Notes under the pieces: generated by a model | The model's input: only the letters and a program-made list of their open reading frames with translations | The model's database searches: none | What the model was told of the DNA's origin: nothing | Origin: Lichenibacterium dinghuense | GTDB lineage: Bacteria; Pseudomonadota; Alphaproteobacteria; Rhizobiales; Beijerinckiaceae | Direction of reading: 5' to 3' | Length of the DNA stretch: 64,000 bases | Assembly (NCBI RefSeq): GCF_021730615.1 | Contig: NZ_JAJLMN010000001.1 | Location: 5,423,501 to 5,487,500 of the forward strand | Translations under genes and position numbers: made by a program | Shown here: positions 1-64,000 of the stretch, piece by piece | How positions within the stretch are numbered: position 1 is the stretch's first letter | Layout of the letters: each line of letters opens with the position of its first letter

Positions 1-1845
1 GTGAGAGGCGACGGCGTGCTTTCCAACCCGGCCACCGCCGCCCGGTGGCTCACAGCCGCGGCGGAGGCAGGAGACAGCGAGGCGGCGTATCAGCTCGGCG
101 GGCTGCTCCTGCAGGGCGATGCCGGGCAGGCCGAGGTCGCCGGCCGATGGTTTGACGCGGCTTCACGGGCCGACGCCGCATCCGCGCGGCGCAACCGCGA
201 CCTCCTCTACCCGGACGGTATCGCTCTCCCGGCGGACATCGCCGCGGCACACCGTTGGATCGGCATGGCCGCGGCGGCCGGCCACATCGCGGCTCAGGCG
301 CAGTACGGGCGCCTTTGGGCGCAGGGGATCGGGTGCGAGCGGTCCTACGGGGAGGCCCGGCGCTGGTACGAGAGGGCGGCCGCCGAAGGTGTGGCGGCGG
401 CGGAACTCGGCCTCGGCGCCCTCCTGCTGCACGGCCTCGGCTGCGAGGCCGATCCCGAGGCCGCCCGGCCCTTGCTGAACCGCGCCGCGCTGCAGGGCGA
501 GCCCACCGCGGCCTATCTCCTGGCCACGCTGATGCTCGATGACGGGAGCAGCGACGGGATGGCGGCGATCGGGCACCTGCGCGCCGCCGCCGCGGCGGGC
601 CTGCCCGCCGCGCAGCACCGGCTCGCGCAGATCCGCCTCGCGTCGGGCACGCCCGACGGGCGCATCGAAGCCGAGAACCTGCTCCGCACGGCCGCCAAGG
701 CGGGTTCCGTCCCCGCCATGGTGGCCCTGGCGGAGCACAACAGCCGCGGCCAGGGCGTGGCGCCGAACCTCGACGAGGCGGCCCGCTGGTACCGCCGCGC
801 CGCGGAGAGCGGCGACACCGACGCGCAGTTCATCTATGCGGGGCTCGTCGCGCGGGGCGAGGGGACGCCTAAGATCGATCGCGAGGCCGTGCGCTGGTTT
901 CGACGTGCCGCCGAAGCCGGGCACAGCGCCGCGGCGTTCAACCTCGCGGTCTTCTTGCGGGACGGCGTCGGCGTGCCCGCGGACGACGAGGAGGCCCTCG
1001 CCTGGTTCGGCCGCGCCGCGGCCGATGGTCTCGACCTTGCGCTGGCGCAGATCGGGGACATGCACCTGATGGGGCGCGGCACCGAAGCCGACCCGCACGC
1101 CGCGGTGCGCTGGTTCGAGGCTGCAGCGCGCCGGGGCCGGCCCGAGGCCAAGGTGGCCCTGGCCCTGATGCACATCGAAGGGCGGGCGCCGGACGCCGAC
1201 GGAGCGCGCGGGCGCGCCCTCCTCGAGGAGGCAGCCGCGGACGGACACGTGCCGGCCCAGAAGCGCCTCGGACATGTTCACCTCGGCCTTCACCCGTTGG
1301 AGGAGCACCTTCCGATCGCACTCGACTGGCTGAGAGCCGCCGCAGAGGCCGGAGACGTCGAGGCGATGTTCGACCTGGGCCGCATTCTCGTCGACCTCGG
1401 GGGCGGCGAACAGGGCGCGAACTCCGCGGCGGGCTGGTTCGAGCGGGCGGCCGAGGCGGGCCACGCCGAAGCTCACTTCCACCTCGCCGTTCTGCACTGC
1501 CAGGGACAGGGGGTGCGTCGAGACCTCGGCCGGGCCGTCGAGCTGTATCGCGTCGCCGCGGAAGGAGACGTGGTGATTGCGCAATACAATCTGGCCGTGA
1601 TGACGATGGATGGGCAGGGCACGCCGGCGGACGTCAGCGAAGCGCTGAGCTGGTTCGAGAGGGCGGCGGCGAGCGGGATGGGACAGGCCCAGATCGCCCT
1701 CGCTGAGCTGCTGGCGGGCGGGCTCCAGATCGAGCGGGACCTCGTCCTCGCCCGCCGCTGGGCCGAGGCCGCGGCCGCGGCGGGCCACCTCGGAGCCTCG
1801 GAGCTCGTCGAGCAGATCACGCAGCTCGATCGGGACACCGCGTGA
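1..1845 (+). CDS. Sel1-like repeat (SLR) protein, probably 5'-partial
   Basis: The product is built almost wholly of tandem Sel1-type alpha/alpha repeats of about 36 residues. The recurring pattern is A-x-x-W-[LFY]-x-x-A-A-E-x-G, then a small residue and L-x-x-G-x-G. I count roughly 15-16 units across 614 codons. Sel1 proteins are helical-solenoid scaffolds for protein partners; in alphaproteobacteria several are periplasmic and regulate exopolysaccharide or surface processes (ExoR, for example). The reading frame is open to the first base of the window and no signal peptide is visible, so the GTG at base 1 is probably internal and the true N-terminus lies outside. It converges on the glycosyltransferase gene with a 16-base gap. 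A role in the neighbouring glycan island is inference from position only. Confidence 0.85.
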   Translation: MRGDGVLSNPATAARWLTAAAEAGDSEAAYQLGGLLLQGDAGQAEVAGRWFDAASRADAASARRNRDLLYPDGIALPADIAAAHRWIGMAAAAGHIAAQAQYGRLWAQGIGCERSYGEARRWYERAAAEGVAAAELGLGALLLHGLGCEADPEAARPLLNRAALQGEPTAAYLLATLMLDDGSSDGMAAIGHLRAAAAAGLPAAQHRLAQIRLASGTPDGRIEAENLLRTAAKAGSVPAMVALAEHNSRGQGVAPNLDEAARWYRRAAESGDTDAQFIYAGLVARGEGTPKIDREAVRWFRRAAEAGHSAAAFNLAVFLRDGVGVPADDEEALAWFGRAAADGLDLALAQIGDMHLMGRGTEADPHAAVRWFEAAARRGRPEAKVALALMHIEGRAPDADGARGRALLEEAAADGHVPAQKRLGHVHLGLHPLEEHLPIALDWLRAAAEAGDVEAMFDLGRILVDLGGGEQGANSAAGWFERAAEAGHAEAHFHLAVLHCQGQGVRRDLGRAVELYRVAAEGDVVIAQYNLAVMTMDGQGTPADVSEALSWFERAAASGMGQAQIALAELLAGGLQIERDLVLARRWAEAAAAAGHLGASELVEQITQLDRDTA

Positions 1846-1861
1846 CGACCCGGCCGGGTAC

Positions 1862-3076
1862 TCACGCCGCCGCGCCGAGGAGCCGCTTCCCGGCCGCGAC
1901 GGCGTCTTCCATCCCGAACCGCCCCGCGATCGTCCGTCGCGCCTCCCCGGCGAGGCCAGCGGCCCGCCGCCGGTCCGCGAGGATGGTACCGACACTCTCG
2001 GCGAGCGCGTCGGGTGAGAAGAAGGGCACGAGGAGTCCGTTGACGCCGTCCTCGACCACGTCGCGGCAGGGCGGCGTGTCGGACGCCACCAGCGCGCATC
2101 CCGCCGCCATGGCCTCCAGCATCGACCAGGACAGGACGAAGGGCATGGTCAGATAGACGTGGCAGGCCGACACCTGGAGCACGCGGAGGTAATCGGCGCG
2201 GTCGAGACGACCCACGAAATGCACGCGCGACGGGTCGATGTCGCGCTCGACCGCCCGCAGGCCGACCGCCTTCCAGGTAGAGCCTTCGGGCGGCGCGGCG
2301 CCGTAGGACGTGCCGTCGGCACCGACGATGACGACCTGTGCCTGCGGGCGCGCACGCAGCAGGCGGGGCAGGCTGCGCATGAAGGTCAGGTAGCCGCGCA
2401 GGGGCTCGAGGTCCCGCGACACGTATGTGACCACTTCGTCGCCCGCGTGCAGCACGAGGCCGGTGCGGGGTGAAAAGCTCGATCGAGGATCCGGACGGGC
2501 CTCTGCGAGGTCGATCCCGTCGTGGACGACGGAGATCTTCGCGCGAAATTCGGCCGGAAAGGTCGAGCGCTGCCATTCGGTCGCCGACACGGCGGCGTCG
2601 CACTCGGCGAGGGCAAGCAGGGTGGCGGCGTTGCGGGCGCGGAGCGCGGATTCCGCGTCCGCCGACAGGTGCGGCGCATCCGGGTCGAAGCCGACGTCGC
2701 CCCCGCGCGCTCGGTAGTAATATTCGCAATAGGCGATCAGGCGGGCGCCGGGATAGAGCGCGCGGAGCGGTAGAGCCTCCCCCCAGCCAGGATGGACCAG
2801 GACGGCATCGGGCTCGAAGCCGCGCGACCGCAGCGCGGTTGCCGCGTAGATGACCTGCTCGGCGCGTCGGCACTCGAGGTCGAAGCGTCGCGCGAAGGCG
2901 TGGGTGTGCGAGAGATCCGGCTGGCCCAGCGCATAGCGCTCCACCTCGACGCCCTCGATCCAGCCCGAGTGCCAGTCGCCGATGGCCGCGACGCGGTGGC
3001 GCGGGTCCAGCGACAGCGCCCCGGCGAGATGCCGGAACTGCGCGGGAAAGTTCTGGTGGACGAAGAGGACGTTCAT
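1862..3076 (-). CDS. glycosyltransferase family 4 (GT-B fold)
   Basis: A 404-residue protein with the two-Rossmann-domain layout of retaining GT4 enzymes. The N-terminal MNVLFVHQNFPAQFRHLA start is typical of a subgroup of GT4 proteins. The C-terminal donor-binding half carries VHFVGRLDRADYLRVLQ and then SWSMLEAMAAGCALVASD, the E-x7-E-like nucleotide-sugar region. It should transfer a sugar from an NDP-sugar on the cytoplasmic side. It is the last gene of the leftward series; its ATG overlaps the stop of the upstream gene in an ATGA (3073-3076), implying translational coupling. Donor and acceptor cannot be read from the sequence. Confidence 0.9.
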   Translation of the reverse strand: MNVLFVHQNFPAQFRHLAGALSLDPRHRVAAIGDWHSGWIEGVEVERYALGQPDLSHTHAFARRFDLECRRAEQVIYAATALRSRGFEPDAVLVHPGWGEALPLRALYPGARLIAYCEYYYRARGGDVGFDPDAPHLSADAESALRARNAATLLALAECDAAVSATEWQRSTFPAEFRAKISVVHDGIDLAEARPDPRSSFSPRTGLVLHAGDEVVTYVSRDLEPLRGYLTFMRSLPRLLRARPQAQVVIVGADGTSYGAAPPEGSTWKAVGLRAVERDIDPSRVHFVGRLDRADYLRVLQVSACHVYLTMPFVLSWSMLEAMAAGCALVASDTPPCRDVVEDGVNGLLVPFFSPDALAESVGTILADRRRAAGLAGEARRTIAGRFGMEDAVAAGKRLLGAAA

Positions 3077-5934
3077 GCCACGGCCGACGCGAGCACGAAG
3101 GCCGCGGGTGAATGCGCGAGATCGCGCCTCAGGGCTGCCCCGTCGGTGCCGGCCAGGGTGAGCACGGCCCAGAGGTCGTAGCCGTCGCCGCGGCCGACGG
3201 CGGCTCCGTCGAACCCAGCCTCAATGGCGAGGTCGCCGAGGCGCCGCGCGGTCAGCCCCGTCCTGTGCGCCATCGCGGCCGCGCCGTCCTGGATCGATGA
3301 TGAATGGCCGTACAGGATGTCGTGCAGCGTGATGGGTCCTGCCGGAGAGACATAGGCCACGTGATCGAGGCCGTGCTCTACCACTGCGGCCGCCACCGCT
3401 TCGACGTCCGGGCAGGTCACGAGGGCGAAGCCATCCGGCCCGAGCACTCGCCTGAACTCGCGTAGAGCATTCACGACGTCGAAGCCGTGGATGTGCTCGA
3501 GGCTGTGCGACGACCAAACGGCGTCGAAGGAGCCATCGTCCAGCGTCGTTCCCATGTCGGTGAGGGAGGCAACGTGGTCGGGCTCGGCGCCTGGGTCGAT
3601 GTCGACCCGCACCTCGTCCCATGCCTCGGGCGTGAAGGGCGGGGGGAGAGGACGTCCGTCGCGGGGACCGCTTCCGACGTTGAGCACGCGGCGCCTCCGG
3701 GGCGAATCGACCGGGGCGGTCGAGGTGGAGCGCGTCGGCGACCGCACCATCCCCGGACGGCGCGGCACCAAGGCGCGCGGCGGCCAGGCCAGCCCTGTGA
3801 AGGGCTCGTCATCGAAGTTCAGGCCCGGATGATAGAACGGGTCGTCCGCGAGGTCCGCCCCCCAGCGCCTCCGCAGAACTGCGAGTTCGGCCTCGACGCT
3901 CGGACCGCGCTCCCGCACCGGCTGAGTGCCGCGTCGGATGAAGCGCGCGCGCGGCGTCACGACGAGGTGCCGGGCCGCGGCCCGCAGCCGGAGGCAGAGG
4001 TCGACGGCGCCGCAGCGCTCGGGGAAGAGAACGGCGTCGAACCCGCCCACCGCCACGGCCGCGGCCCGGTCCAGCAGCAGCGCCGCCGCGTCGAGCGCGC
4101 CCACGCTCCGTGCCACCCGCAACGCGCCCGCGTAGCCACCGCACTCGGGAGCGAGGCCCACGAATGCCGACGCGGAGGCGAAGTGCGGCCCGAGGACCAA
4201 TCCTGCCGAGACCACCAAGCCGTCCTCGTCGAGCACGAGCCCGCCGGCCGCGGCCGCGCCGCCCGTGAGGCGGTCAGCCAGTTCGTCCAGCGCCTCGGCG
4301 CCGTCGGGCCCGACGACCGCATCGAGTAGGAGGAGATGGGGCGAGTCGACGGCCCTGAGCGCTGCGTCGCGCAGCCGAGACGGATTGCGGCCGCCCGCGA
4401 CGACGAGGTTGCGCCATCCGGCCGGCGGAGCCAGCGGCCGGTGGCTGACGAGGAGGCGCTCCGCCCCGGCCGGGAGCGCGGCGGCGACCTGCGCGAGGTC
4501 GGGGCACGAGGGCTCGGGTTGGATCACCGCGACCGCGATGCCGCTCCGCGACCTTGAGCGCCGGACATGTACGACGGGGAGGCCGGTCTCGTGGTCGGGC
4601 TCCGCCGCGGCAGCGCTCAGCAGCCCCGCACGGCTCGCCGCCGCGAGGACGTCGCCGAGCCGACGGTCGGGAGGGGGCAGTTCGACCAGCACCTCCGGCA
4701 GGTGGAGGGGCTGAGTCGCCGCCGCGAGCGCGGCGAAGAGCACGAAGGCGGACGCGGCGCCGTGCGCGAGCGCGGCCGACACGGGCGCGGCGGGAGCCGC
4801 GAAGGCCAGCGCCGCATAGCCCTGCTCCAACTGGCGTTCGGGATCGAAGGCAGGCCAGAGGAGCGGCACGGCGCCCGAGGGCGTCGTCAGCAGGGCATCG
4901 GGGTAGGCCGGCGCCGCTTCGCGCATGGCCGGCCCGCACAGGCGCGCGAGCGCCTGCGGGCGGAAGACCGTCCCGGCAGGGGCGACCACGACCACCTCAA
5001 GGTCCCGCTCCGCTGCGAGGACGCGGGCGATGACCGTGGGGTCGAACGTCGCGGGCCCGTCGGCCTCGGGCACCGCGGCAGCCAGCCAGGACGTGTGATC
5101 CTGCCGGTCGAGGCTCGCGAGGGAGGCCTCGACCTCGTCGCCGAGCAGGAGCACCGCGACCAGCGCTTCGCGCCCCCGCGACACGGCAGGCGCTGGATGG
5201 CGGGCGCACCAAGCTTCGACGTCGCCGAACGGGACGGAGCGCGGCAGGATGCGCTCGACCAGTTCCACGCGCGGATCTTCAGAGGCGGGGTCGCGGCTGC
5301 CGGCGAGGGCTTCGCGCAGGCCGTCGGCGAAGGCCAGCACGGCGCAGGGACTGCCGGCGAGCTCCCGGCCGGACGCGTCGGCGACGGTGACGAGGTGGAC
5401 CACGCCGTCCGCATAGACCTGCGGAAGGCGCAGGTCGAAGCGGGCCTTCGGCCTGCGGACCATCTCCTTCCCAACCAGCACGAATCCCTGCGCCCGGGTC
5501 TCGGCCACGCGCCGGCGGTCGATCATGAAGGTCACGTCCGCGAGGTCGTTGGCCGCGGCGGCCGCGACCCAGCCGGTCAGGCGCAGCCCGCCGGCCCACG
5601 TGACCTGGCCCGACGCACGGGCGCCCGCAAACCCGCGATCGGGGAGGCTTGACACCCCACCGATGGGCTCGCCCGTGTTTGCGACCCGGACCTCGACCTC
5701 GCCGCCCTGATCCAGAATGCCGTCAGGCAGTTCGAAACCGAAGCCGTAGCAGCCGTCCCCGACCGTGGCCGCCTCCGACGAGAAGGCGTCGGCTCGGGCG
5801 AGATCGACTGGCCAACCATCGACCAGCACCTCGACCACGAGGCGCCGCGCGAGGTCGCCGGCGTCGTAGGCATGGCCGTGCAGCTCCGACCCATCCAATT
5901 GAAACGCGCCGACGATGGCGTTCTGGGACGTCAA
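3073..5934 (-). CDS. multidomain glycosyltransferase-like protein with C-terminal SAM methyltransferase
   Basis: About 953 residues in four parts. Residues 1-190 are a beta-rich region resembling non-catalytic domains found in front of glycosyltransferases. Residues ~230-400 form a degenerate GT2-like Rossmann unit. Residues ~460-720 form a second GT2-like unit with the late motif GGFDAVLFPERC..VDLCLRLR but no clear D-x-D. Residues ~745-950 are a class I methyltransferase: LNVGSGPRDG is motif I, followed by DAVWSSHSLEHIHG and FRRVLGPDGFALVTCPD. The methyltransferase could cap or decorate a glycan; the GT units may be partly inactive. I chose TTG at 5934 because it overlaps the upstream stop in TTGA and follows a G-rich stretch. 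The open frame extends 129 bases further up (to 6063), but that part lies inside the upstream gene and looks non-native. Confidence 0.75.
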   Translation of the reverse strand: MTSQNAIVGAFQLDGSELHGHAYDAGDLARRLVVEVLVDGWPVDLARADAFSSEAATVGDGCYGFGFELPDGILDQGGEVEVRVANTGEPIGGVSSLPDRGFAGARASGQVTWAGGLRLTGWVAAAAANDLADVTFMIDRRRVAETRAQGFVLVGKEMVRRPKARFDLRLPQVYADGVVHLVTVADASGRELAGSPCAVLAFADGLREALAGSRDPASEDPRVELVERILPRSVPFGDVEAWCARHPAPAVSRGREALVAVLLLGDEVEASLASLDRQDHTSWLAAAVPEADGPATFDPTVIARVLAAERDLEVVVVAPAGTVFRPQALARLCGPAMREAAPAYPDALLTTPSGAVPLLWPAFDPERQLEQGYAALAFAAPAAPVSAALAHGAASAFVLFAALAAATQPLHLPEVLVELPPPDRRLGDVLAAASRAGLLSAAAAEPDHETGLPVVHVRRSRSRSGIAVAVIQPEPSCPDLAQVAAALPAGAERLLVSHRPLAPPAGWRNLVVAGGRNPSRLRDAALRAVDSPHLLLLDAVVGPDGAEALDELADRLTGGAAAAGGLVLDEDGLVVSAGLVLGPHFASASAFVGLAPECGGYAGALRVARSVGALDAAALLLDRAAAVAVGGFDAVLFPERCGAVDLCLRLRAAARHLVVTPRARFIRRGTQPVRERGPSVEAELAVLRRRWGADLADDPFYHPGLNFDDEPFTGLAWPPRALVPRRPGMVRSPTRSTSTAPVDSPRRRRVLNVGSGPRDGRPLPPPFTPEAWDEVRVDIDPGAEPDHVASLTDMGTTLDDGSFDAVWSSHSLEHIHGFDVVNALREFRRVLGPDGFALVTCPDVEAVAAAVVEHGLDHVAYVSPAGPITLHDILYGHSSSIQDGAAAMAHRTGLTARRLGDLAIEAGFDGAAVGRGDGYDLWAVLTLAGTDGAALRRDLAHSPAAFVLASAVA

Positions 5935-8267
5935 CTGGCCGCCCCCGGCGCTGGAGGGGCTGAGAGGCACCAGGCGATGAGCGCCGACACGCACCGGTCC
6001 TCGCACCACGCCGGGTCGATGGCGAGGTCGCCCGCTGCCGCCGGATGCCGGCCCGACGACCAATCAACGTAGGCGGCCGGCGACGGGCTGACCCGGCGAA
6101 GGTCCTGGACGAGGCGGAAGGGCGTCTCCGCGTCCGGCAGCAGCAGGTGCGTAATGCTGTGGCGGTCGAGCGCGGCGGCGTAGTCCGAACGCGCCATGAT
6201 CCCTGTCGCCCTCGGGCGCGAGCGGCCGCTCGGGGCCGGTCCGAACACCAAAAGATCGCCGCCGCGGGCCTGCAGGCGGCGGTCGAGCGCCGTGACGAGC
6301 CGACCCGCGTCCACCGTCGCTCGGGAGAGCAGCGCGGCCACGCGCGGCACGGAGCACCGCGTCGCTCGCGGCGCGGCGAGGGGCGGGACATCCTGGCCGA
6401 GCGCGGCACGCCCCATGTCGTCGAGGGGCAGAGCCGCCGCCCGGCCGACCGGGCCTCTGCCCGACCGCAACTGGCACAGGGCACGGGGGCCGGTGAGCGC
6501 GACCGACACGGGGACGGCGTCGGAGAGGATCGGTTCGAGGTCGCGCATGAGCGCGTTCGTCGGTGAAGCAAGGACCACGGCGGCGATGTCGAGCGCGTCC
6601 AGGTAGGCCGCCAGACCCTCGCGCTCGTCGCGTCCGAAGCGGAGTTGGCGGGGGAAGCCGTCGCCGCTTGTCTGCAGAAGCCTCGCCCCGTCCCGGTCCT
6701 CCGACAAGGTCAATGTGAGAGCTGCCTCGTGGTCGGTCGACATCGCGGCGACCGCTGCCGCGGCCCTCCCCGCCACAAGTCGGACCGGGGCGGACGGCGG
6801 CAGATGCCGCTCGATGCCGCTCCGGAGAGCCGCGAGCGGATCGGCCTCGACGAAGGCCATCCACTCCGCTGCATAGCCTGGGAATCGCTCGGTCAAGAGG
6901 CGCGCGTTGTCGGCGGCCAGGGTTCGCCTGGCGGATCCGAAGCTCTGGCCCCCGAGGTGGCGGACGTAGAGGCTGGGCGCGACCACGTTCCGGAAGCCGA
7001 GGCGCTTCGCCCTGAGGCAGAGGTCGACGTCTTCGAAGTAGCCCCGGCCGTAGCCGAGGTCGAGGCCGTCGAGGGCATCCCAGCAAGGCCCCGTGACCAA
7101 CATGCAGAAGGCCGTGCCGGCGGGAATGTCGACCACGGACGGCGGCGCGGCGCGGCGCGCGGCGGCGTCGATGCGGTCGGCCTCTTCCGCATCCGGCACG
7201 CGGTTGCGGCCGCGCATTCCGGGGAAGCTCGCGAACCCGCCGTCGTTCGAGAAGGGCACGACCGTGCCGACGCCCGGCGTTGCGGTCGCGGCGAGCAGGC
7301 GGTCGACTCCGTCCGGCGGCAGCATCGCGTCGGCGTTGAGCAGGAGAATGTCGCCTCCGACCGCGACCGAGGCCGCCCGGTTCACCGCTGCGGCGAAGCC
7401 GAGGGCGTCGTCGTTGCGCAGGTAGCGCCACCCCCGGGTTGCGACCGTCGACGCGACCTCGTCGGCCATCGCGGGGTCCGGGCAGGCGTCGTCGATGACG
7501 ACGACGTCGAGCGCGCGGGCGCAGGTCTGCCGAGCCAGACTGGCGAGGCAGGCCCGCGTCGCCTCCCGACCGCCATGTACGGGCACGACCACGCTGACCG
7601 AGCCGTGCCGCGTCGTTGCGCGGGTGCCGCTCGATCTATGGGGCGGAACCGAGGCCGAGGTCGTGTGCGACCCCAAGGTCACCGTGATCCGCGCCGAAGA
7701 CGTGGGCGGCAGGTCGCGCCGGATGCGGAAGACATCGACGCCCATGGTCCCGGTCCGGTCGACGGCGTCGAAGGCCGCGGGCGCGCCGTCGACCGCGGCG
7801 GTCGGGCTCGCCCCCGCCCGACACACCACGGTCGCAGAGAGGCCGGACACAGTCCGCTCGGTCCTGGAAATAAGGGGCTCCACCTCAAGGAGGTGGACGG
7901 CGGCGCGGCGCAGGAGGTCGTCGTCCGTGCTGGGCAGCGCGGCGGCCGCGCGCGAGACATCGTGATCGGGAGCGACGTCGAGGCAGGCCCTCAGGATCTC
8001 AGGATCTGCCGGATCGGCCTCGAAGGCGCGCCGAAGATCCGAGCGGCATCCCGCCGCGTCTCCTATCGCCAGTAGGCTCAGGGCGCGGAGAGAGAGCTGT
8101 TGAGCAGTCGGGAAGGACGAGCCACGACAGGCGGCATCGATGCGTTCGAAGGTCTCGCGGGCCGCAGGTGAAGCGATGAGAACGGCCTCTTCGAGGCTGC
8201 CGGCCCGAGCCGGTGCGTGCAGCAGCCCCGGGCAGCCGACGTGCCCGGGTGTTCCTCCCACGATCAA
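5931..8267 (-). CDS. glycosyltransferase family 2 (GT-A) with extra N- and C-terminal regions
   Basis: A 778-residue protein. The GT2 core spans roughly residues 215-480: SVSVVVPVHGGREATRACL, VVVIDDACPDP, the D-x-D-like LLLNADAMLPPDG, and GYGRGYFEDVDLCLRAKRLG with the acidic pair seen in rhamnosyl/galactosyl-type GT2 enzymes. The first ~130 residues are helical and TPR-like. The last ~270 contain a second Rossmann-like stretch. It is predicted to be a cytoplasmic, metal-dependent inverting sugar transferase. The listed start is TTG, overlapping the stop of the RTX-like gene in TTGA (8264-8267). No strong ribosome site precedes it, although a GGAGGA lies just inside the frame (8253-8258), so the start is uncertain by some tens of bases. 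Confidence 0.85.
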   Translation of the reverse strand: MIVGGTPGHVGCPGLLHAPARAGSLEEAVLIASPAARETFERIDAACRGSSFPTAQQLSLRALSLLAIGDAAGCRSDLRRAFEADPADPEILRACLDVAPDHDVSRAAAALPSTDDDLLRRAAVHLLEVEPLISRTERTVSGLSATVVCRAGASPTAAVDGAPAAFDAVDRTGTMGVDVFRIRRDLPPTSSARITVTLGSHTTSASVPPHRSSGTRATTRHGSVSVVVPVHGGREATRACLASLARQTCARALDVVVIDDACPDPAMADEVASTVATRGWRYLRNDDALGFAAAVNRAASVAVGGDILLLNADAMLPPDGVDRLLAATATPGVGTVVPFSNDGGFASFPGMRGRNRVPDAEEADRIDAAARRAAPPSVVDIPAGTAFCMLVTGPCWDALDGLDLGYGRGYFEDVDLCLRAKRLGFRNVVAPSLYVRHLGGQSFGSARRTLAADNARLLTERFPGYAAEWMAFVEADPLAALRSGIERHLPPSAPVRLVAGRAAAAVAAMSTDHEAALTLTLSEDRDGARLLQTSGDGFPRQLRFGRDEREGLAAYLDALDIAAVVLASPTNALMRDLEPILSDAVPVSVALTGPRALCQLRSGRGPVGRAAALPLDDMGRAALGQDVPPLAAPRATRCSVPRVAALLSRATVDAGRLVTALDRRLQARGGDLLVFGPAPSGRSRPRATGIMARSDYAAALDRHSITHLLLPDAETPFRLVQDLRRVSPSPAAYVDWSSGRHPAAAGDLAIDPAWCEDRCVSALIAWCLSAPPAPGAAS

Positions 8268-9229
8268 CTCGTGTGGCGCGTGTTCGTGAAGGTAAGGTTG
8301 ACGTTGCCGACCACGGTGATCGAGCCACCGCCTGCGAAAGTGTAGACGATCCCCGACTGACCGCCGACGCTGGCCAACGCGGCGCCGGTGATGTCAGTCA
8401 TGGCCTTGTTGAGATTGAGGAAGGCGGCGCTCTGCCCGCCGAACACGGTATCGACGCTCTTGGCGGTGAGGTTGTATGCCACGGCGCCGGAGCCGAGTTG
8501 GAGTGTCGTATGACCGCCGCTGTTGACCGTCTCCGCGCCTTGGAACGCCGTCGGGCCGTTGACGGTGTCGCTCCCCGAGCCCGCGTTGATGGTCGCCGAT
8601 CCACCGCCGGTCGGCGCGTAGACCATGTTGTTCCCAGATACGAGCGTGATGCTGTCCTTGCCAGACCCCGCCTGTACCGTGTCCTGAGGCGTGCCGCCGA
8701 GGATCGACTGGCCGGCGACGATCGTCGTCCGGCCGGAGCCCGCAACGATGAGGCTCTGGCCGCCGCCCGTCAGCGTGTTCGGGCCCGAGCCGCCGCGGAT
8801 CGTGTCTCGGCCGCCGCCGGACGCGATGTATTCTTTGCCGGATCCGGCGACGAGATCAGCGGCGGCCGTGTTGCCGACAATCGTGTCGCGGCCCGAGCCG
8901 CCGACGACCGTGTCGGCCCGATCCTTCGCCGTGTTGTGATGATTGATGTTGAGATAGTTCGTTCCACCGCCGAGGGCGACGGCGACGGGGCCGTTCGAAT
9001 TGATCTGCGTGTTAACGTTCGGGCTCAGTATCGCGAGCTGGTCTTCGTTGGCGTTCACGAAGGTGTAAGGAGCCGGATCAGTATTCACGACGACGCCGAT
9101 GTGGGACGTCTTGGTCAGAAGACCGTTCGCTTCCAGCGCCTGGATGATCTTGTTCTTCGTCGCAACCGGCACCTTCTGCAGGAGGGCCCGCACGTCAGCA
9201 GCACTGCTGTTGGGGTACTGGAACTGCAT
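8264..9229 (-). CDS. RTX-like (hemolysin-type) glycine-rich repeat protein
   Basis: 321 residues. The N-terminal ~100 residues are non-repetitive; the rest is a Gly/Asp/Asn-rich repeat array with degenerate G-G-x-G-x-D nonapeptides such as GGSGRDTIVGN, GGGRDTIRGGSG, AGSGKDSITL and AGSGSDTVNG. Such arrays form calcium-binding parallel beta-rolls in proteins exported by type I systems. There is no Sec signal peptide, as expected for type I secretion, but no transporter genes lie in the window. Many repeats have T, S or N in place of the calcium-binding Asp, so calcium binding may be weak. The gene sits at the head of the glycosyltransferase run and is coupled to it. It may be the exported, glycosylated surface protein itself; that is inference. 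Confidence 0.75.
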   Translation of the reverse strand: MQFQYPNSSAADVRALLQKVPVATKNKIIQALEANGLLTKTSHIGVVVNTDPAPYTFVNANEDQLAILSPNVNTQINSNGPVAVALGGGTNYLNINHHNTAKDRADTVVGGSGRDTIVGNTAAADLVAGSGKEYIASGGGRDTIRGGSGPNTLTGGGQSLIVAGSGRTTIVAGQSILGGTPQDTVQAGSGKDSITLVSGNNMVYAPTGGGSATINAGSGSDTVNGPTAFQGAETVNSGGHTTLQLGSGAVAYNLTAKSVDTVFGGQSAAFLNLNKAMTDITGAALASVGGQSGIVYTFAGGGSITVVGNVNLTFTNTRHTS

Positions 9230-9253
9230 GGGATGCGCCTCAGCCTGCGGAGA

Positions 9254-10099
9254 CTACCTCTTCGCGCGAAACACGCGCACCGGCGGTGCTTGACGTTGCG
9301 TCGTCAAGCTTTCGCTAACCCTAGCTGCATTCAACCCGAAGCGGAAGCCCACGATAGGGTCGACTCCGGAAAATTCGACGGTCCGACCCGTCCTGATCAC
9401 CGGCGGCGACCCGAGCGTCATCACCTCGGCCCTGATCTCGAACTGGTCGGCTGCACCTCCCGTCAACTCCAGGCCCAAGCTTGTCAACGCGTCGGCACGT
9501 TGACGGCTGCCGGCGAACTCTCCTGGATCGTGCCAGCGGAACCAATCTGGCCCACCCTGCACCGTTCGAATGCGAATGCGGACGCCCAGGTCGTCGCGTC
9601 CCGTCGCGATGGCGAGCCCCTCGATTGGCAACACCTCGTCCGGCCCCGCTACCCAAGCGTCCGCGCCGACGGATACATCGCCGCGCCGCGACACGTGGGC
9701 GAGGACACACAGGCTGTCGGCGCTGGGCGGAGTTGGCATCGCGCCCGGTCGGCCTTCACGAGGCGGATGAGAAACACCGTCGACCGCGGGCGTCGCGCTC
9801 GCCGCTGTGCCGGCGTCAAGGAGGTCGATCAGAAACTTGGCGTCTGTGCCGCCACCGTCCACGCTGGAGACACGGATCTCGAACTCCCCCGGTCCCTCCG
9901 CGACCAAGATCAAGGCCTCCTTTGGGGCGAAAAGGGTGGACCCATTGCGACCCGGCGCCGATATCGTGTCGAGGCGTCCCGCCATGACGGCGATGTCTGC
10001 CCGAGGGTACGGTTCGGACGCCGCCTCGACGTAGCGCAATAGGTACAGGCCTCGCTCAACTCGACAGAAGGAAATGAGAGCGGCTGAACTACCGATCAT
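9254..10099 (-). CDS. hypothetical beta-rich protein next to the RTX-like gene
   Basis: 281 residues that I do not recognise as a named family. The first ~115 residues include LFAPKEALILVAEGPGEFEIRV. The second half (~125-270) reads like a beta-sandwich: CVLAHVSRRGDVSVG, WVAGPDEVLPIEGLAIA, DLGVRIRIRTVQGGPDWFRWHDPGEFAGS and FEIRAEVMTLGSPPV. There is no signal peptide and no transmembrane segment. It lies 24 bases upstream of the RTX-like gene on the same strand and so probably shares its transcript. Its base composition matches the glycan island and not the AT-richer gene upstream. A carbohydrate-binding or surface-protein accessory role is possible but unsupported by any motif. Confidence 0.6.
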   Translation of the reverse strand: MIGSSAALISFCRVERGLYLLRYVEAASEPYPRADIAVMAGRLDTISAPGRNGSTLFAPKEALILVAEGPGEFEIRVSSVDGGGTDAKFLIDLLDAGTAASATPAVDGVSHPPREGRPGAMPTPPSADSLCVLAHVSRRGDVSVGADAWVAGPDEVLPIEGLAIATGRDDLGVRIRIRTVQGGPDWFRWHDPGEFAGSRQRADALTSLGLELTGGAADQFEIRAEVMTLGSPPVIRTGRTVEFSGVDPIVGFRFGLNAARVSESLTTQRQAPPVRVFRAKR

Positions 10100-10418
10100 T
10101 GTTCCCCCCCAACTTTACCGACATCGCTCGTGCTCGGCGACGATCACGGAAGATGTTTTCATCACTGCACCTCGGAGACTTTCGACCTGCAAGCAGACAT
10201 CCGACTATTAACCGAGAGCCCTGACGTCCACGAACCGGTTCCAGCAGTCGTCTCACCCGACTTGCGCGAGCGCGGCGCGTCGTATGATCAGAGTGGGCAT
10301 CAACCCCCTCGACCAGACCTTCTCGATCGGGAACCCTGTCGCGCGGGCCGTCCTCCCTGTCGAATGACGGCCTGCGATAGCCTTCCGCATCCTTAGCCTC
10401 TGCCTATGCGTCCGCCTT
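10100..10418. other. intergenic region, no gene seen
   Basis: This 319-base gap separates the unknown beta-rich gene from the 3' end of the PI-PLC-like gene. No open frame in it has coding character. A short inverted repeat (TCAGAC / GTCTGA, 10419-10436) overlaps the PI-PLC stop codon but lacks a U-run, so it is at best a weak terminator. The promoter of the downstream leftward genes could lie here, but no clear -35/-10 pair was identified. Confidence 0.5.
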
Positions 10419-12293
10419 TCAGACACTGACGTCTGAGACATATTTGATGTAGTGAGGCTGATCAGATGCGGAGGGTTCACTGACAACGAAGACGTATTTA
10501 ACCAGTTTTCCACCTGATCGCATGAATTCAATCGAGTCTAGCCCGTTTTCAGTTTTGACATCGTCAATCAGTGTTGATGCTTTTGACCACATCTGCCCAT
10601 CAGATGAGGATGTATAGCTGATTTTTGTATATTGACCGCCGCTCAGCGAGCTTGGTGCACGAAAGAACAGATAGATCAGTCCATCACTGACACACACGCC
10701 CATAGAGCTACCCAGTTGTGGGTCGCCGGTGACTTTGCCGCAAATCCAGTGATCCAGGTCGCTGGAGTGGCCGTAGTGCATCAGATTGTCTTGGCCGCGC
10801 CAAAAGATCCAAACCTCTCCTCTGAACAATGTCGACACGATAGAATGTGTCGTCGGGCCAAGTGCGTCTATAGGCTTCGCAGGTGGCCAAGTCGACCCGT
10901 CCTCGGACATCGTGTGGAGAATGCGTCCGGTTTGGTCATTGGCATTGAAAAAGATATGCAATTTCCGCTGATGTACTATTGTACATAGACTATTCGATGT
11001 CGTATCGGCTGAATTGATTAGAGAAGGAGGTGTCCAATTTGATGAATTGGTAATAGTCCCATTATCGATCAGCGTCGAAAAATGAATAGTGTTTTTTGTT
11101 GTATCCGTAGATGCGTTCTTATTTTTCCAGAAAAGATACAACGTTCCCTGGAAAGACACAGCATTAAGAGATTGATCCGTCAAAGCCGCGTCTATGATTT
11201 GGGCGCTCGGAGGCCAGCTTGATCCATCCTGCGAGATGCGCCAGATGATCCGCCCGGTATCAGCGCTACGAAAAAACAGCACAAGGCTGCCGAGAAATTG
11301 ATAAGAGAATACTTTAGATGGGGTATAATCCTGAGGGGAGGGCAGGTCCGACAACGTCCAGTCGGGTTTTGCGTTGCGTCCGACAATCAATGGAATCAGA
11401 TCCTGGGTGCCGGAGGCTCCAACAAAGTCCAGAGCAATTACGCCTAACCTGTAGCGCCCTTTATATGAATTCAACCAATTTTGCGTCCGGAACAGCATGC
11501 CATCATTGTTGGATCCAACTGCGAAGTCCTTAGGATCTAAGAGCTTTGTCCATTTTGTAGCACTGAGAAAGTTCAGTATGAACCTCGATCCAAGAGGCTT
11601 TGAGAGCGCTAGTTGAAGAGTATTTTGTATGCTCCACCACTTCGCAGTTTTGGCGCTTTGCCCAGTTTCATTTCCTTTTGCATCGAAGTCGTCTTGAACC
11701 ATACTATTATTGAAGACTTTTGGGTTTCCTTTCGCTTTGTTCCAGAGTTCTGGCGACATATCGATGCCAAAATTGTCGTAATGTTGTGGCCAATTCCACC
11801 TCCGAATCAAGATGATGAAGCCCTTCGCCTCGCCGAGGGTCGGAAAACTTTCTTTCCGATACCACAGCGAAGTTGTGTTCGTGATGATACTGCGGACGTT
11901 CGAGTCGAAATCCGACGAACTCAACTCCTCTTTCAAGGACATCAGTATGGTTTCACCAGGGTGATCACGCAAGAAATTTGCGCATATTCCAAGTACAGTG
12001 TTGTCGCGACCTGCGGCGTAGAAGTCGAGATTGCAGTAAGTCGCCTTCCTTCCCTCACCGTGATAAACTTTCATGATCTTAGCGGCGGAGTCCCATCCGA
12101 GGCGGATGTCGAGGAAGCGTATTCCGGCCTCGAGCTGCTGCTTGAGGTTCAAGGTTTGTGTTTTGATCCAGTTGCTCGGGAATGCGGTAATGTTATAAGC
12201 ACCAGAGTCGTGCGTACCAGGTATGGACATGTCAATGACGTTTGTATCTTTATCGATTGAAGACATCCAATCGGTCATAGATGTCGAGGACAT
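10419..12293 (-). CDS. phosphatidylinositol-specific phospholipase C-like protein with C-terminal propeller-like repeats
   Basis: 624 residues. The N-terminal third is a PI-PLC X domain: IPGTHDSGAY supplies catalytic His28 and Asp29, FLDIRLGW supplies Asp62 and Arg64, and KVYHGEGRK supplies the second catalytic His78. Bacterial PI-PLCs use this His pair to cleave phosphatidylinositol or related phosphodiesters without calcium. The C-terminal half (~320-620) has recurring segments with LYLFWKN, LHIFFNAND, VWIFWRGQD and LIYLFFRAPS, each followed by S-x-D-G-x-x-W; these look like blades of a sialidase-type beta-propeller. No signal peptide is visible. Base composition and codon use are far more AT-rich than in the neighbours, which points to recent acquisition. 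The ATG is preceded by AGGGAG. Confidence 0.85.
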   Translation of the reverse strand: MSSTSMTDWMSSIDKDTNVIDMSIPGTHDSGAYNITAFPSNWIKTQTLNLKQQLEAGIRFLDIRLGWDSAAKIMKVYHGEGRKATYCNLDFYAAGRDNTVLGICANFLRDHPGETILMSLKEELSSSDFDSNVRSIITNTTSLWYRKESFPTLGEAKGFIILIRRWNWPQHYDNFGIDMSPELWNKAKGNPKVFNNSMVQDDFDAKGNETGQSAKTAKWWSIQNTLQLALSKPLGSRFILNFLSATKWTKLLDPKDFAVGSNNDGMLFRTQNWLNSYKGRYRLGVIALDFVGASGTQDLIPLIVGRNAKPDWTLSDLPSPQDYTPSKVFSYQFLGSLVLFFRSADTGRIIWRISQDGSSWPPSAQIIDAALTDQSLNAVSFQGTLYLFWKNKNASTDTTKNTIHFSTLIDNGTITNSSNWTPPSLINSADTTSNSLCTIVHQRKLHIFFNANDQTGRILHTMSEDGSTWPPAKPIDALGPTTHSIVSTLFRGEVWIFWRGQDNLMHYGHSSDLDHWICGKVTGDPQLGSSMGVCVSDGLIYLFFRAPSSLSGGQYTKISYTSSSDGQMWSKASTLIDDVKTENGLDSIEFMRSGGKLVKYVFVVSEPSASDQPHYIKYVSDVSV

Positions 12294-12823
12294 GCCCTGT
12301 TCTCCCTATTTTATGTCGTCTCTACATATTAATATTGTAGATCTGGTGGTACGTTGAGCATCCTATGCTCCATCAAGTAGCCACCGATCGGTCAGCGTTT
12401 TATTTTCATCGCTCTAATGATGGACTCATTGATTCGAGTTTGCTCGTGTTTGAGCGACTCACATCGAAGTGGCGATAAGTCGACGGCCAAGGAACGCGAA
12501 CCTCACACCATCACGACCCGCTTCTCGACTTACGAGGAGACATTCCTACCCTCCACATTTCATCGGCGATGCGCTTTCACCATCTGATATGAATCGAGAC
12601 TTGTCCAGTCGAAAACTCGATTTTTCGTTGCGAGACATCACGTTGGTCAACGCTGCCCGTCACGCGAAGACATGATCGGATGTAGACTGCATGCAGCGTC
12701 GCAAAGGCCGACACAAGCGATCGTTACAGAGGTTCGATCAAAGAGACGATTTGGCCCTCGTCGTCATACACGCATCTCGGATGATAAGCTTTCTCGATCG
12801 TGCGCATCCTGCTGTGCTGCTCA
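12294..12823. other. AT-richer intergenic region upstream of the PI-PLC-like gene
   Basis: A 530-base region with no supportable gene. The part nearest the PI-PLC gene is AT-rich and shares its foreign composition. On the minus strand it contains a TACAAT/TAATAT-rich stretch about 45 bases before the ATG that could serve as a -10 region. A palindrome GAGCAT-CCT-ATGCTC lies at 12356-12370 and could be an operator. The remainder up to the fatty acyl-AMP ligase stop shows nothing I can name. Confidence 0.4.
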
Positions 12824-14488
12824 TCAAGGCGGTTCAAGCACCAGTCCGGCAACCGAGGTCTCCAGATCTCCGACCGACGCAATCACGGACTCAAGCGACC
12901 TCAAATAGGACGCGCGGCACGCCTCCCGCCTCACCTTGCCGCTGCTCGTCTTCGGCAAACTCCCCGCCCGCACGAGCACGACCTCGTGCAGACGCACGCC
13001 GTGGTACAGCGCCACGGCTTCCAGGGCCGCCTTGTGCATGGCCGCGACGGGCGGCGCGGCGAGGCCGCGCGCCACCTCCTGGACGAGAACGACCGCCTCG
13101 GTCCCGTCCACCTCGCGCGCGAAAGCCGCCCCGACGTCGCCGAAGCTCGGGTGGCAGGCCGCCACCGTCGCCTCGACGTCGGCCGCGTGGATCTTCTCCC
13201 CCCGGTGGACGATGACATCCTTGATCCGCCCCGTGACGGTCAGGACGCCGCCGCGCAGCACGCCGAGATCGCCGGTCCGCAGGAAGAAACGCCCGGGGTG
13301 GGCGGCGAGCCGCGCCCCGAACGCGGCCCGCGTCGCGTCGGCGAGGCCGAGGTAGCCCACGCCGACGTGAGGGCCGGAGATCCAGATCTCGCCCTCCTCG
13401 CCGTCGCGACGGGGTTGCAAGGTCTCCGGGTCGGCGATCGCGACGAGCGAGCCCACCGCCGGTGCCCCGCAACGGGCCGTCAGCGCCGGGTCTGTGGCTT
13501 CGGCTGTTCCCTCGGCGTCCGCGCGCGACAGATAGTCACCCGACACGAAGGTCACGGCCTCGGCCATGCCGTAGCAGGGGTAGAGTGCCTCGGCCCGGAA
13601 CCCCGTGGGAGCGAAGCGCCGCGCGAAGTGCCGCAGGGTGGCGAGGCGCACCGGCTCCGCGCCACAGAAGGCCAGCCTCAGGTGGCGCAGATCGAGGTTC
13701 GCGATCACAGCATCGGGCACGCGGCGGGCACACGCCTCGAAGGCGAAGTTGGGCGCGCCGGTGATAGTGGCACGGTGCTGGCCGACGACACTCAACCAAG
13801 CCTCCGGCCGCCGCAGGAACGACAGGGGCGGCATGAGCACGCCGGGCACGCCGAAGTACAGCGGCATCAGCAGCATGGCGAGGCCCATGTCGTGGAACAG
13901 CGGCAGCCAACTCGCGAAACGGTCCCCCGGCGCAACGCCGAATGCGGTGCGGAGCATACCCAGGTTGGCCACCACGTTGGCGTGCGTCAGCATAACGCCT
14001 TTCGGCGCGGAAACGGAGCCGGACGTGTACTGCACGAAGGCCAGGTCGGCCGCCCGAGGCAGGCCGAGATCCTGGTTGGCGTCGCCGCTCCCCTCCTCGG
14101 CGCGGATGACTTCCACGCCCGGCGCGATAAATGGGAGATCGGCCCCGCCGGGGGTCACGACCGCGGCGCAGCGTGAGGCCTCGGCGAAGGCCTGCAGGCG
14201 CCGAAGGCTGCCGTTGCGCGGCGGGAGGGGGACGGGCGCGCAGGGCACGCCGGCGTAGAGGCAGCCGAAGAGCGCCACCACGGATCCGGCATCGGACCGG
14301 AGGGCGAGCAGCAGGGGCCGGTCCGCGGGCACGGCGCCGGCGAGGCGGCCCGCGAAGGCTCGCGCCCGGCGGTCCAGCTCCCCATAGGTGAGGACGTCGG
14401 GCTCGCCCTCGCCGCGGGTGAAGAACAACGCCTCGGCGTCCGGTCGGAGCCGCGCGTGTTCGCGAAGGGACTCGACGACGGTGGTCAA
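12824..14488 (-). CDS. fatty acyl-AMP ligase (FAAL-type AMP-dependent synthetase)
   Basis: 554 residues of the ANL superfamily. FVQYTSGSVSAPKGVMLTH is the ATP-binding P-loop. SWLPLFHDMGLAMLLMPLYFG is the hallmark of the FAAL branch. RTGDLGVLRGGVLTVTGRIKDVIVHRGEKIH is the hinge region, and LPKTSSGKVRR carries the catalytic C-terminal lysine. FAALs activate a fatty acid as acyl-adenylate and load it onto an acyl carrier protein rather than CoA. An ACP gene lies in the same leftward series, a natural acceptor. I place the start at TTG 14488, with AGGAG 11 bases upstream. The longer open frame to 15028 runs antisense-like over the preceding gene and is arginine-rich noise. Likely role: supplying the acyl group for an acylated glycan or lipid. 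Confidence 0.88.
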   Translation of the reverse strand: MTTVVESLREHARLRPDAEALFFTRGEGEPDVLTYGELDRRARAFAGRLAGAVPADRPLLLALRSDAGSVVALFGCLYAGVPCAPVPLPPRNGSLRRLQAFAEASRCAAVVTPGGADLPFIAPGVEVIRAEEGSGDANQDLGLPRAADLAFVQYTSGSVSAPKGVMLTHANVVANLGMLRTAFGVAPGDRFASWLPLFHDMGLAMLLMPLYFGVPGVLMPPLSFLRRPEAWLSVVGQHRATITGAPNFAFEACARRVPDAVIANLDLRHLRLAFCGAEPVRLATLRHFARRFAPTGFRAEALYPCYGMAEAVTFVSGDYLSRADAEGTAEATDPALTARCGAPAVGSLVAIADPETLQPRRDGEEGEIWISGPHVGVGYLGLADATRAAFGARLAAHPGRFFLRTGDLGVLRGGVLTVTGRIKDVIVHRGEKIHAADVEATVAACHPSFGDVGAAFAREVDGTEAVVLVQEVARGLAAPPVAAMHKAALEAVALYHGVRLHEVVLVRAGSLPKTSSGKVRREACRASYLRSLESVIASVGDLETSVAGLVLEPP

Positions 14489-14544
14489 ACAGATCTGCTC
14501 TCCTGAGCCATATCGGCGAGTCGACCCTGCGGCACGCGACGGGG

Positions 14545-17500
14545 CTATCCAGATCCCGTCACGGGGAAAATACCATCGCCGGTCACAGAAGACGCGGCGA
14601 CTGCACCCAGGCGATAAGACCGCCCCTTTCCGCTCCAGCGGAAGCGGAACGCGTCGCGCTCGGCCTCCGTGTAGAGATGCCTGATCACCTCGGACTCGTA
14701 GATGCTGTCGAGCCAATGCGGGGGCGCCACGAAGGAGGCGAGAAAGGGTCGGTAGGTCGCGTCGTAGCCCTGGCTTTCGGAGGTGTTCGCGAAGGGGATG
14801 GCGACGCGGTCGCGGTCGACGAGCCAGCCGAGTTCGGCCTCCCTCGCAGCGAGAGCGTCCTCCTGGCGCAACACCAAGACCCTCAACCGGTCCGACGCGA
14901 AACGGAGGGACTTGCGGGCGTGGTCGAAGCGGTGCTCGCGGACGTCGAAGCCGAACGTCGCCTTGTACGTGTCGTCGAACCAGGCGCCCCAGAGATCGGG
15001 AATCCGAGCGATCCCTCGTCCGTCCCACCAGGCGATCAGGGCCTCGCGGTCCCTCACGATGTCCGCGCCGGTCTCCGCGCGATGCCGCTCTGCGGTGTAG
15101 AATGCCTGCGACAGGATGCGCGCGACGGGGTCGCGGATGCTGGTGACGAAGCGGAACCGCCTCTCAGGATCATCGACGGTTCGGGCCACCTTCGACGCGA
15201 GCCTGCACATCGGCTCAGGGTCGGTGCCCTTCAATGCCATCGCGCGGGGACCGAGGAAGTGGAGGTGGATCGCATTCGGGAAACCGGCGCTATGAAGGGC
15301 GGCGGCTAGCGCCATGGATCCGGTCTTCCCGAACGAGAGACAGCCCAGGGTCGGCGGCGAGTCGCGCTGCTCCGGCTCCTGTGGCGGGGCGGAGACGTCG
15401 AGCGTCGACGTGTTCGCATACCACCCGTTGCGGGTGTCGAAGCCCAGCCAGGCGTCCGCGAGGGCGCCGATGTCGACCGCGATGCCGCCGAGTGCCTTGA
15501 TGCGGGCACAGTACACCTTGCCCAGCAGGCCCGCCGCGACCAGGAACACGCAGCCGGGCCGGGGCACGGACAGCGTGTCCATGAGCCGCTCGTAGGCTGT
15601 CGGGAAGTGCGGAGTCGCCGGCCCGGCGCCAGTCGCCGAGGGCAGGCGCTGCTCGCCAGGGACGACGTGCTCGATCACGCGCCCGATCCCCGCCCGTCGG
15701 GCGAGGGCCTGCGCGAGGCCCGGGTGGGGCGAAATCATCCCGAGGACGTCCTGTCCTTTGAGCAGCGCGGTCAGGAACGGCGTCTCGGCGTCGAGGGCGC
15801 GCAGCACGAGGGCATCGGTGAAGCGGACGTCGGGGCGTCCGGCGAAGCATCGCCGCAGCCACCGCTCCTGCCACGCCAAGTACCCGTAGTGCGCCGTGTC
15901 CCGGCGGAGCCGCTCCGCGCTGCAGGCGCCCACGACGTCGGCCGCGAGGATGGCCCTCTCGTAGGACGCGCGCAGGCGGGCGCGCTCTTCGGCCTGCGTC
16001 TCGGATGCGGTCTCGCCGAACCAGTTCTCCCACACCACGTCCAGCATGGCGCCCCGCTCGTCAGTCCCCAGACTGGCTACAACCTCCGCCCCCTCGCCGA
16101 TGAGGTAGCGCGCCTCGCCGTCCCCCACGCGGATGAAGGCAAAGGGCCGGCGCGCGCGGATCGCGGACGCGATCGCCCCGCGCAGCGCCGGGGCGTCGAG
16201 CCACGCTTCGGAGGCGGCGTGGTCCCCTGCCGCGGCGATCTCCTCGTCGCGCGGATGCATGAGGGCCAGCTTGGCGTGGCCGCTGATCATCGCGAGATGC
16301 CGCGGGGCTCGAGCATGGGCAGCATCGACGCCTTCGCGCCTGAGGATGTCGATCACCGACAGGAGTTCGGCGTAACGGGCCTCGCCGCTGAGCAGGTCGA
16401 GGTAGTCGCGCAGGAAGGCGAGGTGGCGATAGCCGTCGGCGAAGGCCCGCGCGAGGACGTCCAGCCCCTGAGCCGCGCGGCCCTCATCCCTGAGAGCCAC
16501 ACCTTCCCTCCAGGCCGCCTCGGGCGTGGGGACGAGGTCGCCACCGGGCGATGTGGGCCGTAGTGGATCGTCGGCGGTCGGCGACGCGGGCTCCGGACGC
16601 TTCTCGGACGCCACCGCATCCTCGCCCGTGCGGACCGGACCGGAAGGTGCATCGGCGTCCATCAGGGCGCGCCTCAGGAGGTCTCCAAACTGTCCGCCCT
16701 CGATCAGCGCCATGTGGGCGTCGTGCCCGTCGACGTCCGGCACCGCCTCGACCGTCACACCGCTGATGCCGGCCAGGGCCAGTGCTGCCGCAGCATCCTG
16801 GGCGTTGTCCGCGCTGTGGACGAGGCATACGCGCGGCCGCGGCGAAGCCGTCGCGTAGAGGCGCGCCAGATCCGGCAGGTGAGGTCGTCGACGGTCGGCC
16901 CCGCGGTACGATACGATCTGCTCTTCCGAGATCAGGATCATCGCGTTGACTGCGAGCACGGCGGCGGCGCCCATCTCGAGCCCGTACAGCAGAGCGGCGT
17001 ACCCGCCATTAGAGTTACCGTAGCAAGCGATGCGGGTCGCCCCGAGTTCGTCGACGACGCCTCGCAGGGTTCGGATTGTCGCACCCCGGTCGCCGCCCAG
17101 CGTTCGCAGGCCGCCCGCGTAGAGCTCACCGTCGGGGTCGCGGAGGTAGACGACGTGGACGCCGAGCGGGGCGAACCAGCGATGTGCGATGGGCAGCGGG
17201 AAGCCGAGCGAGCCGTGGCGGCCGCAGAAGACGAGCAGCACCTCGGTCGCGTTGCCGCACCGCACCACTCGCATCTCCTGCGCGGCGTCGTCCAGGAAAC
17301 CCGCGAAGTTCGGGTCGTCGACGGCCGGCGGCATGCGTGAGAGCAGCATCGCGAGCCTCGCGACGTAGAGGCTGCCCGGGAAGGCCGCGACGAGATGGGG
17401 TGCGGCATGGGCCGCGGCGGCGAGTGCCCCATACCGGATCAGGTGCTCCAGCGCCAGGAACCAGAGCTTCGCATCGCCCGCCTCCGTCCGGGGAAGGCTG

Positions 17501-17553
17501 TCCTGCTCGAAGCAGTGGCGAAGGTGGCGCGCCAAGCTGCGCGGATCAGACAT
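14545..17553 (-). CDS. three-part protein: alpha/beta-hydrolase-like, GT-D glycosyltransferase and sulfotransferase-like domains
   Basis: 1002 residues. The N-terminal part (~1-280) has CYGNSNGGYAALLYG at ~178, a nucleophile elbow like that of serine hydrolases. The middle (~390-715) ends in a GT-D-type domain: FAFIRVGDGEARYLI at ~475 with the D-G-E metal motif, then DVVWENWFG, HYGYLAWQERWL and GLLGKVYCARIKALGG. The C-terminal part (~735-1002) begins CLSFGKTGSMALAAAL, a P-loop-like 5'-phosphosulfate motif, and continues RFRFVTSIRDPVARILS, resembling sulfotransferase or capsule-synthesis proteins. ATG 17553 was chosen because it overlaps the ACP stop by 8 bases; the frame upstream is antisense noise. 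The middle region is clearly paralogous to the protein at 25248-28163. Order of action and substrate are unknown. Confidence 0.75.
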   Translation of the reverse strand: MSDPRSLARHLRHCFEQDSLPRTEAGDAKLWFLALEHLIRYGALAAAAHAAPHLVAAFPGSLYVARLAMLLSRMPPAVDDPNFAGFLDDAAQEMRVVRCGNATEVLLVFCGRHGSLGFPLPIAHRWFAPLGVHVVYLRDPDGELYAGGLRTLGGDRGATIRTLRGVVDELGATRIACYGNSNGGYAALLYGLEMGAAAVLAVNAMILISEEQIVSYRGADRRRPHLPDLARLYATASPRPRVCLVHSADNAQDAAAALALAGISGVTVEAVPDVDGHDAHMALIEGGQFGDLLRRALMDADAPSGPVRTGEDAVASEKRPEPASPTADDPLRPTSPGGDLVPTPEAAWREGVALRDEGRAAQGLDVLARAFADGYRHLAFLRDYLDLLSGEARYAELLSVIDILRREGVDAAHARAPRHLAMISGHAKLALMHPRDEEIAAAGDHAASEAWLDAPALRGAIASAIRARRPFAFIRVGDGEARYLIGEGAEVVASLGTDERGAMLDVVWENWFGETASETQAEERARLRASYERAILAADVVGACSAERLRRDTAHYGYLAWQERWLRRCFAGRPDVRFTDALVLRALDAETPFLTALLKGQDVLGMISPHPGLAQALARRAGIGRVIEHVVPGEQRLPSATGAGPATPHFPTAYERLMDTLSVPRPGCVFLVAAGLLGKVYCARIKALGGIAVDIGALADAWLGFDTRNGWYANTSTLDVSAPPQEPEQRDSPPTLGCLSFGKTGSMALAAALHSAGFPNAIHLHFLGPRAMALKGTDPEPMCRLASKVARTVDDPERRFRFVTSIRDPVARILSQAFYTAERHRAETGADIVRDREALIAWWDGRGIARIPDLWGAWFDDTYKATFGFDVREHRFDHARKSLRFASDRLRVLVLRQEDALAAREAELGWLVDRDRVAIPFANTSESQGYDATYRPFLASFVAPPHWLDSIYESEVIRHLYTEAERDAFRFRWSGKGRSYRLGAVAASSVTGDGIFPVTGSG

Positions 17554-17827
17554 CGCCGACGGATCCAGGAGCGGCGCCGCGCGGCGAAGGCGCGGCGTCG
17601 GCCGACAGTCGTTCGTCGACCCAGGCCGCCAGTGCACGTACGTTGGCAGAGCCCTCCATGAGTTCGATCGGCATCTCCACGCTGAACGCGCTCTCGATCT
17701 CCAGCGCGACCAGCACGGCCTGATGGGAGTCGCTGCCGACCTCGTACAAGTCATCGTCAAGATCGAGATGCACGAGCCCGAGGACATCGGCGCAGATGGC
17801 CGTCACTCGGGCCTGCGTCGGCGTCAT
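17546..17827 (-). CDS. acyl carrier protein
   Basis: A small acidic helical protein of ~93 residues (108 if started at ATG 17872). It contains LYEVGSDSHQAVLVALEIE, where the Ser of G-S-D-S-H is the expected 4'-phosphopantetheine attachment site, although the usual Leu after Ser is His here. ACPs carry acyl chains as thioesters. It stands just before the hydrolase/GT-D/sulfotransferase protein (8-base overlap) and upstream of the acyl-AMP ligase on the same strand, which makes it the likely acceptor for that ligase. I prefer the start MTPTQARVTAI because family members begin close to the first helix. Neither candidate start has a strong ribosome site. Confidence 0.85.
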   Translation of the reverse strand: MTPTQARVTAICADVLGLVHLDLDDDLYEVGSDSHQAVLVALEIESAFSVEMPIELMEGSANVRALAAWVDERLSADAAPSPRGAAPGSVGDV

Positions 17828-17911
17828 GTCGCGGAGCGCGAAGCTGGTGCGAAAAAATCCTTGGCTCCGCATGGGCGGTCATGACACGTCCGGATCATGC
17901 GCGTGTATCCT

Positions 17912-20041
17912 TCACGGTCCGCCAGCGTCCACTGCCGCAACGGGCAAGCACACAACTCTGAACGATTCTACCAAGATGCCGAGGGCACGACAATCGGGCG
18001 GGCTCTCGTCCGGCCCTTTCGGACGCATGATGAGTAGTTCGACGGCGAGCGTGCCAGCCTCCTCAGCCTCCTCGGCCTGCGCCACGAACGCGATGCGCGA
18101 GCGGCCTGCCGGGAGCGCGAACAGCCTTGGCTCGCCCCAACCGCTCCTCACGATGACGTCGTTCCCGTCCTCCCCGGATCGGACCGACTGCGCGACCCGG
18201 ATCTCGACGAATAGCGTGCCTTTCGTCTGCCCGTGGGGGATCGATAGAACAGCGCGGGAGCCGTCCGTCCAGCAGCCCCACTCCTCCCGAAACGAGAAAC
18301 CCGAGGCGAGGTAGGCTCCCGCATCTTCGTGGCCGAGGTGGACTGTGTCGCCCATCGCATAGGGCATGCGGAACGTGGCGAAGCGCGCCATCAACACCTC
18401 GGCATCCGCGTCGGGCCAAGCCTGAAGCACGGGGGAGAACAGGTGGCGGACCAAGGCCTGCTCGGCCGCCGTGTGGAGGGCGAGGTCCGGCGGGAGCGCC
18501 GCGATGGCGGTGGCGATTTCGTGCGGCGGGAGGGCGAGCCATTCGAACAGGCGGCCCGACGCGGCCCGTAGGTCCGAGCTGAGGTCCTCGTACTTCACGA
18601 CGAGGACGGCCCCGCCGTAGCGTTCCTTGACGCTGATCAGGGTTCTCCAGGCGGCCAGCCACTGCGTCGCCGCTTCCTGGACCGTCCGGATCGGCCACGC
18701 GTCCCGGCCTCTGCGGGTCGCCTCGCGTCGCACCAGCGACGAGCGCACGACGTCAGCGGGGTTGCGGATCACGGCGACGACGCGCAGCTCGGGGAAGCGC
18801 GAGAAGAGGAGCGGCACATCCTCCCACTCGGCCGTGACCGGCATCTTGTCGCCGACGTAGCGGAGGTCCTTGCCTGGGAACATGCCGGCGAACAGTCCCG
18901 CGGCCACCGCGTGAAAGTGCTCCGGCTTAGGATCCCCCCCGCCGCGCGTGATCGCGGCCCTGCCGGGCCGGTCGCGATACACGGCCATGGCGGCGTTGAA
19001 CGCTTCGTCGTCCGGATCGCCGGGGCTGTCCCAATCCTCCTCAGCGGGCGCCGGCTGCGCGACGATCGCGTCGATCCTGCGAAGGAGTTTGGTTAGCCCA
19101 TATTCCTGCAACAGGCCGACCTGCGGATGCTCGGTCAGCATGGCGCGCAACAGGGACGTCCCGCTGCGCGGCGCGCCCGTGACGAGCAGCCAGCGCGGCC
19201 CCTCGATCCGCGGCACCGCCACCTCGGGCACGAGCGCGGTCATGCCGTCGGCTATTGCGCCGTACAAGCCGTCGAGCTGCAGCCGTTCCTCGGGCGTCCG
19301 GGCTCCCGTCGCGACCAGGAGGTCGTAGATGCCTTTCTCGCGCGCCCCCGCCATCGTGTCGGCCTCGGCTTCACCGACCGAGTGGCGCTTCAGACCGTGG
19401 CTGAGAAACTGCCCGACCTTCCGCTCGCCGGCTTCGTCGAGGAGCGGCGGTCGCCCCGCAGCCTCGGCGACCCGGGTCAAGGCGCCCTGCCAGGATCGCA
19501 GGAGGTCGTCGAAAGTCACGAAGACGCGCGCAGATCCCCGCGTGGCCCGCTCCGCGGCCATCGTGTACGAGGCCCAGAGGGACAGCCCTCGGGACATCTC
19601 GAAGCCATCCCGCGCCTTGAGGGACGCAGCGACCTCCGACGGCCGCCGCAGCATGATGACGTAGACGGGACGAAGGCCGCGGCCGGTCAGGATCTCCTGC
19701 CAGAGGGGGACCAGCAGCGAGAGCCGGGGATCCTTCAGGATGAGCGGCCCCGGCCCATGAAATTGGTTTGTGAGAACCTCCGCGGCACGCGCGACCTGCT
19801 CTCGCGTCGCCGCCGCGGAGGGTATGGGGGGACGGTCCCAAGTCCCGCCGGCACGCGCTAGGGCGTCGTCGTCGAAGGCGACCACGGCCCGCGACTCCCA
19901 GCAGCCGGTCGGGTTATCCACGGGGTGGGGCGGCAGAAGGTCATGCGGCAGATCGCCGAACCCCGCCAAGCTCAGGGCGCGCGCCATCGCGGACGTGCCG
20001 CTCCGATGCGAGCCCAGGATCACGTAGATCGTGCCACCCAA
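17912..20041 (-). CDS. tandem sulfotransferase with two P-loops and a C-terminal beta-sandwich
   Basis: 709 residues. The first unit begins TIYVILGSHRSGTSAMARAL and the second (~residue 285) begins LLVTGAPRSGTSLLRAML. Both match the 5'-phosphosulfate loop of PAPS-dependent sulfotransferases. The expected downstream 3'-phosphate segments follow (VYVIMLRRPSEVAASL and RVVAVIRNPADVVRSSL). The last ~140 residues (FSFREEWGCWTDG, SRIAFVAQ) resemble a beta-sandwich found on glycan-modifying enzymes. Two catalytic-type units in one chain are unusual. TTG 20041 is chosen as start because GAGG lies 8 bases upstream and the domain begins at once; the frame continues to 20386, but that part is not protein-like. 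This is the first gene of the leftward series. Confidence 0.8.
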   Translation of the reverse strand: MGGTIYVILGSHRSGTSAMARALSLAGFGDLPHDLLPPHPVDNPTGCWESRAVVAFDDDALARAGGTWDRPPIPSAAATREQVARAAEVLTNQFHGPGPLILKDPRLSLLVPLWQEILTGRGLRPVYVIMLRRPSEVAASLKARDGFEMSRGLSLWASYTMAAERATRGSARVFVTFDDLLRSWQGALTRVAEAAGRPPLLDEAGERKVGQFLSHGLKRHSVGEAEADTMAGAREKGIYDLLVATGARTPEERLQLDGLYGAIADGMTALVPEVAVPRIEGPRWLLVTGAPRSGTSLLRAMLTEHPQVGLLQEYGLTKLLRRIDAIVAQPAPAEEDWDSPGDPDDEAFNAAMAVYRDRPGRAAITRGGGDPKPEHFHAVAAGLFAGMFPGKDLRYVGDKMPVTAEWEDVPLLFSRFPELRVVAVIRNPADVVRSSLVRREATRRGRDAWPIRTVQEAATQWLAAWRTLISVKERYGGAVLVVKYEDLSSDLRAASGRLFEWLALPPHEIATAIAALPPDLALHTAAEQALVRHLFSPVLQAWPDADAEVLMARFATFRMPYAMGDTVHLGHEDAGAYLASGFSFREEWGCWTDGSRAVLSIPHGQTKGTLFVEIRVAQSVRSGEDGNDVIVRSGWGEPRLFALPAGRSRIAFVAQAEEAEEAGTLAVELLIMRPKGPDESPPDCRALGILVESFRVVCLPVAAVDAGGP

Positions 20042-20401
20042 ATCCGAGCCCTCGTTCCTCGGTACAGTCGATCCATCCACACGCTGCAGATCCGAAGCCT
20101 CTCGAAGGCTCCCCACCGACCGATCGATGCGCTGTCGCGAGCGAAGCGCTGCACCGGCAGGGTATTGAAGCGGCGGGCGCGCGTCGATGATGATGAAGCG
20201 TACACGCGTGAAAACGCACGCGATCGAGGCGTGCGCCCGCATCCCGATCGATGTAGAACCATCCGACGTGCGCAGGGGACGCGTTACGAAGGTGCGCCGA
20301 GCGGTGGTATCTCGGCGCGCGTTCGGCGCGTCCGCTGTAGGACGAGCGCGTCCAACGCCGAGCGCGCCCTGGACCGTCGAGCGCATTCACGGGGTTCAAC
20401 C
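20042..20401. other. divergent promoter region of the glycan island
   Basis: A 360-base region between two divergent starts (leftward TTG 20041 and rightward ATG 20402), so it should contain the promoters of both series. No convincing sigma-70 pair or regulator palindrome stands out, and no gene is supported in it. Open frames crossing it are arginine-rich and shadow-like. Confidence 0.5.
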
Positions 20402-21919
20402 ATGCAGAGTGCGGGCGTGAGGTCGCTCTACCTGATCAACCCTCGGCCGCACGTCGCCAACTACGACGTCGCACCTGGCTTCATCACGATCCCCGACCTC
20501 GCCATCCTGACCGTCGCGGCGATGGCGCCGCCGGGCTGGGACGTCACGGTGTGCGAGGAGGAGATCCTCGATGTGGACCTCGACACGCCGGCCCGCTTCG
20601 TCGGGCTCACGGGCAAGAACGCGCAACTGCCGCGCATGATCGAGTTGGCGGACGCGTTCCACGCTCGCGGTAAAGTCGTTCTCGTCGGCGGTCCGTTGGC
20701 CAGCCTGGATCCCGAAGCCCTACGGCCGCACGCCGACATCCTTGTCACCGGCGAGATGGAGGACATCGCGCCCCGCCTCTTCGCGGACCTCGCGTCGGGC
20801 AAATGGAGCACGCACTATGAGGGTGGTCGCCCCGACCTGCGCACGTCGCCAGTGCCCCGCTGGGACCTGTACCCGGTAGACCGCGCCCTGATGGGCGCGC
20901 TGCAGACGACGCGGGGCTGCCCGTTTGACTGCGAGTTCTGCGACGTCATCCGCTACAATGGGCGCAAGCAGCGCCACAAGGACGCGGATCAGATCCTGCG
21001 CGAGTTGGACGCCCTGCATGCGGCGGGCTTCCGTCAGGTGTTCCTGACCGACGACAACTTCACCGTACATCGCCAGTTCGCTCGCGCGACGCTCGACGCG
21101 TTGGCGGATTGGAACGGGCGGCACGCCACCGACCCCATGCGGTTCGTCACGCAGGCCTCGGTCGACGTCGCCCGCGACGAGGACATCCTGCGGCGCTGCG
21201 CGAAGGCCGGGCTCGACCACCTCTTCGTCGGCATCGAGACCGTGAATACAGCGAGCCTTCGCGAGACGAACAAGCGGCAGAACCTGCTGATGCCGGCCCA
21301 CGAGGCAGTCCAGCGCATCGTTTCGCAGGGCATCCTCGTCCGCAACGGCCTCATGGTGGGCTTCGATCACGACGGGCCCGACGTCTTCGACACCCTCTTC
21401 GACTTCCAGCAGTCCGCACCGCTCCCGATCCCCACCGTCAATGTCCTTTTCGCCGCTAAAGGGACGCCGTTGCACGACCGCATGCATCGGGATGGTCGTC
21501 TCGTGGAGCGCGACTCCAGATGGAGCGAAAACCTTTTCAGCAATGTCGTCCCGAAGCTGATGACCTACGATGCCTTGATCGAAGGCGCTCGGTCTCTGGC
21601 GCGTCGCCTGTTCGTGCCGGCCGCCTTCGAGCACCGCGTGATGAACTTCATCGCGGCCTTCGGGACGGCGGCCGAGGGATCGGCCGAACGACCAACGCCA
21701 GGTCGGTCCGCTGCCGGCCCACGGGGAACCTACGCGCTGGGCTGCATGCGCCGCATCGCGTCGCGCGGTGAAGACGAAGCCAGGATGGTGTCGCGCGTGC
21801 TGGCCGCGGGGGCACGGAAGCCTGGCACCCTGCGGAGCATCATCACCTGCCTCGTCTTCTACGATCAGTATCGCGCCTACCTGGACGACGCCGACCGGCG
21901 CCGGCTCGTCGCGGCTTAG
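20402..21919 (+). CDS. B12-binding-type radical SAM protein
   Basis: 505 residues. The N-terminal ~150 residues form a Rossmann-like cobalamin-binding-type domain (LYLINPRPHVANYD, TVAAMAPPGWDVTVCEE, FVGLTGKNAQ, VLVGGPLASLDPEA), without an obvious D-x-H-x-x-G. The radical SAM core follows with C173-x3-C177-x2-C180 (GCPFDCEFCD), the [4Fe-4S] cluster site. VFLTDDNFTVHRQFA and HLFVGIETVNTASLRETNKRQN are typical of the B12-radical-SAM/Elp3-like fold. A C-terminal DUF4070-like helical region ends the chain. Members carry out radical methylation or rearrangement in the making of lipids, sugars and natural products. The 159 codons upstream of ATG 20402 are non-coding in character. It heads the rightward series. 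Confidence 0.88.
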   Translation: MQSAGVRSLYLINPRPHVANYDVAPGFITIPDLAILTVAAMAPPGWDVTVCEEEILDVDLDTPARFVGLTGKNAQLPRMIELADAFHARGKVVLVGGPLASLDPEALRPHADILVTGEMEDIAPRLFADLASGKWSTHYEGGRPDLRTSPVPRWDLYPVDRALMGALQTTRGCPFDCEFCDVIRYNGRKQRHKDADQILRELDALHAAGFRQVFLTDDNFTVHRQFARATLDALADWNGRHATDPMRFVTQASVDVARDEDILRRCAKAGLDHLFVGIETVNTASLRETNKRQNLLMPAHEAVQRIVSQGILVRNGLMVGFDHDGPDVFDTLFDFQQSAPLPIPTVNVLFAAKGTPLHDRMHRDGRLVERDSRWSENLFSNVVPKLMTYDALIEGARSLARRLFVPAAFEHRVMNFIAAFGTAAEGSAERPTPGRSAAGPRGTYALGCMRRIASRGEDEARMVSRVLAAGARKPGTLRSIITCLVFYDQYRAYLDDADRRRLVAA

Positions 21920-22072
21920 CGCGGTGCTGCATCCCGCCCGTCAGGCCGCGTGGTCGCGACGGCCGGAACTGTCCATATCTCCGCACCTATCTCCCCGGGA
22001 CGCCCCGGCGTACATCGCGGAGCGGGCGCGATCGACGGATCTGGATGGATGCCTGGGGTGGACGCTCTGACC

Positions 22073-25000
22073 ATGGACCACCGCTCTCCACATCCCGACC
22101 TCGCGCAGAGCTCCGCCCTCCTCCAACGCGCCCTGCTCATCGCGGCCACCATCTTCGATGCTGACTGGTACGGCCGTCTGCACGGCCTCGACGGCCTGGG
22201 CAAGCCAGAGCTCTTTATTCACTACACCTGCCAGGGAATGTTCGGCGACCTGAGCCCCCACCGGCTGTTCGACGCGCGTCATTATCGAGAACAGGCGAAC
22301 CTTCCAGACGCCACCCCCGCGCTGCTCCACTACGCGGCGAACCCGTCGACGGGCACGGGAGATCCCCACCCCCTGTTCGACGCCGCCCACTACCTCGATC
22401 AAGCGCCGGACCTGGACGACGGCGCCGACGATCCCCTCTCCCACTTTCTGCGCGCTGGCGGCCAGAACGGGCTCAATCCCCACCGGCTGTTCGACGTCGC
22501 CCATTACCTCGCCGAGAATGCGGTCCGATTGGAACGCGGGCAGGATCCGATCACTCACTTCCTCATGGTCGGCGCGGCTCGGGGCTGTTCGACGTCGCCC
22601 TGCTTCGACCTGCCCTGGTACTGCGCCATGTACGCGGACCGGCTGCCGCCCGGCATCAACCCGCTCGTGCACTACGTCACGGTCGGACACCGCACCGGCT
22701 TCAATCCGAACCGCGCCTTCGACTGCGAGGCCTATCGCCGCCTGAACGGGATCACGTCGAGCGATGTCGATCCGCTGTGTCACTTCCTTGAGGAGCCATG
22801 GGGGGCGGGGCGCCAGTTGCCGGCCGGCGTCGTGTTCTCCGCCGGAGCGGGTTTCTCCGTGCTTTCGACAAGGGCGGAGCGCTTGGGGCGGCACCCCCTC
22901 GTGTCGATCGTCGTCTGCAACCGGAACGGGGCACACCACCTCGCGGACCTGTTCGACAGCCTCGCGCGGCAGACCTACCGCAACCACGAGATCGTCTTCG
23001 TCGACGACGCCTCGACCGACGCGTCCCTACACGTCGCCGGGTTGCAGCCCGGCATCCGAATTGTGCGGCTCGCGGAGCAGTCCGGGTTCGCGACGGCGAA
23101 CAACGAGGGGCTGAAGGCATCGCGGGGCGAGGTCGTGGCGCTCCTCAACAACGACACACGAGTCGACGAGAACTGGCTCGAGGGGCTCGTCCTCAGGATG
23201 CGCGACGACCCCACGGTCGGCGCCGTCGCGCCGAAGATCAGGTTCTGGACGAAGTTCACGCGGATCAGGATCGAGGCACCCGCGCCCTTCGCGGTCGACG
23301 GCGGCGTGCTGCTGGAGAAGCTCTCTTACCGGAAGTACGTGCTGAAGCAGGGGGATCGAAAAGACGGCGTGATCGTGGCTGTTCAGCACGCCCCGGGAGG
23401 CTTTCGCGTCGAACTCGACCTGCCACTCTGTCAGGATGTGATCGAGGTGCCGATCCCGGACATCCCAAAAGGCCTCGCGATCGCGATCGACGGCGTGAAG
23501 AGCGTCTCGCGTGTGGTCTACAGACGGGAAACACCGCAGGCCGTCGAGGTCCGCCTCGGCGAGAACGGGATCTTCCGATCGGGCTTCCACATCATCAACA
23601 ACGCGGGCAGCGTGACGCAGGACGACGGCATGCCCGCCGACCGAGGCATCTTCGAGGTCGACGCACCGCCGTATGATGAACCGGTCGAGGTCCCGTATCT
23701 TTGCGGCTGCTCCGCGCTCGTCAGGCGCAGCGCCCTGAACGGCCGCCCGCTGTTCATCGATGAACTCGGGTTCTACTACGAGGACAGCGAACTGTCCCAT
23801 CGCATCCGAACGTCGGGCTATCGCATCGTCTACGAGCCGCGCTCGATCGTCTACCATAAACACTCAGCATCGACCGCGGAAGGTTCGCCCCTCTGGAGGA
23901 GGTACACGGAAAGGAACGCGGCCCTGATGAGGTACATCCTGACTGGATGCGAAGACGCCCAGGTCATCTTCGACAGTCTCGCCAAGCTCAACCATCTCCT
24001 GGGCTGGTACAGCGAGAACGCTCCACCGGACTCGGCCGAGCGGCGATACGCGGAGATCATACCGCAGATCATGGAGGAGCTGCCGCTCCTGGCCGGCAAG
24101 ATCAAGAACGGTGGCCTTCCCGCGCGGAAGGCAAGGAGGATCGGCGTCTACAACCCTTATTGGATGACGCTCGGCGGCGGGGAAGCCCACGCGCTGAATA
24201 TCGCCGAGGCACTCGCGACGGACGGGCCTGTCGAGATCATCTCGGAGTCGGACTTCGATCTCGACGAGGTCTGTGGCTTCTTTGGGGTGAGCGGCACTCG
24301 CTTTCTCAAGCGCATCGTCGCCCCGATGACGCCGAAGATCACCGAAGACTACGACGTGTTCGTCAACTCGTGCTTCCAGAGCGTCATGCCGTCCCTCGCC
24401 GCGACGTCGCTCTATGTCGTCAGCTTCCCAACGCGACACGCGACCCGGTCCTTCGTCGAGAGCTACACCTTTCTGGCCAACTCCCGATTCACCGAGGGCT
24501 GGATCGAGACGTTCTGGCGGGAGCACCATCCGCGCACGAGCGTTCTGTATCCGTCCGTCGCGGATGCGTTCTTCGTTTCCGAGGCGGAGTTGCGGTCGAA
24601 AAACAGGACCATCCTCTCCGTGGGGCGCTTCGCCACGAAGGGCCACAGAAAGTCCCAGATCGAGATCGCACGAGCGTTCAAGACCTCCGTTTCATCCGGC
24701 CAGATCGGGCCGAACTGGCAGCTCGTCCTGATCGGAAGCAGCGACGACCCGGCCTATACTGCGCAGATCTCCGAGGTGCTGTCGGGGTGCAGCCATCGCA
24801 TCCTGATCGACGCCGCATTCGCGGACGTCGTGGAGGCCTACAGGCGGGCGAGCGTCTATGTGCATGCGAGCGGCATGGACGTGGACAGCGACGCTGATCC
24901 GGAACTGTGCGAGCACTTCGGCATCGCGGTCGCGCAGGCGGCCGCGAGCGGATGTGCGCTCTGCGTGTACGACGCGGGCGGGCCGGCGGAGATCGTCGAC

Positions 25001-25204
25001 ATGCTCGACAGCGGGGTCAAGTTCAGGACAGGGCGGGAGATGTGCGACCGCCTGCGGGACCTCACCGCGCGCTTCGATCGGGACGGTTTCGATCGGGCCG
25101 AGGGGGGCCGACTCATCGAGCGGGCCCGCCGCTTCGCGCGGTCGGCTATCCGGCGAGACCTCGCGCGGGAACTGGCCGCCTCGAACCCGCGAGCGGCCCC
25201 GTGA
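22073..25204 (+). CDS. bifunctional glycosyltransferase (GT2 + GT4) with N-terminal tandem repeats
   Basis: About 1043 residues. The first ~250 hold repeated units of the type NPHRLFDxxHYL...DPLxHFLxxG, a module found in front of bacterial glycosyltransferases. The GT2 core starts at ~275 (PLVSIVVCNRNGAHHLADLF, VFVDDASTD, ALLNNDTRVDENW as D-x-D-like, FYYEDSELSHRIRTSGY). The second half (~685-1035) is GT4-like: IGVYNPYWMTLGGGEAHALNIAEAL, ILSVGRFATKGHRKSQIE and FGIAVAQAAASGCALCVYDAGGPAEIV. One chain could add two sugars in succession. ATG 22073 is preferred; ATG 22049 is possible. The gene lies 153 bases after the radical SAM gene and 43 before the next gene. Confidence 0.88.
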   Translation: MDHRSPHPDLAQSSALLQRALLIAATIFDADWYGRLHGLDGLGKPELFIHYTCQGMFGDLSPHRLFDARHYREQANLPDATPALLHYAANPSTGTGDPHPLFDAAHYLDQAPDLDDGADDPLSHFLRAGGQNGLNPHRLFDVAHYLAENAVRLERGQDPITHFLMVGAARGCSTSPCFDLPWYCAMYADRLPPGINPLVHYVTVGHRTGFNPNRAFDCEAYRRLNGITSSDVDPLCHFLEEPWGAGRQLPAGVVFSAGAGFSVLSTRAERLGRHPLVSIVVCNRNGAHHLADLFDSLARQTYRNHEIVFVDDASTDASLHVAGLQPGIRIVRLAEQSGFATANNEGLKASRGEVVALLNNDTRVDENWLEGLVLRMRDDPTVGAVAPKIRFWTKFTRIRIEAPAPFAVDGGVLLEKLSYRKYVLKQGDRKDGVIVAVQHAPGGFRVELDLPLCQDVIEVPIPDIPKGLAIAIDGVKSVSRVVYRRETPQAVEVRLGENGIFRSGFHIINNAGSVTQDDGMPADRGIFEVDAPPYDEPVEVPYLCGCSALVRRSALNGRPLFIDELGFYYEDSELSHRIRTSGYRIVYEPRSIVYHKHSASTAEGSPLWRRYTERNAALMRYILTGCEDAQVIFDSLAKLNHLLGWYSENAPPDSAERRYAEIIPQIMEELPLLAGKIKNGGLPARKARRIGVYNPYWMTLGGGEAHALNIAEALATDGPVEIISESDFDLDEVCGFFGVSGTRFLKRIVAPMTPKITEDYDVFVNSCFQSVMPSLAATSLYVVSFPTRHATRSFVESYTFLANSRFTEGWIETFWREHHPRTSVLYPSVADAFFVSEAELRSKNRTILSVGRFATKGHRKSQIEIARAFKTSVSSGQIGPNWQLVLIGSSDDPAYTAQISEVLSGCSHRILIDAAFADVVEAYRRASVYVHASGMDVDSDADPELCEHFGIAVAQAAASGCALCVYDAGGPAEIVDMLDSGVKFRTGREMCDRLRDLTARFDRDGFDRAEGGRLIERARRFARSAIRRDLARELAASNPRAAP

Positions 25205-25247
25205 AGCGGGAAGCGCTCTGCCGCGACGGCTCCGGGGCCGAACGGTG

Positions 25248-28163
25248 ATGCCCTCCCAGGATCGCCCGCTCTTCGCCGACGTCGTGTTCGGGCCGGTCCT
25301 GAGCCTCGGCGCGAACTGCGAGCCCGCGCACCACCTGCGGATCCAGGGCCGCCACCAGCCCGGGCTGTTCGATTGGCTCGTCACGCCGCTCGACGCAATC
25401 GAGCACGTGCTCGCGGACGATGGCGCGAAGCTGGGCAGCGCCTTCATCGCGGTCCAGGAAGGGAGGTCGGTGCGGTGCGGCGCCTACGATCTGCTCTTCC
25501 ACCACGAGTTCCCGCGGCGCGACGGCGACCTCGTGATGTTCGATGCCGCGGCTGTCGAGGCCTGTGGTTCGAAGCTGGCCCACAAGTGGCACCGCTTCAT
25601 CCAGGCCTGCGAGGGCGGGGAGCCCGTGCTCTTCGTCCGCTTCTCAGCGCTGACCGGACTGCCCTGGGACCGCATCGATCCGGCAAGGGATCCGCTCGGG
25701 ATCGGAGACCTCAACCGGCTCGCAGCGGCGTTGGGGCGCCGCTTCCCCGGACTGGTGTTCCGCCTGCTCGTCGTCCTGCCGGAGCCCGACGGTGGAAGCG
25801 CGTCGCCACTCGAGGGCGCGCCGCAGCCCCTCGACGCGCGCGTCGCGGTCGAGCGGATGCCGGCGAAAGCCGGGGGGGCCTGGTCGACGTCGGACGGGGA
25901 CTGGCGCGCGCTGCTCGCACGGCTTCGCTTCCGCTCGCCTGGGCGGGCGACGGCGCTCGGTGAAGCCCTGCACTGGTCCGGGGAGGACGCCGCGGCGCCA
26001 AAGAGCCCGTACGTGTCGGCCCGGCCGGGGTTGGCCTCCGAGATCGCGGCGGAAGTTTTGGAGGGCAGGTTCGACGCGGCCCTCCACCACCTCGACCTCG
26101 CCGTCGCCTTCGGGGCCGAATCCCCCGAGGCGGCCGTGGAACTCGGCCAGGATCTCTGGAGGGGGTTCCGGTCACACCAAGCGACGGTCGCCTTCGGCGC
26201 GGCCTTCGCGGCGGGCCGCCGGGAGCCGGAGTTCCTCCGGGACCACCTCGGCCTGCTATCGGGCGAGACCCGCTACGGCGAGGTGCTGACGACGGCTGCG
26301 ACATTGACGACGGCCGACGCGGCCCTGCGGCGCGACATCCTCGCCTTCACCGGGCACGCGCGGCTCGCCCTGGCCCACGATCGAACCGCCGAGATCGAGG
26401 CGGCGGAGCGACGCGAGGCGTCGCCGCGCTGGCTCGACACGGCGGCGGTGATGGCGCGCATCGAAGCGCATCTCGCCGAGCGACGGCCCTTCAGCCTCAT
26501 CCGGCTCGGCGACGGGGAGGCGCGGTTCCTGATCGCGGCGCGGCGCGGCCTCTGCCCCGACATATCGGACGCCGAGGCCGGCGCGATCGGCTCGGTCGTC
26601 TGGCACAATTGGTTCGGCCGCGACTGGGCCGACGCCGACCCAGCCGCAGTCGCCGATCTGGCGACGTCCTACGAGGAAGCCGTGGCGCAGGCCGACATCG
26701 TCGGCGCGAGCGACAGCACCCGGTTGCGCCAGGACACGGGGCATTACGGCTATCTCGCCGCGCAGGAGCGGTGGCTTCGCGGGATCGGCACCTCCCGGCC
26801 GAGCCTCGCCTGGACCAGCGCTTTCGTGCATCAGGATCTCGACCGCGCGGCGCCGTTCCTGGCGAGCCTTCTGCAGGGGAGGCGGACCGTCGGCCTGATC
26901 AGCCCGCATCCGAGGCTGGCGGAGCGCCTGCGGCGGCGCTTCGGCATCGGGACTGTCGTCTCCCACGTCATACCGGGCGAGGGTCGCCTGCCCGGCACCA
27001 TACGGGGCCCGAACGCCGTCGGGCACTTCCCAGACCTGTACGGTCGCCTGCTGGCGACGATCGAAGTTCCGGAGCCTGGGTGCCTGTTCCTGGTCGCCGG
27101 CGGCCTGCTCGGCAAGATTTACTGCGCGCGCATTAAGGCGCTCGGCGGCGTCGCGATCGACGTCGGCGCGCTCGTGGACGCGTGGATGGGCTACAACACG
27201 CGGTCGGGGCAGCTCGCCGGCGTCGGCACCCTGGAGGTGCCGCCCGCTGCCGCCGCGGAGGGAAGCTCCCACCTCGCAGCGGGGCAGGCCGAGCACGATC
27301 GCCTGCAGAGGGAGCTCGCAACCCTCAAGCAACGGCTGGACGAAGGCTTCGCCGTCGACTTCAACGACTTCGCCTATCGGCCGAGGGAGCGGGACTGGTC
27401 CGAGGCGAGCGGCGCCGGGGCGATCGCCCGGCGCTTGGAGGCCGACGAGGAGCGCTACGCCCGCCTGCTCGAGCAGATCTGCAGCTTCGCGGCACGATTT
27501 CGCGCCATCCCATCCTTTCCTGCCCCGGACAAGCCGCATTGGGAGAACTGGTGGCTGCCCGGCCTTGACGCCGCGGTGCTCTACGGCCTCGTCGCGATCC
27601 GGGCGCCGCGCGTCTACATGGAGATCGGATCAGGTTTCTCCACGAAGTTCGTCAGGCAGGCCATCATCGACAACGGCCTGCCGACGCGGATCGTCTCGAT
27701 CGACCCGCATCCGACCGCCGACGTCGACGCCATCTGCGATCGGGTGATCCGCGAGCGTTGCGAGGACGTGTCGCCGCAGGTGTTCTCCGGGCTCGACGAG
27801 CGGGACATGCTGTTCGTCGACAACAGCCACCGCAGCTTCCAGAACTCCGACGTTACCGTCTTCTTCACCGAGATCCTCCCGTCGCTCGCCCACGGCGTCA
27901 CCTATGGCCTGCATGACATCTTCGTGCCGTTCGACTATCCACAGGGCTGGACGAACCGGTTCTACAACGAACAATATCTCATGATGGCGTACCTGCTCGG
28001 CGGCGCCGACGACGACGACATCGTCTTCCCGACGCACCACGTGTCGCGCGAGCAGGCCTTCGCGCCGCTGCGCGACCGACTGCCGGCAGAGGTGAGGCAC
28101 CTCGACGGGCTGGCGTCGTCGTTCTGGATGCGGCGCCGAACCGATGGACGGACGCCCAGATGA
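25248..28163 (+). CDS. three-part protein: DUF1796-type cysteine-peptidase-like, GT-D and SAM methyltransferase domains
   Basis: 971 residues. Residues ~10-240 resemble the papain-like DUF1796 family: SLGANCEPAHHL supplies Cys24, followed by FDWLVTPLDA and KWHRFIQA. The middle (~290-680) repeats the architecture of the protein at 14545-17553: FSLIRLGDGEARFLI at ~415 with the GT-D D-G-E motif, HYGYLAAQERWL and GLLGKIYCARIKALGG. The C-terminus (~780-971) is a class I methyltransferase with VYMEIGSGFSTKFVRQ, IVSIDPHP and DMLFVDNSHRSFQNSD. ATG 25248 follows an in-frame GTG. The gene ends in an ATGA shared with the next gene. The N-terminal domain in DUF1796 proteins is poorly understood; it may bind rather than cleave. 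Confidence 0.8.
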   Translation: MPSQDRPLFADVVFGPVLSLGANCEPAHHLRIQGRHQPGLFDWLVTPLDAIEHVLADDGAKLGSAFIAVQEGRSVRCGAYDLLFHHEFPRRDGDLVMFDAAAVEACGSKLAHKWHRFIQACEGGEPVLFVRFSALTGLPWDRIDPARDPLGIGDLNRLAAALGRRFPGLVFRLLVVLPEPDGGSASPLEGAPQPLDARVAVERMPAKAGGAWSTSDGDWRALLARLRFRSPGRATALGEALHWSGEDAAAPKSPYVSARPGLASEIAAEVLEGRFDAALHHLDLAVAFGAESPEAAVELGQDLWRGFRSHQATVAFGAAFAAGRREPEFLRDHLGLLSGETRYGEVLTTAATLTTADAALRRDILAFTGHARLALAHDRTAEIEAAERREASPRWLDTAAVMARIEAHLAERRPFSLIRLGDGEARFLIAARRGLCPDISDAEAGAIGSVVWHNWFGRDWADADPAAVADLATSYEEAVAQADIVGASDSTRLRQDTGHYGYLAAQERWLRGIGTSRPSLAWTSAFVHQDLDRAAPFLASLLQGRRTVGLISPHPRLAERLRRRFGIGTVVSHVIPGEGRLPGTIRGPNAVGHFPDLYGRLLATIEVPEPGCLFLVAGGLLGKIYCARIKALGGVAIDVGALVDAWMGYNTRSGQLAGVGTLEVPPAAAAEGSSHLAAGQAEHDRLQRELATLKQRLDEGFAVDFNDFAYRPRERDWSEASGAGAIARRLEADEERYARLLEQICSFAARFRAIPSFPAPDKPHWENWWLPGLDAAVLYGLVAIRAPRVYMEIGSGFSTKFVRQAIIDNGLPTRIVSIDPHPTADVDAICDRVIRERCEDVSPQVFSGLDERDMLFVDNSHRSFQNSDVTVFFTEILPSLAHGVTYGLHDIFVPFDYPQGWTNRFYNEQYLMMAYLLGGADDDDIVFPTHHVSREQAFAPLRDRLPAEVRHLDGLASSFWMRRRTDGRTPR

Positions 28164-29860
28164 TGCGGGACCCGCCGGAACGGCCCGAAGCCGAGGGTGT
28201 GGGGCCGGCCGTTGCAGGTCCGTCGCCGCGGGCGTCGGGCCACCGTGGTCCGATGAGAGCGGGTCCAGCGGAGGGCTCATCGACGGCCGGCCTCCGTCGC
28301 CGCGGGTTTCTGGGCGCGGCCGGGGCCGTCGCGCTCGCCGCCGCGGCGCCGAAGGCCCTAGCCCAAGCCTTCGAGGGCTGCCCGCGCGCGGCGGGCGAAG
28401 GCGACGACACCCTCGACGTCGACGCGCTGATCCCCCCCGGGGAGATCGCGGGCACCGCAGAGGCCGACAGCGCGGCCCTGCGCCGCGCCTTCCAGCGGGC
28501 GAGCGGCACCGTCCGTCTCGCCCCGCGCGTCTACCTGCTCGACGCGGCGGCCCTCGCCGGCGTCGCGCTCTCGGGCAAGCGCCTCCTCGGCCACCCTGGG
28601 AGGACGGTCCTCCGACAGTCGGCTGTTCCGGCTCGCGACATGATCTCCGCTGTGGGTTCCCGCGACTTCGTCATCGACGGGGTCACCTTCGACGGCGGCG
28701 GGCTCCTCACGATGGTGGACAGGACCGCCACGACCTACCCGCTCTTCCAACCCTGCCTGCTGATCCAGGGCGGATTCAATTTCACCATCACCCGCTGCAC
28801 GTTCGTGGGCTTCCACACGTGCGGCATCCTGGCCAACAACACCCAGCGAGGGCTGATCGAGGGCTGCCGCCTCGACCGCGGCGCGCCGATGTCGGCGCCG
28901 GCGAACTACGGCATCGCCGTGCTGGGCGGCGGGTCGAACATGACGGTGCGCGGCAACGCGCTGCGCGGCTGCCAGATCGCCCTCGACGGCTCGGACTCGG
29001 CCGTCGAAGGCAACGACGTGTCGGGCTGGGGCTTCTCCGCCGGCATCAACGTCGCCGAGGATGCGATCAGCCACGACATCACTATCCGAGACAATTTCTG
29101 CCACGACAGTGGCAGGGCGCCGGACCGCGACGGATACCTCATGGAGGGCATCGAGTGCTGGGCGCTCCGCGCGATCGTCACGGGCAACCACTGCTTCCGA
29201 AATCTCGGCAACGGACTGTCGGTCTCCGGCCGGGACAGCGTCGCCTCGTCCAACATCTGCTACGACAACGGCACCGCCGAGCACGCGGCCCACGGCATCT
29301 ACCAGCGAGCCGACGCGACGGACGGCGGCGGCTCGCTCATCGCCGACAACCGATGCTTCGACACCCGCGCGAGCGGACAGACGCAGCTCTGGGGCTACGG
29401 GCAGAACGGGAGGGCGATGAAGGGGATCAGGCTCGCCGGCAACGACATGGACGGCTGCCCCGCGGGCGCGGTCGACACGTCGGTCTGGAGTCCCGACACG
29501 GTGGTGGACGGCTGGCGGACTCTCGCCTTCACCCCGATCGGTGTCCGCGTGACTTTCGCAGCGGCCAGCGCGCTCGTCCGGGTCGGGCCGGCGCAGACGA
29601 TCATGGACCTCGACATCACCATGCCGGCGACGCGGGAAAGGACAGCCTTCGGCATCGACAGCATGGATCAACTCCCCACGGCTGCGCGTCCAATCCGGGC
29701 AGTCGCCTTTTCCATCGATCAGGCCCCGATCACCGATCTTCGGCTTATGCTCGATGTCGGCAAGAACCGGATTATTGCGAACTATTCAGGCGGCCCCGTG
29801 TTGAATGCCGCTCTGAGCGGGGCTCGGATCGTCGCCACGGCGACGTGGGTGCATGCCTGA
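28160..29860 (+). CDS. Tat-exported right-handed parallel beta-helix protein
   Basis: 566 residues. A twin-arginine signal lies at ~residues 44-70 (GLRRRGFLGAAGAVALAAAA, ending A-L-A-Q-A). The mature part is a pectate-lyase-like beta-helix with short rungs: FVIDGVTFDGG, FTITRCTFVGFH, GLIEGCRLDRG, MTVRGNALRGC, ITIRDNFCHDSG, AIVTGNHCFRNLGNGLSVSG and SLIADNRCFDT. Such proteins are polysaccharide lyases, epimerases or binders; no catalytic site could be assigned. ATG 28160 overlaps the preceding stop (ATGA); ATG 28253 would give a more usual signal length. Placement at the end of a glycan operon suggests periplasmic trimming or epimerisation of the product. Confidence 0.8.
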   Translation: MMRDPPERPEAEGVGPAVAGPSPRASGHRGPMRAGPAEGSSTAGLRRRGFLGAAGAVALAAAAPKALAQAFEGCPRAAGEGDDTLDVDALIPPGEIAGTAEADSAALRRAFQRASGTVRLAPRVYLLDAAALAGVALSGKRLLGHPGRTVLRQSAVPARDMISAVGSRDFVIDGVTFDGGGLLTMVDRTATTYPLFQPCLLIQGGFNFTITRCTFVGFHTCGILANNTQRGLIEGCRLDRGAPMSAPANYGIAVLGGGSNMTVRGNALRGCQIALDGSDSAVEGNDVSGWGFSAGINVAEDAISHDITIRDNFCHDSGRAPDRDGYLMEGIECWALRAIVTGNHCFRNLGNGLSVSGRDSVASSNICYDNGTAEHAAHGIYQRADATDGGGSLIADNRCFDTRASGQTQLWGYGQNGRAMKGIRLAGNDMDGCPAGAVDTSVWSPDTVVDGWRTLAFTPIGVRVTFAAASALVRVGPAQTIMDLDITMPATRERTAFGIDSMDQLPTAARPIRAVAFSIDQAPITDLRLMLDVGKNRIIANYSGGPVLNAALSGARIVATATWVHA

Positions 29861-30185
29861 TTTAGGAGCGTCGAACGTTGAAGCTACATCGAGCGATTGA
29901 TTCTTGTCCCAGCTGAACCGAATGAATGTCTGTTTCTTTTCTGTGCTCTCTCCAAAGCGGCCGTTCTGCTCTCCACCCGAATTCGCCGTTCGGATCTTGC
30001 CGGCCGAAGCCGACCCATGGACGAACCCGCTCTCGCGGGAGTGCTTTCTGAAAGCTAGGGCACAACTGGAGATCAGAACGAGCGCTTCAGCGGGTTGAGC
30101 CAGCCTTCGAGCGTGAGGACCCACTAAACACCGCACCGGATCGCCCGGAAGCTCCTGATCCGTCGAGACTGGAGCCATCACAAAG
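29861..30185. other. intergenic region, no gene seen
   Basis: 325 bases between the beta-helix gene and the decayed IS3 fragment. Composition is mixed and partly AT-rich. No open frame has family-like sequence, and no hairpin with a U-run was found after the beta-helix stop. Confidence 0.5.
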
Positions 30186-30716
<531 letters not shown>

Positions 30717-30849
30717 TGTCAATCGGCGTTGAAATTTGACCCCCTATCGGCGTCCAATGTTGACCCCCTTGCTGCAATCTGAGGCGGTAGCGGCCGCCCG
30801 GCGAAGCGGGTCAGGGTTGCGCAGCCGGGCGGCTGCGGTGGCGTGATGC

Positions 30850-31587
30850 TCAGGCCGAGGCGCGGTTTTTGAAGCGCCAACTCTCGTTGCCGGTCTCGAC
30901 GATCTCGCAATGGTGGGTGAGCCGGTCCAGCAGTGCGGTCGTCATCTTGGCATCGCCGAACACGTTCGGCCATTCACCGAAGGCCAGGTTGGTCGTCACG
31001 ATGACGGAGGTCTGCTCGTAGAGGCGGCTGATGAGATGGAAGAGGAGTTGCCCGCCAGACTGGGCAAAGGGCAGATAGCCGAGTTCGTCGAGCACGATGA
31101 AGTCCATGCGCGACAGGTAGTCGGCCATGCGGCCGTGGCGGCCGGCGCGGCCTTCGGCTTCGAGCCGGTTCACGAGGTCGACGACGTTGAAATAGCGGCC
31201 ACGGGCGCCGTTGCGGATGCAGGCTCGGGCGATCCCGATGGCGAGGTGAGTCTTGCCGGTCCCGGTGCCGCCCACCAGGACAGCGTTGCGCTGGTGAGCA
31301 AGGAACTCGCCGCCGGCGAGATCGCGCACCAGCATCTCGTTGATGAGCGTGCCTTCGAACCGGAAATCCTCGATGTCCTTGGCTAAAGGCAGCTTGGAGA
31401 TGGTGATCTGATACTTGATCGAGCGCGCCTGTTTCTCGGCGATCTCGGCCTGCAGCAGATCACCGACGATGCGTTGCGGCTCGTGCTGGCGCTTCAACGC
31501 CGTGGTGATGATCTCGTCGTAGCCGGCCTTCATGCCGTAAAGCTTCAGGTCCACCATCGTGGCCAGGATTTCGGAACGTTCCATCAC
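30850..31587 (-). CDS. istB: IS21-family helper ATPase IstB
   Basis: 245 residues of the AAA+ transposition helper type related to Dna[16 protein letters not shown] is the Walker A motif and [12 protein letters not shown] is Walker [13 protein letters not shown] is the sensor-like segment. IstB binds DNA and ATP and stimulates the IstA transposase. The start codon overlaps the istA stop in ATGA (31584-31587), the usual IS21 coupling. The protein is full length and appears intact even though istA is broken. Confidence 0.93.
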
Positions 31588-33082
31588 ATGATGCTCCTCA
31601 GAGTGTCATAGCGCGCGCAGTCGGCGACGGGCTCGTGCTGCAGGCGCAGCGCGTCAGGGGTATCGATGGTGATGACGCGCGCGGGTTCGCGGCGTCGGGC
31701 CAGGATGTTGAGGATGATGTCGGCCGAGTGGACGCCGGCTTCGAGCGCCTCCAGGCAGGCAGCCTCGACGGCCTCCAGCCCGTCGTCCATGGCGGCCGTC
31801 AGCAGGCCCACCATCTGGCGATCGCCATCGTCGGCGCCGGCGAGCTTGCGCCGGACGCGCTCGAAGGCGGGCGGCAGCACCCAATCCTTGAACGGCGCCC
31901 CGTTACGCAGGGCGCCGGGCTTGCGGGCCAGCACCGGCACATAATGCCAGGGCTCGAATACGGTCTCGTTGCGGCCGAACCTGCGAACATGCTCGCCCAC
32001 GACATGGCCGCCCTGGCGCAACTCGATCCGCTCCGCATAGGCCCGCACTTCGACGGGGCGGCCGACGGCGCTCGCCATCACCGAGTAACGGTTGTTGTCG
32101 AAGCGGATCAGGCACGTCTTGGACACCGAGACCGGCACGGCGTGGAAACCGTCGAAGGCGCCGACATAGGGCACGAGGCTCGGCCGCTCCGCCTCGAACG
32201 CCTGCCAGACCGTGATCTCCTTGTTCTCGGATGGGGATGGCCCTTGGCGTAAGCGACGCACTGATCGAGGAGCCACCTGTTCAGCTCCTCGATGCTCTTC
32301 ACGCGCAGGCGGGGCGTGAAGAAGCGCTCGCGCACCAGGCCGACCTGGTTCTCGACTTGGCCCTTCTCCCATCCCGACGCCGGCGTGCAGGCGACGGGAT
32401 CGACGAGATAGTGAGCGCACATCTGCTGAAAACGGCGGTTATATTGTCGTTCCTTGCCGACGAGGATCGTTTCGACTGCCGTCTTCATGTTGTCGTAGAT
32501 GCCGCGGCGGCAGGCGCCCTCGAAGAAGGCGAAGGCCTTGTCGTGGGCGTCGAACACCATCTCCTGGCTTTCGCGCGGATAGGCCCGCGCAAACAGCATG
32601 CGGCTGTGGCAGAGCCGGACGTGGGCCACCTTGATGGTGACGGTGGTGCCGTTGATCAGCACGATCTCGTGGCTCCAGTCGAACTGGTAGGCCTCGCCCG
32701 GATCAAAGCTCAGCGGCACGTGGGCGGCGGCCGTCACCGCGACCCGCTCGCGCCGCCAGCCCCGGGCGTAGCGCCGGACAGCGTCGTAGCCGCCCGCATA
32801 GCCGCGGCCGCGCAGATCCTCGAACACGCGGATCATGGTGAGCCGCTCGCGGGCCGCCTTGCTGTCGTTGGCGGCCAGCATCTCGTCCAGATCAGCCCGC
32901 CACTGCCCGAGCTTGGGCATCGGCTGGACCTCACGCTCGTACTCGAACGCGGTGCGGCCGGTGCGCACCACCTTGCGCACGGTGTTCCGGGACACGTGCA
33001 GATCCCGGACGATCTCCTTGATGGACCGGCCTCGAATGAAGAACTCGCGCCTGATGCGCGCAATCGTGTCCACGCCTTTCAT
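31584..33082 (-). pseudogene. istA: IS21-family transposase IstA, frameshifted
   Basis: The first part (33082 to ~32235) encodes the N-terminal helix-turn-helix (RSIKEIVRDLHVSRNTVRKV) and the DDE core (SFDPGEAYQFDWSHEIV for the first Asp, MKTAVETILVG, ACTPASGWEKGQVENQVG for the Glu). At about 32235 the frame breaks after AYAKGHPHP. The protein resumes in another frame at SENKEITVWQAFEAERPSLV and continues to RYDTLRSIM. IstA normally needs no frameshift, so a one-base indel (mutation or sequencing error) has split it. ATG 33082 follows a G-rich stretch; GTG 33091 is an alternative. Confidence 0.85.
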
Positions 33083-33201
33083 CCCCCCCACCGCCCGTCC
33101 CGCAACAAGGACGTGCAGCTTGCTCGAATTGCACTCGAGGGGGTCAAAGTTGGACGCCGATCCCCCTCACATGGGGGTCAAAATTCCACGCCTAATCACA
33201 C

Positions 33202-33597
33202 ACCGGCGGGGCCGGGCGCTTTCGGGGCGGGCTTTCGTCCCGTCGCACCTACCGCATCGGCTACGACGAGGCCACCTTCACGGTGTCGGGCGAGCGCGGG
33301 CGCTCAGCCCCGCAGGGCCAGTTCGGCGGGCATGCCGGGGCGCCGTTCCTGTGCCAGGTCCGCAAGGCCGACGGGTCGGTGACGGCCGTGGCGGCCAAGG
33401 GCGGGCAGACGGTGGTGCACCGGGGCGACCGGGTCTCGATCCAGCCCGCGGGGAGCGGCGGCTACGGCGACCCGCGCGAGCGACCGCGGGCCGCCATCGA
33501 GGCCGACCTTCTCGACGGCTACGTCACCGCGGGCGAGGCCGAGAAGCATCACGGCGTGGCCGGCGTGCCGTCCCGGGGCCGGGAGGAGCGGGCATGA
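33202..33597 (+). pseudogene. hydantoinase B/oxoprolinase, 3' fragment
   Basis: Only the C-terminal ~131 codons remain, starting at once after the IS21 end: TGGAGRFRGGLSSRRTYRIG, then GQFGGHAGAPFLCQVRK and GDRVSIQPAGSGGYGDP, followed by EADLLDGYVTAGEAEKHHGV. These are the closing motifs of the HyuB subunit of ATP-dependent hydantoinases, oxoprolinases and acetone-carboxylase-like enzymes. The full protein is normally 500-600 residues, so more than three quarters is missing. Its stop overlaps the next gene's ATG in ATGA, showing it was the upstream member of this operon. Confidence 0.85.
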
Positions 33598-34742
33598 CGA
33601 ACACCTTGCCCCTGGCCGGGATCCGCGTCGTCGAGATCGGCCACAGCCTCGCCGCCCCCTACGCCGGCATGATCCTCGGCTCGCTCGGGGCCGAGGTCAT
33701 CAAGGTCGAGAGCGAGGGGAACGGCGACTACGCCCGCGACTGGGGCCCCCCGTTCATCGACGGAGCCGCCGCGCTGTTCCATGCCGTCAACCACGGTAAG
33801 TCCAGCGTCGCGCTGAGCCTGTCCGACCCCGCCCACGCCGCAGCCCTGCGCGACCTGATCGCGACCCGCGCGGACGTCGTCCTGCAGAACCTGAAGGCCG
33901 GCAGCCTCGCCAAATACGGGCTCGGGCCGGCGGACCTGCGCGCCCTCAATCCCGGGCTGATCTACTGCAACCTCGGCGCGTTTGGCGAGGTGGGCCCGCT
34001 GCGGGACAAGCCGGGCTACGACCCGCTCGCCCAGGCGCTGAGCGGCCTCATGAGCCTCGTCGGCCACCCCGGCGAGCCCGCCGTCCGCATCCCCGTGTCG
34101 GTCAACGACATGGGTACGGGGCTCTGGGCCGCGATCGGCGTGCTCGCGGCCCTGCTGAGGCGGCAGTCGACCGGCGAGGGCGAGGTGGTGTCGGTGTCGC
34201 TCTACGAGACGGCCCTGACCTGGGCCAGCATGCAGATCACCGACTACCTCGCCAACGGGGTCATGCCCGGGCGGTGGGGTTCCGGCACCGCCGCGATCGT
34301 CCCGCACCAGGCCTTCGAATGCGAGGACGCGCCCATCATGGTCGCGGCCGGCAACGACCGGCTGTTCGCGCGGCTCTGCGCCGTGCTCGACGCCGGGCAC
34401 CTCGCCGAGGACCCGACGTTCCGCAGCAACGGCGCGCGGGTCGCGAACCGCGAGGCCCTGGTCGAGCGGCTCCAGGCCGTGTTCCGCACGAAGCCGGCCG
34501 CGCACTGGCTCGCGGCGCTGGACGAGGCCGGCATCCCGTGCGGGCCCATCCTCACCGTCGACCAAGTGGTGCGCCAGGAGCAGACCCGGGCGCTCGACCT
34601 CATCAAGACCACGGACGACGGCGCCGTCCAGGTCGTCGGCCTGCCGATCTCCTTCGGCGGCGAGCGGCCCGACAGGATCGGCCGGGCACCGAGGCTCGGC
34701 GAGCACAACCATCTTCTGGACGCGAAGGAGGCGGCGGAATGA
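33594..34742 (+). CDS. CaiB/BaiF family CoA-transferase (family III)
   Basis: 382 residues. The N-terminal LAGIRVVEIGHSLAAPYAGM, LGSLGAEVIKVE and RDWGPPFIDGAAALFHAVNH are the classic opening of family III CoA-transferases. The segment VNDMGTGLWAAIGVLAALLR contains the Asp at the position that forms the covalent aspartyl-CoA adduct in FrC. The enzyme should move CoA between carboxylates. It overlaps the hydantoinase stub upstream (ATGA) and the enoyl-CoA hydratase downstream (ATGA 34739-34742), so it belongs to one transcript. Substrate unknown; the neighbours suggest activation of a carboxylic acid for beta-oxidation-like degradation. Confidence 0.92.
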   Translation: MTNTLPLAGIRVVEIGHSLAAPYAGMILGSLGAEVIKVESEGNGDYARDWGPPFIDGAAALFHAVNHGKSSVALSLSDPAHAAALRDLIATRADVVLQNLKAGSLAKYGLGPADLRALNPGLIYCNLGAFGEVGPLRDKPGYDPLAQALSGLMSLVGHPGEPAVRIPVSVNDMGTGLWAAIGVLAALLRRQSTGEGEVVSVSLYETALTWASMQITDYLANGVMPGRWGSGTAAIVPHQAFECEDAPIMVAAGNDRLFARLCAVLDAGHLAEDPTFRSNGARVANREALVERLQAVFRTKPAAHWLAALDEAGIPCGPILTVDQVVRQEQTRALDLIKTTDDGAVQVVGLPISFGGERPDRIGRAPRLGEHNHLLDAKEAAE

Positions 34743-35554
34743 GAATACTGGAAGCGATCGGCAGGGCCCCGATGGAGACGCTGGTCCTCGAGGAGTTCGG
34801 CGAGCACATCCTCGTCGTCCGGCTCGACCGGCCGCACGTGGCCAACGCCATCACGTCGACGACGGGGCACGAGCTCATCCGGGTGTTCGGCGCCCTCGAG
34901 GCCGACCCGACGCTCTACCGCTGCGTGGTCCTGACCGGCTCCGGGGAGCGCGCCTTCTGCGGCGGTGCCGACCTGAAGCAGCGGGAAGGCATGACCGACG
35001 AGGACTTCAGCCGGCAGCACTACCTGTTCGAGCGCATGAACCGGGCCATCACCTTCTGCCCCGTGCCGACCATCTGCGCCGCCAACGGCGCCGCGGTGGC
35101 GGGCGGCCTCGAACTCCTGCTCGCCTGCGACTTCGCCTACGCGTCGCGGGCGGCGGTGTTCGGCTTCACCGAGGTCATGCGGGGCATCATGCCGGGCGGC
35201 GGCGGCACGCAGCAACTGCCCCGCGCCATCGGCGCCCGGCGCGCCAAGGAGCTGATCTTCCGCGGCGCCAAGTTCTCCGCCGAGGAGGCGCTGGATTGGG
35301 GGCTGGTGAACCGCCTCTGCGAGCCGGCAAAGCTGCTGGAGGAGACGATCGCGACGGCCGAGGAGATCTGCCGCAACGCGCCGCTCTCGATTGCGCAGGC
35401 CAAGAAGGCCGTGGACCTCGGCCTCCAGACCGACCTCAGGACCGGCCTCTACACTGAGATCGAGGCCTACTACCGACTGATACCGACGGCCGACCGCCAC
35501 GAGGGCATCAACGCCTTCAACGAGAAGCGGCAGCCCGTCTTCAAGGGGCGCTGA
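34739..35554 (+). CDS. enoyl-CoA hydratase/isomerase family protein
   Basis: 271 residues of the crotonase fold. ERAFCGGADLKQREGM and NGAAVAGGLELLLACDFAYA form the oxyanion hole and CoA site; VFGFTEVMRGIMPGGGGTQQ carries the Glu position used in catalysis. It should hydrate a 2-enoyl-CoA or catalyse a related step. ATG 34739 overlaps the previous stop. The first ~15 residues form a short extension before the fold begins. Confidence 0.92.
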   Translation: MRILEAIGRAPMETLVLEEFGEHILVVRLDRPHVANAITSTTGHELIRVFGALEADPTLYRCVVLTGSGERAFCGGADLKQREGMTDEDFSRQHYLFERMNRAITFCPVPTICAANGAAVAGGLELLLACDFAYASRAAVFGFTEVMRGIMPGGGGTQQLPRAIGARRAKELIFRGAKFSAEEALDWGLVNRLCEPAKLLEETIATAEEICRNAPLSIAQAKKAVDLGLQTDLRTGLYTEIEAYYRLIPTADRHEGINAFNEKRQPVFKGR

Positions 35555-35568
35555 GCGCCGCAACAAGG

Positions 35569-35582
35569 TGGAAACGTTTCCA
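35569..35582. promoter_or_regulatory. LacI/GalR-type operator palindrome
   Basis: A perfect 14-base palindrome, TGGAAACGTTTCCA, with the central CG that defines LacI/GalR-family operators. It lies 15 bases before the MFS gene start and immediately upstream of its GGAGGG ribosome site (35588-35593). A bound repressor could block transcription through into the transporter gene. No LacI-family gene is present in the window; it may have been in the part of this locus lost near the IS21 element. Confidence 0.55.
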
Positions 35583-35597
35583 TAATCGGAGGGCATC

Positions 35598-36950
35598 ATG
35601 TCCGCGACGGAGGTCAAGATCGGTGCGCCCCTGGCAGAGGGCGTCTACAGGAGGGTGACGCTTCGGCTGATCCCCTTCCTGTTCGTCTGCTACACCTTCG
35701 CCTTCCTCGATCGCATCAACATCGGCGTCGCCAAACTCGAGATGGTGAAGGACCTCGGGCTCGACGACCTGATCTACTCGACCGGGGCCGGTATCTTCTT
35801 CCTCGGCTACGTGCTGATGAGGATCCCGAGCAACCTGATGCTCGCGCGGGTCGGCGTGCGCAAGACGTTCTCGCGCATCCTGATCCTGTGGGGTCTCGCG
35901 GCGGCCGGGACGGCCTTCGTGGTCCTGCCCTGGCAGCTCTATTCCGTGCGCTTCCTGCTGGGCCTGTTCGAGGCCGGGCTCTACCCGGGTGTGATCTTCT
36001 ACCTCACGCGCTGGTACCCCACCGAACGCCGAGCCAAGGTGATCGCGATCTTCACCTGCGCGACGGGCATCGCCGGCCTGATCGGCGGCCCCCTGTCGGG
36101 GCTGCTGATGACGGCCTTCGACGGGGCGGCGGGCCTGCACGGCTGGCAGTGGATGTTCATCGTCGAGGGCCTGCCTACCTGCCTGATCGGCGTCGCCGCC
36201 TTCCTCTACCTCGACGACGGTCCGGCCGAGGCGGCCTGGCTGAGCGAGCCCGAGAAGGCCATGGTGCTCCGGAACCTCGACGGGAGCACCTCCGAGGCCG
36301 GCCACGGCGCACACTCGTTCACGGCGGCCCTGGCGGACTACCGCGTCTACCTCCTGGCGCTGATCTGGTTCACGCAGATCTGCGGCGTGTTCGTGATCGG
36401 GTTCTGGCTTCCGACCATCATCAAGAACTTCGGCATCAATAGCCCGCTCCACGTCGGGCTCCTGTCGGCGATCCCTTATCTCTGCTCCTGGATCGCCCTG
36501 ATCCTGGCGGGAAGGAGCTCGGATGCGCGGAACGAGCGGGCTTGGCACTGCGGACTCCCCATGCTGGCCGGGGCGGTGGGCCTGGTCGCCGCGGGCCTGA
36601 TCACGACGAGTCTACCCGTTTCGCTGGTGTTCCTGTCCGTCGCGACCGCGGGCATCCTCGCCTGCAACCCCATCCTGTGGGCGATCGCCACCGAATACCT
36701 GCGGGGCAAGGCGGCGGCGGGGGCCATCGCGGTGGTCAACACCATCGGCCTCCTCGGCGGCTACGTCAGCCCGATGATCATGGGCTGGGCCAAGACGCTG
36801 ACGGGCGACCTCGCGACCGGCCTCTACGTCATCGCAGCCATCCTGGTCGTGGGCGCCCTGGTGTCGATCGTGTTCACGCCCGCGATGCTGCGGGCGAGGC
36901 GGACGGGCCTGCCGGCCGGCGGCACCGTCGGGGCGGCGGTGGCGCCATGA
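35598..36950 (+). CDS. MFS transporter, anion:cation symporter (ACS) type
   Basis: 450 residues with about 12 hydrophobic segments. The N-terminal RLIPFLFVCYTFAFLDRINI, then AGIFFLGYVLMRIPSNLMLA and VRFLLGLFEAGLYPGVIFYL, are characteristic of the ACS family, whose members import organic acids such as tartrate, phthalate, 4-hydroxyphenylacetate or glucarate with protons. It sits within the CoA-dependent catabolic operon and probably imports its substrate. GGAGGG precedes the ATG and a LacI-type operator lies just upstream. The stop overlaps the next gene (ATGA). Confidence 0.92.
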   Translation: MSATEVKIGAPLAEGVYRRVTLRLIPFLFVCYTFAFLDRINIGVAKLEMVKDLGLDDLIYSTGAGIFFLGYVLMRIPSNLMLARVGVRKTFSRILILWGLAAAGTAFVVLPWQLYSVRFLLGLFEAGLYPGVIFYLTRWYPTERRAKVIAIFTCATGIAGLIGGPLSGLLMTAFDGAAGLHGWQWMFIVEGLPTCLIGVAAFLYLDDGPAEAAWLSEPEKAMVLRNLDGSTSEAGHGAHSFTAALADYRVYLLALIWFTQICGVFVIGFWLPTIIKNFGINSPLHVGLLSAIPYLCSWIALILAGRSSDARNERAWHCGLPMLAGAVGLVAAGLITTSLPVSLVFLSVATAGILACNPILWAIATEYLRGKAAAGAIAVVNTIGLLGGYVSPMIMGWAKTLTGDLATGLYVIAAILVVGALVSIVFTPAMLRARRTGLPAGGTVGAAVAP

Positions 36951-37891
36951 GCGCGGAAGATCATGCCGGTGCGGTCCTGGTCCGGGAGGTCGGGCCGCGC
37001 GACGGCCTTCAGATGGCGCACGGCATCATGCCGACCGACCTCAAGATCCGCTGGATCCGCGCCCTCGCCGAGGCTGGCCTGCGGTCGATCGAGGTGGGCA
37101 GCTTCGTGCCCCCGAAGCTCATCCCGCAGATGGCCGACACGGGCGAGGTGGTCGCGGCCGTGCGGGACCTGCCCGGGCTCGCGGTGACGGCGCTGGTCCC
37201 CAACCTCAAGGGCGCGCAGCGCGCCTATCGAGCAGGCGCCGCGCGGATCGTCGTGCCGGTGTCGGTCAGCGAGAGCCACAGCCGGGCCAATACCAACAAG
37301 GGCACCGACGAGGCCGTGGCGGAACTCGGCCGCATCGCCGCCTGGGCCCGGGCTGAGGCTCCCGGCCTGCACGTCGAGGCGGGCTGCGCGACGGCTTTCG
37401 GATGCTCGATCGAGGGTGCGGTGTCGGAGGCGCGCGTCGTGCGGGTGGCGGAGAGCCTGGTCGCGGCGGGCGCGGCGTCGCTGGTCCTTGCCGACACGGT
37501 GGGCTACGGCAACCCGGCACAGGTCAGGCGCCTGGTCGCGGCGGTGCGGAGCGCGGTGGGCGACCGCCTGGAGGCGCTCCACCTCCACGACACGATGGGG
37601 CTCGGCCTCGCGAACGCCTACGCGGGGCTGGAAAGCGGCATCCGCCAGTTTGACGCCTCGCTCGCTGGCCTCGGCGGGTGCCCCTACGCGCCCGGCGCCT
37701 CGGGCAACATCGTCACGGAGGATCTCGTCTTCATGCTGGAGAGCGCTGGCTTTTCGACCGGAGTCGACCTCAACCGTCTGCTCGCCGCGCGTGGCTTCCT
37801 CGCCGGAGGACTGCCGGACGAGCCGCTCCACGGTGGGGTCTCCCGCGCCGGCCTCCCGAAGACCTACGCCACGCCGCATTGTCCGTACTGA
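36947..37891 (+). CDS. hydroxymethylglutaryl-CoA lyase-like protein
   Basis: 314 residues, a TIM-barrel aldolase of the HMGL-like family. VREVGPRDGLQ is the N-terminal signature, LEALHLHDTMGLGLANAY carries the metal-binding H-x-H, and LAGLGGCPYAPGASGN includes the conserved Cys of the HMG-CoA lyase signature. It should cleave a 3-hydroxy-3-methylacyl-CoA into acetyl-CoA or pyruvate plus a keto acid. It is coupled to the MFS gene by ATGA (36947-36950). With the CoA-transferase and hydratase it makes a coherent route: activate, hydrate, cleave. Confidence 0.9.
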   Translation: MSAEDHAGAVLVREVGPRDGLQMAHGIMPTDLKIRWIRALAEAGLRSIEVGSFVPPKLIPQMADTGEVVAAVRDLPGLAVTALVPNLKGAQRAYRAGAARIVVPVSVSESHSRANTNKGTDEAVAELGRIAAWARAEAPGLHVEAGCATAFGCSIEGAVSEARVVRVAESLVAAGAASLVLADTVGYGNPAQVRRLVAAVRSAVGDRLEALHLHDTMGLGLANAYAGLESGIRQFDASLAGLGGCPYAPGASGNIVTEDLVFMLESAGFSTGVDLNRLLAARGFLAGGLPDEPLHGGVSRAGLPKTYATPHCPY

Positions 37892-38061
37892 GGAGCAGGC
37901 TCCGGCGCCTCGGCGAACATCCCACCGGATCAGCCACGTTGGCCGGCGTTCGCCACGCGCGCGGGGCCGGCGACGCCGCGCCGGCCTGCCGCCGCGTCCT
38001 TGCGCTTCCGCGCCACCGAGCCACCTTCCCGTCCACCACCCCTGCCTGGACCACGTCGACC

Positions 38062-39042
38062 ATGGACCACGTCAATCTCGGCCGCACCGGCCTCAAGGTG
38101 TCGCGCCTGTGCCTGGGCTGCATGACCTACGGCGAACCGGAGCGCGGCAACCACCCCTGGACGCTGCCGGAGGCCGAAAGCCGGCCCTTCATCAAGCGCG
38201 CGCTCGACCTCGGCATCACCTTCTTCGACACAGCCAACGTGTATTCCGACGGCTCCAGCGAGGAGATCGTCGGCCGTGCCCTCCTCGACTACGTGCCGCG
38301 CCACCAGATCGTGCTCGCCACCAAGGTGAACGGCCCGATGCGCAAGGACGCCAACGGGCGCGGCCTGTCGCGCAAGGCCGTCATGGCCGAGATCGACGCG
38401 AGCCTGAAACGCCTCGGCACGGACTTCGTGGACCTGTACCAGATCCACCGCTTCGACCCCCACACCCCGATCGAGGAAACGTTGGAGGCGCTCCACGACG
38501 TCGTGAAGAGCGGCAAGGCGCTCTACGTCGGCGCGTCCTCGATGCAGGCGTGGCAGTTCGCGAAGGCGCTCTACCTCGCCGACCGGCATGGCCTCACGCG
38601 CTTCGTGTCCATGCAGAACCACGTCAACCTGCTCTACCGCGAGGAGGAGCGCGAGATGATGAACCTGTGCCGCGCGGAAGGTGTCGGCGTGATCCCCTGG
38701 AGCCCCCTGGCCCGCGGCAAGCTGACCCGCCCTTGGACCGACGAGCCGCCGACCAAACGCGCCGAGACCGACGCCTTCGGCCGGGCGCTCTACGGGACGG
38801 AGGCGGCCGACCGGGCCGTGGTGGGCGCGGTCGAGACGATCGCGGCGGACCGGGGCGTGCCCATGGCGCAGGTGGCGCTCGCCTGGCTGCTGCGGCTGCC
38901 GGGCGTGACGGCGCCGATCGTCGGCGCCTCCAAGCCGCACCACCTCGACGACGCCGTGGCGGCGCTGGAGCTGCGGCTGTCGCCCGAGGAGGTCGCGGCG
39001 CTGGAAGCGCATTACGTGCCGCACGCGGTCGCGGGTTTCTGA
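38062..39042 (+). CDS. aldo/keto reductase
   Basis: 326 residues, (beta/alpha)8 NADPH-dependent family. The catalytic tetrad is visible: FFDTANVYSDG (Asp, Tyr), VLATKVNG (Lys) and YQIHRFDPHTP (His). VGASSMQAWQFAKAL and SPLARGKLTR are cofactor-side motifs of the YajO/Tas-like branch. It follows the lyase gene after a 170-base gap without a recognisable gene and precedes an SDR gene by 32 bases. The open frame reaches further upstream, but homology begins at MDHVNLGRTGLKVS. Confidence 0.9.
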   Translation: MDHVNLGRTGLKVSRLCLGCMTYGEPERGNHPWTLPEAESRPFIKRALDLGITFFDTANVYSDGSSEEIVGRALLDYVPRHQIVLATKVNGPMRKDANGRGLSRKAVMAEIDASLKRLGTDFVDLYQIHRFDPHTPIEETLEALHDVVKSGKALYVGASSMQAWQFAKALYLADRHGLTRFVSMQNHVNLLYREEEREMMNLCRAEGVGVIPWSPLARGKLTRPWTDEPPTKRAETDAFGRALYGTEAADRAVVGAVETIAADRGVPMAQVALAWLLRLPGVTAPIVGASKPHHLDDAVAALELRLSPEEVAALEAHYVPHAVAGF

Positions 39043-39074
39043 CCGGAAACGCCGCGGAAGCAGGGGTCGAGCGC

Positions 39075-39899
39075 ATGAGCGGACTTTGCCACGCCCTCGC
39101 GGGCCGCGTCGCGATCGTCACCGGAGGCGGCCGCGGCCTCGGCCGCGCGATGGCGCTGGGGCTGGCGGCCGCGGGCGTCCGGGTGGTCGCCACCGCGGCG
39201 CGGAGCCTCGCGGAGGTCGAGTCCGTCGCGGCCGAGGGCCCGGACGGCGCCATCCTCCCCGTCCTGGCCGACGTGACGAAGGCGCAAGACTGCGCCGCGA
39301 CCGTGGCGACCGCGCTCGCGCGCTTCGGCCGCCTCGACGTCCTGGTCAACAACGCGGGCCGCGGCATGAGGCTCGTCAGCGACGACTTCCTCGCCCGGCC
39401 CACGCGCTTCTGGGAAGTCGAACCGACCGTGTGGCGCGACATCGTCGACACCAACGTCACCGGCCCGTTCCTGATGGCCCGAGCTTCCGTGCCGGCGCTC
39501 GTCGCCTCCGGCTGCGGCCGCGTCGTCAACGTCTCGATGAACCACGAGACCATGCGGCGCGCCGGCTTCTCGCCCTACGGCCCCAGCAAGGCCGCGCTCG
39601 AGTCCGAGACGATCATCTGGGCGCAGGACCTCGCCGGCACCGGCGTCACCGTCAACGCGCTGCTGCCCGGCGGCGCCACCGAGACCGGGCTGATCCCGGC
39701 CTCGGTCGGCCCGGACGCGCGCGCCGCCATGCTTCGCCCCGGGATCGTGGTCGCCCCGCTGCTGTGGCTCGCCTCCGATGGGGCGGGCGGGTTCACCGGG
39801 CGGCGGATAGACGCGAAGCGCTGGCGGTCCGACCTTTCCCCGAGCGACGCGGCGGCGGCAGCCTCGGAGGGGGCCGGCTGGGCCGTCGCGCCGGCCTGA
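39075..39899 (+). CDS. short-chain dehydrogenase/reductase (SDR)
   Basis: 274 residues, Rossmann fold. VAIVTGGGRGLGRAMALGL is the glycine-rich cofactor motif, VLVNNAGRGM the N-N-A-G motif, VNVSMNHE the catalytic Ser, and YGPSKAALE the Y-x3-K pair. No acidic residue clearly selects NAD over NADP. It is the last gene of the catabolic series before a 440-base non-coding stretch. Substrate unknown; with the aldo/keto reductase it may interconvert alcohol and carbonyl groups. Confidence 0.9.
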   Translation: MSGLCHALAGRVAIVTGGGRGLGRAMALGLAAAGVRVVATAARSLAEVESVAAEGPDGAILPVLADVTKAQDCAATVATALARFGRLDVLVNNAGRGMRLVSDDFLARPTRFWEVEPTVWRDIVDTNVTGPFLMARASVPALVASGCGRVVNVSMNHETMRRAGFSPYGPSKAALESETIIWAQDLAGTGVTVNALLPGGATETGLIPASVGPDARAAMLRPGIVVAPLLWLASDGAGGFTGRRIDAKRWRSDLSPSDAAAAASEGAGWAVAPA

Positions 39900-40343
39900 C
39901 CGGGACGCTTAATGGCGGACGGGGCGGTCGAGAAGACGCCGACCGGTCGAACTCTCGGCAGCCCGAACCCGCACGAACGTTCCAGCGGGAGAAGTGGCCC
40001 GGCGGCCTTCGATCGAGTCGAGATCGACAGTTCCGCAGTGCTCGGCGACGATGGGTGGACAGCGGAACGGCTGCTTTGGAGCGAGAGGTTGGAAGGAGCG
40101 GACAGCCGCCCACTACCATGGCTCCGCTCTGCCGGCGCCGGATCGCCTCAACGCTCGATCAGAGCGGTTCTCATACGAAATCCGCTAAACCCCTTCGGGG
40201 TGCGGGTTTCGGCTTCGCTCATGCGCCGAGCGGGCTTGTGACACGAGACCCCGGCCTGATCGGCCGGATCCCGTATCAAATCGCGAATTCCACCCAAGGG
40301 ACAGATGGGGATCAGGCGTGGAGGTTGATCAAACAGCCCTGAA
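39900..40343. other. intergenic region with a dispersed-repeat copy
   Basis: 444 bases with no supportable gene. It contains a diverged copy of the short hairpin repeat also present near 47.5 and 62.8 kb. The remainder shows no conserved motif. Confidence 0.5.
40052..40117 (+). repeat. dispersed intergenic hairpin repeat, diverged copy
   Basis: Begins TGGGTGGACAGCGGAA and continues CGGCTGCTTTGGAGCG, matching the copy at 47444-47533 with changes. The right side ends in a reverse-oriented relative of the opening (complement reads AGTGGGCGGCTGTCCGC), so the ends form an imperfect inverted pair. Confidence 0.5.
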
Positions 40344-40766
40344 TCAGCGGATGAGCCTCAAAACACCGTTATCGTACCATGGCATCGCGATTGAACCCGC
40401 TGCCCCCAAGTACACATTGGTTTGATCTCCTGGCCCCCAGCTTCCGGAGCGGCATCGAAGCGTGTAAGCGACGGGCTGACGCATGCCCAACTTGCGAAGT
40501 TGTGGCAGCAGATCGACCGGAGGCCTGGTCGATAGGCGCGTGAAGGTGGGCCCCATACAGACATCATTCGTTGACGTTGGCTGGTCCCAGTTCAGTCGTT
40601 GCGGCGTGAAGGTCAAGCGCTTGCCCATGAGGCTTGGATCATTGTTCGTCAGCGCCTGAATGCCGGCGTCAGGTACGGCGACACCAGCCACCTGCCAGTG
40701 GCCGGTGAAGGCCGTGGAACCGTCCGCCCCGATCGCCGGGACGGCAACGGCGAACAGCATCGCCAT
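40344..40766 (-). pseudogene. unknown exported protein, probably 5'-truncated by the IS110 copy
   Basis: 140 codons. It begins MAMLFAVAVPAIGADGS, which looks like the hydrophobic core and cleavage site of a signal peptide without its positively charged start. The frame runs to within 5 bases of the IS110 boundary at 40771, so the true N-terminus was probably cut off. The rest has four Cys and segments such as GHWQVAGVAVPDAG and GPTFTRLSTRPPVDLLPQLR; no family is recognised. Whether the remnant is still expressed from ATG 40766 is unclear. Confidence 0.5.
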
Positions 40767-40770
40767 GCTA

Positions 40771-42216
40771 AGAGCCTTCTCTGATTGGGGCTCTGGAGGT
40801 CAAGCGCTCCTGTCAGGTTTTTTGTCCCGTTCCCGCGGGTCACACGCTTCTCTTCGCGGTCGGCGTTTCGCCGCCGCATGATGGGGTCAGTCCGGCTCGG
40901 TCCCTCGATCTGTTTCACGACCTCGCGACGTCGCCGCGGGCTCAAGACTCTCAACGAGGTGGCCTTACCGATCGTCCCCACGGGAACGGTCCACATCACC
41001 CTTTCAGGTGAAGCTCGTGCGGGTGGCGGCCCGCGGTGTCCTCCGAGCGTCAGGCAACTACGGTGGCGGGCGCGGTGGTCGGCCCGGTGCCGAACCGAAA
41101 GTCGGTACCGTCGCTCCACATCCGGTGCAGGACCACGGCCAGCTTTCGGGCTACGGCAACGCGCGCCCGCGCCATGCCGCGATGCTTGGCGATCGTCATG
41201 CCCCAGGCCCGCAGGCTGGACCATTTCTGGCTGCGCACGAGCAACGCGTTAGCGGCCTCGTACAGGGCCGTTCGCGCCAGTTCGTCGCCGCATCGGCTGA
41301 TCTTGCCCTGAATGTCGGTCTCGCCCGACTGGTAGCGCGAGGGCGTCAGGCCGAGATGGGCACCGACGTCGCGCGAATGGCCGAACCGATCGGGTCGGTC
41401 GATCGTGGCGCGAAACGCCAGGGCGGTGATCGGGCCGACGCCGGGTGCGCTCATCAGCCGCCGACAGATCTTTTCCTCGCGCACGATCTTCAGCACCTGT
41501 TTTGTCAATCGGGCGAGCTGCTGGATCATCGTCGACAGTACAGTGAGCAACGGCTCCACCATCGCCAGCAACGCTGTGTCGTCCGAGCAGAGTTCGCGCA
41601 CACGCTTGTCGAAGGCCGCCCGGCTCGGCGTGCCGACCTTCAGCCCGGCTTCCCGAAGCATGGCCCGAACGACGTTCTCGATCGACCGCATCTCGTTCAG
41701 CACCGTGCGGCGTGCGACCAGCAGCGAGCGCCACAGCCGGCACTGCTGCGACTTGACGTGCACCTGCCGGAACCAGCCGGTGCGCATGATCTGCGCCAGG
41801 GCACGCGCGTCGTTGCGGTCGGTCTTGTTGGGCATGGTCTTCATGGCGGCGTTGGCCTGCCGTGTCTCGATGCAGACCGCCGCCAGCCCCGCCGCGCGCA
41901 GGCCCTCGTGCAGCCAAGCCGTCAACGAGCAGGCTTCGAGGCCGATCCGCTCGATCGGCAGCTTCAAGCCCTGCAGGGCCGCAACCAGCGGCCCTGGCGC
42001 GCTCGCGGCGCGCAGCTCCTTCACGATCCGACCCGCGTCATCGACCACGCAGATCGCGGTCTCTTCCAGGGACACGTCCAGTCCGGCATAGTACGTCATG
42101 GTTGCTCCTGTCGCGATGCTTGTGGCCGCTCGACACGGACCACGTTGAACCATCCGGGCAGGAGCAGCCACCGTTGGGCCTGGGCTGGAGCCCCAATCAC
42201 CCCATCTGTTTGACCT
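40771..42216 (-). mobile_element. IS110-family insertion sequence, left copy
   Basis: 1446 bases. It is the mirror image of 43069-44514: all open frames I compared are identical in inverted orientation, and paired coordinates add to 85285. Short subterminal inverted repeats (GATTGGGGCTC at both ends) are typical of the IS1111 branch of IS110 elements. The transposase is on the minus strand. The outermost bases (AGAGCCTTCTC) and innermost bases (CCCCATCTGTTTGACCT) may belong to the IS5 element into which it inserted. Confidence 0.8.
41050..42099 (-). CDS. IS110-family transposase (left copy)
   Basis: 349 residues. The N-terminal DEDD nuclease domain begins MTYYAGLDVSLEETAICVVD, with later acidic residues (GLEACSLT, NKTDRNDARALAQIM). 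The C-terminal Transposase_20 region reads RLMSAPGVGPITALAFRATI and GLTPSRYQSGETDIQGKISR. IS110 enzymes are site-specific, RuvC-like recombinases that act through a circular intermediate. AGGAG precedes the ATG. The translated product is identical to that of the right copy. Confidence 0.93.
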   Translation of the reverse strand: MTYYAGLDVSLEETAICVVDDAGRIVKELRAASAPGPLVAALQGLKLPIERIGLEACSLTAWLHEGLRAAGLAAVCIETRQANAAMKTMPNKTDRNDARALAQIMRTGWFRQVHVKSQQCRLWRSLLVARRTVLNEMRSIENVVRAMLREAGLKVGTPSRAAFDKRVRELCSDDTALLAMVEPLLTVLSTMIQQLARLTKQVLKIVREEKICRRLMSAPGVGPITALAFRATIDRPDRFGHSRDVGAHLGLTPSRYQSGETDIQGKISRCGDELARTALYEAANALLVRSQKWSSLRAWGMTIAKHRGMARARVAVARKLAVVLHRMWSDGTDFRFGTGPTTAPATVVA

Positions 42217-43068
42217 TTCATTGATTGGTTTGCGTTGTCGTTTCTGGTGGAGGCGACGATGTGGACTGCTGAGGCTCGGGATCGCTACAAGGATGACGGT
42301 CGGCGCTATCCGAGCGATCTGACAGACAGCGAGTGGGCGACACTTGCGCCGATGATGGGCGTGTACAGGACGCTGACCGCTGACCTGCGCGAGATCGTCA
42401 ACGCCTGCTTGTATCTGGAGAAGGCCGGCTGTCCATGGCGTTTTCTGCCCAAGGAGTTCGGTCCGTGGCAGACCGTGCGCTCCTGGCACGACCGCTTCCG
42501 CGCCGACGGCGTGTGGGCCGACATGGCAGCCGTGCTGACGCGCGCCGAGCGGGCTCGCCGCGGACGCGACCCCGAACCCGCGACGGCGATCATGGACTCG
42601 CAAAGCGTCGCGTCAGGGCCGCAGGCGGGAAAGCGCGGCGTGGACGGCAACAAAAAGGTGAAGGGCATCAAGCGTCACGTGCTGACCTGCTCGCTCGGCT
42701 TCGTGCTCGCCACGTCGGTGACGGCCGCCAACGTACACGACACGGCCGCCGCGGCAGAGTTGCTGGACCGCGCCGCTGCCGAGGGCTGGACGCCTCGACG
42801 CGTCAAGGTCGATGGCATCTACAGCGGTGCCCGCATGGCGCAGGCCGTTGCACCTCATGGCATCGAGGTTCAGGTCTCTACGCGCGAGCGGGACGTGAAA
42901 GGCTTCAAGCCCTTGCCCGTGCGATGGCGCATCGAGGGCACCTTCGGCACCCTGACCAACCGCTATCATCGCCTCACGCGCAACCTGGAACAGAGCACCA
43001 CGGCAGCCGAAGATGCCGTCAGCATCGCCAACTGCCACCGCTTGATCCGAGCCTAGAACAGCTGAGAC
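42217..43068 (+). mobile_element. IS5-family element core between the two IS110 copies
   Basis: 852 bases enclosed symmetrically by the IS110 copies, containing one intact transposase. No inverted repeats are seen at the ends of the core itself. The mirror-image sequence just outside (complement AGGTCAAACAGATGGGG at both borders) can be read as the inner part of IS5 terminal repeats that were each interrupted by an IS110 insertion. Confidence 0.65.
42259..43056 (+). CDS. IS5-family DDE transposase
   Basis: 265 residues. The N-terminal YPSDLTDSEWATLAPMM and KAGCPWRFLPKEFGPWQTVR segment is the DUF4096-type domain of this group. The catalytic triad positions are AIMDSQSVASGP (Asp), KVDGIYSGARM (Asp) and WRIEGTFGTLTNRYHRLTRN (Glu in the Y-R-E-like region). 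The start at 42259 is preceded by GGAGG; a further in-frame ATG at 42235 has no such site. The frame is intact. Confidence 0.92.
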   Translation: MWTAEARDRYKDDGRRYPSDLTDSEWATLAPMMGVYRTLTADLREIVNACLYLEKAGCPWRFLPKEFGPWQTVRSWHDRFRADGVWADMAAVLTRAERARRGRDPEPATAIMDSQSVASGPQAGKRGVDGNKKVKGIKRHVLTCSLGFVLATSVTAANVHDTAAAAELLDRAAAEGWTPRRVKVDGIYSGARMAQAVAPHGIEVQVSTRERDVKGFKPLPVRWRIEGTFGTLTNRYHRLTRNLEQSTTAAEDAVSIANCHRLIRA

Positions 43069-44514
43069 AGGTCAAACAGATGGGGTGATTGGGGCTCCAG
43101 CCCAGGCCCAACGGTGGCTGCTCCTGCCCGGATGGTTCAACGTGGTCCGTGTCGAGCGGCCACAAGCATCGCGACAGGAGCAACCATGACGTACTATGCC
43201 GGACTGGACGTGTCCCTGGAAGAGACCGCGATCTGCGTGGTCGATGACGCGGGTCGGATCGTGAAGGAGCTGCGCGCCGCGAGCGCGCCAGGGCCGCTGG
43301 TTGCGGCCCTGCAGGGCTTGAAGCTGCCGATCGAGCGGATCGGCCTCGAAGCCTGCTCGTTGACGGCTTGGCTGCACGAGGGCCTGCGCGCGGCGGGGCT
43401 GGCGGCGGTCTGCATCGAGACACGGCAGGCCAACGCCGCCATGAAGACCATGCCCAACAAGACCGACCGCAACGACGCGCGTGCCCTGGCGCAGATCATG
43501 CGCACCGGCTGGTTCCGGCAGGTGCACGTCAAGTCGCAGCAGTGCCGGCTGTGGCGCTCGCTGCTGGTCGCACGCCGCACGGTGCTGAACGAGATGCGGT
43601 CGATCGAGAACGTCGTTCGGGCCATGCTTCGGGAAGCCGGGCTGAAGGTCGGCACGCCGAGCCGGGCGGCCTTCGACAAGCGTGTGCGCGAACTCTGCTC
43701 GGACGACACAGCGTTGCTGGCGATGGTGGAGCCGTTGCTCACTGTACTGTCGACGATGATCCAGCAGCTCGCCCGATTGACAAAACAGGTGCTGAAGATC
43801 GTGCGCGAGGAAAAGATCTGTCGGCGGCTGATGAGCGCACCCGGCGTCGGCCCGATCACCGCCCTGGCGTTTCGCGCCACGATCGACCGACCCGATCGGT
43901 TCGGCCATTCGCGCGACGTCGGTGCCCATCTCGGCCTGACGCCCTCGCGCTACCAGTCGGGCGAGACCGACATTCAGGGCAAGATCAGCCGATGCGGCGA
44001 CGAACTGGCGCGAACGGCCCTGTACGAGGCCGCTAACGCGTTGCTCGTGCGCAGCCAGAAATGGTCCAGCCTGCGGGCCTGGGGCATGACGATCGCCAAG
44101 CATCGCGGCATGGCGCGGGCGCGCGTTGCCGTAGCCCGAAAGCTGGCCGTGGTCCTGCACCGGATGTGGAGCGACGGTACCGACTTTCGGTTCGGCACCG
44201 GGCCGACCACCGCGCCCGCCACCGTAGTTGCCTGACGCTCGGAGGACACCGCGGGCCGCCACCCGCACGAGCTTCACCTGAAAGGGTGATGTGGACCGTT
44301 CCCGTGGGGACGATCGGTAAGGCCACCTCGTTGAGAGTCTTGAGCCCGCGGCGACGTCGCGAGGTCGTGAAACAGATCGAGGGACCGAGCCGGACTGACC
44401 CCATCATGCGGCGGCGAAACGCCGACCGCGAAGAGAAGCGTGTGACCCGCGGGAACGGGACAAAAAACCTGACAGGAGCGCTTGACCTCCAGAGCCCCAA
44501 TCAGAGAAGGCTCT
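43069..44514 (+). mobile_element. IS110-family insertion sequence, right copy
   Basis: Inverted twin of 40771-42216 with the transposase on the plus strand. It carries about 280 bases of non-coding sequence after the transposase, ending CCAGAGCCCCAATCAGAGAA and GGCTCT. The near or complete identity of the copies points to very recent duplication or gene conversion. Its outer end abuts a truncated ABC-transporter ATPase gene. Confidence 0.8.
43186..44235 (+). CDS. IS110-family transposase (right copy)
   Basis: 349 residues, same translated protein as the left copy: DEDD N-terminus (MTYYAGLDVSLEETAICVVD) and Transposase_20 C-terminus (MSAPGVGPITALAF). AGGAG lies 5 bases before the ATG. The in-frame extension upstream to 43114 belongs to the element's leader and lacks homology. 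An intact source for further transposition or for recombination between copies. Confidence 0.93.
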   Translation: MTYYAGLDVSLEETAICVVDDAGRIVKELRAASAPGPLVAALQGLKLPIERIGLEACSLTAWLHEGLRAAGLAAVCIETRQANAAMKTMPNKTDRNDARALAQIMRTGWFRQVHVKSQQCRLWRSLLVARRTVLNEMRSIENVVRAMLREAGLKVGTPSRAAFDKRVRELCSDDTALLAMVEPLLTVLSTMIQQLARLTKQVLKIVREEKICRRLMSAPGVGPITALAFRATIDRPDRFGHSRDVGAHLGLTPSRYQSGETDIQGKISRCGDELARTALYEAANALLVRSQKWSSLRAWGMTIAKHRGMARARVAVARKLAVVLHRMWSDGTDFRFGTGPTTAPATVVA

Positions 44515-44515
44515 C

Positions 44516-45328
44516 ATGCGCTACACGCTGTTCCCGCACATGACCGTCGCCGACAACGTGGCCTTCCCCTTGAGGGTGCGCCGGCAGCCCAAGGCCGAGG
44601 TCGACGCCAAGGTGGCCGCCATGCTCAAGCTCGTCCGGCTCGACCGCATGGCCGACCGCATGCCGGCCCAAATGTCGGGCGGCCAGCAGCAGCGTGTGGC
44701 GCTCGCCCGGGCGCTGGCCTACGACCCGCCGATCCTGCTCATGGACGAGCCGCTGTCCGCCCTAGATAAGAAGCTGCGCGAGGAGATCCAGTTCGAGATC
44801 AAGCGCATCCACGACGAGACCGGCGTCACGATCCTCTACGTCACCCACGACCAGGAGGAGGCTTTGCGCATGTCCGACCGCGTCGCGCTGTTCCAGTCCG
44901 GCCGCATCGAGCAGATCGGCACCGGGCGGGACCTTTACGAGGCGCCCGCCTCGCGCTTCGTCGCGGGGTTCATCGGCAACTCCAACTTCCTCGACGGGAA
45001 GCTGTCCCGCTCCGAGAACAGCATCGTCCTGCCCGACGGCACCGCGCTCCGGGGCCTCGCGACCGACAAGGTGAAGCTGAACCAGGACGCCGTATCGGTG
45101 ATGGTGCGGCCCGACCACCTGCGCCTGCACGGCCCGGCCGACACGACGCCCCGCCTGAAGGGGACCGTGAAGGGGCTGACCTACCTCGGCGAATACACGC
45201 AGGTGGCGATCGAGACCGCGTGGGGGGCGCCGCTGTCGTTGCGCCTGTCCCCCGACGAGACGTCGCGCGTCGCCCCCGGCCGCGCGGTCGACCTCACCTG
45301 CAAGCCTGACGACATGAGGGTGTTCTGA
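44516..45328 (+). pseudogene. ABC transporter ATP-binding protein (PotA/UgpC-type), 5'-truncated
   Basis: 270 codons starting RYTLFPHMTVADNVAFPL, a sequence that in intact proteins follows the Q-loop at about residue 90. The Walker A region and everything before it are missing. Present are the signature (AQMSGGQQQRVALARAL), Walker B (ILLMDEPLSALDKKL), the H-loop (ILYVTHDQEEALRMSD) and a C-terminal TOBE domain. Without Walker A it cannot bind ATP normally. The apparent ATG at 44516 lies 2 bases from the IS110 end. Neighbouring permease and binding-protein genes are absent, so the importer is lost. The stop overlaps the next ATG by one base. Confidence 0.85.
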
Positions 45329-46797
45329 TGACGCGTTCCGAGCCCGAGACGGCGGACTTTCGGTCGTTCCTGCGCGAGGAGGCCTACGTCGGGGGGCGCT
45401 GGATCGCGGCGGCGGACGGCGGCACGATCGCGGTCCACAACCCCGCGACCGGCGCCGTGCTCGGCCACGTGCCGGACTGCGGCGCCGCCGAAGTGGCCGA
45501 GGCCGTCGCGGCCGCGAAGGCGGCCTTCCCGGCCTGGAAGGCGCGGACCGCCAAGGACCGCGCCGGCGTGCTGCGCCGGCTGGCCGACCTCGTCGAGGCG
45601 AGCGTCGAGCCGCTCGCGGCGCTGCTGACCCGCGAGCAGGGCAAGTCGCTGAAGGAGGCGCGGGGCGAGGTCGCGGGCTCGGCCGCCTACCTGCGCTGGT
45701 TCGCCGAGGAAGCGCAGCGCGTCTACGGCGACGTCATCCCATCCCCTTGGCCGGACCGGCGCATCCTGGTCACGCGCGAGCCGGTGGGCGTGGTGGGCGC
45801 CATCACGCCGTGGAACTTCCCGTCCTCGATGATCGCCCGCAAGCTCGCCCCGGCGTTGGCTTCGGGCTGCACCATCGTCATCAAGCCGTCCGAGCTGACG
45901 CCCTTCTCGGGCCTCGCCTGGGGGGCGCTCGCCGAGGAGGCCGGGGTGCCGCCCGGCGTCGTCAACGTCGTCACGGGCGCGCCGGTCGCGATCGGCGAAG
46001 CGCTGACCGGCCACCCCGACGTCGCCAAGATCACCTTCACGGGCTCGACCCGGGTGGGCAAGATCCTGGTCGCGCAGAGCGCCCGCACCCTGAAGCGCGT
46101 GTCGATGGAGCTCGGCGGCAACGCGCCCTTCATCGTCTTCGACGACGCCGACCTCGACCGCGCCGTCGAGGGCGCGATGGTCGCGAAATACCGCAACTCC
46201 GGGCAGACCTGCGTCTGCGCGAACCGCTTCATCGTGCAGTCCGGCATCCACGACCGCTTCGTCGAACGGCTTGTCGCGGCGGTCGAGGGGCTGGTGGTCG
46301 GCGACGGCCTGGAGGCCGGGACCGAGCAGGGGCCGCTCATCAACGGCCATGCCGTCGACAAGGTGCTCCACCACATCGCCGACGCCCTCGGACGCGGCGG
46401 CGCCGTCGCGGCCGGCGGACGGTCGCACGCTCTCGGCGGCACCTTCTTCCAGCCCACAGTGCTGACCGGCGTCACGGCGGAGGCCGCCGTAGCCAGGGAG
46501 GAGACGTTCGGCCCGCTCGCGCCGGTGTTCCGCTTCGACACCGAGGCAGAGGCGGTGGCGCTCGCCAACGACACGGAATACGGCCTCGCGGCCTATTTCT
46601 TCACGCGCGACCTCGCCCGCGCCTTCCGGGTCGCGGAGGCGCTGCGCTGCGGCATGGTCGGGGTCAACGAGGGTCTCATCACCACCGAGGTGGCGCCCTT
46701 CGGCGGCGTGAAGCAGTCCGGCCTCGGCCGCGAAGGCTCGCGCTACGGCCTCGATGACTACCTCGACCTGAAATACGTCTGCCTGGGCGGGCTGTGA
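45328..46797 (+). CDS. NAD(P)-dependent aldehyde dehydrogenase, succinate-semialdehyde dehydrogenase-like
   Basis: 489 residues. VVGAITPWNFPSSMIARKLA and ITFTGSTRVGK bind the cofactor; VSMELGGNAPFIVF has the general-base Glu; RNSGQTCVCANR carries the catalytic Cys in the form typical of succinate/glutarate-semialdehyde dehydrogenases. It should oxidise an aldehyde to the acid. The ATG shares a base with the stop of the truncated ABC ATPase, so the gene was probably read from a promoter now lost; how it is expressed today is unclear. Confidence 0.9.
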   Translation: MTRSEPETADFRSFLREEAYVGGRWIAAADGGTIAVHNPATGAVLGHVPDCGAAEVAEAVAAAKAAFPAWKARTAKDRAGVLRRLADLVEASVEPLAALLTREQGKSLKEARGEVAGSAAYLRWFAEEAQRVYGDVIPSPWPDRRILVTREPVGVVGAITPWNFPSSMIARKLAPALASGCTIVIKPSELTPFSGLAWGALAEEAGVPPGVVNVVTGAPVAIGEALTGHPDVAKITFTGSTRVGKILVAQSARTLKRVSMELGGNAPFIVFDDADLDRAVEGAMVAKYRNSGQTCVCANRFIVQSGIHDRFVERLVAAVEGLVVGDGLEAGTEQGPLINGHAVDKVLHHIADALGRGGAVAAGGRSHALGGTFFQPTVLTGVTAEAAVAREETFGPLAPVFRFDTEAEAVALANDTEYGLAAYFFTRDLARAFRVAEALRCGMVGVNEGLITTEVAPFGGVKQSGLGREGSRYGLDDYLDLKYVCLGGL

Positions 46798-46829
46798 CGG
46801 CCCACCCGAACCATTCGGAAAGGAACGCC

Positions 46830-47228
46830 ATGTCAGAGGATGCCGCCCTGTTCGACAAGGGCCTGCCGATCCGCCGCGAGGTGCTAGGCGCCGACTACGT
46901 CGACGCGTCGATGGCCAAGGCCGACGACTTCATGATGGCGTTCCAGCGCGCCACCACGGCCATCGCCTGGGGCTGGGCCTGGGGCGACGACACGCTCGAC
47001 CGGAAGACGCGCAGCCTCATCAACCTCGCCATGCTGACGGCGCTGAACCGGGCGCCCGAGATCAAGCTGCACGTCAAGGGCGCGCTCAACAACGGCGTCA
47101 CCGTGGAGGAGATCAAGGCGACGCTCCTGCACGCCACCGCCTACTGCGGCATCCCGGCCGGCCTCGACGCCTTCAAGGCCGCCCACGGAGTGCTGGTGGA
47201 GGAGGGGGCGATCCCAGAAACGGCCTGA
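46830..47228 (+). CDS. carboxymuconolactone decarboxylase family protein
   Basis: 132 residues, all-helical AhpD-like fold. LIGLA-type segment LINLAMLTALNRAPEIKLHV, then GALNNGVTVEEIKATLLHAT and AYCGIPAGLDAFKAAHGVL match PcaC-like proteins. No C-x-x-C of AhpD is present, so decarboxylase-type rather than peroxidase-type activity is likelier. The start follows GGAAAGGA; an upstream in-frame start at 46794 lies inside the dehydrogenase gene. The gap to the dehydrogenase is 32 bases, so they are probably cotranscribed. Confidence 0.88.
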   Translation: MSEDAALFDKGLPIRREVLGADYVDASMAKADDFMMAFQRATTAIAWGWAWGDDTLDRKTRSLINLAMLTALNRAPEIKLHVKGALNNGVTVEEIKATLLHATAYCGIPAGLDAFKAAHGVLVEEGAIPETA

Positions 47229-47708
47229 CGTCGGACGCTGCCGTACATTTTCAACACTGCAGAGACAGCTCCGCGACGATCCGCTTCGCGTCCTCGCCAC
47301 TGACGACCAGCAGAGACGGACAGTCAGGCCCGCACCGCTCGTCGCGGACCCTCCCTCCGTATCCGCCATCGGGTCGCGCCATGGGAGATGCGTCATCGAG
47401 CGGCTGCTTCGGGGCAGGCTGCGCATCCGACGCTACGTCGTCCTTGGGTCGACTCCGGCCGGACAGCAGAAGTGGGTGGACAGCGGAAAGGCCGCTTCGG
47501 AGCGGGAGAAGCTCCGAAGCGGCTGTCCTTTCCTCGGTCGAGGCACTCCGCTGTGAGGAGCGCCCCTTCCCTTGCGGCTGCTCAAGGCTATTCAAGTGTA
47601 ATGGGAGGGCGAGGCTTAAAACATGGGCCAGTCAGAAAGTACACTAGAAGGTGCGATCAAAGTCGAGGGTGGACGACTGCGACATCGCCCATTCAGATCA
47701 ACTCCAAG
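47229..47708. other. intergenic region with a dispersed hairpin repeat
   Basis: 480 bases between convergent genes with no supported gene. Open frames here are short and compositionally random. The strongest structure is the hairpin repeat at 47444-47533; whether it also ends transcription is unknown. Confidence 0.5.
47444..47533 (+). repeat. dispersed intergenic hairpin repeat, best copy
   Basis: Opens TTGGGTCGACTCCGGCC, then AGAAGTGGGTGGACAGCGGA. A perfect 12-base inverted repeat follows, CCGCTTCGGAGC / GCTCCGAAGCGG with a 7-base loop (47492-47522), then CTGTCC, the complement of the GGACAG before the stem. The same opening and a similar stem occur at 62727-62810, and a diverged form at 40052-40117. 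Confidence 0.7.
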
Positions 47709-48905
47709 CTACTTCGCCTGGGGCTTGCCAGCGAAGGCCTCGCGAAGGTCCTGCGCGGCCGCATCCTGAGCCTTTTCGGAGTCCGACACGGCCGGCGCCA
47801 TGCCGAAGAACTCGTGCGTCACGCCCTCGTAGTTCCTGTACGCCGTCGGCACGCCAGCAGCCTTGAGCTTCTCGGCCAGCATCTTGCCCTCCGACATCAG
47901 CGGATCGATGCTGTCGGTGATCACGGTCGCCGAGGGGAGGCCCTTGAGGTCGACCATCGTGGTCAGGTTCAGCATCGGGCTCTTGGCGTCCCCCGGCTTC
48001 GCCAGCGTCTTGTCGACGAACCAGCCCATGGCGCCCTTCGACAACGGCATGGCGTTCTGGTTCTGGATGTAGGACGGCGTGTTCATGTCTGTCCCGGCGA
48101 CGGGATACACGAGCAGCATGTGGGTCGGCTTCTGCACGTTGCCGTCGCGCGCCATGATGGCGACGTTGGCGGCGAGGTTGCCGCCGGCACTCTCGCCGGC
48201 CACGGCCACGCGGGCGGGGTCGCCGCCGAACTGCCCGGCATTGGCCAAAGCCCACTTGTAGGCCGCGAAGGCGTCCTCGTGCGCGGCCGGAAATTTGTTC
48301 TCGGGCGCATGGCGATACTCGACGCTCGCCACGATGGCGTTCGCCTTTTTGGCGAGAGCCATGGCGGACGCTTCGTAGGTGTCGACCGTGGCGATCACCC
48401 AGCCGCCGCCGTGGTAATAGACAATGACGGGCAGCGGGCCAGAACCGGCGGACTCCGGGGTGTAGATGCGGACCAGTTGTGTGCCACCCGCGGTCGGGTA
48501 GGTCATGTCCTTCTTGGACACCTTCATGGCCGCCATCAGCGCGGCCGGGTCCTTGCCTTCGTCCTTGAGCACGGCCATGACGGCATCGGCCGGGGTCGGC
48601 TGGGTGCGCGCCTGCTCGACGGAGCGCGACTGGATCGGCTTCGCGCCGAGCTCACCGAGCTTCCTTAGGACGGTCGCCATGTCCTTGTCGGCACGCTTCA
48701 TCGTGCCGCTGTCGGGTGTCTCCGCCACGGTCGCGACGGTCGAAAATGCGGGCTCGACCACGGGCGCGTCGGGCATGGGATCAGCGTTGGCAGCAGCCGG
48801 AGCCGAAGGTGCGGCGGTCTGCGCGAAGGCCGCGGGTGTGACCAGCAGGGCAGTGCCGGACATGAAGCCGGCCAGCAGGGCGGATGAGCGGAAAACGTAT
48901 GTCAT
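47709..48905 (-). CDS. secreted alpha/beta-hydrolase, hormone-sensitive-lipase-type esterase
   Basis: 398 residues with an N-terminal Sec signal peptide (ALLAGFMSGTALLVTPAAFA-Q). A spacer rich in Ala and Pro follows. The hydrolase domain has the oxyanion motif YYHGGGWVIA (~162), the nucleophile elbow VAVAGESAGGNLAAN (~237), a DPL acid segment (DSIDPLMSEG) and the catalytic His in GVTHEFFG. Such enzymes cleave short-chain esters. It is the third of three leftward genes after an AraC regulator and a DUF4142-like protein; gaps of 111 and 122 bases make cotranscription possible but not certain. Confidence 0.9.
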   Translation of the reverse strand: MTYVFRSSALLAGFMSGTALLVTPAAFAQTAAPSAPAAANADPMPDAPVVEPAFSTVATVAETPDSGTMKRADKDMATVLRKLGELGAKPIQSRSVEQARTQPTPADAVMAVLKDEGKDPAALMAAMKVSKKDMTYPTAGGTQLVRIYTPESAGSGPLPVIVYYHGGGWVIATVDTYEASAMALAKKANAIVASVEYRHAPENKFPAAHEDAFAAYKWALANAGQFGGDPARVAVAGESAGGNLAANVAIMARDGNVQKPTHMLLVYPVAGTDMNTPSYIQNQNAMPLSKGAMGWFVDKTLAKPGDAKSPMLNLTTMVDLKGLPSATVITDSIDPLMSEGKMLAEKLKAAGVPTAYRNYEGVTHEFFGMAPAVSDSEKAQDAAAQDLREAFAGKPQAK

Positions 48906-49016
48906 GGGATCAGATCTCGTCGGAGGATTGATGTCGGCGCGGACATCGCTGTCAATCGTGTAAAGCGATTCCAGCGGATACAGGCCAAATGGCGGGGCGA
49001 ACGGGGAGCGGGCGCC

Positions 49017-49571
49017 TTAAGCCTTCAGCTCGGCGTAGATGCGCTTGCAGATCGCGGTATGCTCCTTGAAGACGGCCAGCATCACGGACGCGAGCAGTCG
49101 GCCCTGCTTCTCCATGGGGTCGGTCGCGCCCGCGGTGTTGTGCAGGTAGGCGTCGGCGAGGTCGCGCAGGTACTCGTGGTTTTCGAGCTGGAACGTGATG
49201 TAGGCGCGGTCGAAGCTCTCGCCTTTCGCGGCTCCCTTGATCTTCTCGACCGACGCCATGGCTTTCGAATCGACCGGGGCCGTGGTCCCGAGATCCTTCA
49301 GCACCTCGTCGACCGTGATGGCCTCGCCGAGTTCGAAACCGGCGAACTCATGGGCATTCTTCTGCGTTGCGCGTTCCACGGCGATCAGAGACGTCGTCAG
49401 CGACGCCTCGGCCGGACCGAGGACACCCATGTAGTAATCGCTCGCAGTCTTCACGCCTGCGAAGTCGGTGAGCGGGGTAGCGGGCGCGGCTTTCTGAGCC
49501 TGGGCCATCGCGGCGGGCGTGGCGGCGATGAAGGCGAGGCCGGCGAGGACGGACCTTCGGTCGGTGATCAT
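49017..49571 (-). CDS. DUF4142-like exported protein
   Basis: 184 residues with a signal peptide that could be Tat or Sec type (TDRRSVLAGLAFIAATPAAM-A-Q-A). The mature part is helical and ferritin-like in pattern: ASDYYMGVLGPAEASLTTSL, ATQKNAHEFAGFELGEA, and FDRAYITFQLENHEYLRDLA, ending ASVMLAVFKEHTAICKRIYA. This matches the DUF4142 layout of paired helices with conserved acidic and His residues. Function is unknown; many family members are periplasmic and stress-induced. AGGAG precedes the ATG. Confidence 0.75.
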   Translation of the reverse strand: MITDRRSVLAGLAFIAATPAAMAQAQKAAPATPLTDFAGVKTASDYYMGVLGPAEASLTTSLIAVERATQKNAHEFAGFELGEAITVDEVLKDLGTTAPVDSKAMASVEKIKGAAKGESFDRAYITFQLENHEYLRDLADAYLHNTAGATDPMEKQGRLLASVMLAVFKEHTAICKRIYAELKA

Positions 49572-49693
49572 GATGGGCTCCTGAACGACGTTGCGATGAT
49601 CGTCGAACAGCCTGCCACTAAGGCCGTGTCCCCTGGACGCGCTCCCTTCGAACGATCTGCGTCCTACCCCGGACGGAAAAACACCTTCACTGA

Positions 49694-50677
49694 TCAGGAC
49701 CGCGGATCGGACGGTGTGGGTGCGCCTTCGAAACTTTGGACACGTTCCGGCTCGACCTCGTCCCCACCCCCGTAACTGCGGAAGTCGGATGGGTTCAAGC
49801 CATAGGTGGTCTCGAACACCCGACTGAAGGCGCTGCGGCTCGCATAGCCGACGCTGCTCGCGATCACCTTGACGGGCAGGTCGGTGGCGGTGAGGAGGCG
49901 GGCGGCGATGCGCAGCCGAACCTTCTGGACGAAATCCATGGGTCCTTGGCCGAACACTTCGGCGAACCGCACGGCGAAGGACGTCCGGCTCATACCGGCG
50001 AGCGACGCCAGGCTGTCCACCGAATAAGGTACGCCCGGGTACTCCAGCACCGCGATGACGGCGCGCGCGAGCTTGGGCTCCTGCAATGCCCGGAGCAACG
50101 GCGATGTGTCGTCACCTCCCAGGAAGTGCCGACGCAGCATCACGATCAGGCACTGCTTCATCAGCAGTTCCGTCATGGCCTGGGTGCCGAGGCTCGGTGC
50201 GACCACCTCGGCCAGCATGAGGTCGAAGGTCCCGCGAAGCGGGGCGTCCGATGCGAAGGCCTGGATCATCGGGGCCCGAAACAGCTCGAAAAGCCCCAGG
50301 GCACCATCATGGCTGGCCGAGATCTGCCCACACACCAGCAGCGTGTCGGGCGTCCCGTCGCCCGCCATGAAGCTGACGAGTCCGTCGCCGTGGAGAAGGC
50401 AATGATCCTCGGCCCGTGCCGTTCCCCTGACATCCTCCGGTTCCCCCAACGCGTGTGGGAGACGAGCCGGAACGACGATGACGCTGTGGGGCGCGAATGC
50501 CTGCCAGGGCCCTTCGCCGACGCGAAGGCTGCCGGTGCCGCGCAGGACGTAGTGAATGGTGATGGCCTCGAAGGGACTGAACTCCAACCGCCATCCGCGC
50601 TGGATGCGGCAGACCGAAAAGGCACGGAGGCGTACGGCCAGCGTCACCAGGAGCCGATCAAGGAGGTCCGCTCGCAC
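49694..50677 (-). CDS. AraC-family transcriptional regulator
   Basis: 327 residues. The N-terminal ~190 form a cupin-type sensor (AraC-binding-like): ITIHYVLRGTGSLRVGEGPW, VIVVPARLPHAL. The C-terminal ~100 form the double helix-turn-helix: YSVDSLASLAGMSRTSFAVR and LPVKVIASSVGYASRSAFSR, ending FETTYGLNPSDFRSYG. It probably controls the leftward DUF4142 and esterase genes, or nearby unseen targets; the inducer is unknown. Confidence 0.9.
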   Translation of the reverse strand: MRADLLDRLLVTLAVRLRAFSVCRIQRGWRLEFSPFEAITIHYVLRGTGSLRVGEGPWQAFAPHSVIVVPARLPHALGEPEDVRGTARAEDHCLLHGDGLVSFMAGDGTPDTLLVCGQISASHDGALGLFELFRAPMIQAFASDAPLRGTFDLMLAEVVAPSLGTQAMTELLMKQCLIVMLRRHFLGGDDTSPLLRALQEPKLARAVIAVLEYPGVPYSVDSLASLAGMSRTSFAVRFAEVFGQGPMDFVQKVRLRIAARLLTATDLPVKVIASSVGYASRSAFSRVFETTYGLNPSDFRSYGGGDEVEPERVQSFEGAPTPSDPRS

Positions 50678-50734
50678 GCATCCGACCTTTCAGCCCAACT
50701 CAGCCCGACGTCGTCATGACACGGGCAACGAGCC

Positions 50735-51108
50735 ATGCATCGTAGCGGGATGCATGTGGATCGTCGCGTCATGGAAGGAATGGGCTGGTTCCGAGAAGTG
50801 GCGGCAGCGCTGGGCGCCACCGGCTTCATGCAGAAGCCGTTCGCTGGGACGGCTTCAAGTCCATCATGGACCGCTTCCGTCCGGCCGAGGAAAGGGGGCT
50901 CGTCGTCGACGACGACGCGGACACGCGGGACCGGCTGAGGGCGTTCCCGTAAAAGGACGGTTGGCGCGTGGTCGAGGCGCAGAACGGGCAGGACGGCCTC
51001 GACAAGGTGGAGACTGGTCGACCCGGGATAGTTCTGCTCGGCCTGACCGAGCCCGTGACAGACGGGTTCAACCGGTGCTTGGCTGCCTTCATTGAAGGTC
51101 CGGTTTAG
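50735..51108 (+). pseudogene. decayed hybrid-kinase receiver domains
   Basis: A fragment of a two-component protein. The first part reads AAALGATGFMQKPFAG, the end of one receiver with the conserved Lys-Pro. In a shifted frame MDRFRPAEERG links to a second receiver at 50899-51108: LVVDDDADTRDRLRAFP, a stop, then KDGWRVVEAQNGQDGLDKVE and PGIVLLGLTEPVTDGFNRC. The phospho-acceptor LLDL is now LLGL and a stop codon interrupts helix 1. The gene's kinase part and C-terminus are absent. It is clearly non-functional. Confidence 0.65.
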
Positions 51109-51418
51109 AGCATGGCGCGCATCCCTTTCTCCGCCCGGGATGGGTCGACTCCGGCCGCACACGGAAGGGTTGAGTGAGAGAGCGCTTCAGTTTTGACCGA
51201 GCTACGGCACCCGTTGATCGGCTCGGAGCCTTGCTGCGGGGGGCATACCAGTCCAATCCCGCGGAGACGGTCAGCCTTTCTCCGCATGATGGGTGGGTAC
51301 AGCATGGACGAGCTCGGAGCCTCGTCAGACCCTCCGACGACACGGACGCGCAGCGGTCTCAGCATCGCCGCTCGACGCAATTCATGTTCGTGGACCAGAG
51401 GGGAAAGCCTCGGAGAGG
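51109..51418. other. intergenic region with partial repeat matches
   Basis: 310 bases without a supported gene. Near 51140, TGGGTCGACTCCGGCCG matches the opening of the dispersed hairpin repeat, but the stem is not present. A second weak match (GATGGGTGGGTACAGC) lies at about 51288. These may be decayed copies. Confidence 0.4.
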
Positions 51419-52711
51419 TCAGGTGATACCACCCCCGCCGCCCTGGGCGGCTGGTCGCTCGGCCGCGACCTTGGCGCGGTAGCGGCTGTCCCGGTAGGCT
51501 CCGATCGGGTCGATCGCTCCGCCGGCGTCGGCGCGCGCGCGGGCCAGGATCGGGCCGACGTCGGCGCGGAAGCCCGCCTTCAGCGTCTCCGACGCCATCA
51601 GGGCGTCGTTCGCCCCCTGGTGCCCGGCCAGGGCGGTGCGGTCGACTAGCAGGGCCTGCGCATAGGCGCGGCGGATCTCGTCGGCGGAGCGGATCAGGCT
51701 CTCGATCGGGTCTGTGACGTTGTGGGACTGGTCGATCATGTAGGCCGGCGCGAAGCCGGGCCCGTCGAGGTCGACGAGTTCGTTGAACACCAGGAACAGG
51801 CGGAACGGGTCGATGCTCCCGGCGTCGAGGTCGTCGTCGCTGTAGCGGGAATCGTTGAAGTGGAAGCCGCCGAGCTTGCCCGCGTGGGCCAGGCGCGACA
51901 CGATCATCTCGATGTTGACGTTGGGCGCGTGGTGGCCGAGGTCGACCAGGCAGGCCGCCTTGGGCCCGAGGCTCTGCGCCGCGAGGAGGCTCGTGCCCCA
52001 GTCCTGCACCACGGTGGAGTAGAAGGCCGGTTCGTACATCTTGTGCTCGGAGAAGAGCCGCCACCCTTCCGGCAGGGCGGCGTAGATCTCCCGCATGGAG
52101 GCGAGATAGCGCTCGAAGGCCCGACCCATGTGGCTCTGGCCCGGGAAGTTCGAGCCGTCGCCGACCCACACCGTGAGGGCCTTGGAGCCCAGCGCCTCGC
52201 CGATGCGGATGCAGTCGACGTTGTGCGCCACCGCCTGCGCTCGGACCGCAGGGTCTACGTGGCTCAACGAGCCGAACTTGTAGGACAGCGGATGGCGCGG
52301 GTCGCCCGGGTGGTCCTGGAAGGTGTTGGAGTTCATCGCGTCGAAGGTGAGGTCGAGCGCCTCGGCGTGGCCGCGAAGCTCGGCCGCGGGCGCCTCGTCC
52401 CACGGGATGTGGAGCGACACGGCGGGCGTGGCGCGCCCGAGCTGCTGGATCACGGCGCAGTCGTCGAGCTTCTGGAACACGCCCCGCGGCTCGCCGGCGC
52501 CGGGAAAGCGGGCGAAGCGGGTGCCGCCCGTGCCGACGCCCCATGACGGCACCGCGACGGTGAAGGCGGCCACCTTGGCCGTGACGGCGTCGATGTCGAC
52601 CCCGTGCCGCGCCAAGCGCGTCCCCAGCGCGTCATAGTCGTCGGAGAGCGCTCGCGCGCGGGGCGCGTTGTGGCGCGCGACGAGATCGGGGTCGATCGGC
52701 AGGCCGGACAT
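51419..52711 (-). CDS. rhaI: L-rhamnose isomerase
   Basis: 430 residues, TIM-barrel metal-dependent isomerase of the rhizobial/Pseudomonas RhaI type, distinct from E. coli RhaA. Metal and substrate residues lie in RLFSEHKMYEPAFYS, CLVDLGHHAPNVNIE and LGGFHFNDSRYSDDD. It converts L-rhamnose to L-rhamnulose in the cytoplasm. GAGGAG precedes the ATG. It is the second gene of the leftward rhaDI pair, 57 bases after rhaD. Confidence 0.93.
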   Translation of the reverse strand: MSGLPIDPDLVARHNAPRARALSDDYDALGTRLARHGVDIDAVTAKVAAFTVAVPSWGVGTGGTRFARFPGAGEPRGVFQKLDDCAVIQQLGRATPAVSLHIPWDEAPAAELRGHAEALDLTFDAMNSNTFQDHPGDPRHPLSYKFGSLSHVDPAVRAQAVAHNVDCIRIGEALGSKALTVWVGDGSNFPGQSHMGRAFERYLASMREIYAALPEGWRLFSEHKMYEPAFYSTVVQDWGTSLLAAQSLGPKAACLVDLGHHAPNVNIEMIVSRLAHAGKLGGFHFNDSRYSDDDLDAGSIDPFRLFLVFNELVDLDGPGFAPAYMIDQSHNVTDPIESLIRSADEIRRAYAQALLVDRTALAGHQGANDALMASETLKAGFRADVGPILARARADAGGAIDPIGAYRDSRYRAKVAAERPAAQGGGGGIT

Positions 52712-52768
52712 GGGCGTCTCCTCGGTCTTCGTTTCTGCCTCCGCGCGAGCGCCGGGGGCGGCCCGTGT

Positions 52769-54886
52769 TCACCGCGTGAAGGACTGCGCGTTGCCGGCGT
52801 CGACGTTGATGATGTTGCCGGTTGATTTCGCGGACAGGTCAGAGGCGAGGAAGTAGGTCGCCTCCGCGATGTCCTCGGGCAACACCGAGCGCTTCAGCAT
52901 CGAGCGCTTCCGGTAGTGCTCCTCGAGCTCGTCGCCGCTCATCTTGTAGGCGGCAGCGCGCTGCTCGCGCCATTCGCCGGTCCAGATCTTGGAGCCGCGC
53001 AGCACCGCGTCGGGGTTGACCACGTTGACGCGGATCCCCGCATCGGCGCCTTCCAGCGCGAGGCAGCGGGCGAGGTGAATCTCCGCCGCCTTGGCGGTGC
53101 AATAGGCCGACGCGTTGGGCGAGGCCGCGAGGCCGTTCTTCGAGGCCACGAACACGATCGCGCCGCCGAGCTTCTGCACCCGCATCAGCCGGAACGCCTC
53201 GCGCGACACGAGGAAATAGCCTTTCGCCAGGATGTCCATGTTGCGGTCCCACATGGCGACCGTGGTGGACTCGACCGGCTCCGACGAGGCGATGCCGGCG
53301 TTGGACACCAGGATGTCGAGTCCGCCGAACTCCGCCACAGCGTCCGCGAAGCCCGACACGACGGCCTCCTCCCGCGTGACGTCGAGCGGCACCGCGCGCA
53401 CCTGGTCGCGGCCGTAGGCCTTGGAGAACTCGGCCTCGGTGCGGGCGAGCGCCTCCGCGTCGATGTCGGCCAACACCACGCAGGCGCCCTCCGCCATCAG
53501 CCGCCCCGCCACCGCGCGGCCGATGCCGCCGGCGCCGCCGGTCACCAGGGCGACGCGGCCGGCGAGCCCCTTCGGCTTCGGCATGCGCTGGAGCTTGGCC
53601 TCCTCCAACAGCCAATATTCGATGTCGAAGGCTTCCTGCTCGGGCAGGCCCACGTAGGTGTCGACCGAGGACGCGCCGCGCATGACGTTGATGGCGTTGA
53701 CGTAGAACTCGCCGGCGATGCGGGCCGTGGCCTTGTCGCGCGCGAAGGTGATCATGCCGACGCCCGGAACGAGGTGGACCACGGCGTTGCCGTCGCGCGC
53801 CGCCGGGCTGTCGGGATGCTTCGAGCGCTCGTAGTAGGCCGCGTAATCCTCGCGGTATCCGGCCACTGCGACGTCGAGGCCGGCCACTACCGCCTCGATC
53901 GAGCCGTTCGCGGAGCCAAGCTCCGCCGCGGGATCGAAGTCGAGCACCAGCGGTCGGATCTTGGTGCGCAGGAAGTGGTCGGGGCAGCTCGTGCCGAGCG
54001 CCGCCAGGCTCCGAAGCTCCCGCGAGTTCACGAAATCCAACACGGCCGGGCCGTCGTCGAAGTGGCCGACCTTGCGCTCCTCCGTGCCGATGCGGGCGCG
54101 GATCTCCAGCATCAGCTTCGCCGCGAAGGCGCGTCGCGCTCCGGGGTCGAGGCTTTCCACCGCGGCGCCACCGAACGGCGCCTTGCCGGCTGTCCGGGCA
54201 TCGAACCAGGCGATGGCCTTGTTGATGATGCGCAGCGTCGTCTCGTAGCAGGATTTAGCGTCGTCGCCCCAGGTGAACAGCCCATGGCTTTCCAGGACGA
54301 CGCCCTTGGCGTCCGGGTTGTCCTGGGCGAAGCGCGACAGCATGAGGCCGAGCTCGAAGCCGGGACGGCGCCACGGCAGCCAGCCGATCTCGTCGCCGTA
54401 GATCGTCCTGGTGATGTCACGGCTGTCCCGCGTCGCCGCGATGGCGATGACGGCGTCGGGGTGCATGTGGTCGACATGGGTATAGGGCAGGTAGGCGTGC
54501 AGCGGCGTGTCGATCGAGGCCGCGCGGGCATTCAGCGCGAAGGTGCAGTGGGGCAGGTAGCCCACCATCTCGTCCTCGTGGGCGAGGCCGCGGTAGATCC
54601 CTTGGAGTTGCCTCAGCTTGTCCATGTAGAGAGTGGCGAAGCCGTCGAGCTTGATCGTTCCCACGTCGCCGCCCGAGCCCTTGACCCACAGCACCTCGAC
54701 GTCGCGGCCCGTCAGCGGGTCCTTCGCCATCACCTTGGCCGACGTGTTGCCGCCGCCGTAATTGGTGATGCGCTTGTCGGCACCGAGCAGGTTCGAGCGG
54801 TACAGGAGGAGGCCGGGCTCGTCCAAGCCGGCGGCTTTCGCGTCGTCCCAGCGATCCTCGAGGAGCCCTCGGCCAGCGTTCGACAT
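52769..54886 (-). CDS. rhaD: bifunctional rhamnulose-1-phosphate aldolase / lactaldehyde-type dehydrogenase
   Basis: 705 residues. The N-terminal ~400 form a class II aldolase domain with zinc-type histidines (YTHVDHMHPDAVIA, VLESHGLFTWGDD). The C-terminal ~270 form an SDR: VALVTGGAGGIGRAVAGRLM, LVSNAGIASSEP and catalytic ASAYCTAKAAE. This fusion is the usual RhaD of rhizobia. It cleaves rhamnulose-1-phosphate to dihydroxyacetone phosphate and L-lactaldehyde and then oxidises or reduces the aldehyde. GGGAGG lies 6 bases before the ATG. First gene of the leftward arm, divergent from rhaR. Confidence 0.93.
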   Translation of the reverse strand: MSNAGRGLLEDRWDDAKAAGLDEPGLLLYRSNLLGADKRITNYGGGNTSAKVMAKDPLTGRDVEVLWVKGSGGDVGTIKLDGFATLYMDKLRQLQGIYRGLAHEDEMVGYLPHCTFALNARAASIDTPLHAYLPYTHVDHMHPDAVIAIAATRDSRDITRTIYGDEIGWLPWRRPGFELGLMLSRFAQDNPDAKGVVLESHGLFTWGDDAKSCYETTLRIINKAIAWFDARTAGKAPFGGAAVESLDPGARRAFAAKLMLEIRARIGTEERKVGHFDDGPAVLDFVNSRELRSLAALGTSCPDHFLRTKIRPLVLDFDPAAELGSANGSIEAVVAGLDVAVAGYREDYAAYYERSKHPDSPAARDGNAVVHLVPGVGMITFARDKATARIAGEFYVNAINVMRGASSVDTYVGLPEQEAFDIEYWLLEEAKLQRMPKPKGLAGRVALVTGGAGGIGRAVAGRLMAEGACVVLADIDAEALARTEAEFSKAYGRDQVRAVPLDVTREEAVVSGFADAVAEFGGLDILVSNAGIASSEPVESTTVAMWDRNMDILAKGYFLVSREAFRLMRVQKLGGAIVFVASKNGLAASPNASAYCTAKAAEIHLARCLALEGADAGIRVNVVNPDAVLRGSKIWTGEWREQRAAAYKMSGDELEEHYRKRSMLKRSVLPEDIAEATYFLASDLSAKSTGNIINVDAGNAQSFTR

Positions 54887-55096
54887 GACATGCCTCCCGG
54901 GATGTTTCGGCCACGTCGCGGCCGCTTCGGATCGTCGCCGATTGGCGCTCCAGTTCGGTCACGTCATGGCAGAGTCGATCGATTTCTGTCAATTTTGCAC
55001 TCGCAACAATCGCTGTTGCGACGCAATATGATCGGAAATGCACGAAATCGTTGACGATCCGCGCCGAACCGGTTAGATCGGCGATCGGAGGAACCG
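54887..55096. promoter_or_regulatory. divergent rhaD / rhaR control region
   Basis: 210 bases between divergent starts, locally AT-richer than the flanking genes. Rightward, TTGACG (55051-55056) and TAGATC (55074-55079) are spaced by 17 bases and lie just before GGAGGA (55087-55092) and the rhaR ATG. Leftward, a TTGACA element occurs near 54991 on the minus strand with only a weak -10. Repeated GAAAT units (GGAAATGCACGAAATCG at about 55034-55050, and the complement of GATTTCTG near 54979) resemble the direct-repeat operators of DeoR-family repressors; this is tentative. Confidence 0.5.
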
Positions 55097-55918
55097 ATGC
55101 ACGAGCGCGAACGCCACCGCATCATCTTGGACCTGCTCGACGGGCGCGGCGTGGCCACCGTGGGCGACTTCGCGGCCGCGACCGGCGGGTCGGAGGCGAC
55201 CGTGCGGCGCGACCTCGCCGCCCTCGCGGAGCAGGGCCGGCTCCGCAAGCTGCGTGGGGGTGCCGAAGCGCTGCAGCCCCCACCCGCCTTCTCACCGAGC
55301 ATCGTGGCGCTGAACACGCCGGGCGACGGCGGGGGGCCGAACCTCCTGGAGAAGCGCGCCATCGGGCGGGCCGCGGTCGACCTCTGTGCCGACGGCGATG
55401 CCATCATCATCAACGGCGGCACCACGACGTTTCAGATGGTGCACGCGCTGGCGGACCTGCGGCTGCAGGTCCTCACCAATTCCTTCTCGGTGGCCGATCA
55501 CCTGTTGCGCCACTCGCGCTGCACGGTGATGCTGCCCTCCGGCACGGTGTACCGCGAACAGAACATCATCCTCAGCCCCTTCGAGGACGACGGCACCGTG
55601 CATTTCCGGGCGCGCCGCATGTTCATGGGCGCCATGGGCCTGTCGACGCTCGGCATCATGGAGCAGGACGGGCTGATCATCGCCTCCGAACAGCGGCTGA
55701 TGCGGCAGGCTGACGAGCTGGTGCTCCTGGTCGATGCCACCAAGTTCCGGGCGCAGTCCTCCATGATCCTGGCGCCGCTCGCCCGCGTCACCCGCATCGT
55801 CACCGACAGCCGGATCAGCGCCGACGACCGCCGCATGGTCGAGGACGCCGGAGTCGAGTTGATCGTCGCCGACCCGCGCCGGCCATTCGATCAAAAACGA
55901 TCAACGTCGACCGCGTAA
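55097..55918 (+). CDS. rhaR: DeoR-family transcriptional regulator of rhamnose use
   Basis: 273 residues. The N-terminal winged helix-turn-helix reads RHRIILDLLDGRGVATVGDF and GGSEATVRRDLAALAEQGRL. The DeoRC sensor domain follows (IIINGGTTTFQMVHALADLR, LLVDATKFRAQSSMILAPL, RIVTDSRISADDRRM). DeoR regulators respond to phosphorylated sugars, here probably rhamnulose-1-phosphate or a related intermediate. GGAGGA precedes the ATG. It heads the rightward operon, 62 bases before rhaS, and likely represses both arms; that is inference from family and position. Confidence 0.9.
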   Translation: MHERERHRIILDLLDGRGVATVGDFAAATGGSEATVRRDLAALAEQGRLRKLRGGAEALQPPPAFSPSIVALNTPGDGGGPNLLEKRAIGRAAVDLCADGDAIIINGGTTTFQMVHALADLRLQVLTNSFSVADHLLRHSRCTVMLPSGTVYREQNIILSPFEDDGTVHFRARRMFMGAMGLSTLGIMEQDGLIIASEQRLMRQADELVLLVDATKFRAQSSMILAPLARVTRIVTDSRISADDRRMVEDAGVELIVADPRRPFDQKRSTSTA

Positions 55919-55980
55919 CCGCGCAGCATCGCGCGGGTCGGGCGACGGCTGAAGCCGCATATCCGACGGGAGGAAATCAC

Positions 55981-56973
55981 ATGAAGCTTCTCAAGACCCT
56001 GGCGCTGTCCACGGCCCTCGCGGGCACCTTTCTCGCCACCGCGGCCCAAGCCGCGGAGGTGAAGATCGCCCTCGTGGCGAAGTCGCTCGGCAACGGCTTT
56101 TTCGAGGCCGCCGACAAGGGCGCCGAAGAGGCCGCGAAGCAGATCGGCGACGTCAAGATCGTCTATACCGGCCCCACCACAACCACGGCGGAAGGGCAGA
56201 TCGAGGTCGTCAACAGCCTGATCTCGCAGAAGGTCGACGCCATCGCGATCTCGGCCAACGACAAGGACGCGCTGGTGCCTGTGCTCAAGCGCGCCATGCA
56301 GCGCGGCATCAAGGTCGTGTCCTGGGACTCGGCCGTGGCGTCGGAGGGGCGCATGGCGCACCTCAACCCTTCGTCCAACGCGCTCATCGGCAACATGCTC
56401 GACAAGCTCGCCGCCGACGCGCTCCCCGACGGCAAGGGCAAGATCGCCATCCTGTCGGCGACCGCGACCTCGACGAACCAGAACACCTGGATCGCCGAGA
56501 TGAAGAAGGCGCTGCCGAAGTACCCCGGCCTCGACCTCGTGGCCACGGTCTACGGCGACGACCTCAGCGATAAGAGCTACCGCGAGACGCAGGGCCTGCT
56601 GCAGACACACCCCGACGTGAAGGTCATCGTGGCGCCGACCTCCGTCGGCATCGTGGCGGCCGCCCAGGCCGTGAAGGACGCCGGGAAGGTCGGCCAGGTC
56701 TTCGTCACCGGCCTCGGCCTGCCGTCCGAAATGGCGGGAGCCGTGCATTCCGGCGCCACGAAGAGCTTCGCCATCTGGAACCCGATCGACCTCGGCTATT
56801 CGGCGACCTACCTGGCCTACGACCTCGTCAAGGGCGAGAAGGCCGCCCCCGGCGGCGAGCTGTCGATGGGCCGCATGGGCAAGGTGAAGCTCGACGACGG
56901 CGCCGAGGGCGCGATGGCCGACCCCTTCGTCTACGACAGCTCCAACGTCGACAAGTTCGCCAAGGTGTTCTGA
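55981..56973 (+). CDS. rhaS: rhamnose ABC transporter, substrate-binding protein
   Basis: 330 residues. A Sec signal peptide (MKLLKTLALSTALAGTFLAT, ending A-Q-A-A-E) is followed by a type I periplasmic sugar-binding fold: VKIALVAKSLGNGFFEAADK, EVVNSLISQKVDAIAISAND, VVSWDSAV, KIAILSATATSTNQNTWIAE and VIVAPTSVGIVAAAQAV. It captures L-rhamnose in the periplasm for the importer encoded downstream. GGGAGG precedes the ATG. A strong hairpin separates it from the ATPase gene. Confidence 0.93.
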   Translation: MKLLKTLALSTALAGTFLATAAQAAEVKIALVAKSLGNGFFEAADKGAEEAAKQIGDVKIVYTGPTTTTAEGQIEVVNSLISQKVDAIAISANDKDALVPVLKRAMQRGIKVVSWDSAVASEGRMAHLNPSSNALIGNMLDKLAADALPDGKGKIAILSATATSTNQNTWIAEMKKALPKYPGLDLVATVYGDDLSDKSYRETQGLLQTHPDVKVIVAPTSVGIVAAAQAVKDAGKVGQVFVTGLGLPSEMAGAVHSGATKSFAIWNPIDLGYSATYLAYDLVKGEKAAPGGELSMGRMGKVKLDDGAEGAMADPFVYDSSNVDKFAKVF

Positions 56974-56982
56974 GCGGACTCG

Positions 56983-57011
56983 CCCTCTTCCTCGCACCGC
57001 GAGGGGGAGGG
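56983..57011 (+). terminator. hairpin between rhaS and rhaT
   Basis: A 13-bp stem (CCCTCTTCCTCGC / GCGAGGGGGAGGG, two G-U pairs) with a 3-base ACC loop, 9 bases after the rhaS stop and 11 before the rhaT ATG. No U-run follows, so it is more likely an attenuator or mRNA-stabilising structure than a full terminator. It also pairs away the G-rich stretch that could serve as the rhaT ribosome site. Such hairpins commonly let binding protein exceed ATPase. Confidence 0.65.
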
Positions 57012-57022
57012 TCCACACCACC

Positions 57023-58611
<1,589 letters not shown>

Positions 58612-58615
<4 letters not shown>

Positions 58616-59655
58616 GCACCGTGGCCCCGCCCCGCCCGGCCGGGGGCGTCGACCTCCGGGCCGCCTTCGCCCGCCGCGAGCTGCTGCTCGTCGCAGCCAT
58701 CGCCGTCCTGCTCGCCGCAGTGGCGGCCCGCTTTCCGTCCTTCGTGTCGCCCGCGAGCCTCGGCGGCGTGTTCAACGACACGTCCATCCTGATCGTCATG
58801 GCGCTGGGCCAGGCCGCCGTGATCCTGACGCGCTCGGTCGACCTGTCGGTGGCCGCCAACGTGGCGCTGACCGGGATGGCGGTGGCGCTGGTCGATGCCC
58901 ACCACCCTGGCGTGCCGCTCGCCCTGCTGGTGATGATGGCGTTCGGCCTCGGCTTGGCTCTCGGCGCCGTCAACGGCACGCTGGTGTGGCTGCTCGGCAT
59001 CCCGCCCATCGTGGTGACGCTCGGCACGCTGACGATCTTCCGCGGCCTCGCCTTCGTCCTGTCGGGCGGCGCCTGGATCAATAGCTTCCAGTTCACCCCG
59101 ACGTTCCTGGCCGTGCCGCGGGCGGAGGTGCTCGGCATGCCGGTGCTAAGCTGGACCGCGTTGGCGGCCATCGCGCTCGCCGTCGTGGTGTTCGGCCGGA
59201 CCGGGGTCGGGCGGAGCTGGTACGCGGTCGGCGGCAACCCGACGGCCGCCGTCTACGCCGGCATCGACGCCGGCCGGGCGCGCTTCCTCGCCTTCTGCTT
59301 CTCGGGAGCGCTGTCGGGCCTGTGCGGCTACCTGTGGATCGCCCGCTACGCGGTGGCCTACGTCGACGTCGCGTCGGGCTTCGAGCTCGACGTCATCGCC
59401 TCCTGCGTGATCGGCGGCGTGTCGATCGCGGGCGGCATCGGCTCGGTGGGCGGCGCGGTCCTGGGCGCCCTCTTCCTCGGCACGATCAAGAACGCCCTGC
59501 CGGTCGTGAACGTGTCGCCCTTCGCCCAGATGGCGATCTCGGGCGCGATCATCATCGCCGCCGTGGCGCTGAACACCCGCGCCGAGCGCCGGCGCGGCCG
59601 GATCATCCTTCGTCCGGACGCCGCGCGGCTCCCGGCCACGCGCGCGGCGGAGTGA
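58612..59655 (+). CDS. rhaP: rhamnose ABC transporter permease
   Basis: 347 residues, BPD_transp_2 (RbsC-like) family, about 9-10 hydrophobic segments: LLLVAAIAVLLAAVAARFPS, ILIVMALGQAAVILTRSVDL, FGLGLALGAVNGTLVWLLGI and CVIGGVSIAGGIGSVGGAVL. I start at TTG 58612, which overlaps the rhaT stop in TTGA (58612-58615); GTG 58621 is an alternative. It forms the membrane channel with RhaQ. Confidence 0.9.
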
Positions 59656-59659
59656 CCTC

Positions 59660-60682
59660 ATGACCGTCCGAGCCGCGCCGGCCCCGGCCACCCTGTCCCG
59701 CCCCCTCCCGGACAGCCTCATGTCGCCACTCAGGCGCTTCGCCACGAGCTGGGAAGCCCTGCTGCTCGCCGTGGCGGCGGCCGTGTTCGTCGCCAACTCC
59801 CTGGCGTCGCCCTACTTCCTCGACGTCTGGAACCTGAGCGACGCCACCTTCAATTTCACCGAGAAGTCCATCATCGCGCTGGCCATGGCGTTCGTCGTCA
59901 TGGCGGGCGAGATCGACCTGTCGGTCGGCGGCATCGTGGCGCTGTCGTCCACCGCCATGGGCGAGGCAGCGGCGGCCGGGGTGGGCACCCCCGGGCTCGT
60001 CGCGGTGGGGCTCGGCGTCGGGGCCGCCTGCGGTCTGTTCAACGGGCTGCTGGTGGCCCGCCTCGGCCTGCCGTCCATCATGGCCACAATCGGCACCATG
60101 AGCCTGTACCGCGGCGTCAGCTACCTCGCGCTCGGCGACGGCGTGCTCAAGGACTATCCGGCCGGTTTCGGCTGGTTCGGCCAGGGCTACGTCGCGGGGC
60201 CGCTGTCCTTCGAGTTCGCCTGCTTCCTCGTCCTCGCCGTCATAGCCGGGGTCGCGCTGCACCGCACGGTCTTCGGCCGCGCCGTCCGGGCCATCGGCAG
60301 CAATCCTTTCGCGGCGCTGTTCTCGGGCCTGCGGGTCGGGCGCATCCGCCTCGTCCTGTTCCTGCTCACCGGCCTCGCGTCCGGGCTCGCCGCCGTGATG
60401 CTCACGGGGCGGCTCGGCTCCACGCGGCCCTCCATCGCGCTCGGCTGGGAGCTCGATGTCGTCACCATCGTGGTGCTCGGCGGCATCTCCATCCAGGGCG
60501 GATCCGGCACGGTGCCGGGCGTCGTCATCGCGGCCTTCGTGATGGGACTCGTCACCTACGGGCTCGGGCTGCTGAACGTGCCGGGCATCGTCATGTCGAT
60601 CGTCGTCGGCGCCCTGCTGATCGGCACCATCGCGCTGCCGATCCTGGTCGGCCGGGCGCTGCGCCGACGGAGGGCTGCATGA
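59660..60682 (+). CDS. rhaQ: rhamnose ABC transporter permease
   Basis: 340 residues, BPD_transp_2 family: [60 protein letters not shown] and [20 protein letters not shown]. It starts 4 bases after rhaP and its stop overlaps the mutarotase ATG (ATGA 60679-60682). The second of two different permeases, as in other alphaproteobacterial rhamnose importers. Confidence 0.92.
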
Positions 60683-61044
60683 GCTCCGATCCCGTCCCTC
60701 ACGTCCCCGTCACGCACGATTCCGCCACGCATGAGAAGCACGCCTTCGCGATGCGGCTGAGGCCCGGCTACGCGGACGAGTACCGCCGCCGCCACGACGC
60801 GATCTGGCCCGAGCTCGCGGCGCTGCTGCGCGGGGCCGGCGTGGCGGACTATTCCATCCACCTCGAGCCCGACACAGGCCTTCTCTTCGCCGTGCTGTGG
60901 CGTCGGCGCGAACATTCCATGGACGCCCTGCCGGACCACCCCGTGATGCGCCGCTGGTGGGCCCACATGGCCGATCTCATGGAGACGGAGCCGTCGAACG
61001 CGCCGCGCGTGCTGCCGCTCGCGCCGATGTTCCACCTGCCGTGA
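60679..61044 (+). CDS. rhaU: L-rhamnose mutarotase
   Basis: 121 residues, dimeric alpha/beta fold of the RhaM/RhaU family: [20 protein letters not shown], then [20 protein letters not shown], and [16 protein letters not shown], ending APMFHLP. It interconverts alpha and beta anomers of L-rhamnose to feed the isomerase. An ~18-residue N-terminal extension precedes the usual start of the fold. Overlaps rhaQ (ATGA) and rhaK (GTGA). Confidence 0.93.
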
Positions 61045-62426
61045 GCGCGGTTGTCCCCCGCAGGGTGGCGGTGCTCGATGTCGGCAAGACCAACGTCAAG
61101 CTCGTCGTGGTCGACGCGATCGAGGGCGGCGAGATGTGGACCCGCGCGGCGCCGAACCGCGTCCGCGCCGAGGGCCCGTACCCGCATGCCGACGTCGACG
61201 CCATCGACGCCTTCCTGCTCGACGCCCTGGTGGACGCCGCCGCGGCGGTCGGGGTCGACGCGGTCTCGATCACGGCGCACGGTGCCACGGGCGCGCTGGT
61301 CGGCACCGGCGGTCTCGCCCTGCCGGTGCTCGACTACGAACACGACGGACCGGACGCGGTCGCGGACGATTACGCGCGGGTCCGCCCCGCCTTCGAAGAG
61401 ACCTTTTCGCCGCGGCTGCCGGGCGGGCTGAACCTCGGCGCTCAGCTGTTCTGGCAGGCGGCGGCTTTTCCCGACGCCTTCGCCCGCGCGTCCGCATTCC
61501 TGACCTACCCGCAATATTGGGCGTGGCGCCTGACCGGCGTCGCCGCTACCGAGGCGACCTCGCTCGGCTGCCATACGGACCTGTGGGCGCCGGGGCGCAG
61601 CGCGTTCTCGTCGCTCGTCGGGCGCATGGGCTGGGGTGGGCTCATGGCCCCGGTGCGGTCCGCCTTCGACGTCTTGGGGCCGCTTCGGCCCGAACTCGCG
61701 GCCCGCGTCGGCGTCGGCGGGACCGTGCCGGTCTGCTGCGGGCTGCACGACTCCAACGCGTCCCTGCTGCCGCACCTGCAGGGCCGGGGCGGGCCTCAGA
61801 CGATCGTGTCGACCGGCACCTGGGTCGTCGCCTTCGCGGTCGGCGGCGCACTCGATCGGCTCGACGCCGCGCGGGACATGCTGGCCAACGTCGACGCCCA
61901 CGGCCGGCCGGTGCCCTCGGCCCGCTTCATGGGCGGGCGTGAGTTCGACCGGTTGACGGAGGGGCGGGCGGAGGCGCCCGACGCCGCCTGCGTGGCGTCG
62001 GTTCTGAGGCGGGGCGTGATGGCTTGGCCGAGCTTCGCCCCCGGCAGTGGCCCCTTTCCGGGCGCGGCGGGCCGCTGGTCGACCGATCCGGCCGGCCTAT
62101 CCGCGCCGGAGCGGACCGCGGCGGCCAGCCTCTATGCAGCTCTGATGACGGCGACCTGCCTTGACCTGCTCGGCGCGGCGGGCAGCATAACGATCGAGGG
62201 GCCTTTCGCGCGCAATGCGCTGTACCGCGAAGCTCTGGCACGGCTCTCCGGGCACACTGTGCTGGCCTCATCGGGCGCGACGGGCACGAGTTCGGGCGCC
62301 GCGGGCCTCTTCGCTAACCCTGCGAGGACAGAGGCGGTCTTGACGCCTCTCTTCGATGGACGGGATCTGTCGAGCGCGACTTTCGCCGATTACGCGTCAC
62401 GATGGCGGGAGTGCGCAGGGTACTGA
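61041..62426 (+). CDS. rhaK: rhamnulokinase-type carbohydrate kinase (FGGY family)
   Basis: 461 residues. [20 protein letters not shown] is the N-terminal phosphate-binding motif; [29 protein letters not shown] and [11 protein letters not shown] are FGGY motifs with the active-site Asp in GLHDSN; the C-terminal [20 protein letters not shown] binds ATP. It phosphorylates L-rhamnulose. GTG 61041 overlaps the mutarotase stop (GTGA). In Rhizobium leguminosarum the homologous kinase is also needed for transport activity, which may hold here. Confidence 0.92.
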
Positions 62427-62846
62427 TCGATCCAGAGGTAGAAAGTGATCGACTAGAGCGATCAGCGCCATCGTGCATCCCCAACTCACGCCATCCGTTA
62501 AGCCGACTCGACGCTTGATAGGCTCTGCCTCGATGACGAGGTGGAAGCATCTCTACGACCAAGCGATGTCATACCATCTCCGCGTGATTGGACCGGTGTA
62601 GCTCCTGCTCCGAAGAACCCCGAGCCAATTAAGCGGATCCGGTATCACTGGGTGGAGCTCTGGGCGACCAAAGGCGCCACGAACGGCAGCTTCGGAGAAG
62701 GCCAGGATGCGACGCCAACGGCTCAGTTGGGTCGACACCGGCCCGACAGCGGAAGTGGGTGGAGTGCGGACCGACTGCTTCGGATCCGAAGCAGTCGGAA
62801 GAGGACGTTCAGGCTCTGATGTGCAGAAGCTGATCGTGGTCGAGGC
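62427..62846. other. intergenic region between rhaK and the IS630 element
   Basis: 420 bases with no supported gene. It contains the hairpin-repeat copy at 62727-62810. No classical terminator follows rhaK. Confidence 0.5.
62727..62810 (+). repeat. dispersed intergenic hairpin repeat with perfect palindrome
   Basis: Opens TTGGGTCGACACCGGCCC, then GACAGCGGAAGTGGGTGGA, closely matching 47444-47533. The stem here is a perfect 28-base palindrome (62771-62798) with arms CCGACTGCTTCGGA / TCCGAAGCAGTCGG and no loop. The stem core GCTTCGGA is shared with the other copy while the flanks covary to keep pairing. Confidence 0.7.
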
Positions 62847-62861
62847 TAGAGCTATTTCCGA

Positions 62862-63437
62862 TCAGGTTGGGTCGTAGGCATCGTAGCCAGCCGCGGCGAG
62901 GTAGTTACGGCACTCGTCAGGAGTGAAGCGGGTAAAGGCTTCCCGGATGGCGACGCGCAGATCCGTGACGGTGCGGGCCGCCGCTGTGCGAAGCAAGGCC
63001 TTCAGCTTGGCGAAGGCGTTCTCGATAGGATTGAAGTCAGGGCTGTATGCCGGAAGGTAGAGCAAGCGAGCCCCCGCTGTTTCGATAGTCTCCCGCACGC
63101 CTTTCACCTTGTGAGCGCTCAGGTTGTCCATCACGACCGTGTCGCCGGGCTTGAGGGCCGGGATGAGGACGTCGGTGACGTAGGCCAGAAACCGCGCCCC
63201 GTTTGTGGCGCCGTCCATCAGTTCGATCGCAAAGGGACCGCTTCCCCGCAGGGCCGCCGTGACCGTGGTGGTCTTGTAGTGCCCGTGCGGCACCGCGATG
63301 CGGCAGCGCTCGCCACGCCTCGCCCGGCCATGGCGGCGGGTCATGTTGGTGGCCGCCGCTGTCTCATCGAGAAAGACGACCCGCTCGGGGTCCACGTCGA
63401 GTTGACCCTCGAACCAGTCCTCGCGCGCCTTCATCAC
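62862..63437 (-). CDS. IS630-family transposase, DDE part (orfB)
   Basis: 191 residues. [20 protein letters not shown] has the first Asp; [20 protein letters not shown] the second; [20 protein letters not shown] the final D-x34-35-E/D motif. In-frame homology extends upstream of this ATG ([20 protein letters not shown]), showing it is normally fused to orfA by a -1 shift near 63472. The start listed overlaps the orfA stop. Confidence 0.88.
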
Positions 63438-63823
63438 GTCGGAACGGCTTTGCTCGGCGGCGTGCAGATCCCTTTACGGCTGATCTTGTGGCGCACGAAG
63501 AAGCGGTGCAGCCCGCTCGTGCTCGTGCTGACACCCTTCTCGCGCAAGCTTTCACGCAGCTCGCGCAGGTACGCCTGCGGCTCCGCCTCGCACGCCTGCA
63601 GGATCATCTCCGCGTGGGCCTCGATGTTGCGGGAGCGCTGGTCTCCGCCCATCGGCTTGGCCGCGACCACGCCCTCGGCCCGGAAGCGGGCTTGCCAGCG
63701 GATCGCCGTCGCGATCCCGACACCGAAACGCTCGGCCGCCTGGCGGCAGGAGGAGCCCGCCTCGACAGCGGCCAGAACACGCTCGCGTAGGTCCACAGAC
63801 AGGGCTCTTGGCATCAGGGGCAT
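63434..63823 (-). CDS. IS630-family transposase, helix-turn-helix part (orfA)
   Basis: 129 residues. [20 protein letters not shown] and [20 protein letters not shown] form the DNA-binding helix-turn-helix; [20 protein letters not shown] and a winged-helix segment ([18 protein letters not shown]) follow. The true frame leaves at CGT-AAA-GGG and continues in orfB after a -1 shift; the last residues ([11 protein letters not shown]) are out of family. ATG 63814 (MPRALSV) is an equally good start. Confidence 0.85.
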
Positions 63824-63906
63824 CCCGCAAAGGTTGCCCTCACCGAATCACAACCCGGCCGAACCCGCTACACCGTCCCGACTCAAACCGGACGGAAACA
63901 GCTCTA

Positions 63907-64000
63907 GGGGGGCGAGTACACGCAATGCGTTGGCGTTTTCGAAGCCGCTACCTGAGCGACGTGACGTTGGATTGGCGACCGGCGGTGCGTGGCATGGGAA
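63907..64000. other. right edge, no gene assigned
   Basis: The last 94 bases after the IS630 element carry no recognisable coding segment or site. Confidence 0.4.

Follow-up and report, generated by a model that had tools for sequence, protein, structure and literature searches.

Why should a single locus encode two large proteins that agree closely in their middle and not at all at their ends? The pair lies on opposite strands of a 64,000-nucleotide stretch of the Lichenibacterium dinghuense genome (the window), and an earlier note, made from the sequence, had described them as giant proteins which share one GT-D core and swap both end domains. At about 1000 residues each, "giant" is overstated.

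14545..17553, minus strand: P0001 (1002 aa), hydrolase-like / TPR-like / GT-D-like / NKWYS (open frame, BLASTP, Pfam)
25248..28163, plus strand: P0002 (971 aa), DUF1796-like / TPR-like / GT-D-like / Methyltransf_24 (open frame, BLASTP, Pfam)

A Common Block between Dissimilar Ends

Both frames are intact at these coordinates and open throughout, and they overlap or abut their neighbours in an operon-like manner, which rules out broken or mis-joined genes. In BLASTP, 200 of 437 aligned residues (46%) are identical between P0001 (aa 289-724) and P0002 (aa 237-666); with an E-value of 1e-96 chance similarity is ruled out. The alignment over some 400 residues claimed before is thereby borne out, and the shared motifs quoted with it are all present. 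The ends differ as claimed; there is no BLAST similarity between them, and since the four remaining BLASTP pairs are short (E 0.84 to 8.4) they are unrelated at the sensitivity of this method. The block itself has two parts, about 110 residues of TPR-like helices (P0001 ~343-452, P0002 ~292-395) followed by a GT-D-like domain of about 270 residues (P0001 452-724, P0002 395-666).

16198..16527, minus strand: P0001 TPR-like helical stretch, common to P0002 (BLAST homology)
15382..16200, minus strand: P0001 GT-D-like domain (PF22882 8.9e-10; conserved motifs)
26121..26432, plus strand: P0002 TPR-like helical stretch (homology to L056; all-helical in the predicted model)
26430..27245, plus strand: P0002 GT-D-like domain (PF22882 1.7e-13; fold match to 4phr/4pfx)

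No Pfam TPR family matches either protein; the TPR nature of the stretch is deduced from homology to two relatives (L056 and L053) and from the all-helical model. The P0002 stretch matches the TPR portion of L056, the relative from Asaia, at 44% (E 4e-11).

Family, Fold, and Motif of the Core

Few members of the GT-D fold have been characterised. Both cores pass the curated cut-off (27 bits) of PF22882, the "GT-D fold-like domain", with 38.7 bits for P0001 and 50.9 bits for P0002, but PF08759 (GT-D, DUF1792) matches neither protein at E up to 1 in Pfam. The GT-D core of the earlier note thus stands as a GT-D-like fold and as PF22882; it was not assigned to PF08759, GT-D proper, whose curated cut-off is not reached. 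A genome-wide search gave no PF08759 match either, and control families in that search likewise gave none. Against the NCBIfam GT-D domain model the proteins score 22.6 and 35.8 bits, where 75 are required. No literature was found under the accession or name of PF22882, and titles and abstract openings of the GT-D/DUF1792, DUF1796, PF22882, and NKWYS literature yielded no description of this GT-D-like branch.

In a predicted model of the P0002 core (pLDDT 93.7, pTM 0.92), only 4phr and 4pfx, among 756 Foldseek matches (E up to 10), pass E 0.001. Both represent the DUF1792 GT-D of GalT1 (dGT1) from Streptococcus parasanguinis, a PF08759 member, and one of the entries contains manganese; the same fold is indicated (E 8-9e-4, prob 1.00), with moderate TM-scores by target length (0.56-0.58). 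In this confident model the middle region of the pair does fold like a GT-D, so the refuting outcome that the earlier note had set for structure prediction does not occur. Similarity in sequence is marginal, as a core profile (A2) run against PDB sequences found only two GalT1 sequences at E up to 5 (0.22); the alignment pairs the R-x-G-D-G-E and the C-terminal GK...D-x-G-type stretches present in both.

The conserved pattern consists of R-x-G-D-G-E near the N-terminal end of the domain and K / D-x-G...D near the C-terminal end; all 64 sequences of alignment A4, P0001 and P0002 among them, have R, GDGE, K, D and D without exception, but most of them were found with a DGE-containing pattern, so that A4 is biased for DGE. 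L046, a protein of the same clade, has lost the DGE motif and kept the domain; hence, the core can persist without it. This protein, and the fact that the core is annotated at family level only, would suit a GT-D-fold domain that does not act as a glycosyltransferase and serves, for instance, as a scaffold which binds a sugar nucleotide or sugar phosphate and presents substrate to the tailoring ends. We consider this improbable; the invariance of the motif in A4, with the bias just named, argues against it, and the motif is common to GalT1, whose DUF1792 domain is reported as active (PMC5063993). That paper also describes the domain as belonging to a bifunctional protein, where it acts on glycosylated Fap1 and where GT-D and a second glycosyltransferase perform consecutive steps. 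P0001 and P0002 are multi-domain like GalT1; unlike it, they contain a TPR-like stretch and have non-glycosyltransferase partners on both sides, their locus has a fatty acyl-AMP ligase (FAAL) and a carrier protein, and the activity of their cores is a predicted one.

End Domains

16654..17286, minus strand: P0001 N-terminal alpha/beta-hydrolase-like domain, aa ~90-300 (invariant G-x-S, Asp, His)
14632..15369, minus strand: P0001 C-terminal NKWYS domain, sulfotransferase-like (GKTGS loop; R-x-P-x5-S; PF10364 2.4e-11)
25248..25847, plus strand: P0002 N-terminal DUF1796-like domain (PF08795 below cut-off; homology to a DUF1796-annotated protein)
27477..28142, plus strand: P0002 C-terminal methyltransferase, Methyltransf_24 (PF13578 2.2e-10)

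The N-terminus of P0001, called hydrolase-like before, has no Pfam family but does belong to an alignable one, in which G100, S102, D174, and H198 are invariant in 12 rows (the window and 11 loci). Ser, Asp, and His occur in this order with a G-x-S nucleophile elbow, and it is around this elbow that the family profile matches solved alpha/beta hydrolases (best E 0.0045). The full-length single-sequence model of P0001 (pLDDT only 40.6) is too poor for the end folds to be read. At the other end, the proposed sulfotransferase likeness could be given a family, NKWYS (44.2 bits; curated cut-off 25.1), but its profile found no relative among solved structures; one relative (L220) has a weak Sulfotransfer_2 match (E 0.0011, below cut-off). 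The K and S of GKTGS and the R-x-P-x5-S residues are invariant, in three rows only; these elements may correspond to the phosphosulfate-binding loop and the 3'-phosphate motif, respectively, of PAPS-dependent sulfotransferases.

For the N-terminus of P0002, the suggested DUF1796 type falls below the Pfam cut-off (PF08795, E 0.0095, 16.2 bits of the required 23) but this end does match a DUF1796-annotated Mesorhizobium protein (33% over 167 aa, E 5e-29). To our knowledge, DUF1796 has no tailoring role. The methyltransferase at the C-terminus was correctly recognized (41.8 bits; curated cut-off 26.3) and has homologs in many genomes.

Neighbouring Genes

1862..3076, minus strand: GT4 glycosyltransferase (PF12000 1.6e-54)
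3073..6063, minus strand: protein with C-terminal Methyltransf_11 (PF08241 1.5e-8)
5931..8267, minus strand: GT2 glycosyltransferase (PF00535 1.4e-13)
12824..14488, minus strand: FAAL, next after P0001, start approximate (PF00501 1.6e-64)
17546..17827, minus strand: acyl carrier protein (PF00550 4e-12)
17912..20026, minus strand: sulfotransferase (Sulfotransfer_3), start approximate (PF13469 1.9e-25)
20411..21919, plus strand: B12-binding radical SAM protein, head of the plus arm (PF04055 5.9e-21, PF02310 5e-8)
22109..25204, plus strand: GT2 + GT4 two-domain glycosyltransferase, start approximate (PF00535 4e-25, PF00534 2.7e-13)
28160..29860, plus strand: right-handed beta-helix protein (PF13229 5.2e-14)

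P0001 is flanked by the acyl carrier protein gene, whose end overlaps its start by 8 bases, and by the FAAL gene. The closest solved structures of the ligase are FAALs, not CoA ligases, and NCBIfam fatty acyl-AMP ligase models match it strongly, below their whole-protein cut-offs; for the carrier protein the top NCBIfam model is that of a free acyl carrier protein, followed by an NRPS/PKS carrier, neither of which reaches its cut-off. A carrier-protein gene also adjoins eight of the 14 free hydrolase-relative loci examined (one of the eight cut by the locus end) and was not seen near the other six. With its best matches to FAALs and a carrier protein gene in the same gene run, the ligase resembles those of the FadD23/FadD28/FadD32 kind; unlike there, the acyl acceptor would here be the fused alpha/beta-hydrolase-like domain, and no polyketide synthase was seen among the window genes scanned. 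On the plus arm, the GT2 + GT4 gene stops 43 bases 5' of P0002, the end of which is overlapped by the beta-helix gene by 4 bases. RTX-type genes are also present in the locus by Pfam.

The FAAL and carrier protein around P0001, the latter with its sub-cut-off likeness to NRPS/PKS carriers, and the radical SAM protein heading the other arm could be the centre of a pathway for a small, secreted lipid-type molecule, a glyco-natural product with lipid and sulfate groups, in which the GT-D-like domains only glycosylate. Such a pathway is unlikely, as neither a ketosynthase nor an NRPS condensation domain is among the Pfam hits of window genes scanned between 1 and 39042; the surroundings of the nearest core relatives, given below, also speak against it. 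Very improbable, in our estimate, is protein glycosylation, in which the core would build an O-glycan on secreted proteins, the acceptors being among the calcium-binding or beta-helix proteins of the locus. The Fap1 precedent (PMC5063993) and the RTX-type and beta-helix genes are in its favour, as are the many TPR-containing O-GlcNAc transferases among PDB matches after GalT1 (E 0.0017 or worse), which probably match via the TPR part (TM by query length <0.25); the acceptors, however, are candidates only.

Relatives and Recurrent Fusions

The cores of P0001 and P0002 are sisters in the tree (support 100/98) and adjoin plain TPR-GT-D proteins. Their nearest relatives, from Acetobacteraceae and Rhodoblastus (L053, L054, L055, L056; 41-48% identical, best segment), have the same order, TPR then GT-D-like, and end 11-17 residues past the core; unlike in the window, any tailoring enzymes are encoded by genes of their own next to the core gene. 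Adjoining are Methyltransf_24 and WcbI genes (L053), a GT2-WbsX gene (L054), a methyltransferase gene (L055), and WcbI and UDP-sugar dehydrogenase genes (L056). Polysaccharide and sugar-nucleotide genes of this sort argue against both the lipid pathway and protein glycosylation, although near L053 there is also an AMP-binding enzyme, which adjoins genes of a fatty-acid oxidation type. The methyltransferase next to L053 has no BLAST similarity to that of P0002.

In other genomes the core is recurrently fused with other glycosyltransferases, methyltransferases, and a sulfotransferase: TPR-GT-D-Methyltransf_11 (L072), Methyltransf_24-GT-D (L133, L134), TPR-GT-D-Sulfotransfer_4 (L078), GT2-TPR-GT-D (L039, L047), Gly_transf_sug-GT2-TPR-GT-D-GT4-Anp1 (L057), and DUF1796-GT-D (L046). 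The fusions looked for elsewhere were therefore found in kind, but neither exact four-part architecture was seen in the other genomes sampled, although both cores are regular PF22882 members. Parts after the core are of domain length and pass no Pfam cut-off in L038, L080, L107, L082, and L109, and are likewise below cut-off in L061 (Sulfotransfer_3, E 0.043) and L071. A scan of genome contigs with a two-row alignment gave no relatives, and single-sequence phmmer searches of locus ORFs with the ends and middles found solely the P0002 middle in L056. Glycan context near core loci is frequent and not dominant, since 102 genes neighbouring 20 such loci include two each of GT2, AMP-binding, and Sulfotransfer_4 (best 25 of 166 families).

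Proposed Roles

On balance, P0001 and P0002 are likely to be paralogs that each combine several enzymes in one chain and belong to a single locus for glycan building; in both, a TPR-like stretch and a GT-D core are flanked by enzymes which decorate the same product. The core would transfer sugar from a nucleotide-sugar donor, and R-x-G-D-G-E would bind the metal and the donor as it does in DUF1792. The sugar may then be O-methylated by P0002 and sulfated by the NKWYS domain of P0001. The FAAL would activate a fatty acid and load it onto the carrier protein encoded directly upstream of P0001, whose serine hydrolase-like N-terminus may hand the acyl chain to the sugar or release it; fusion would keep successive steps in one place. 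What the locus makes is probably a surface glycan or glycolipid that carries sulfate, methyl, and perhaps acyl groups. Most economically, a plain TPR-GT-D gene would have been duplicated, whereupon different domains were captured at both ends.

The mix-and-match fusions of the pair and its relatives suggest a modular set of parts from which sugar chains are built and decorated. Of the modular family envisaged before, with exchangeable tailoring enzymes around a GT-D core, the fold and the recurrent fusions hold; support is partial because activity rests on prediction, DUF1796 has no known tailoring role, and the TPR-like part and the carrier and acyl-ligase genes had been overlooked. If correct, the fused partners would be labels predicting the decoration (methyl, sulfate, acyl, further sugar) made by each GT-D-like enzyme, and therefore products of otherwise unannotated loci would become predictable and testable domain by domain; the link to carrier protein and FAAL would give a lead on carrier-dependent sugar acylation.

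It is possible, though we put it forward tentatively, that glycan assembly uses the TPR-GT-D-like unit as a general-purpose chassis, which handles sugar, acyl, and sulfate in P0001 and sugar and methyl in P0002. Equally tentative is the broader part of this proposal, that bacteria, and viruses in simpler form, attach varied donor-handling or decorating enzymes to the unit, with a FAAL and carrier of its own supplying P0001. With such a chassis, the GT-D fold would have a branch devoted to multiple tailoring, and glycans would have a counterpart to the assembly lines built on carrier proteins. A phage origin of the window cores was dropped, as a search of the phage collection yielded no match to the P0002 core and relatives on viral contigs fall on other branches. 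These viral-contig relatives mostly stand alone; in 28 of the 33 loci the core is preceded by fewer than 100 aa and followed by fewer than 150 aa.

A common middle with different ends

Both coordinates in the earlier note are correct and both reading frames are intact:

14545-17553, minus strand: P0001, 1002 aa (hydrolase-like, TPR-like, GT-D-like and NKWYS parts)
25248-28163, plus strand: P0002, 971 aa (DUF1796-like, TPR-like, GT-D-like and Methyltransf_24 parts)

The shared middle claimed for them is borne out by BLASTP, which aligns residues 289-724 of P0001 with 237-666 of P0002 at 46% identity (E 1e-96), as are the differing ends, the remaining four pairs giving E 0.84 to 8.4. About 110 residues ahead of the core are also common to both (42%, E 2e-15) and this stretch resembles, in the relative L056, the portion assigned to TPR (44%, E 4e-11); TPR families were found in neither protein by Pfam scan. 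The assignment of the core to GT-D stands in that both proteins match PF22882, but neither matches PF08759; the latter was also absent from a genome-wide search, but there the controls were silent as well. The two places in the window are the only PF22882 matches in the entire 6.1 Mb genome, which is the only one of six genomes of the genus to have the family.

As for the ends, the C-terminus of P0002 is Methyltransf_24, as had been proposed, while its DUF1796-type start falls under the Pfam cut-off but matches a DUF1796-annotated Mesorhizobium protein at E 5e-29. We know of no role for DUF1796, and a literature search for the word returned nothing. The P0001 C-terminus, noted as sulfotransferase-like, matches NKWYS in Pfam; at L220 (3001-3603), on a viral contig, another NKWYS protein also has a weak Sulfotransfer_2 match below the cut-off (E 0.0011), which hints at a place for the NKWYS family among the sulfotransferases. 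The P0001 N-terminus belongs to an unnamed family, in which a G-x-S, an Asp and a His are invariant (alignment from the window and 11 loci) and whose profile picks up alpha/beta hydrolases of solved structure, at E 0.0045 for the best.

Fold and conserved residues of the core

That the middle region is GT-D-like is upheld by the predicted structure of P0002 292-670 (pLDDT 93.7, pTM 0.92). Foldseek returned 756 matches for this model at E up to 10, just two of them at E up to 0.001; these two best matches are 4phr and 4pfx, both DUF1792 (prob 1.00). At the sequence level a core profile of 15 rows (A2) found only the two GalT1 sequences in the PDB at E up to 5 (E 0.22); the alignment brings the GDGE and GK...D-x-G stretches into register. 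R128, G130, D131, G132, E133, G328, K332, D347, G349 and D353 (add 291 for P0002 numbering) are invariant in 64 cores, two from the window and 62 from the search for related loci; part of this invariance was selected for, because the scan patterns contained R..DGE (genome contigs) and R..DGE or G-G-x-A-x-D-x-G-S (viral contigs). Neither pattern covers K332 or D353.

Recurrent fusions among relatives

The genome-contig scan gave 106 relatives, the top 80 being retained, and the viral-contig scan 33 loci. Judged by mechanical open frames, at least 100 aa precede the core in 54 of the 80 genome loci (possibly too high a count, given how hard start sites are to place in GC-rich DNA), at least 150 aa follow it in 11, and both extensions occur in seven; 28 of the 33 viral loci have neither. 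With 21 loci from L029-L052, 134 loci have a core frame, at least eight genes being present in both the set of 80 and L029-L052 (for example L030 and L070). The Pfam scan covered 32 of the 134 (L030 in part), with TPR families above cut-off in 12 and below it in five more.

The recurrence expected of a modular family is found in kind: the core shares a chain with methyltransferases (L072, L133, L134 and, weakly, L159), a sulfotransferase (L078), GT2 or other glycosyltransferases (L039, L047, L057 and, from partial scans, L058, L064, L160) and DUF1796 (L046, 5329-6819). The L046 core was found by a two-row profile (E 3e-35), does not match PF22882 and has lost the R-x-G-D-G-E motif; it is probably a non-catalytic copy. 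The exact architectures, on the other hand, occur only in this genome among those sampled. Queried whole, P0001 matched 13 and P0002 104 of 385 genomes of the class, own included; among the matches listed outside the own genome (two candidates scored per genome) none covers two or more enzyme parts; several of those to the methyltransferase, the hydrolase and DUF1796 sit in longer frames (500 to 1327 aa) that were compared over the matching part only. A search of 41 relatives gave four positives, and PF22882 occurs in 11 of 297 genomes of an order sample and 8 of 398 of a phylum sample (own included throughout; the two samples overlap). Twenty plasmid records match P0002 and eight P0001, none reaching 80% query coverage (best 29%). 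On these searches the exact architectures are unique among the genomes and plasmids sampled; P0001 and P0002 are a real, unusual pair inside a real modular family. Literature searches for PF22882 and for NKWYS found no papers, and among the titles and abstract beginnings listed for GT-D terms, with few subscription journals covered, none describes this GT-D-like branch.

The Azospirillum chains L057, L058 and L064 are 1733-1965 aa long; L057 comprises Gly_transf_sug, GT2, TPR, GT-D-like, GT4 and Anp1 modules, and L058 and L064, scanned behind the core only, have GT4 and Anp1 there. In 12 of the 33 viral loci (L135, L140, L141, L143, L144, L145, L146, L148, L150, L151, L152, L155) two GT-D-like genes lie close together; the two copies fall on different branches of the core tree in 10 of 11 pairs (L144 repeats L143), a pattern that would fit the addition of two linked sugars.

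Origin and neighbours

In a tree of 114 cores P0001 and P0002 are sisters (support 100/98), followed by L054, by L053 paired with L056, and by L055 and the long-branched L046. The proteins at L053 to L056 are of the plain TPR-GT-D type; a gene of this kind that was duplicated locally, the copies then capturing different domains at both ends, would be the most economical history. Neighbours include WcbI and a UDP-sugar dehydrogenase at L056, a GT2-WbsX protein at L054 and a methyltransferase at L055; L053 has WcbI, a separate Methyltransf_24 gene and an AMP-binding enzyme, on the far side of which are genes for 3-hydroxyacyl-CoA dehydrogenase and electron-transfer flavoprotein. PMC4104973 describes WcbI as a CoA-binding polysaccharide enzyme. 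Since the L053 methyltransferase shows no BLAST similarity to that of P0002, the two can be placed in one Pfam family, but L053 is not established as carrying the unfused ortholog. Methylobacterium sp. WSM2598 has a homolog of the P0002 methyltransferase in a frame of 285 aa, at a distance of about 6.4 kb from one of its GT-D genes. A neighbour tally without a control set (102 genes around 20 loci in a joint scan, out of a selection of 188 around 30 loci) has, among the 25 of 166 families listed, Methyltransf_25, _11 and _23 five times each, NAD-sugar families three times each, WcbI three times, and Sulfotransfer_4, AMP-binding and GT2 twice each.

Acyl link and proposed function

The gene immediately upstream of P0001 encodes a carrier protein (PF00550, 4e-12) and runs 8 bases into the start of P0001; directly downstream is the gene of an AMP-binding enzyme whose closest solved relatives are fatty acyl-AMP ligases (FAALs). 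Free relatives of the P0001 N-terminal domain have carrier genes beside them at 8 of 14 loci (L166, L167 (annotated), L171, L172, L179, L182, L225 and L174, where the end of the locus truncates the carrier, E 0.003); no carrier gene was seen near L176, L177, L178, L184, L214 and L217, the flanks being about 1.5 kb or less for most. These carrier genes make an acyl-carrier substrate likely for the domain, which might either transfer the acyl group or release it. From family and context, the core of both proteins would transfer a sugar, P0002 would add a methylation, and P0001 would combine sulfation with acyl handling. There is precedent in dGT1, where, according to PMC5063993, a GT-D domain is part of a bifunctional chain doing consecutive steps. 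A literature search for FAALs with sulfotransferase, glycosyltransferase and carrier protein led to work on mycobacterial cell walls and not to this branch.

Other features of the window

8264-9229, minus strand: RTX-type calcium-binding repeat protein, on the minus arm
10419-12293, minus strand: PI-PLC-X and BNR-like protein
30850-32420, minus strand: IS21-type transposase pair, next to the plus arm on its right side

The PI-PLC-X/BNR-like region is probably foreign because GC is 0.50 at 10001-12000, against 0.66 just left, 0.63 just right and about 0.70 further out. The IS21-type pair is a possible island edge.
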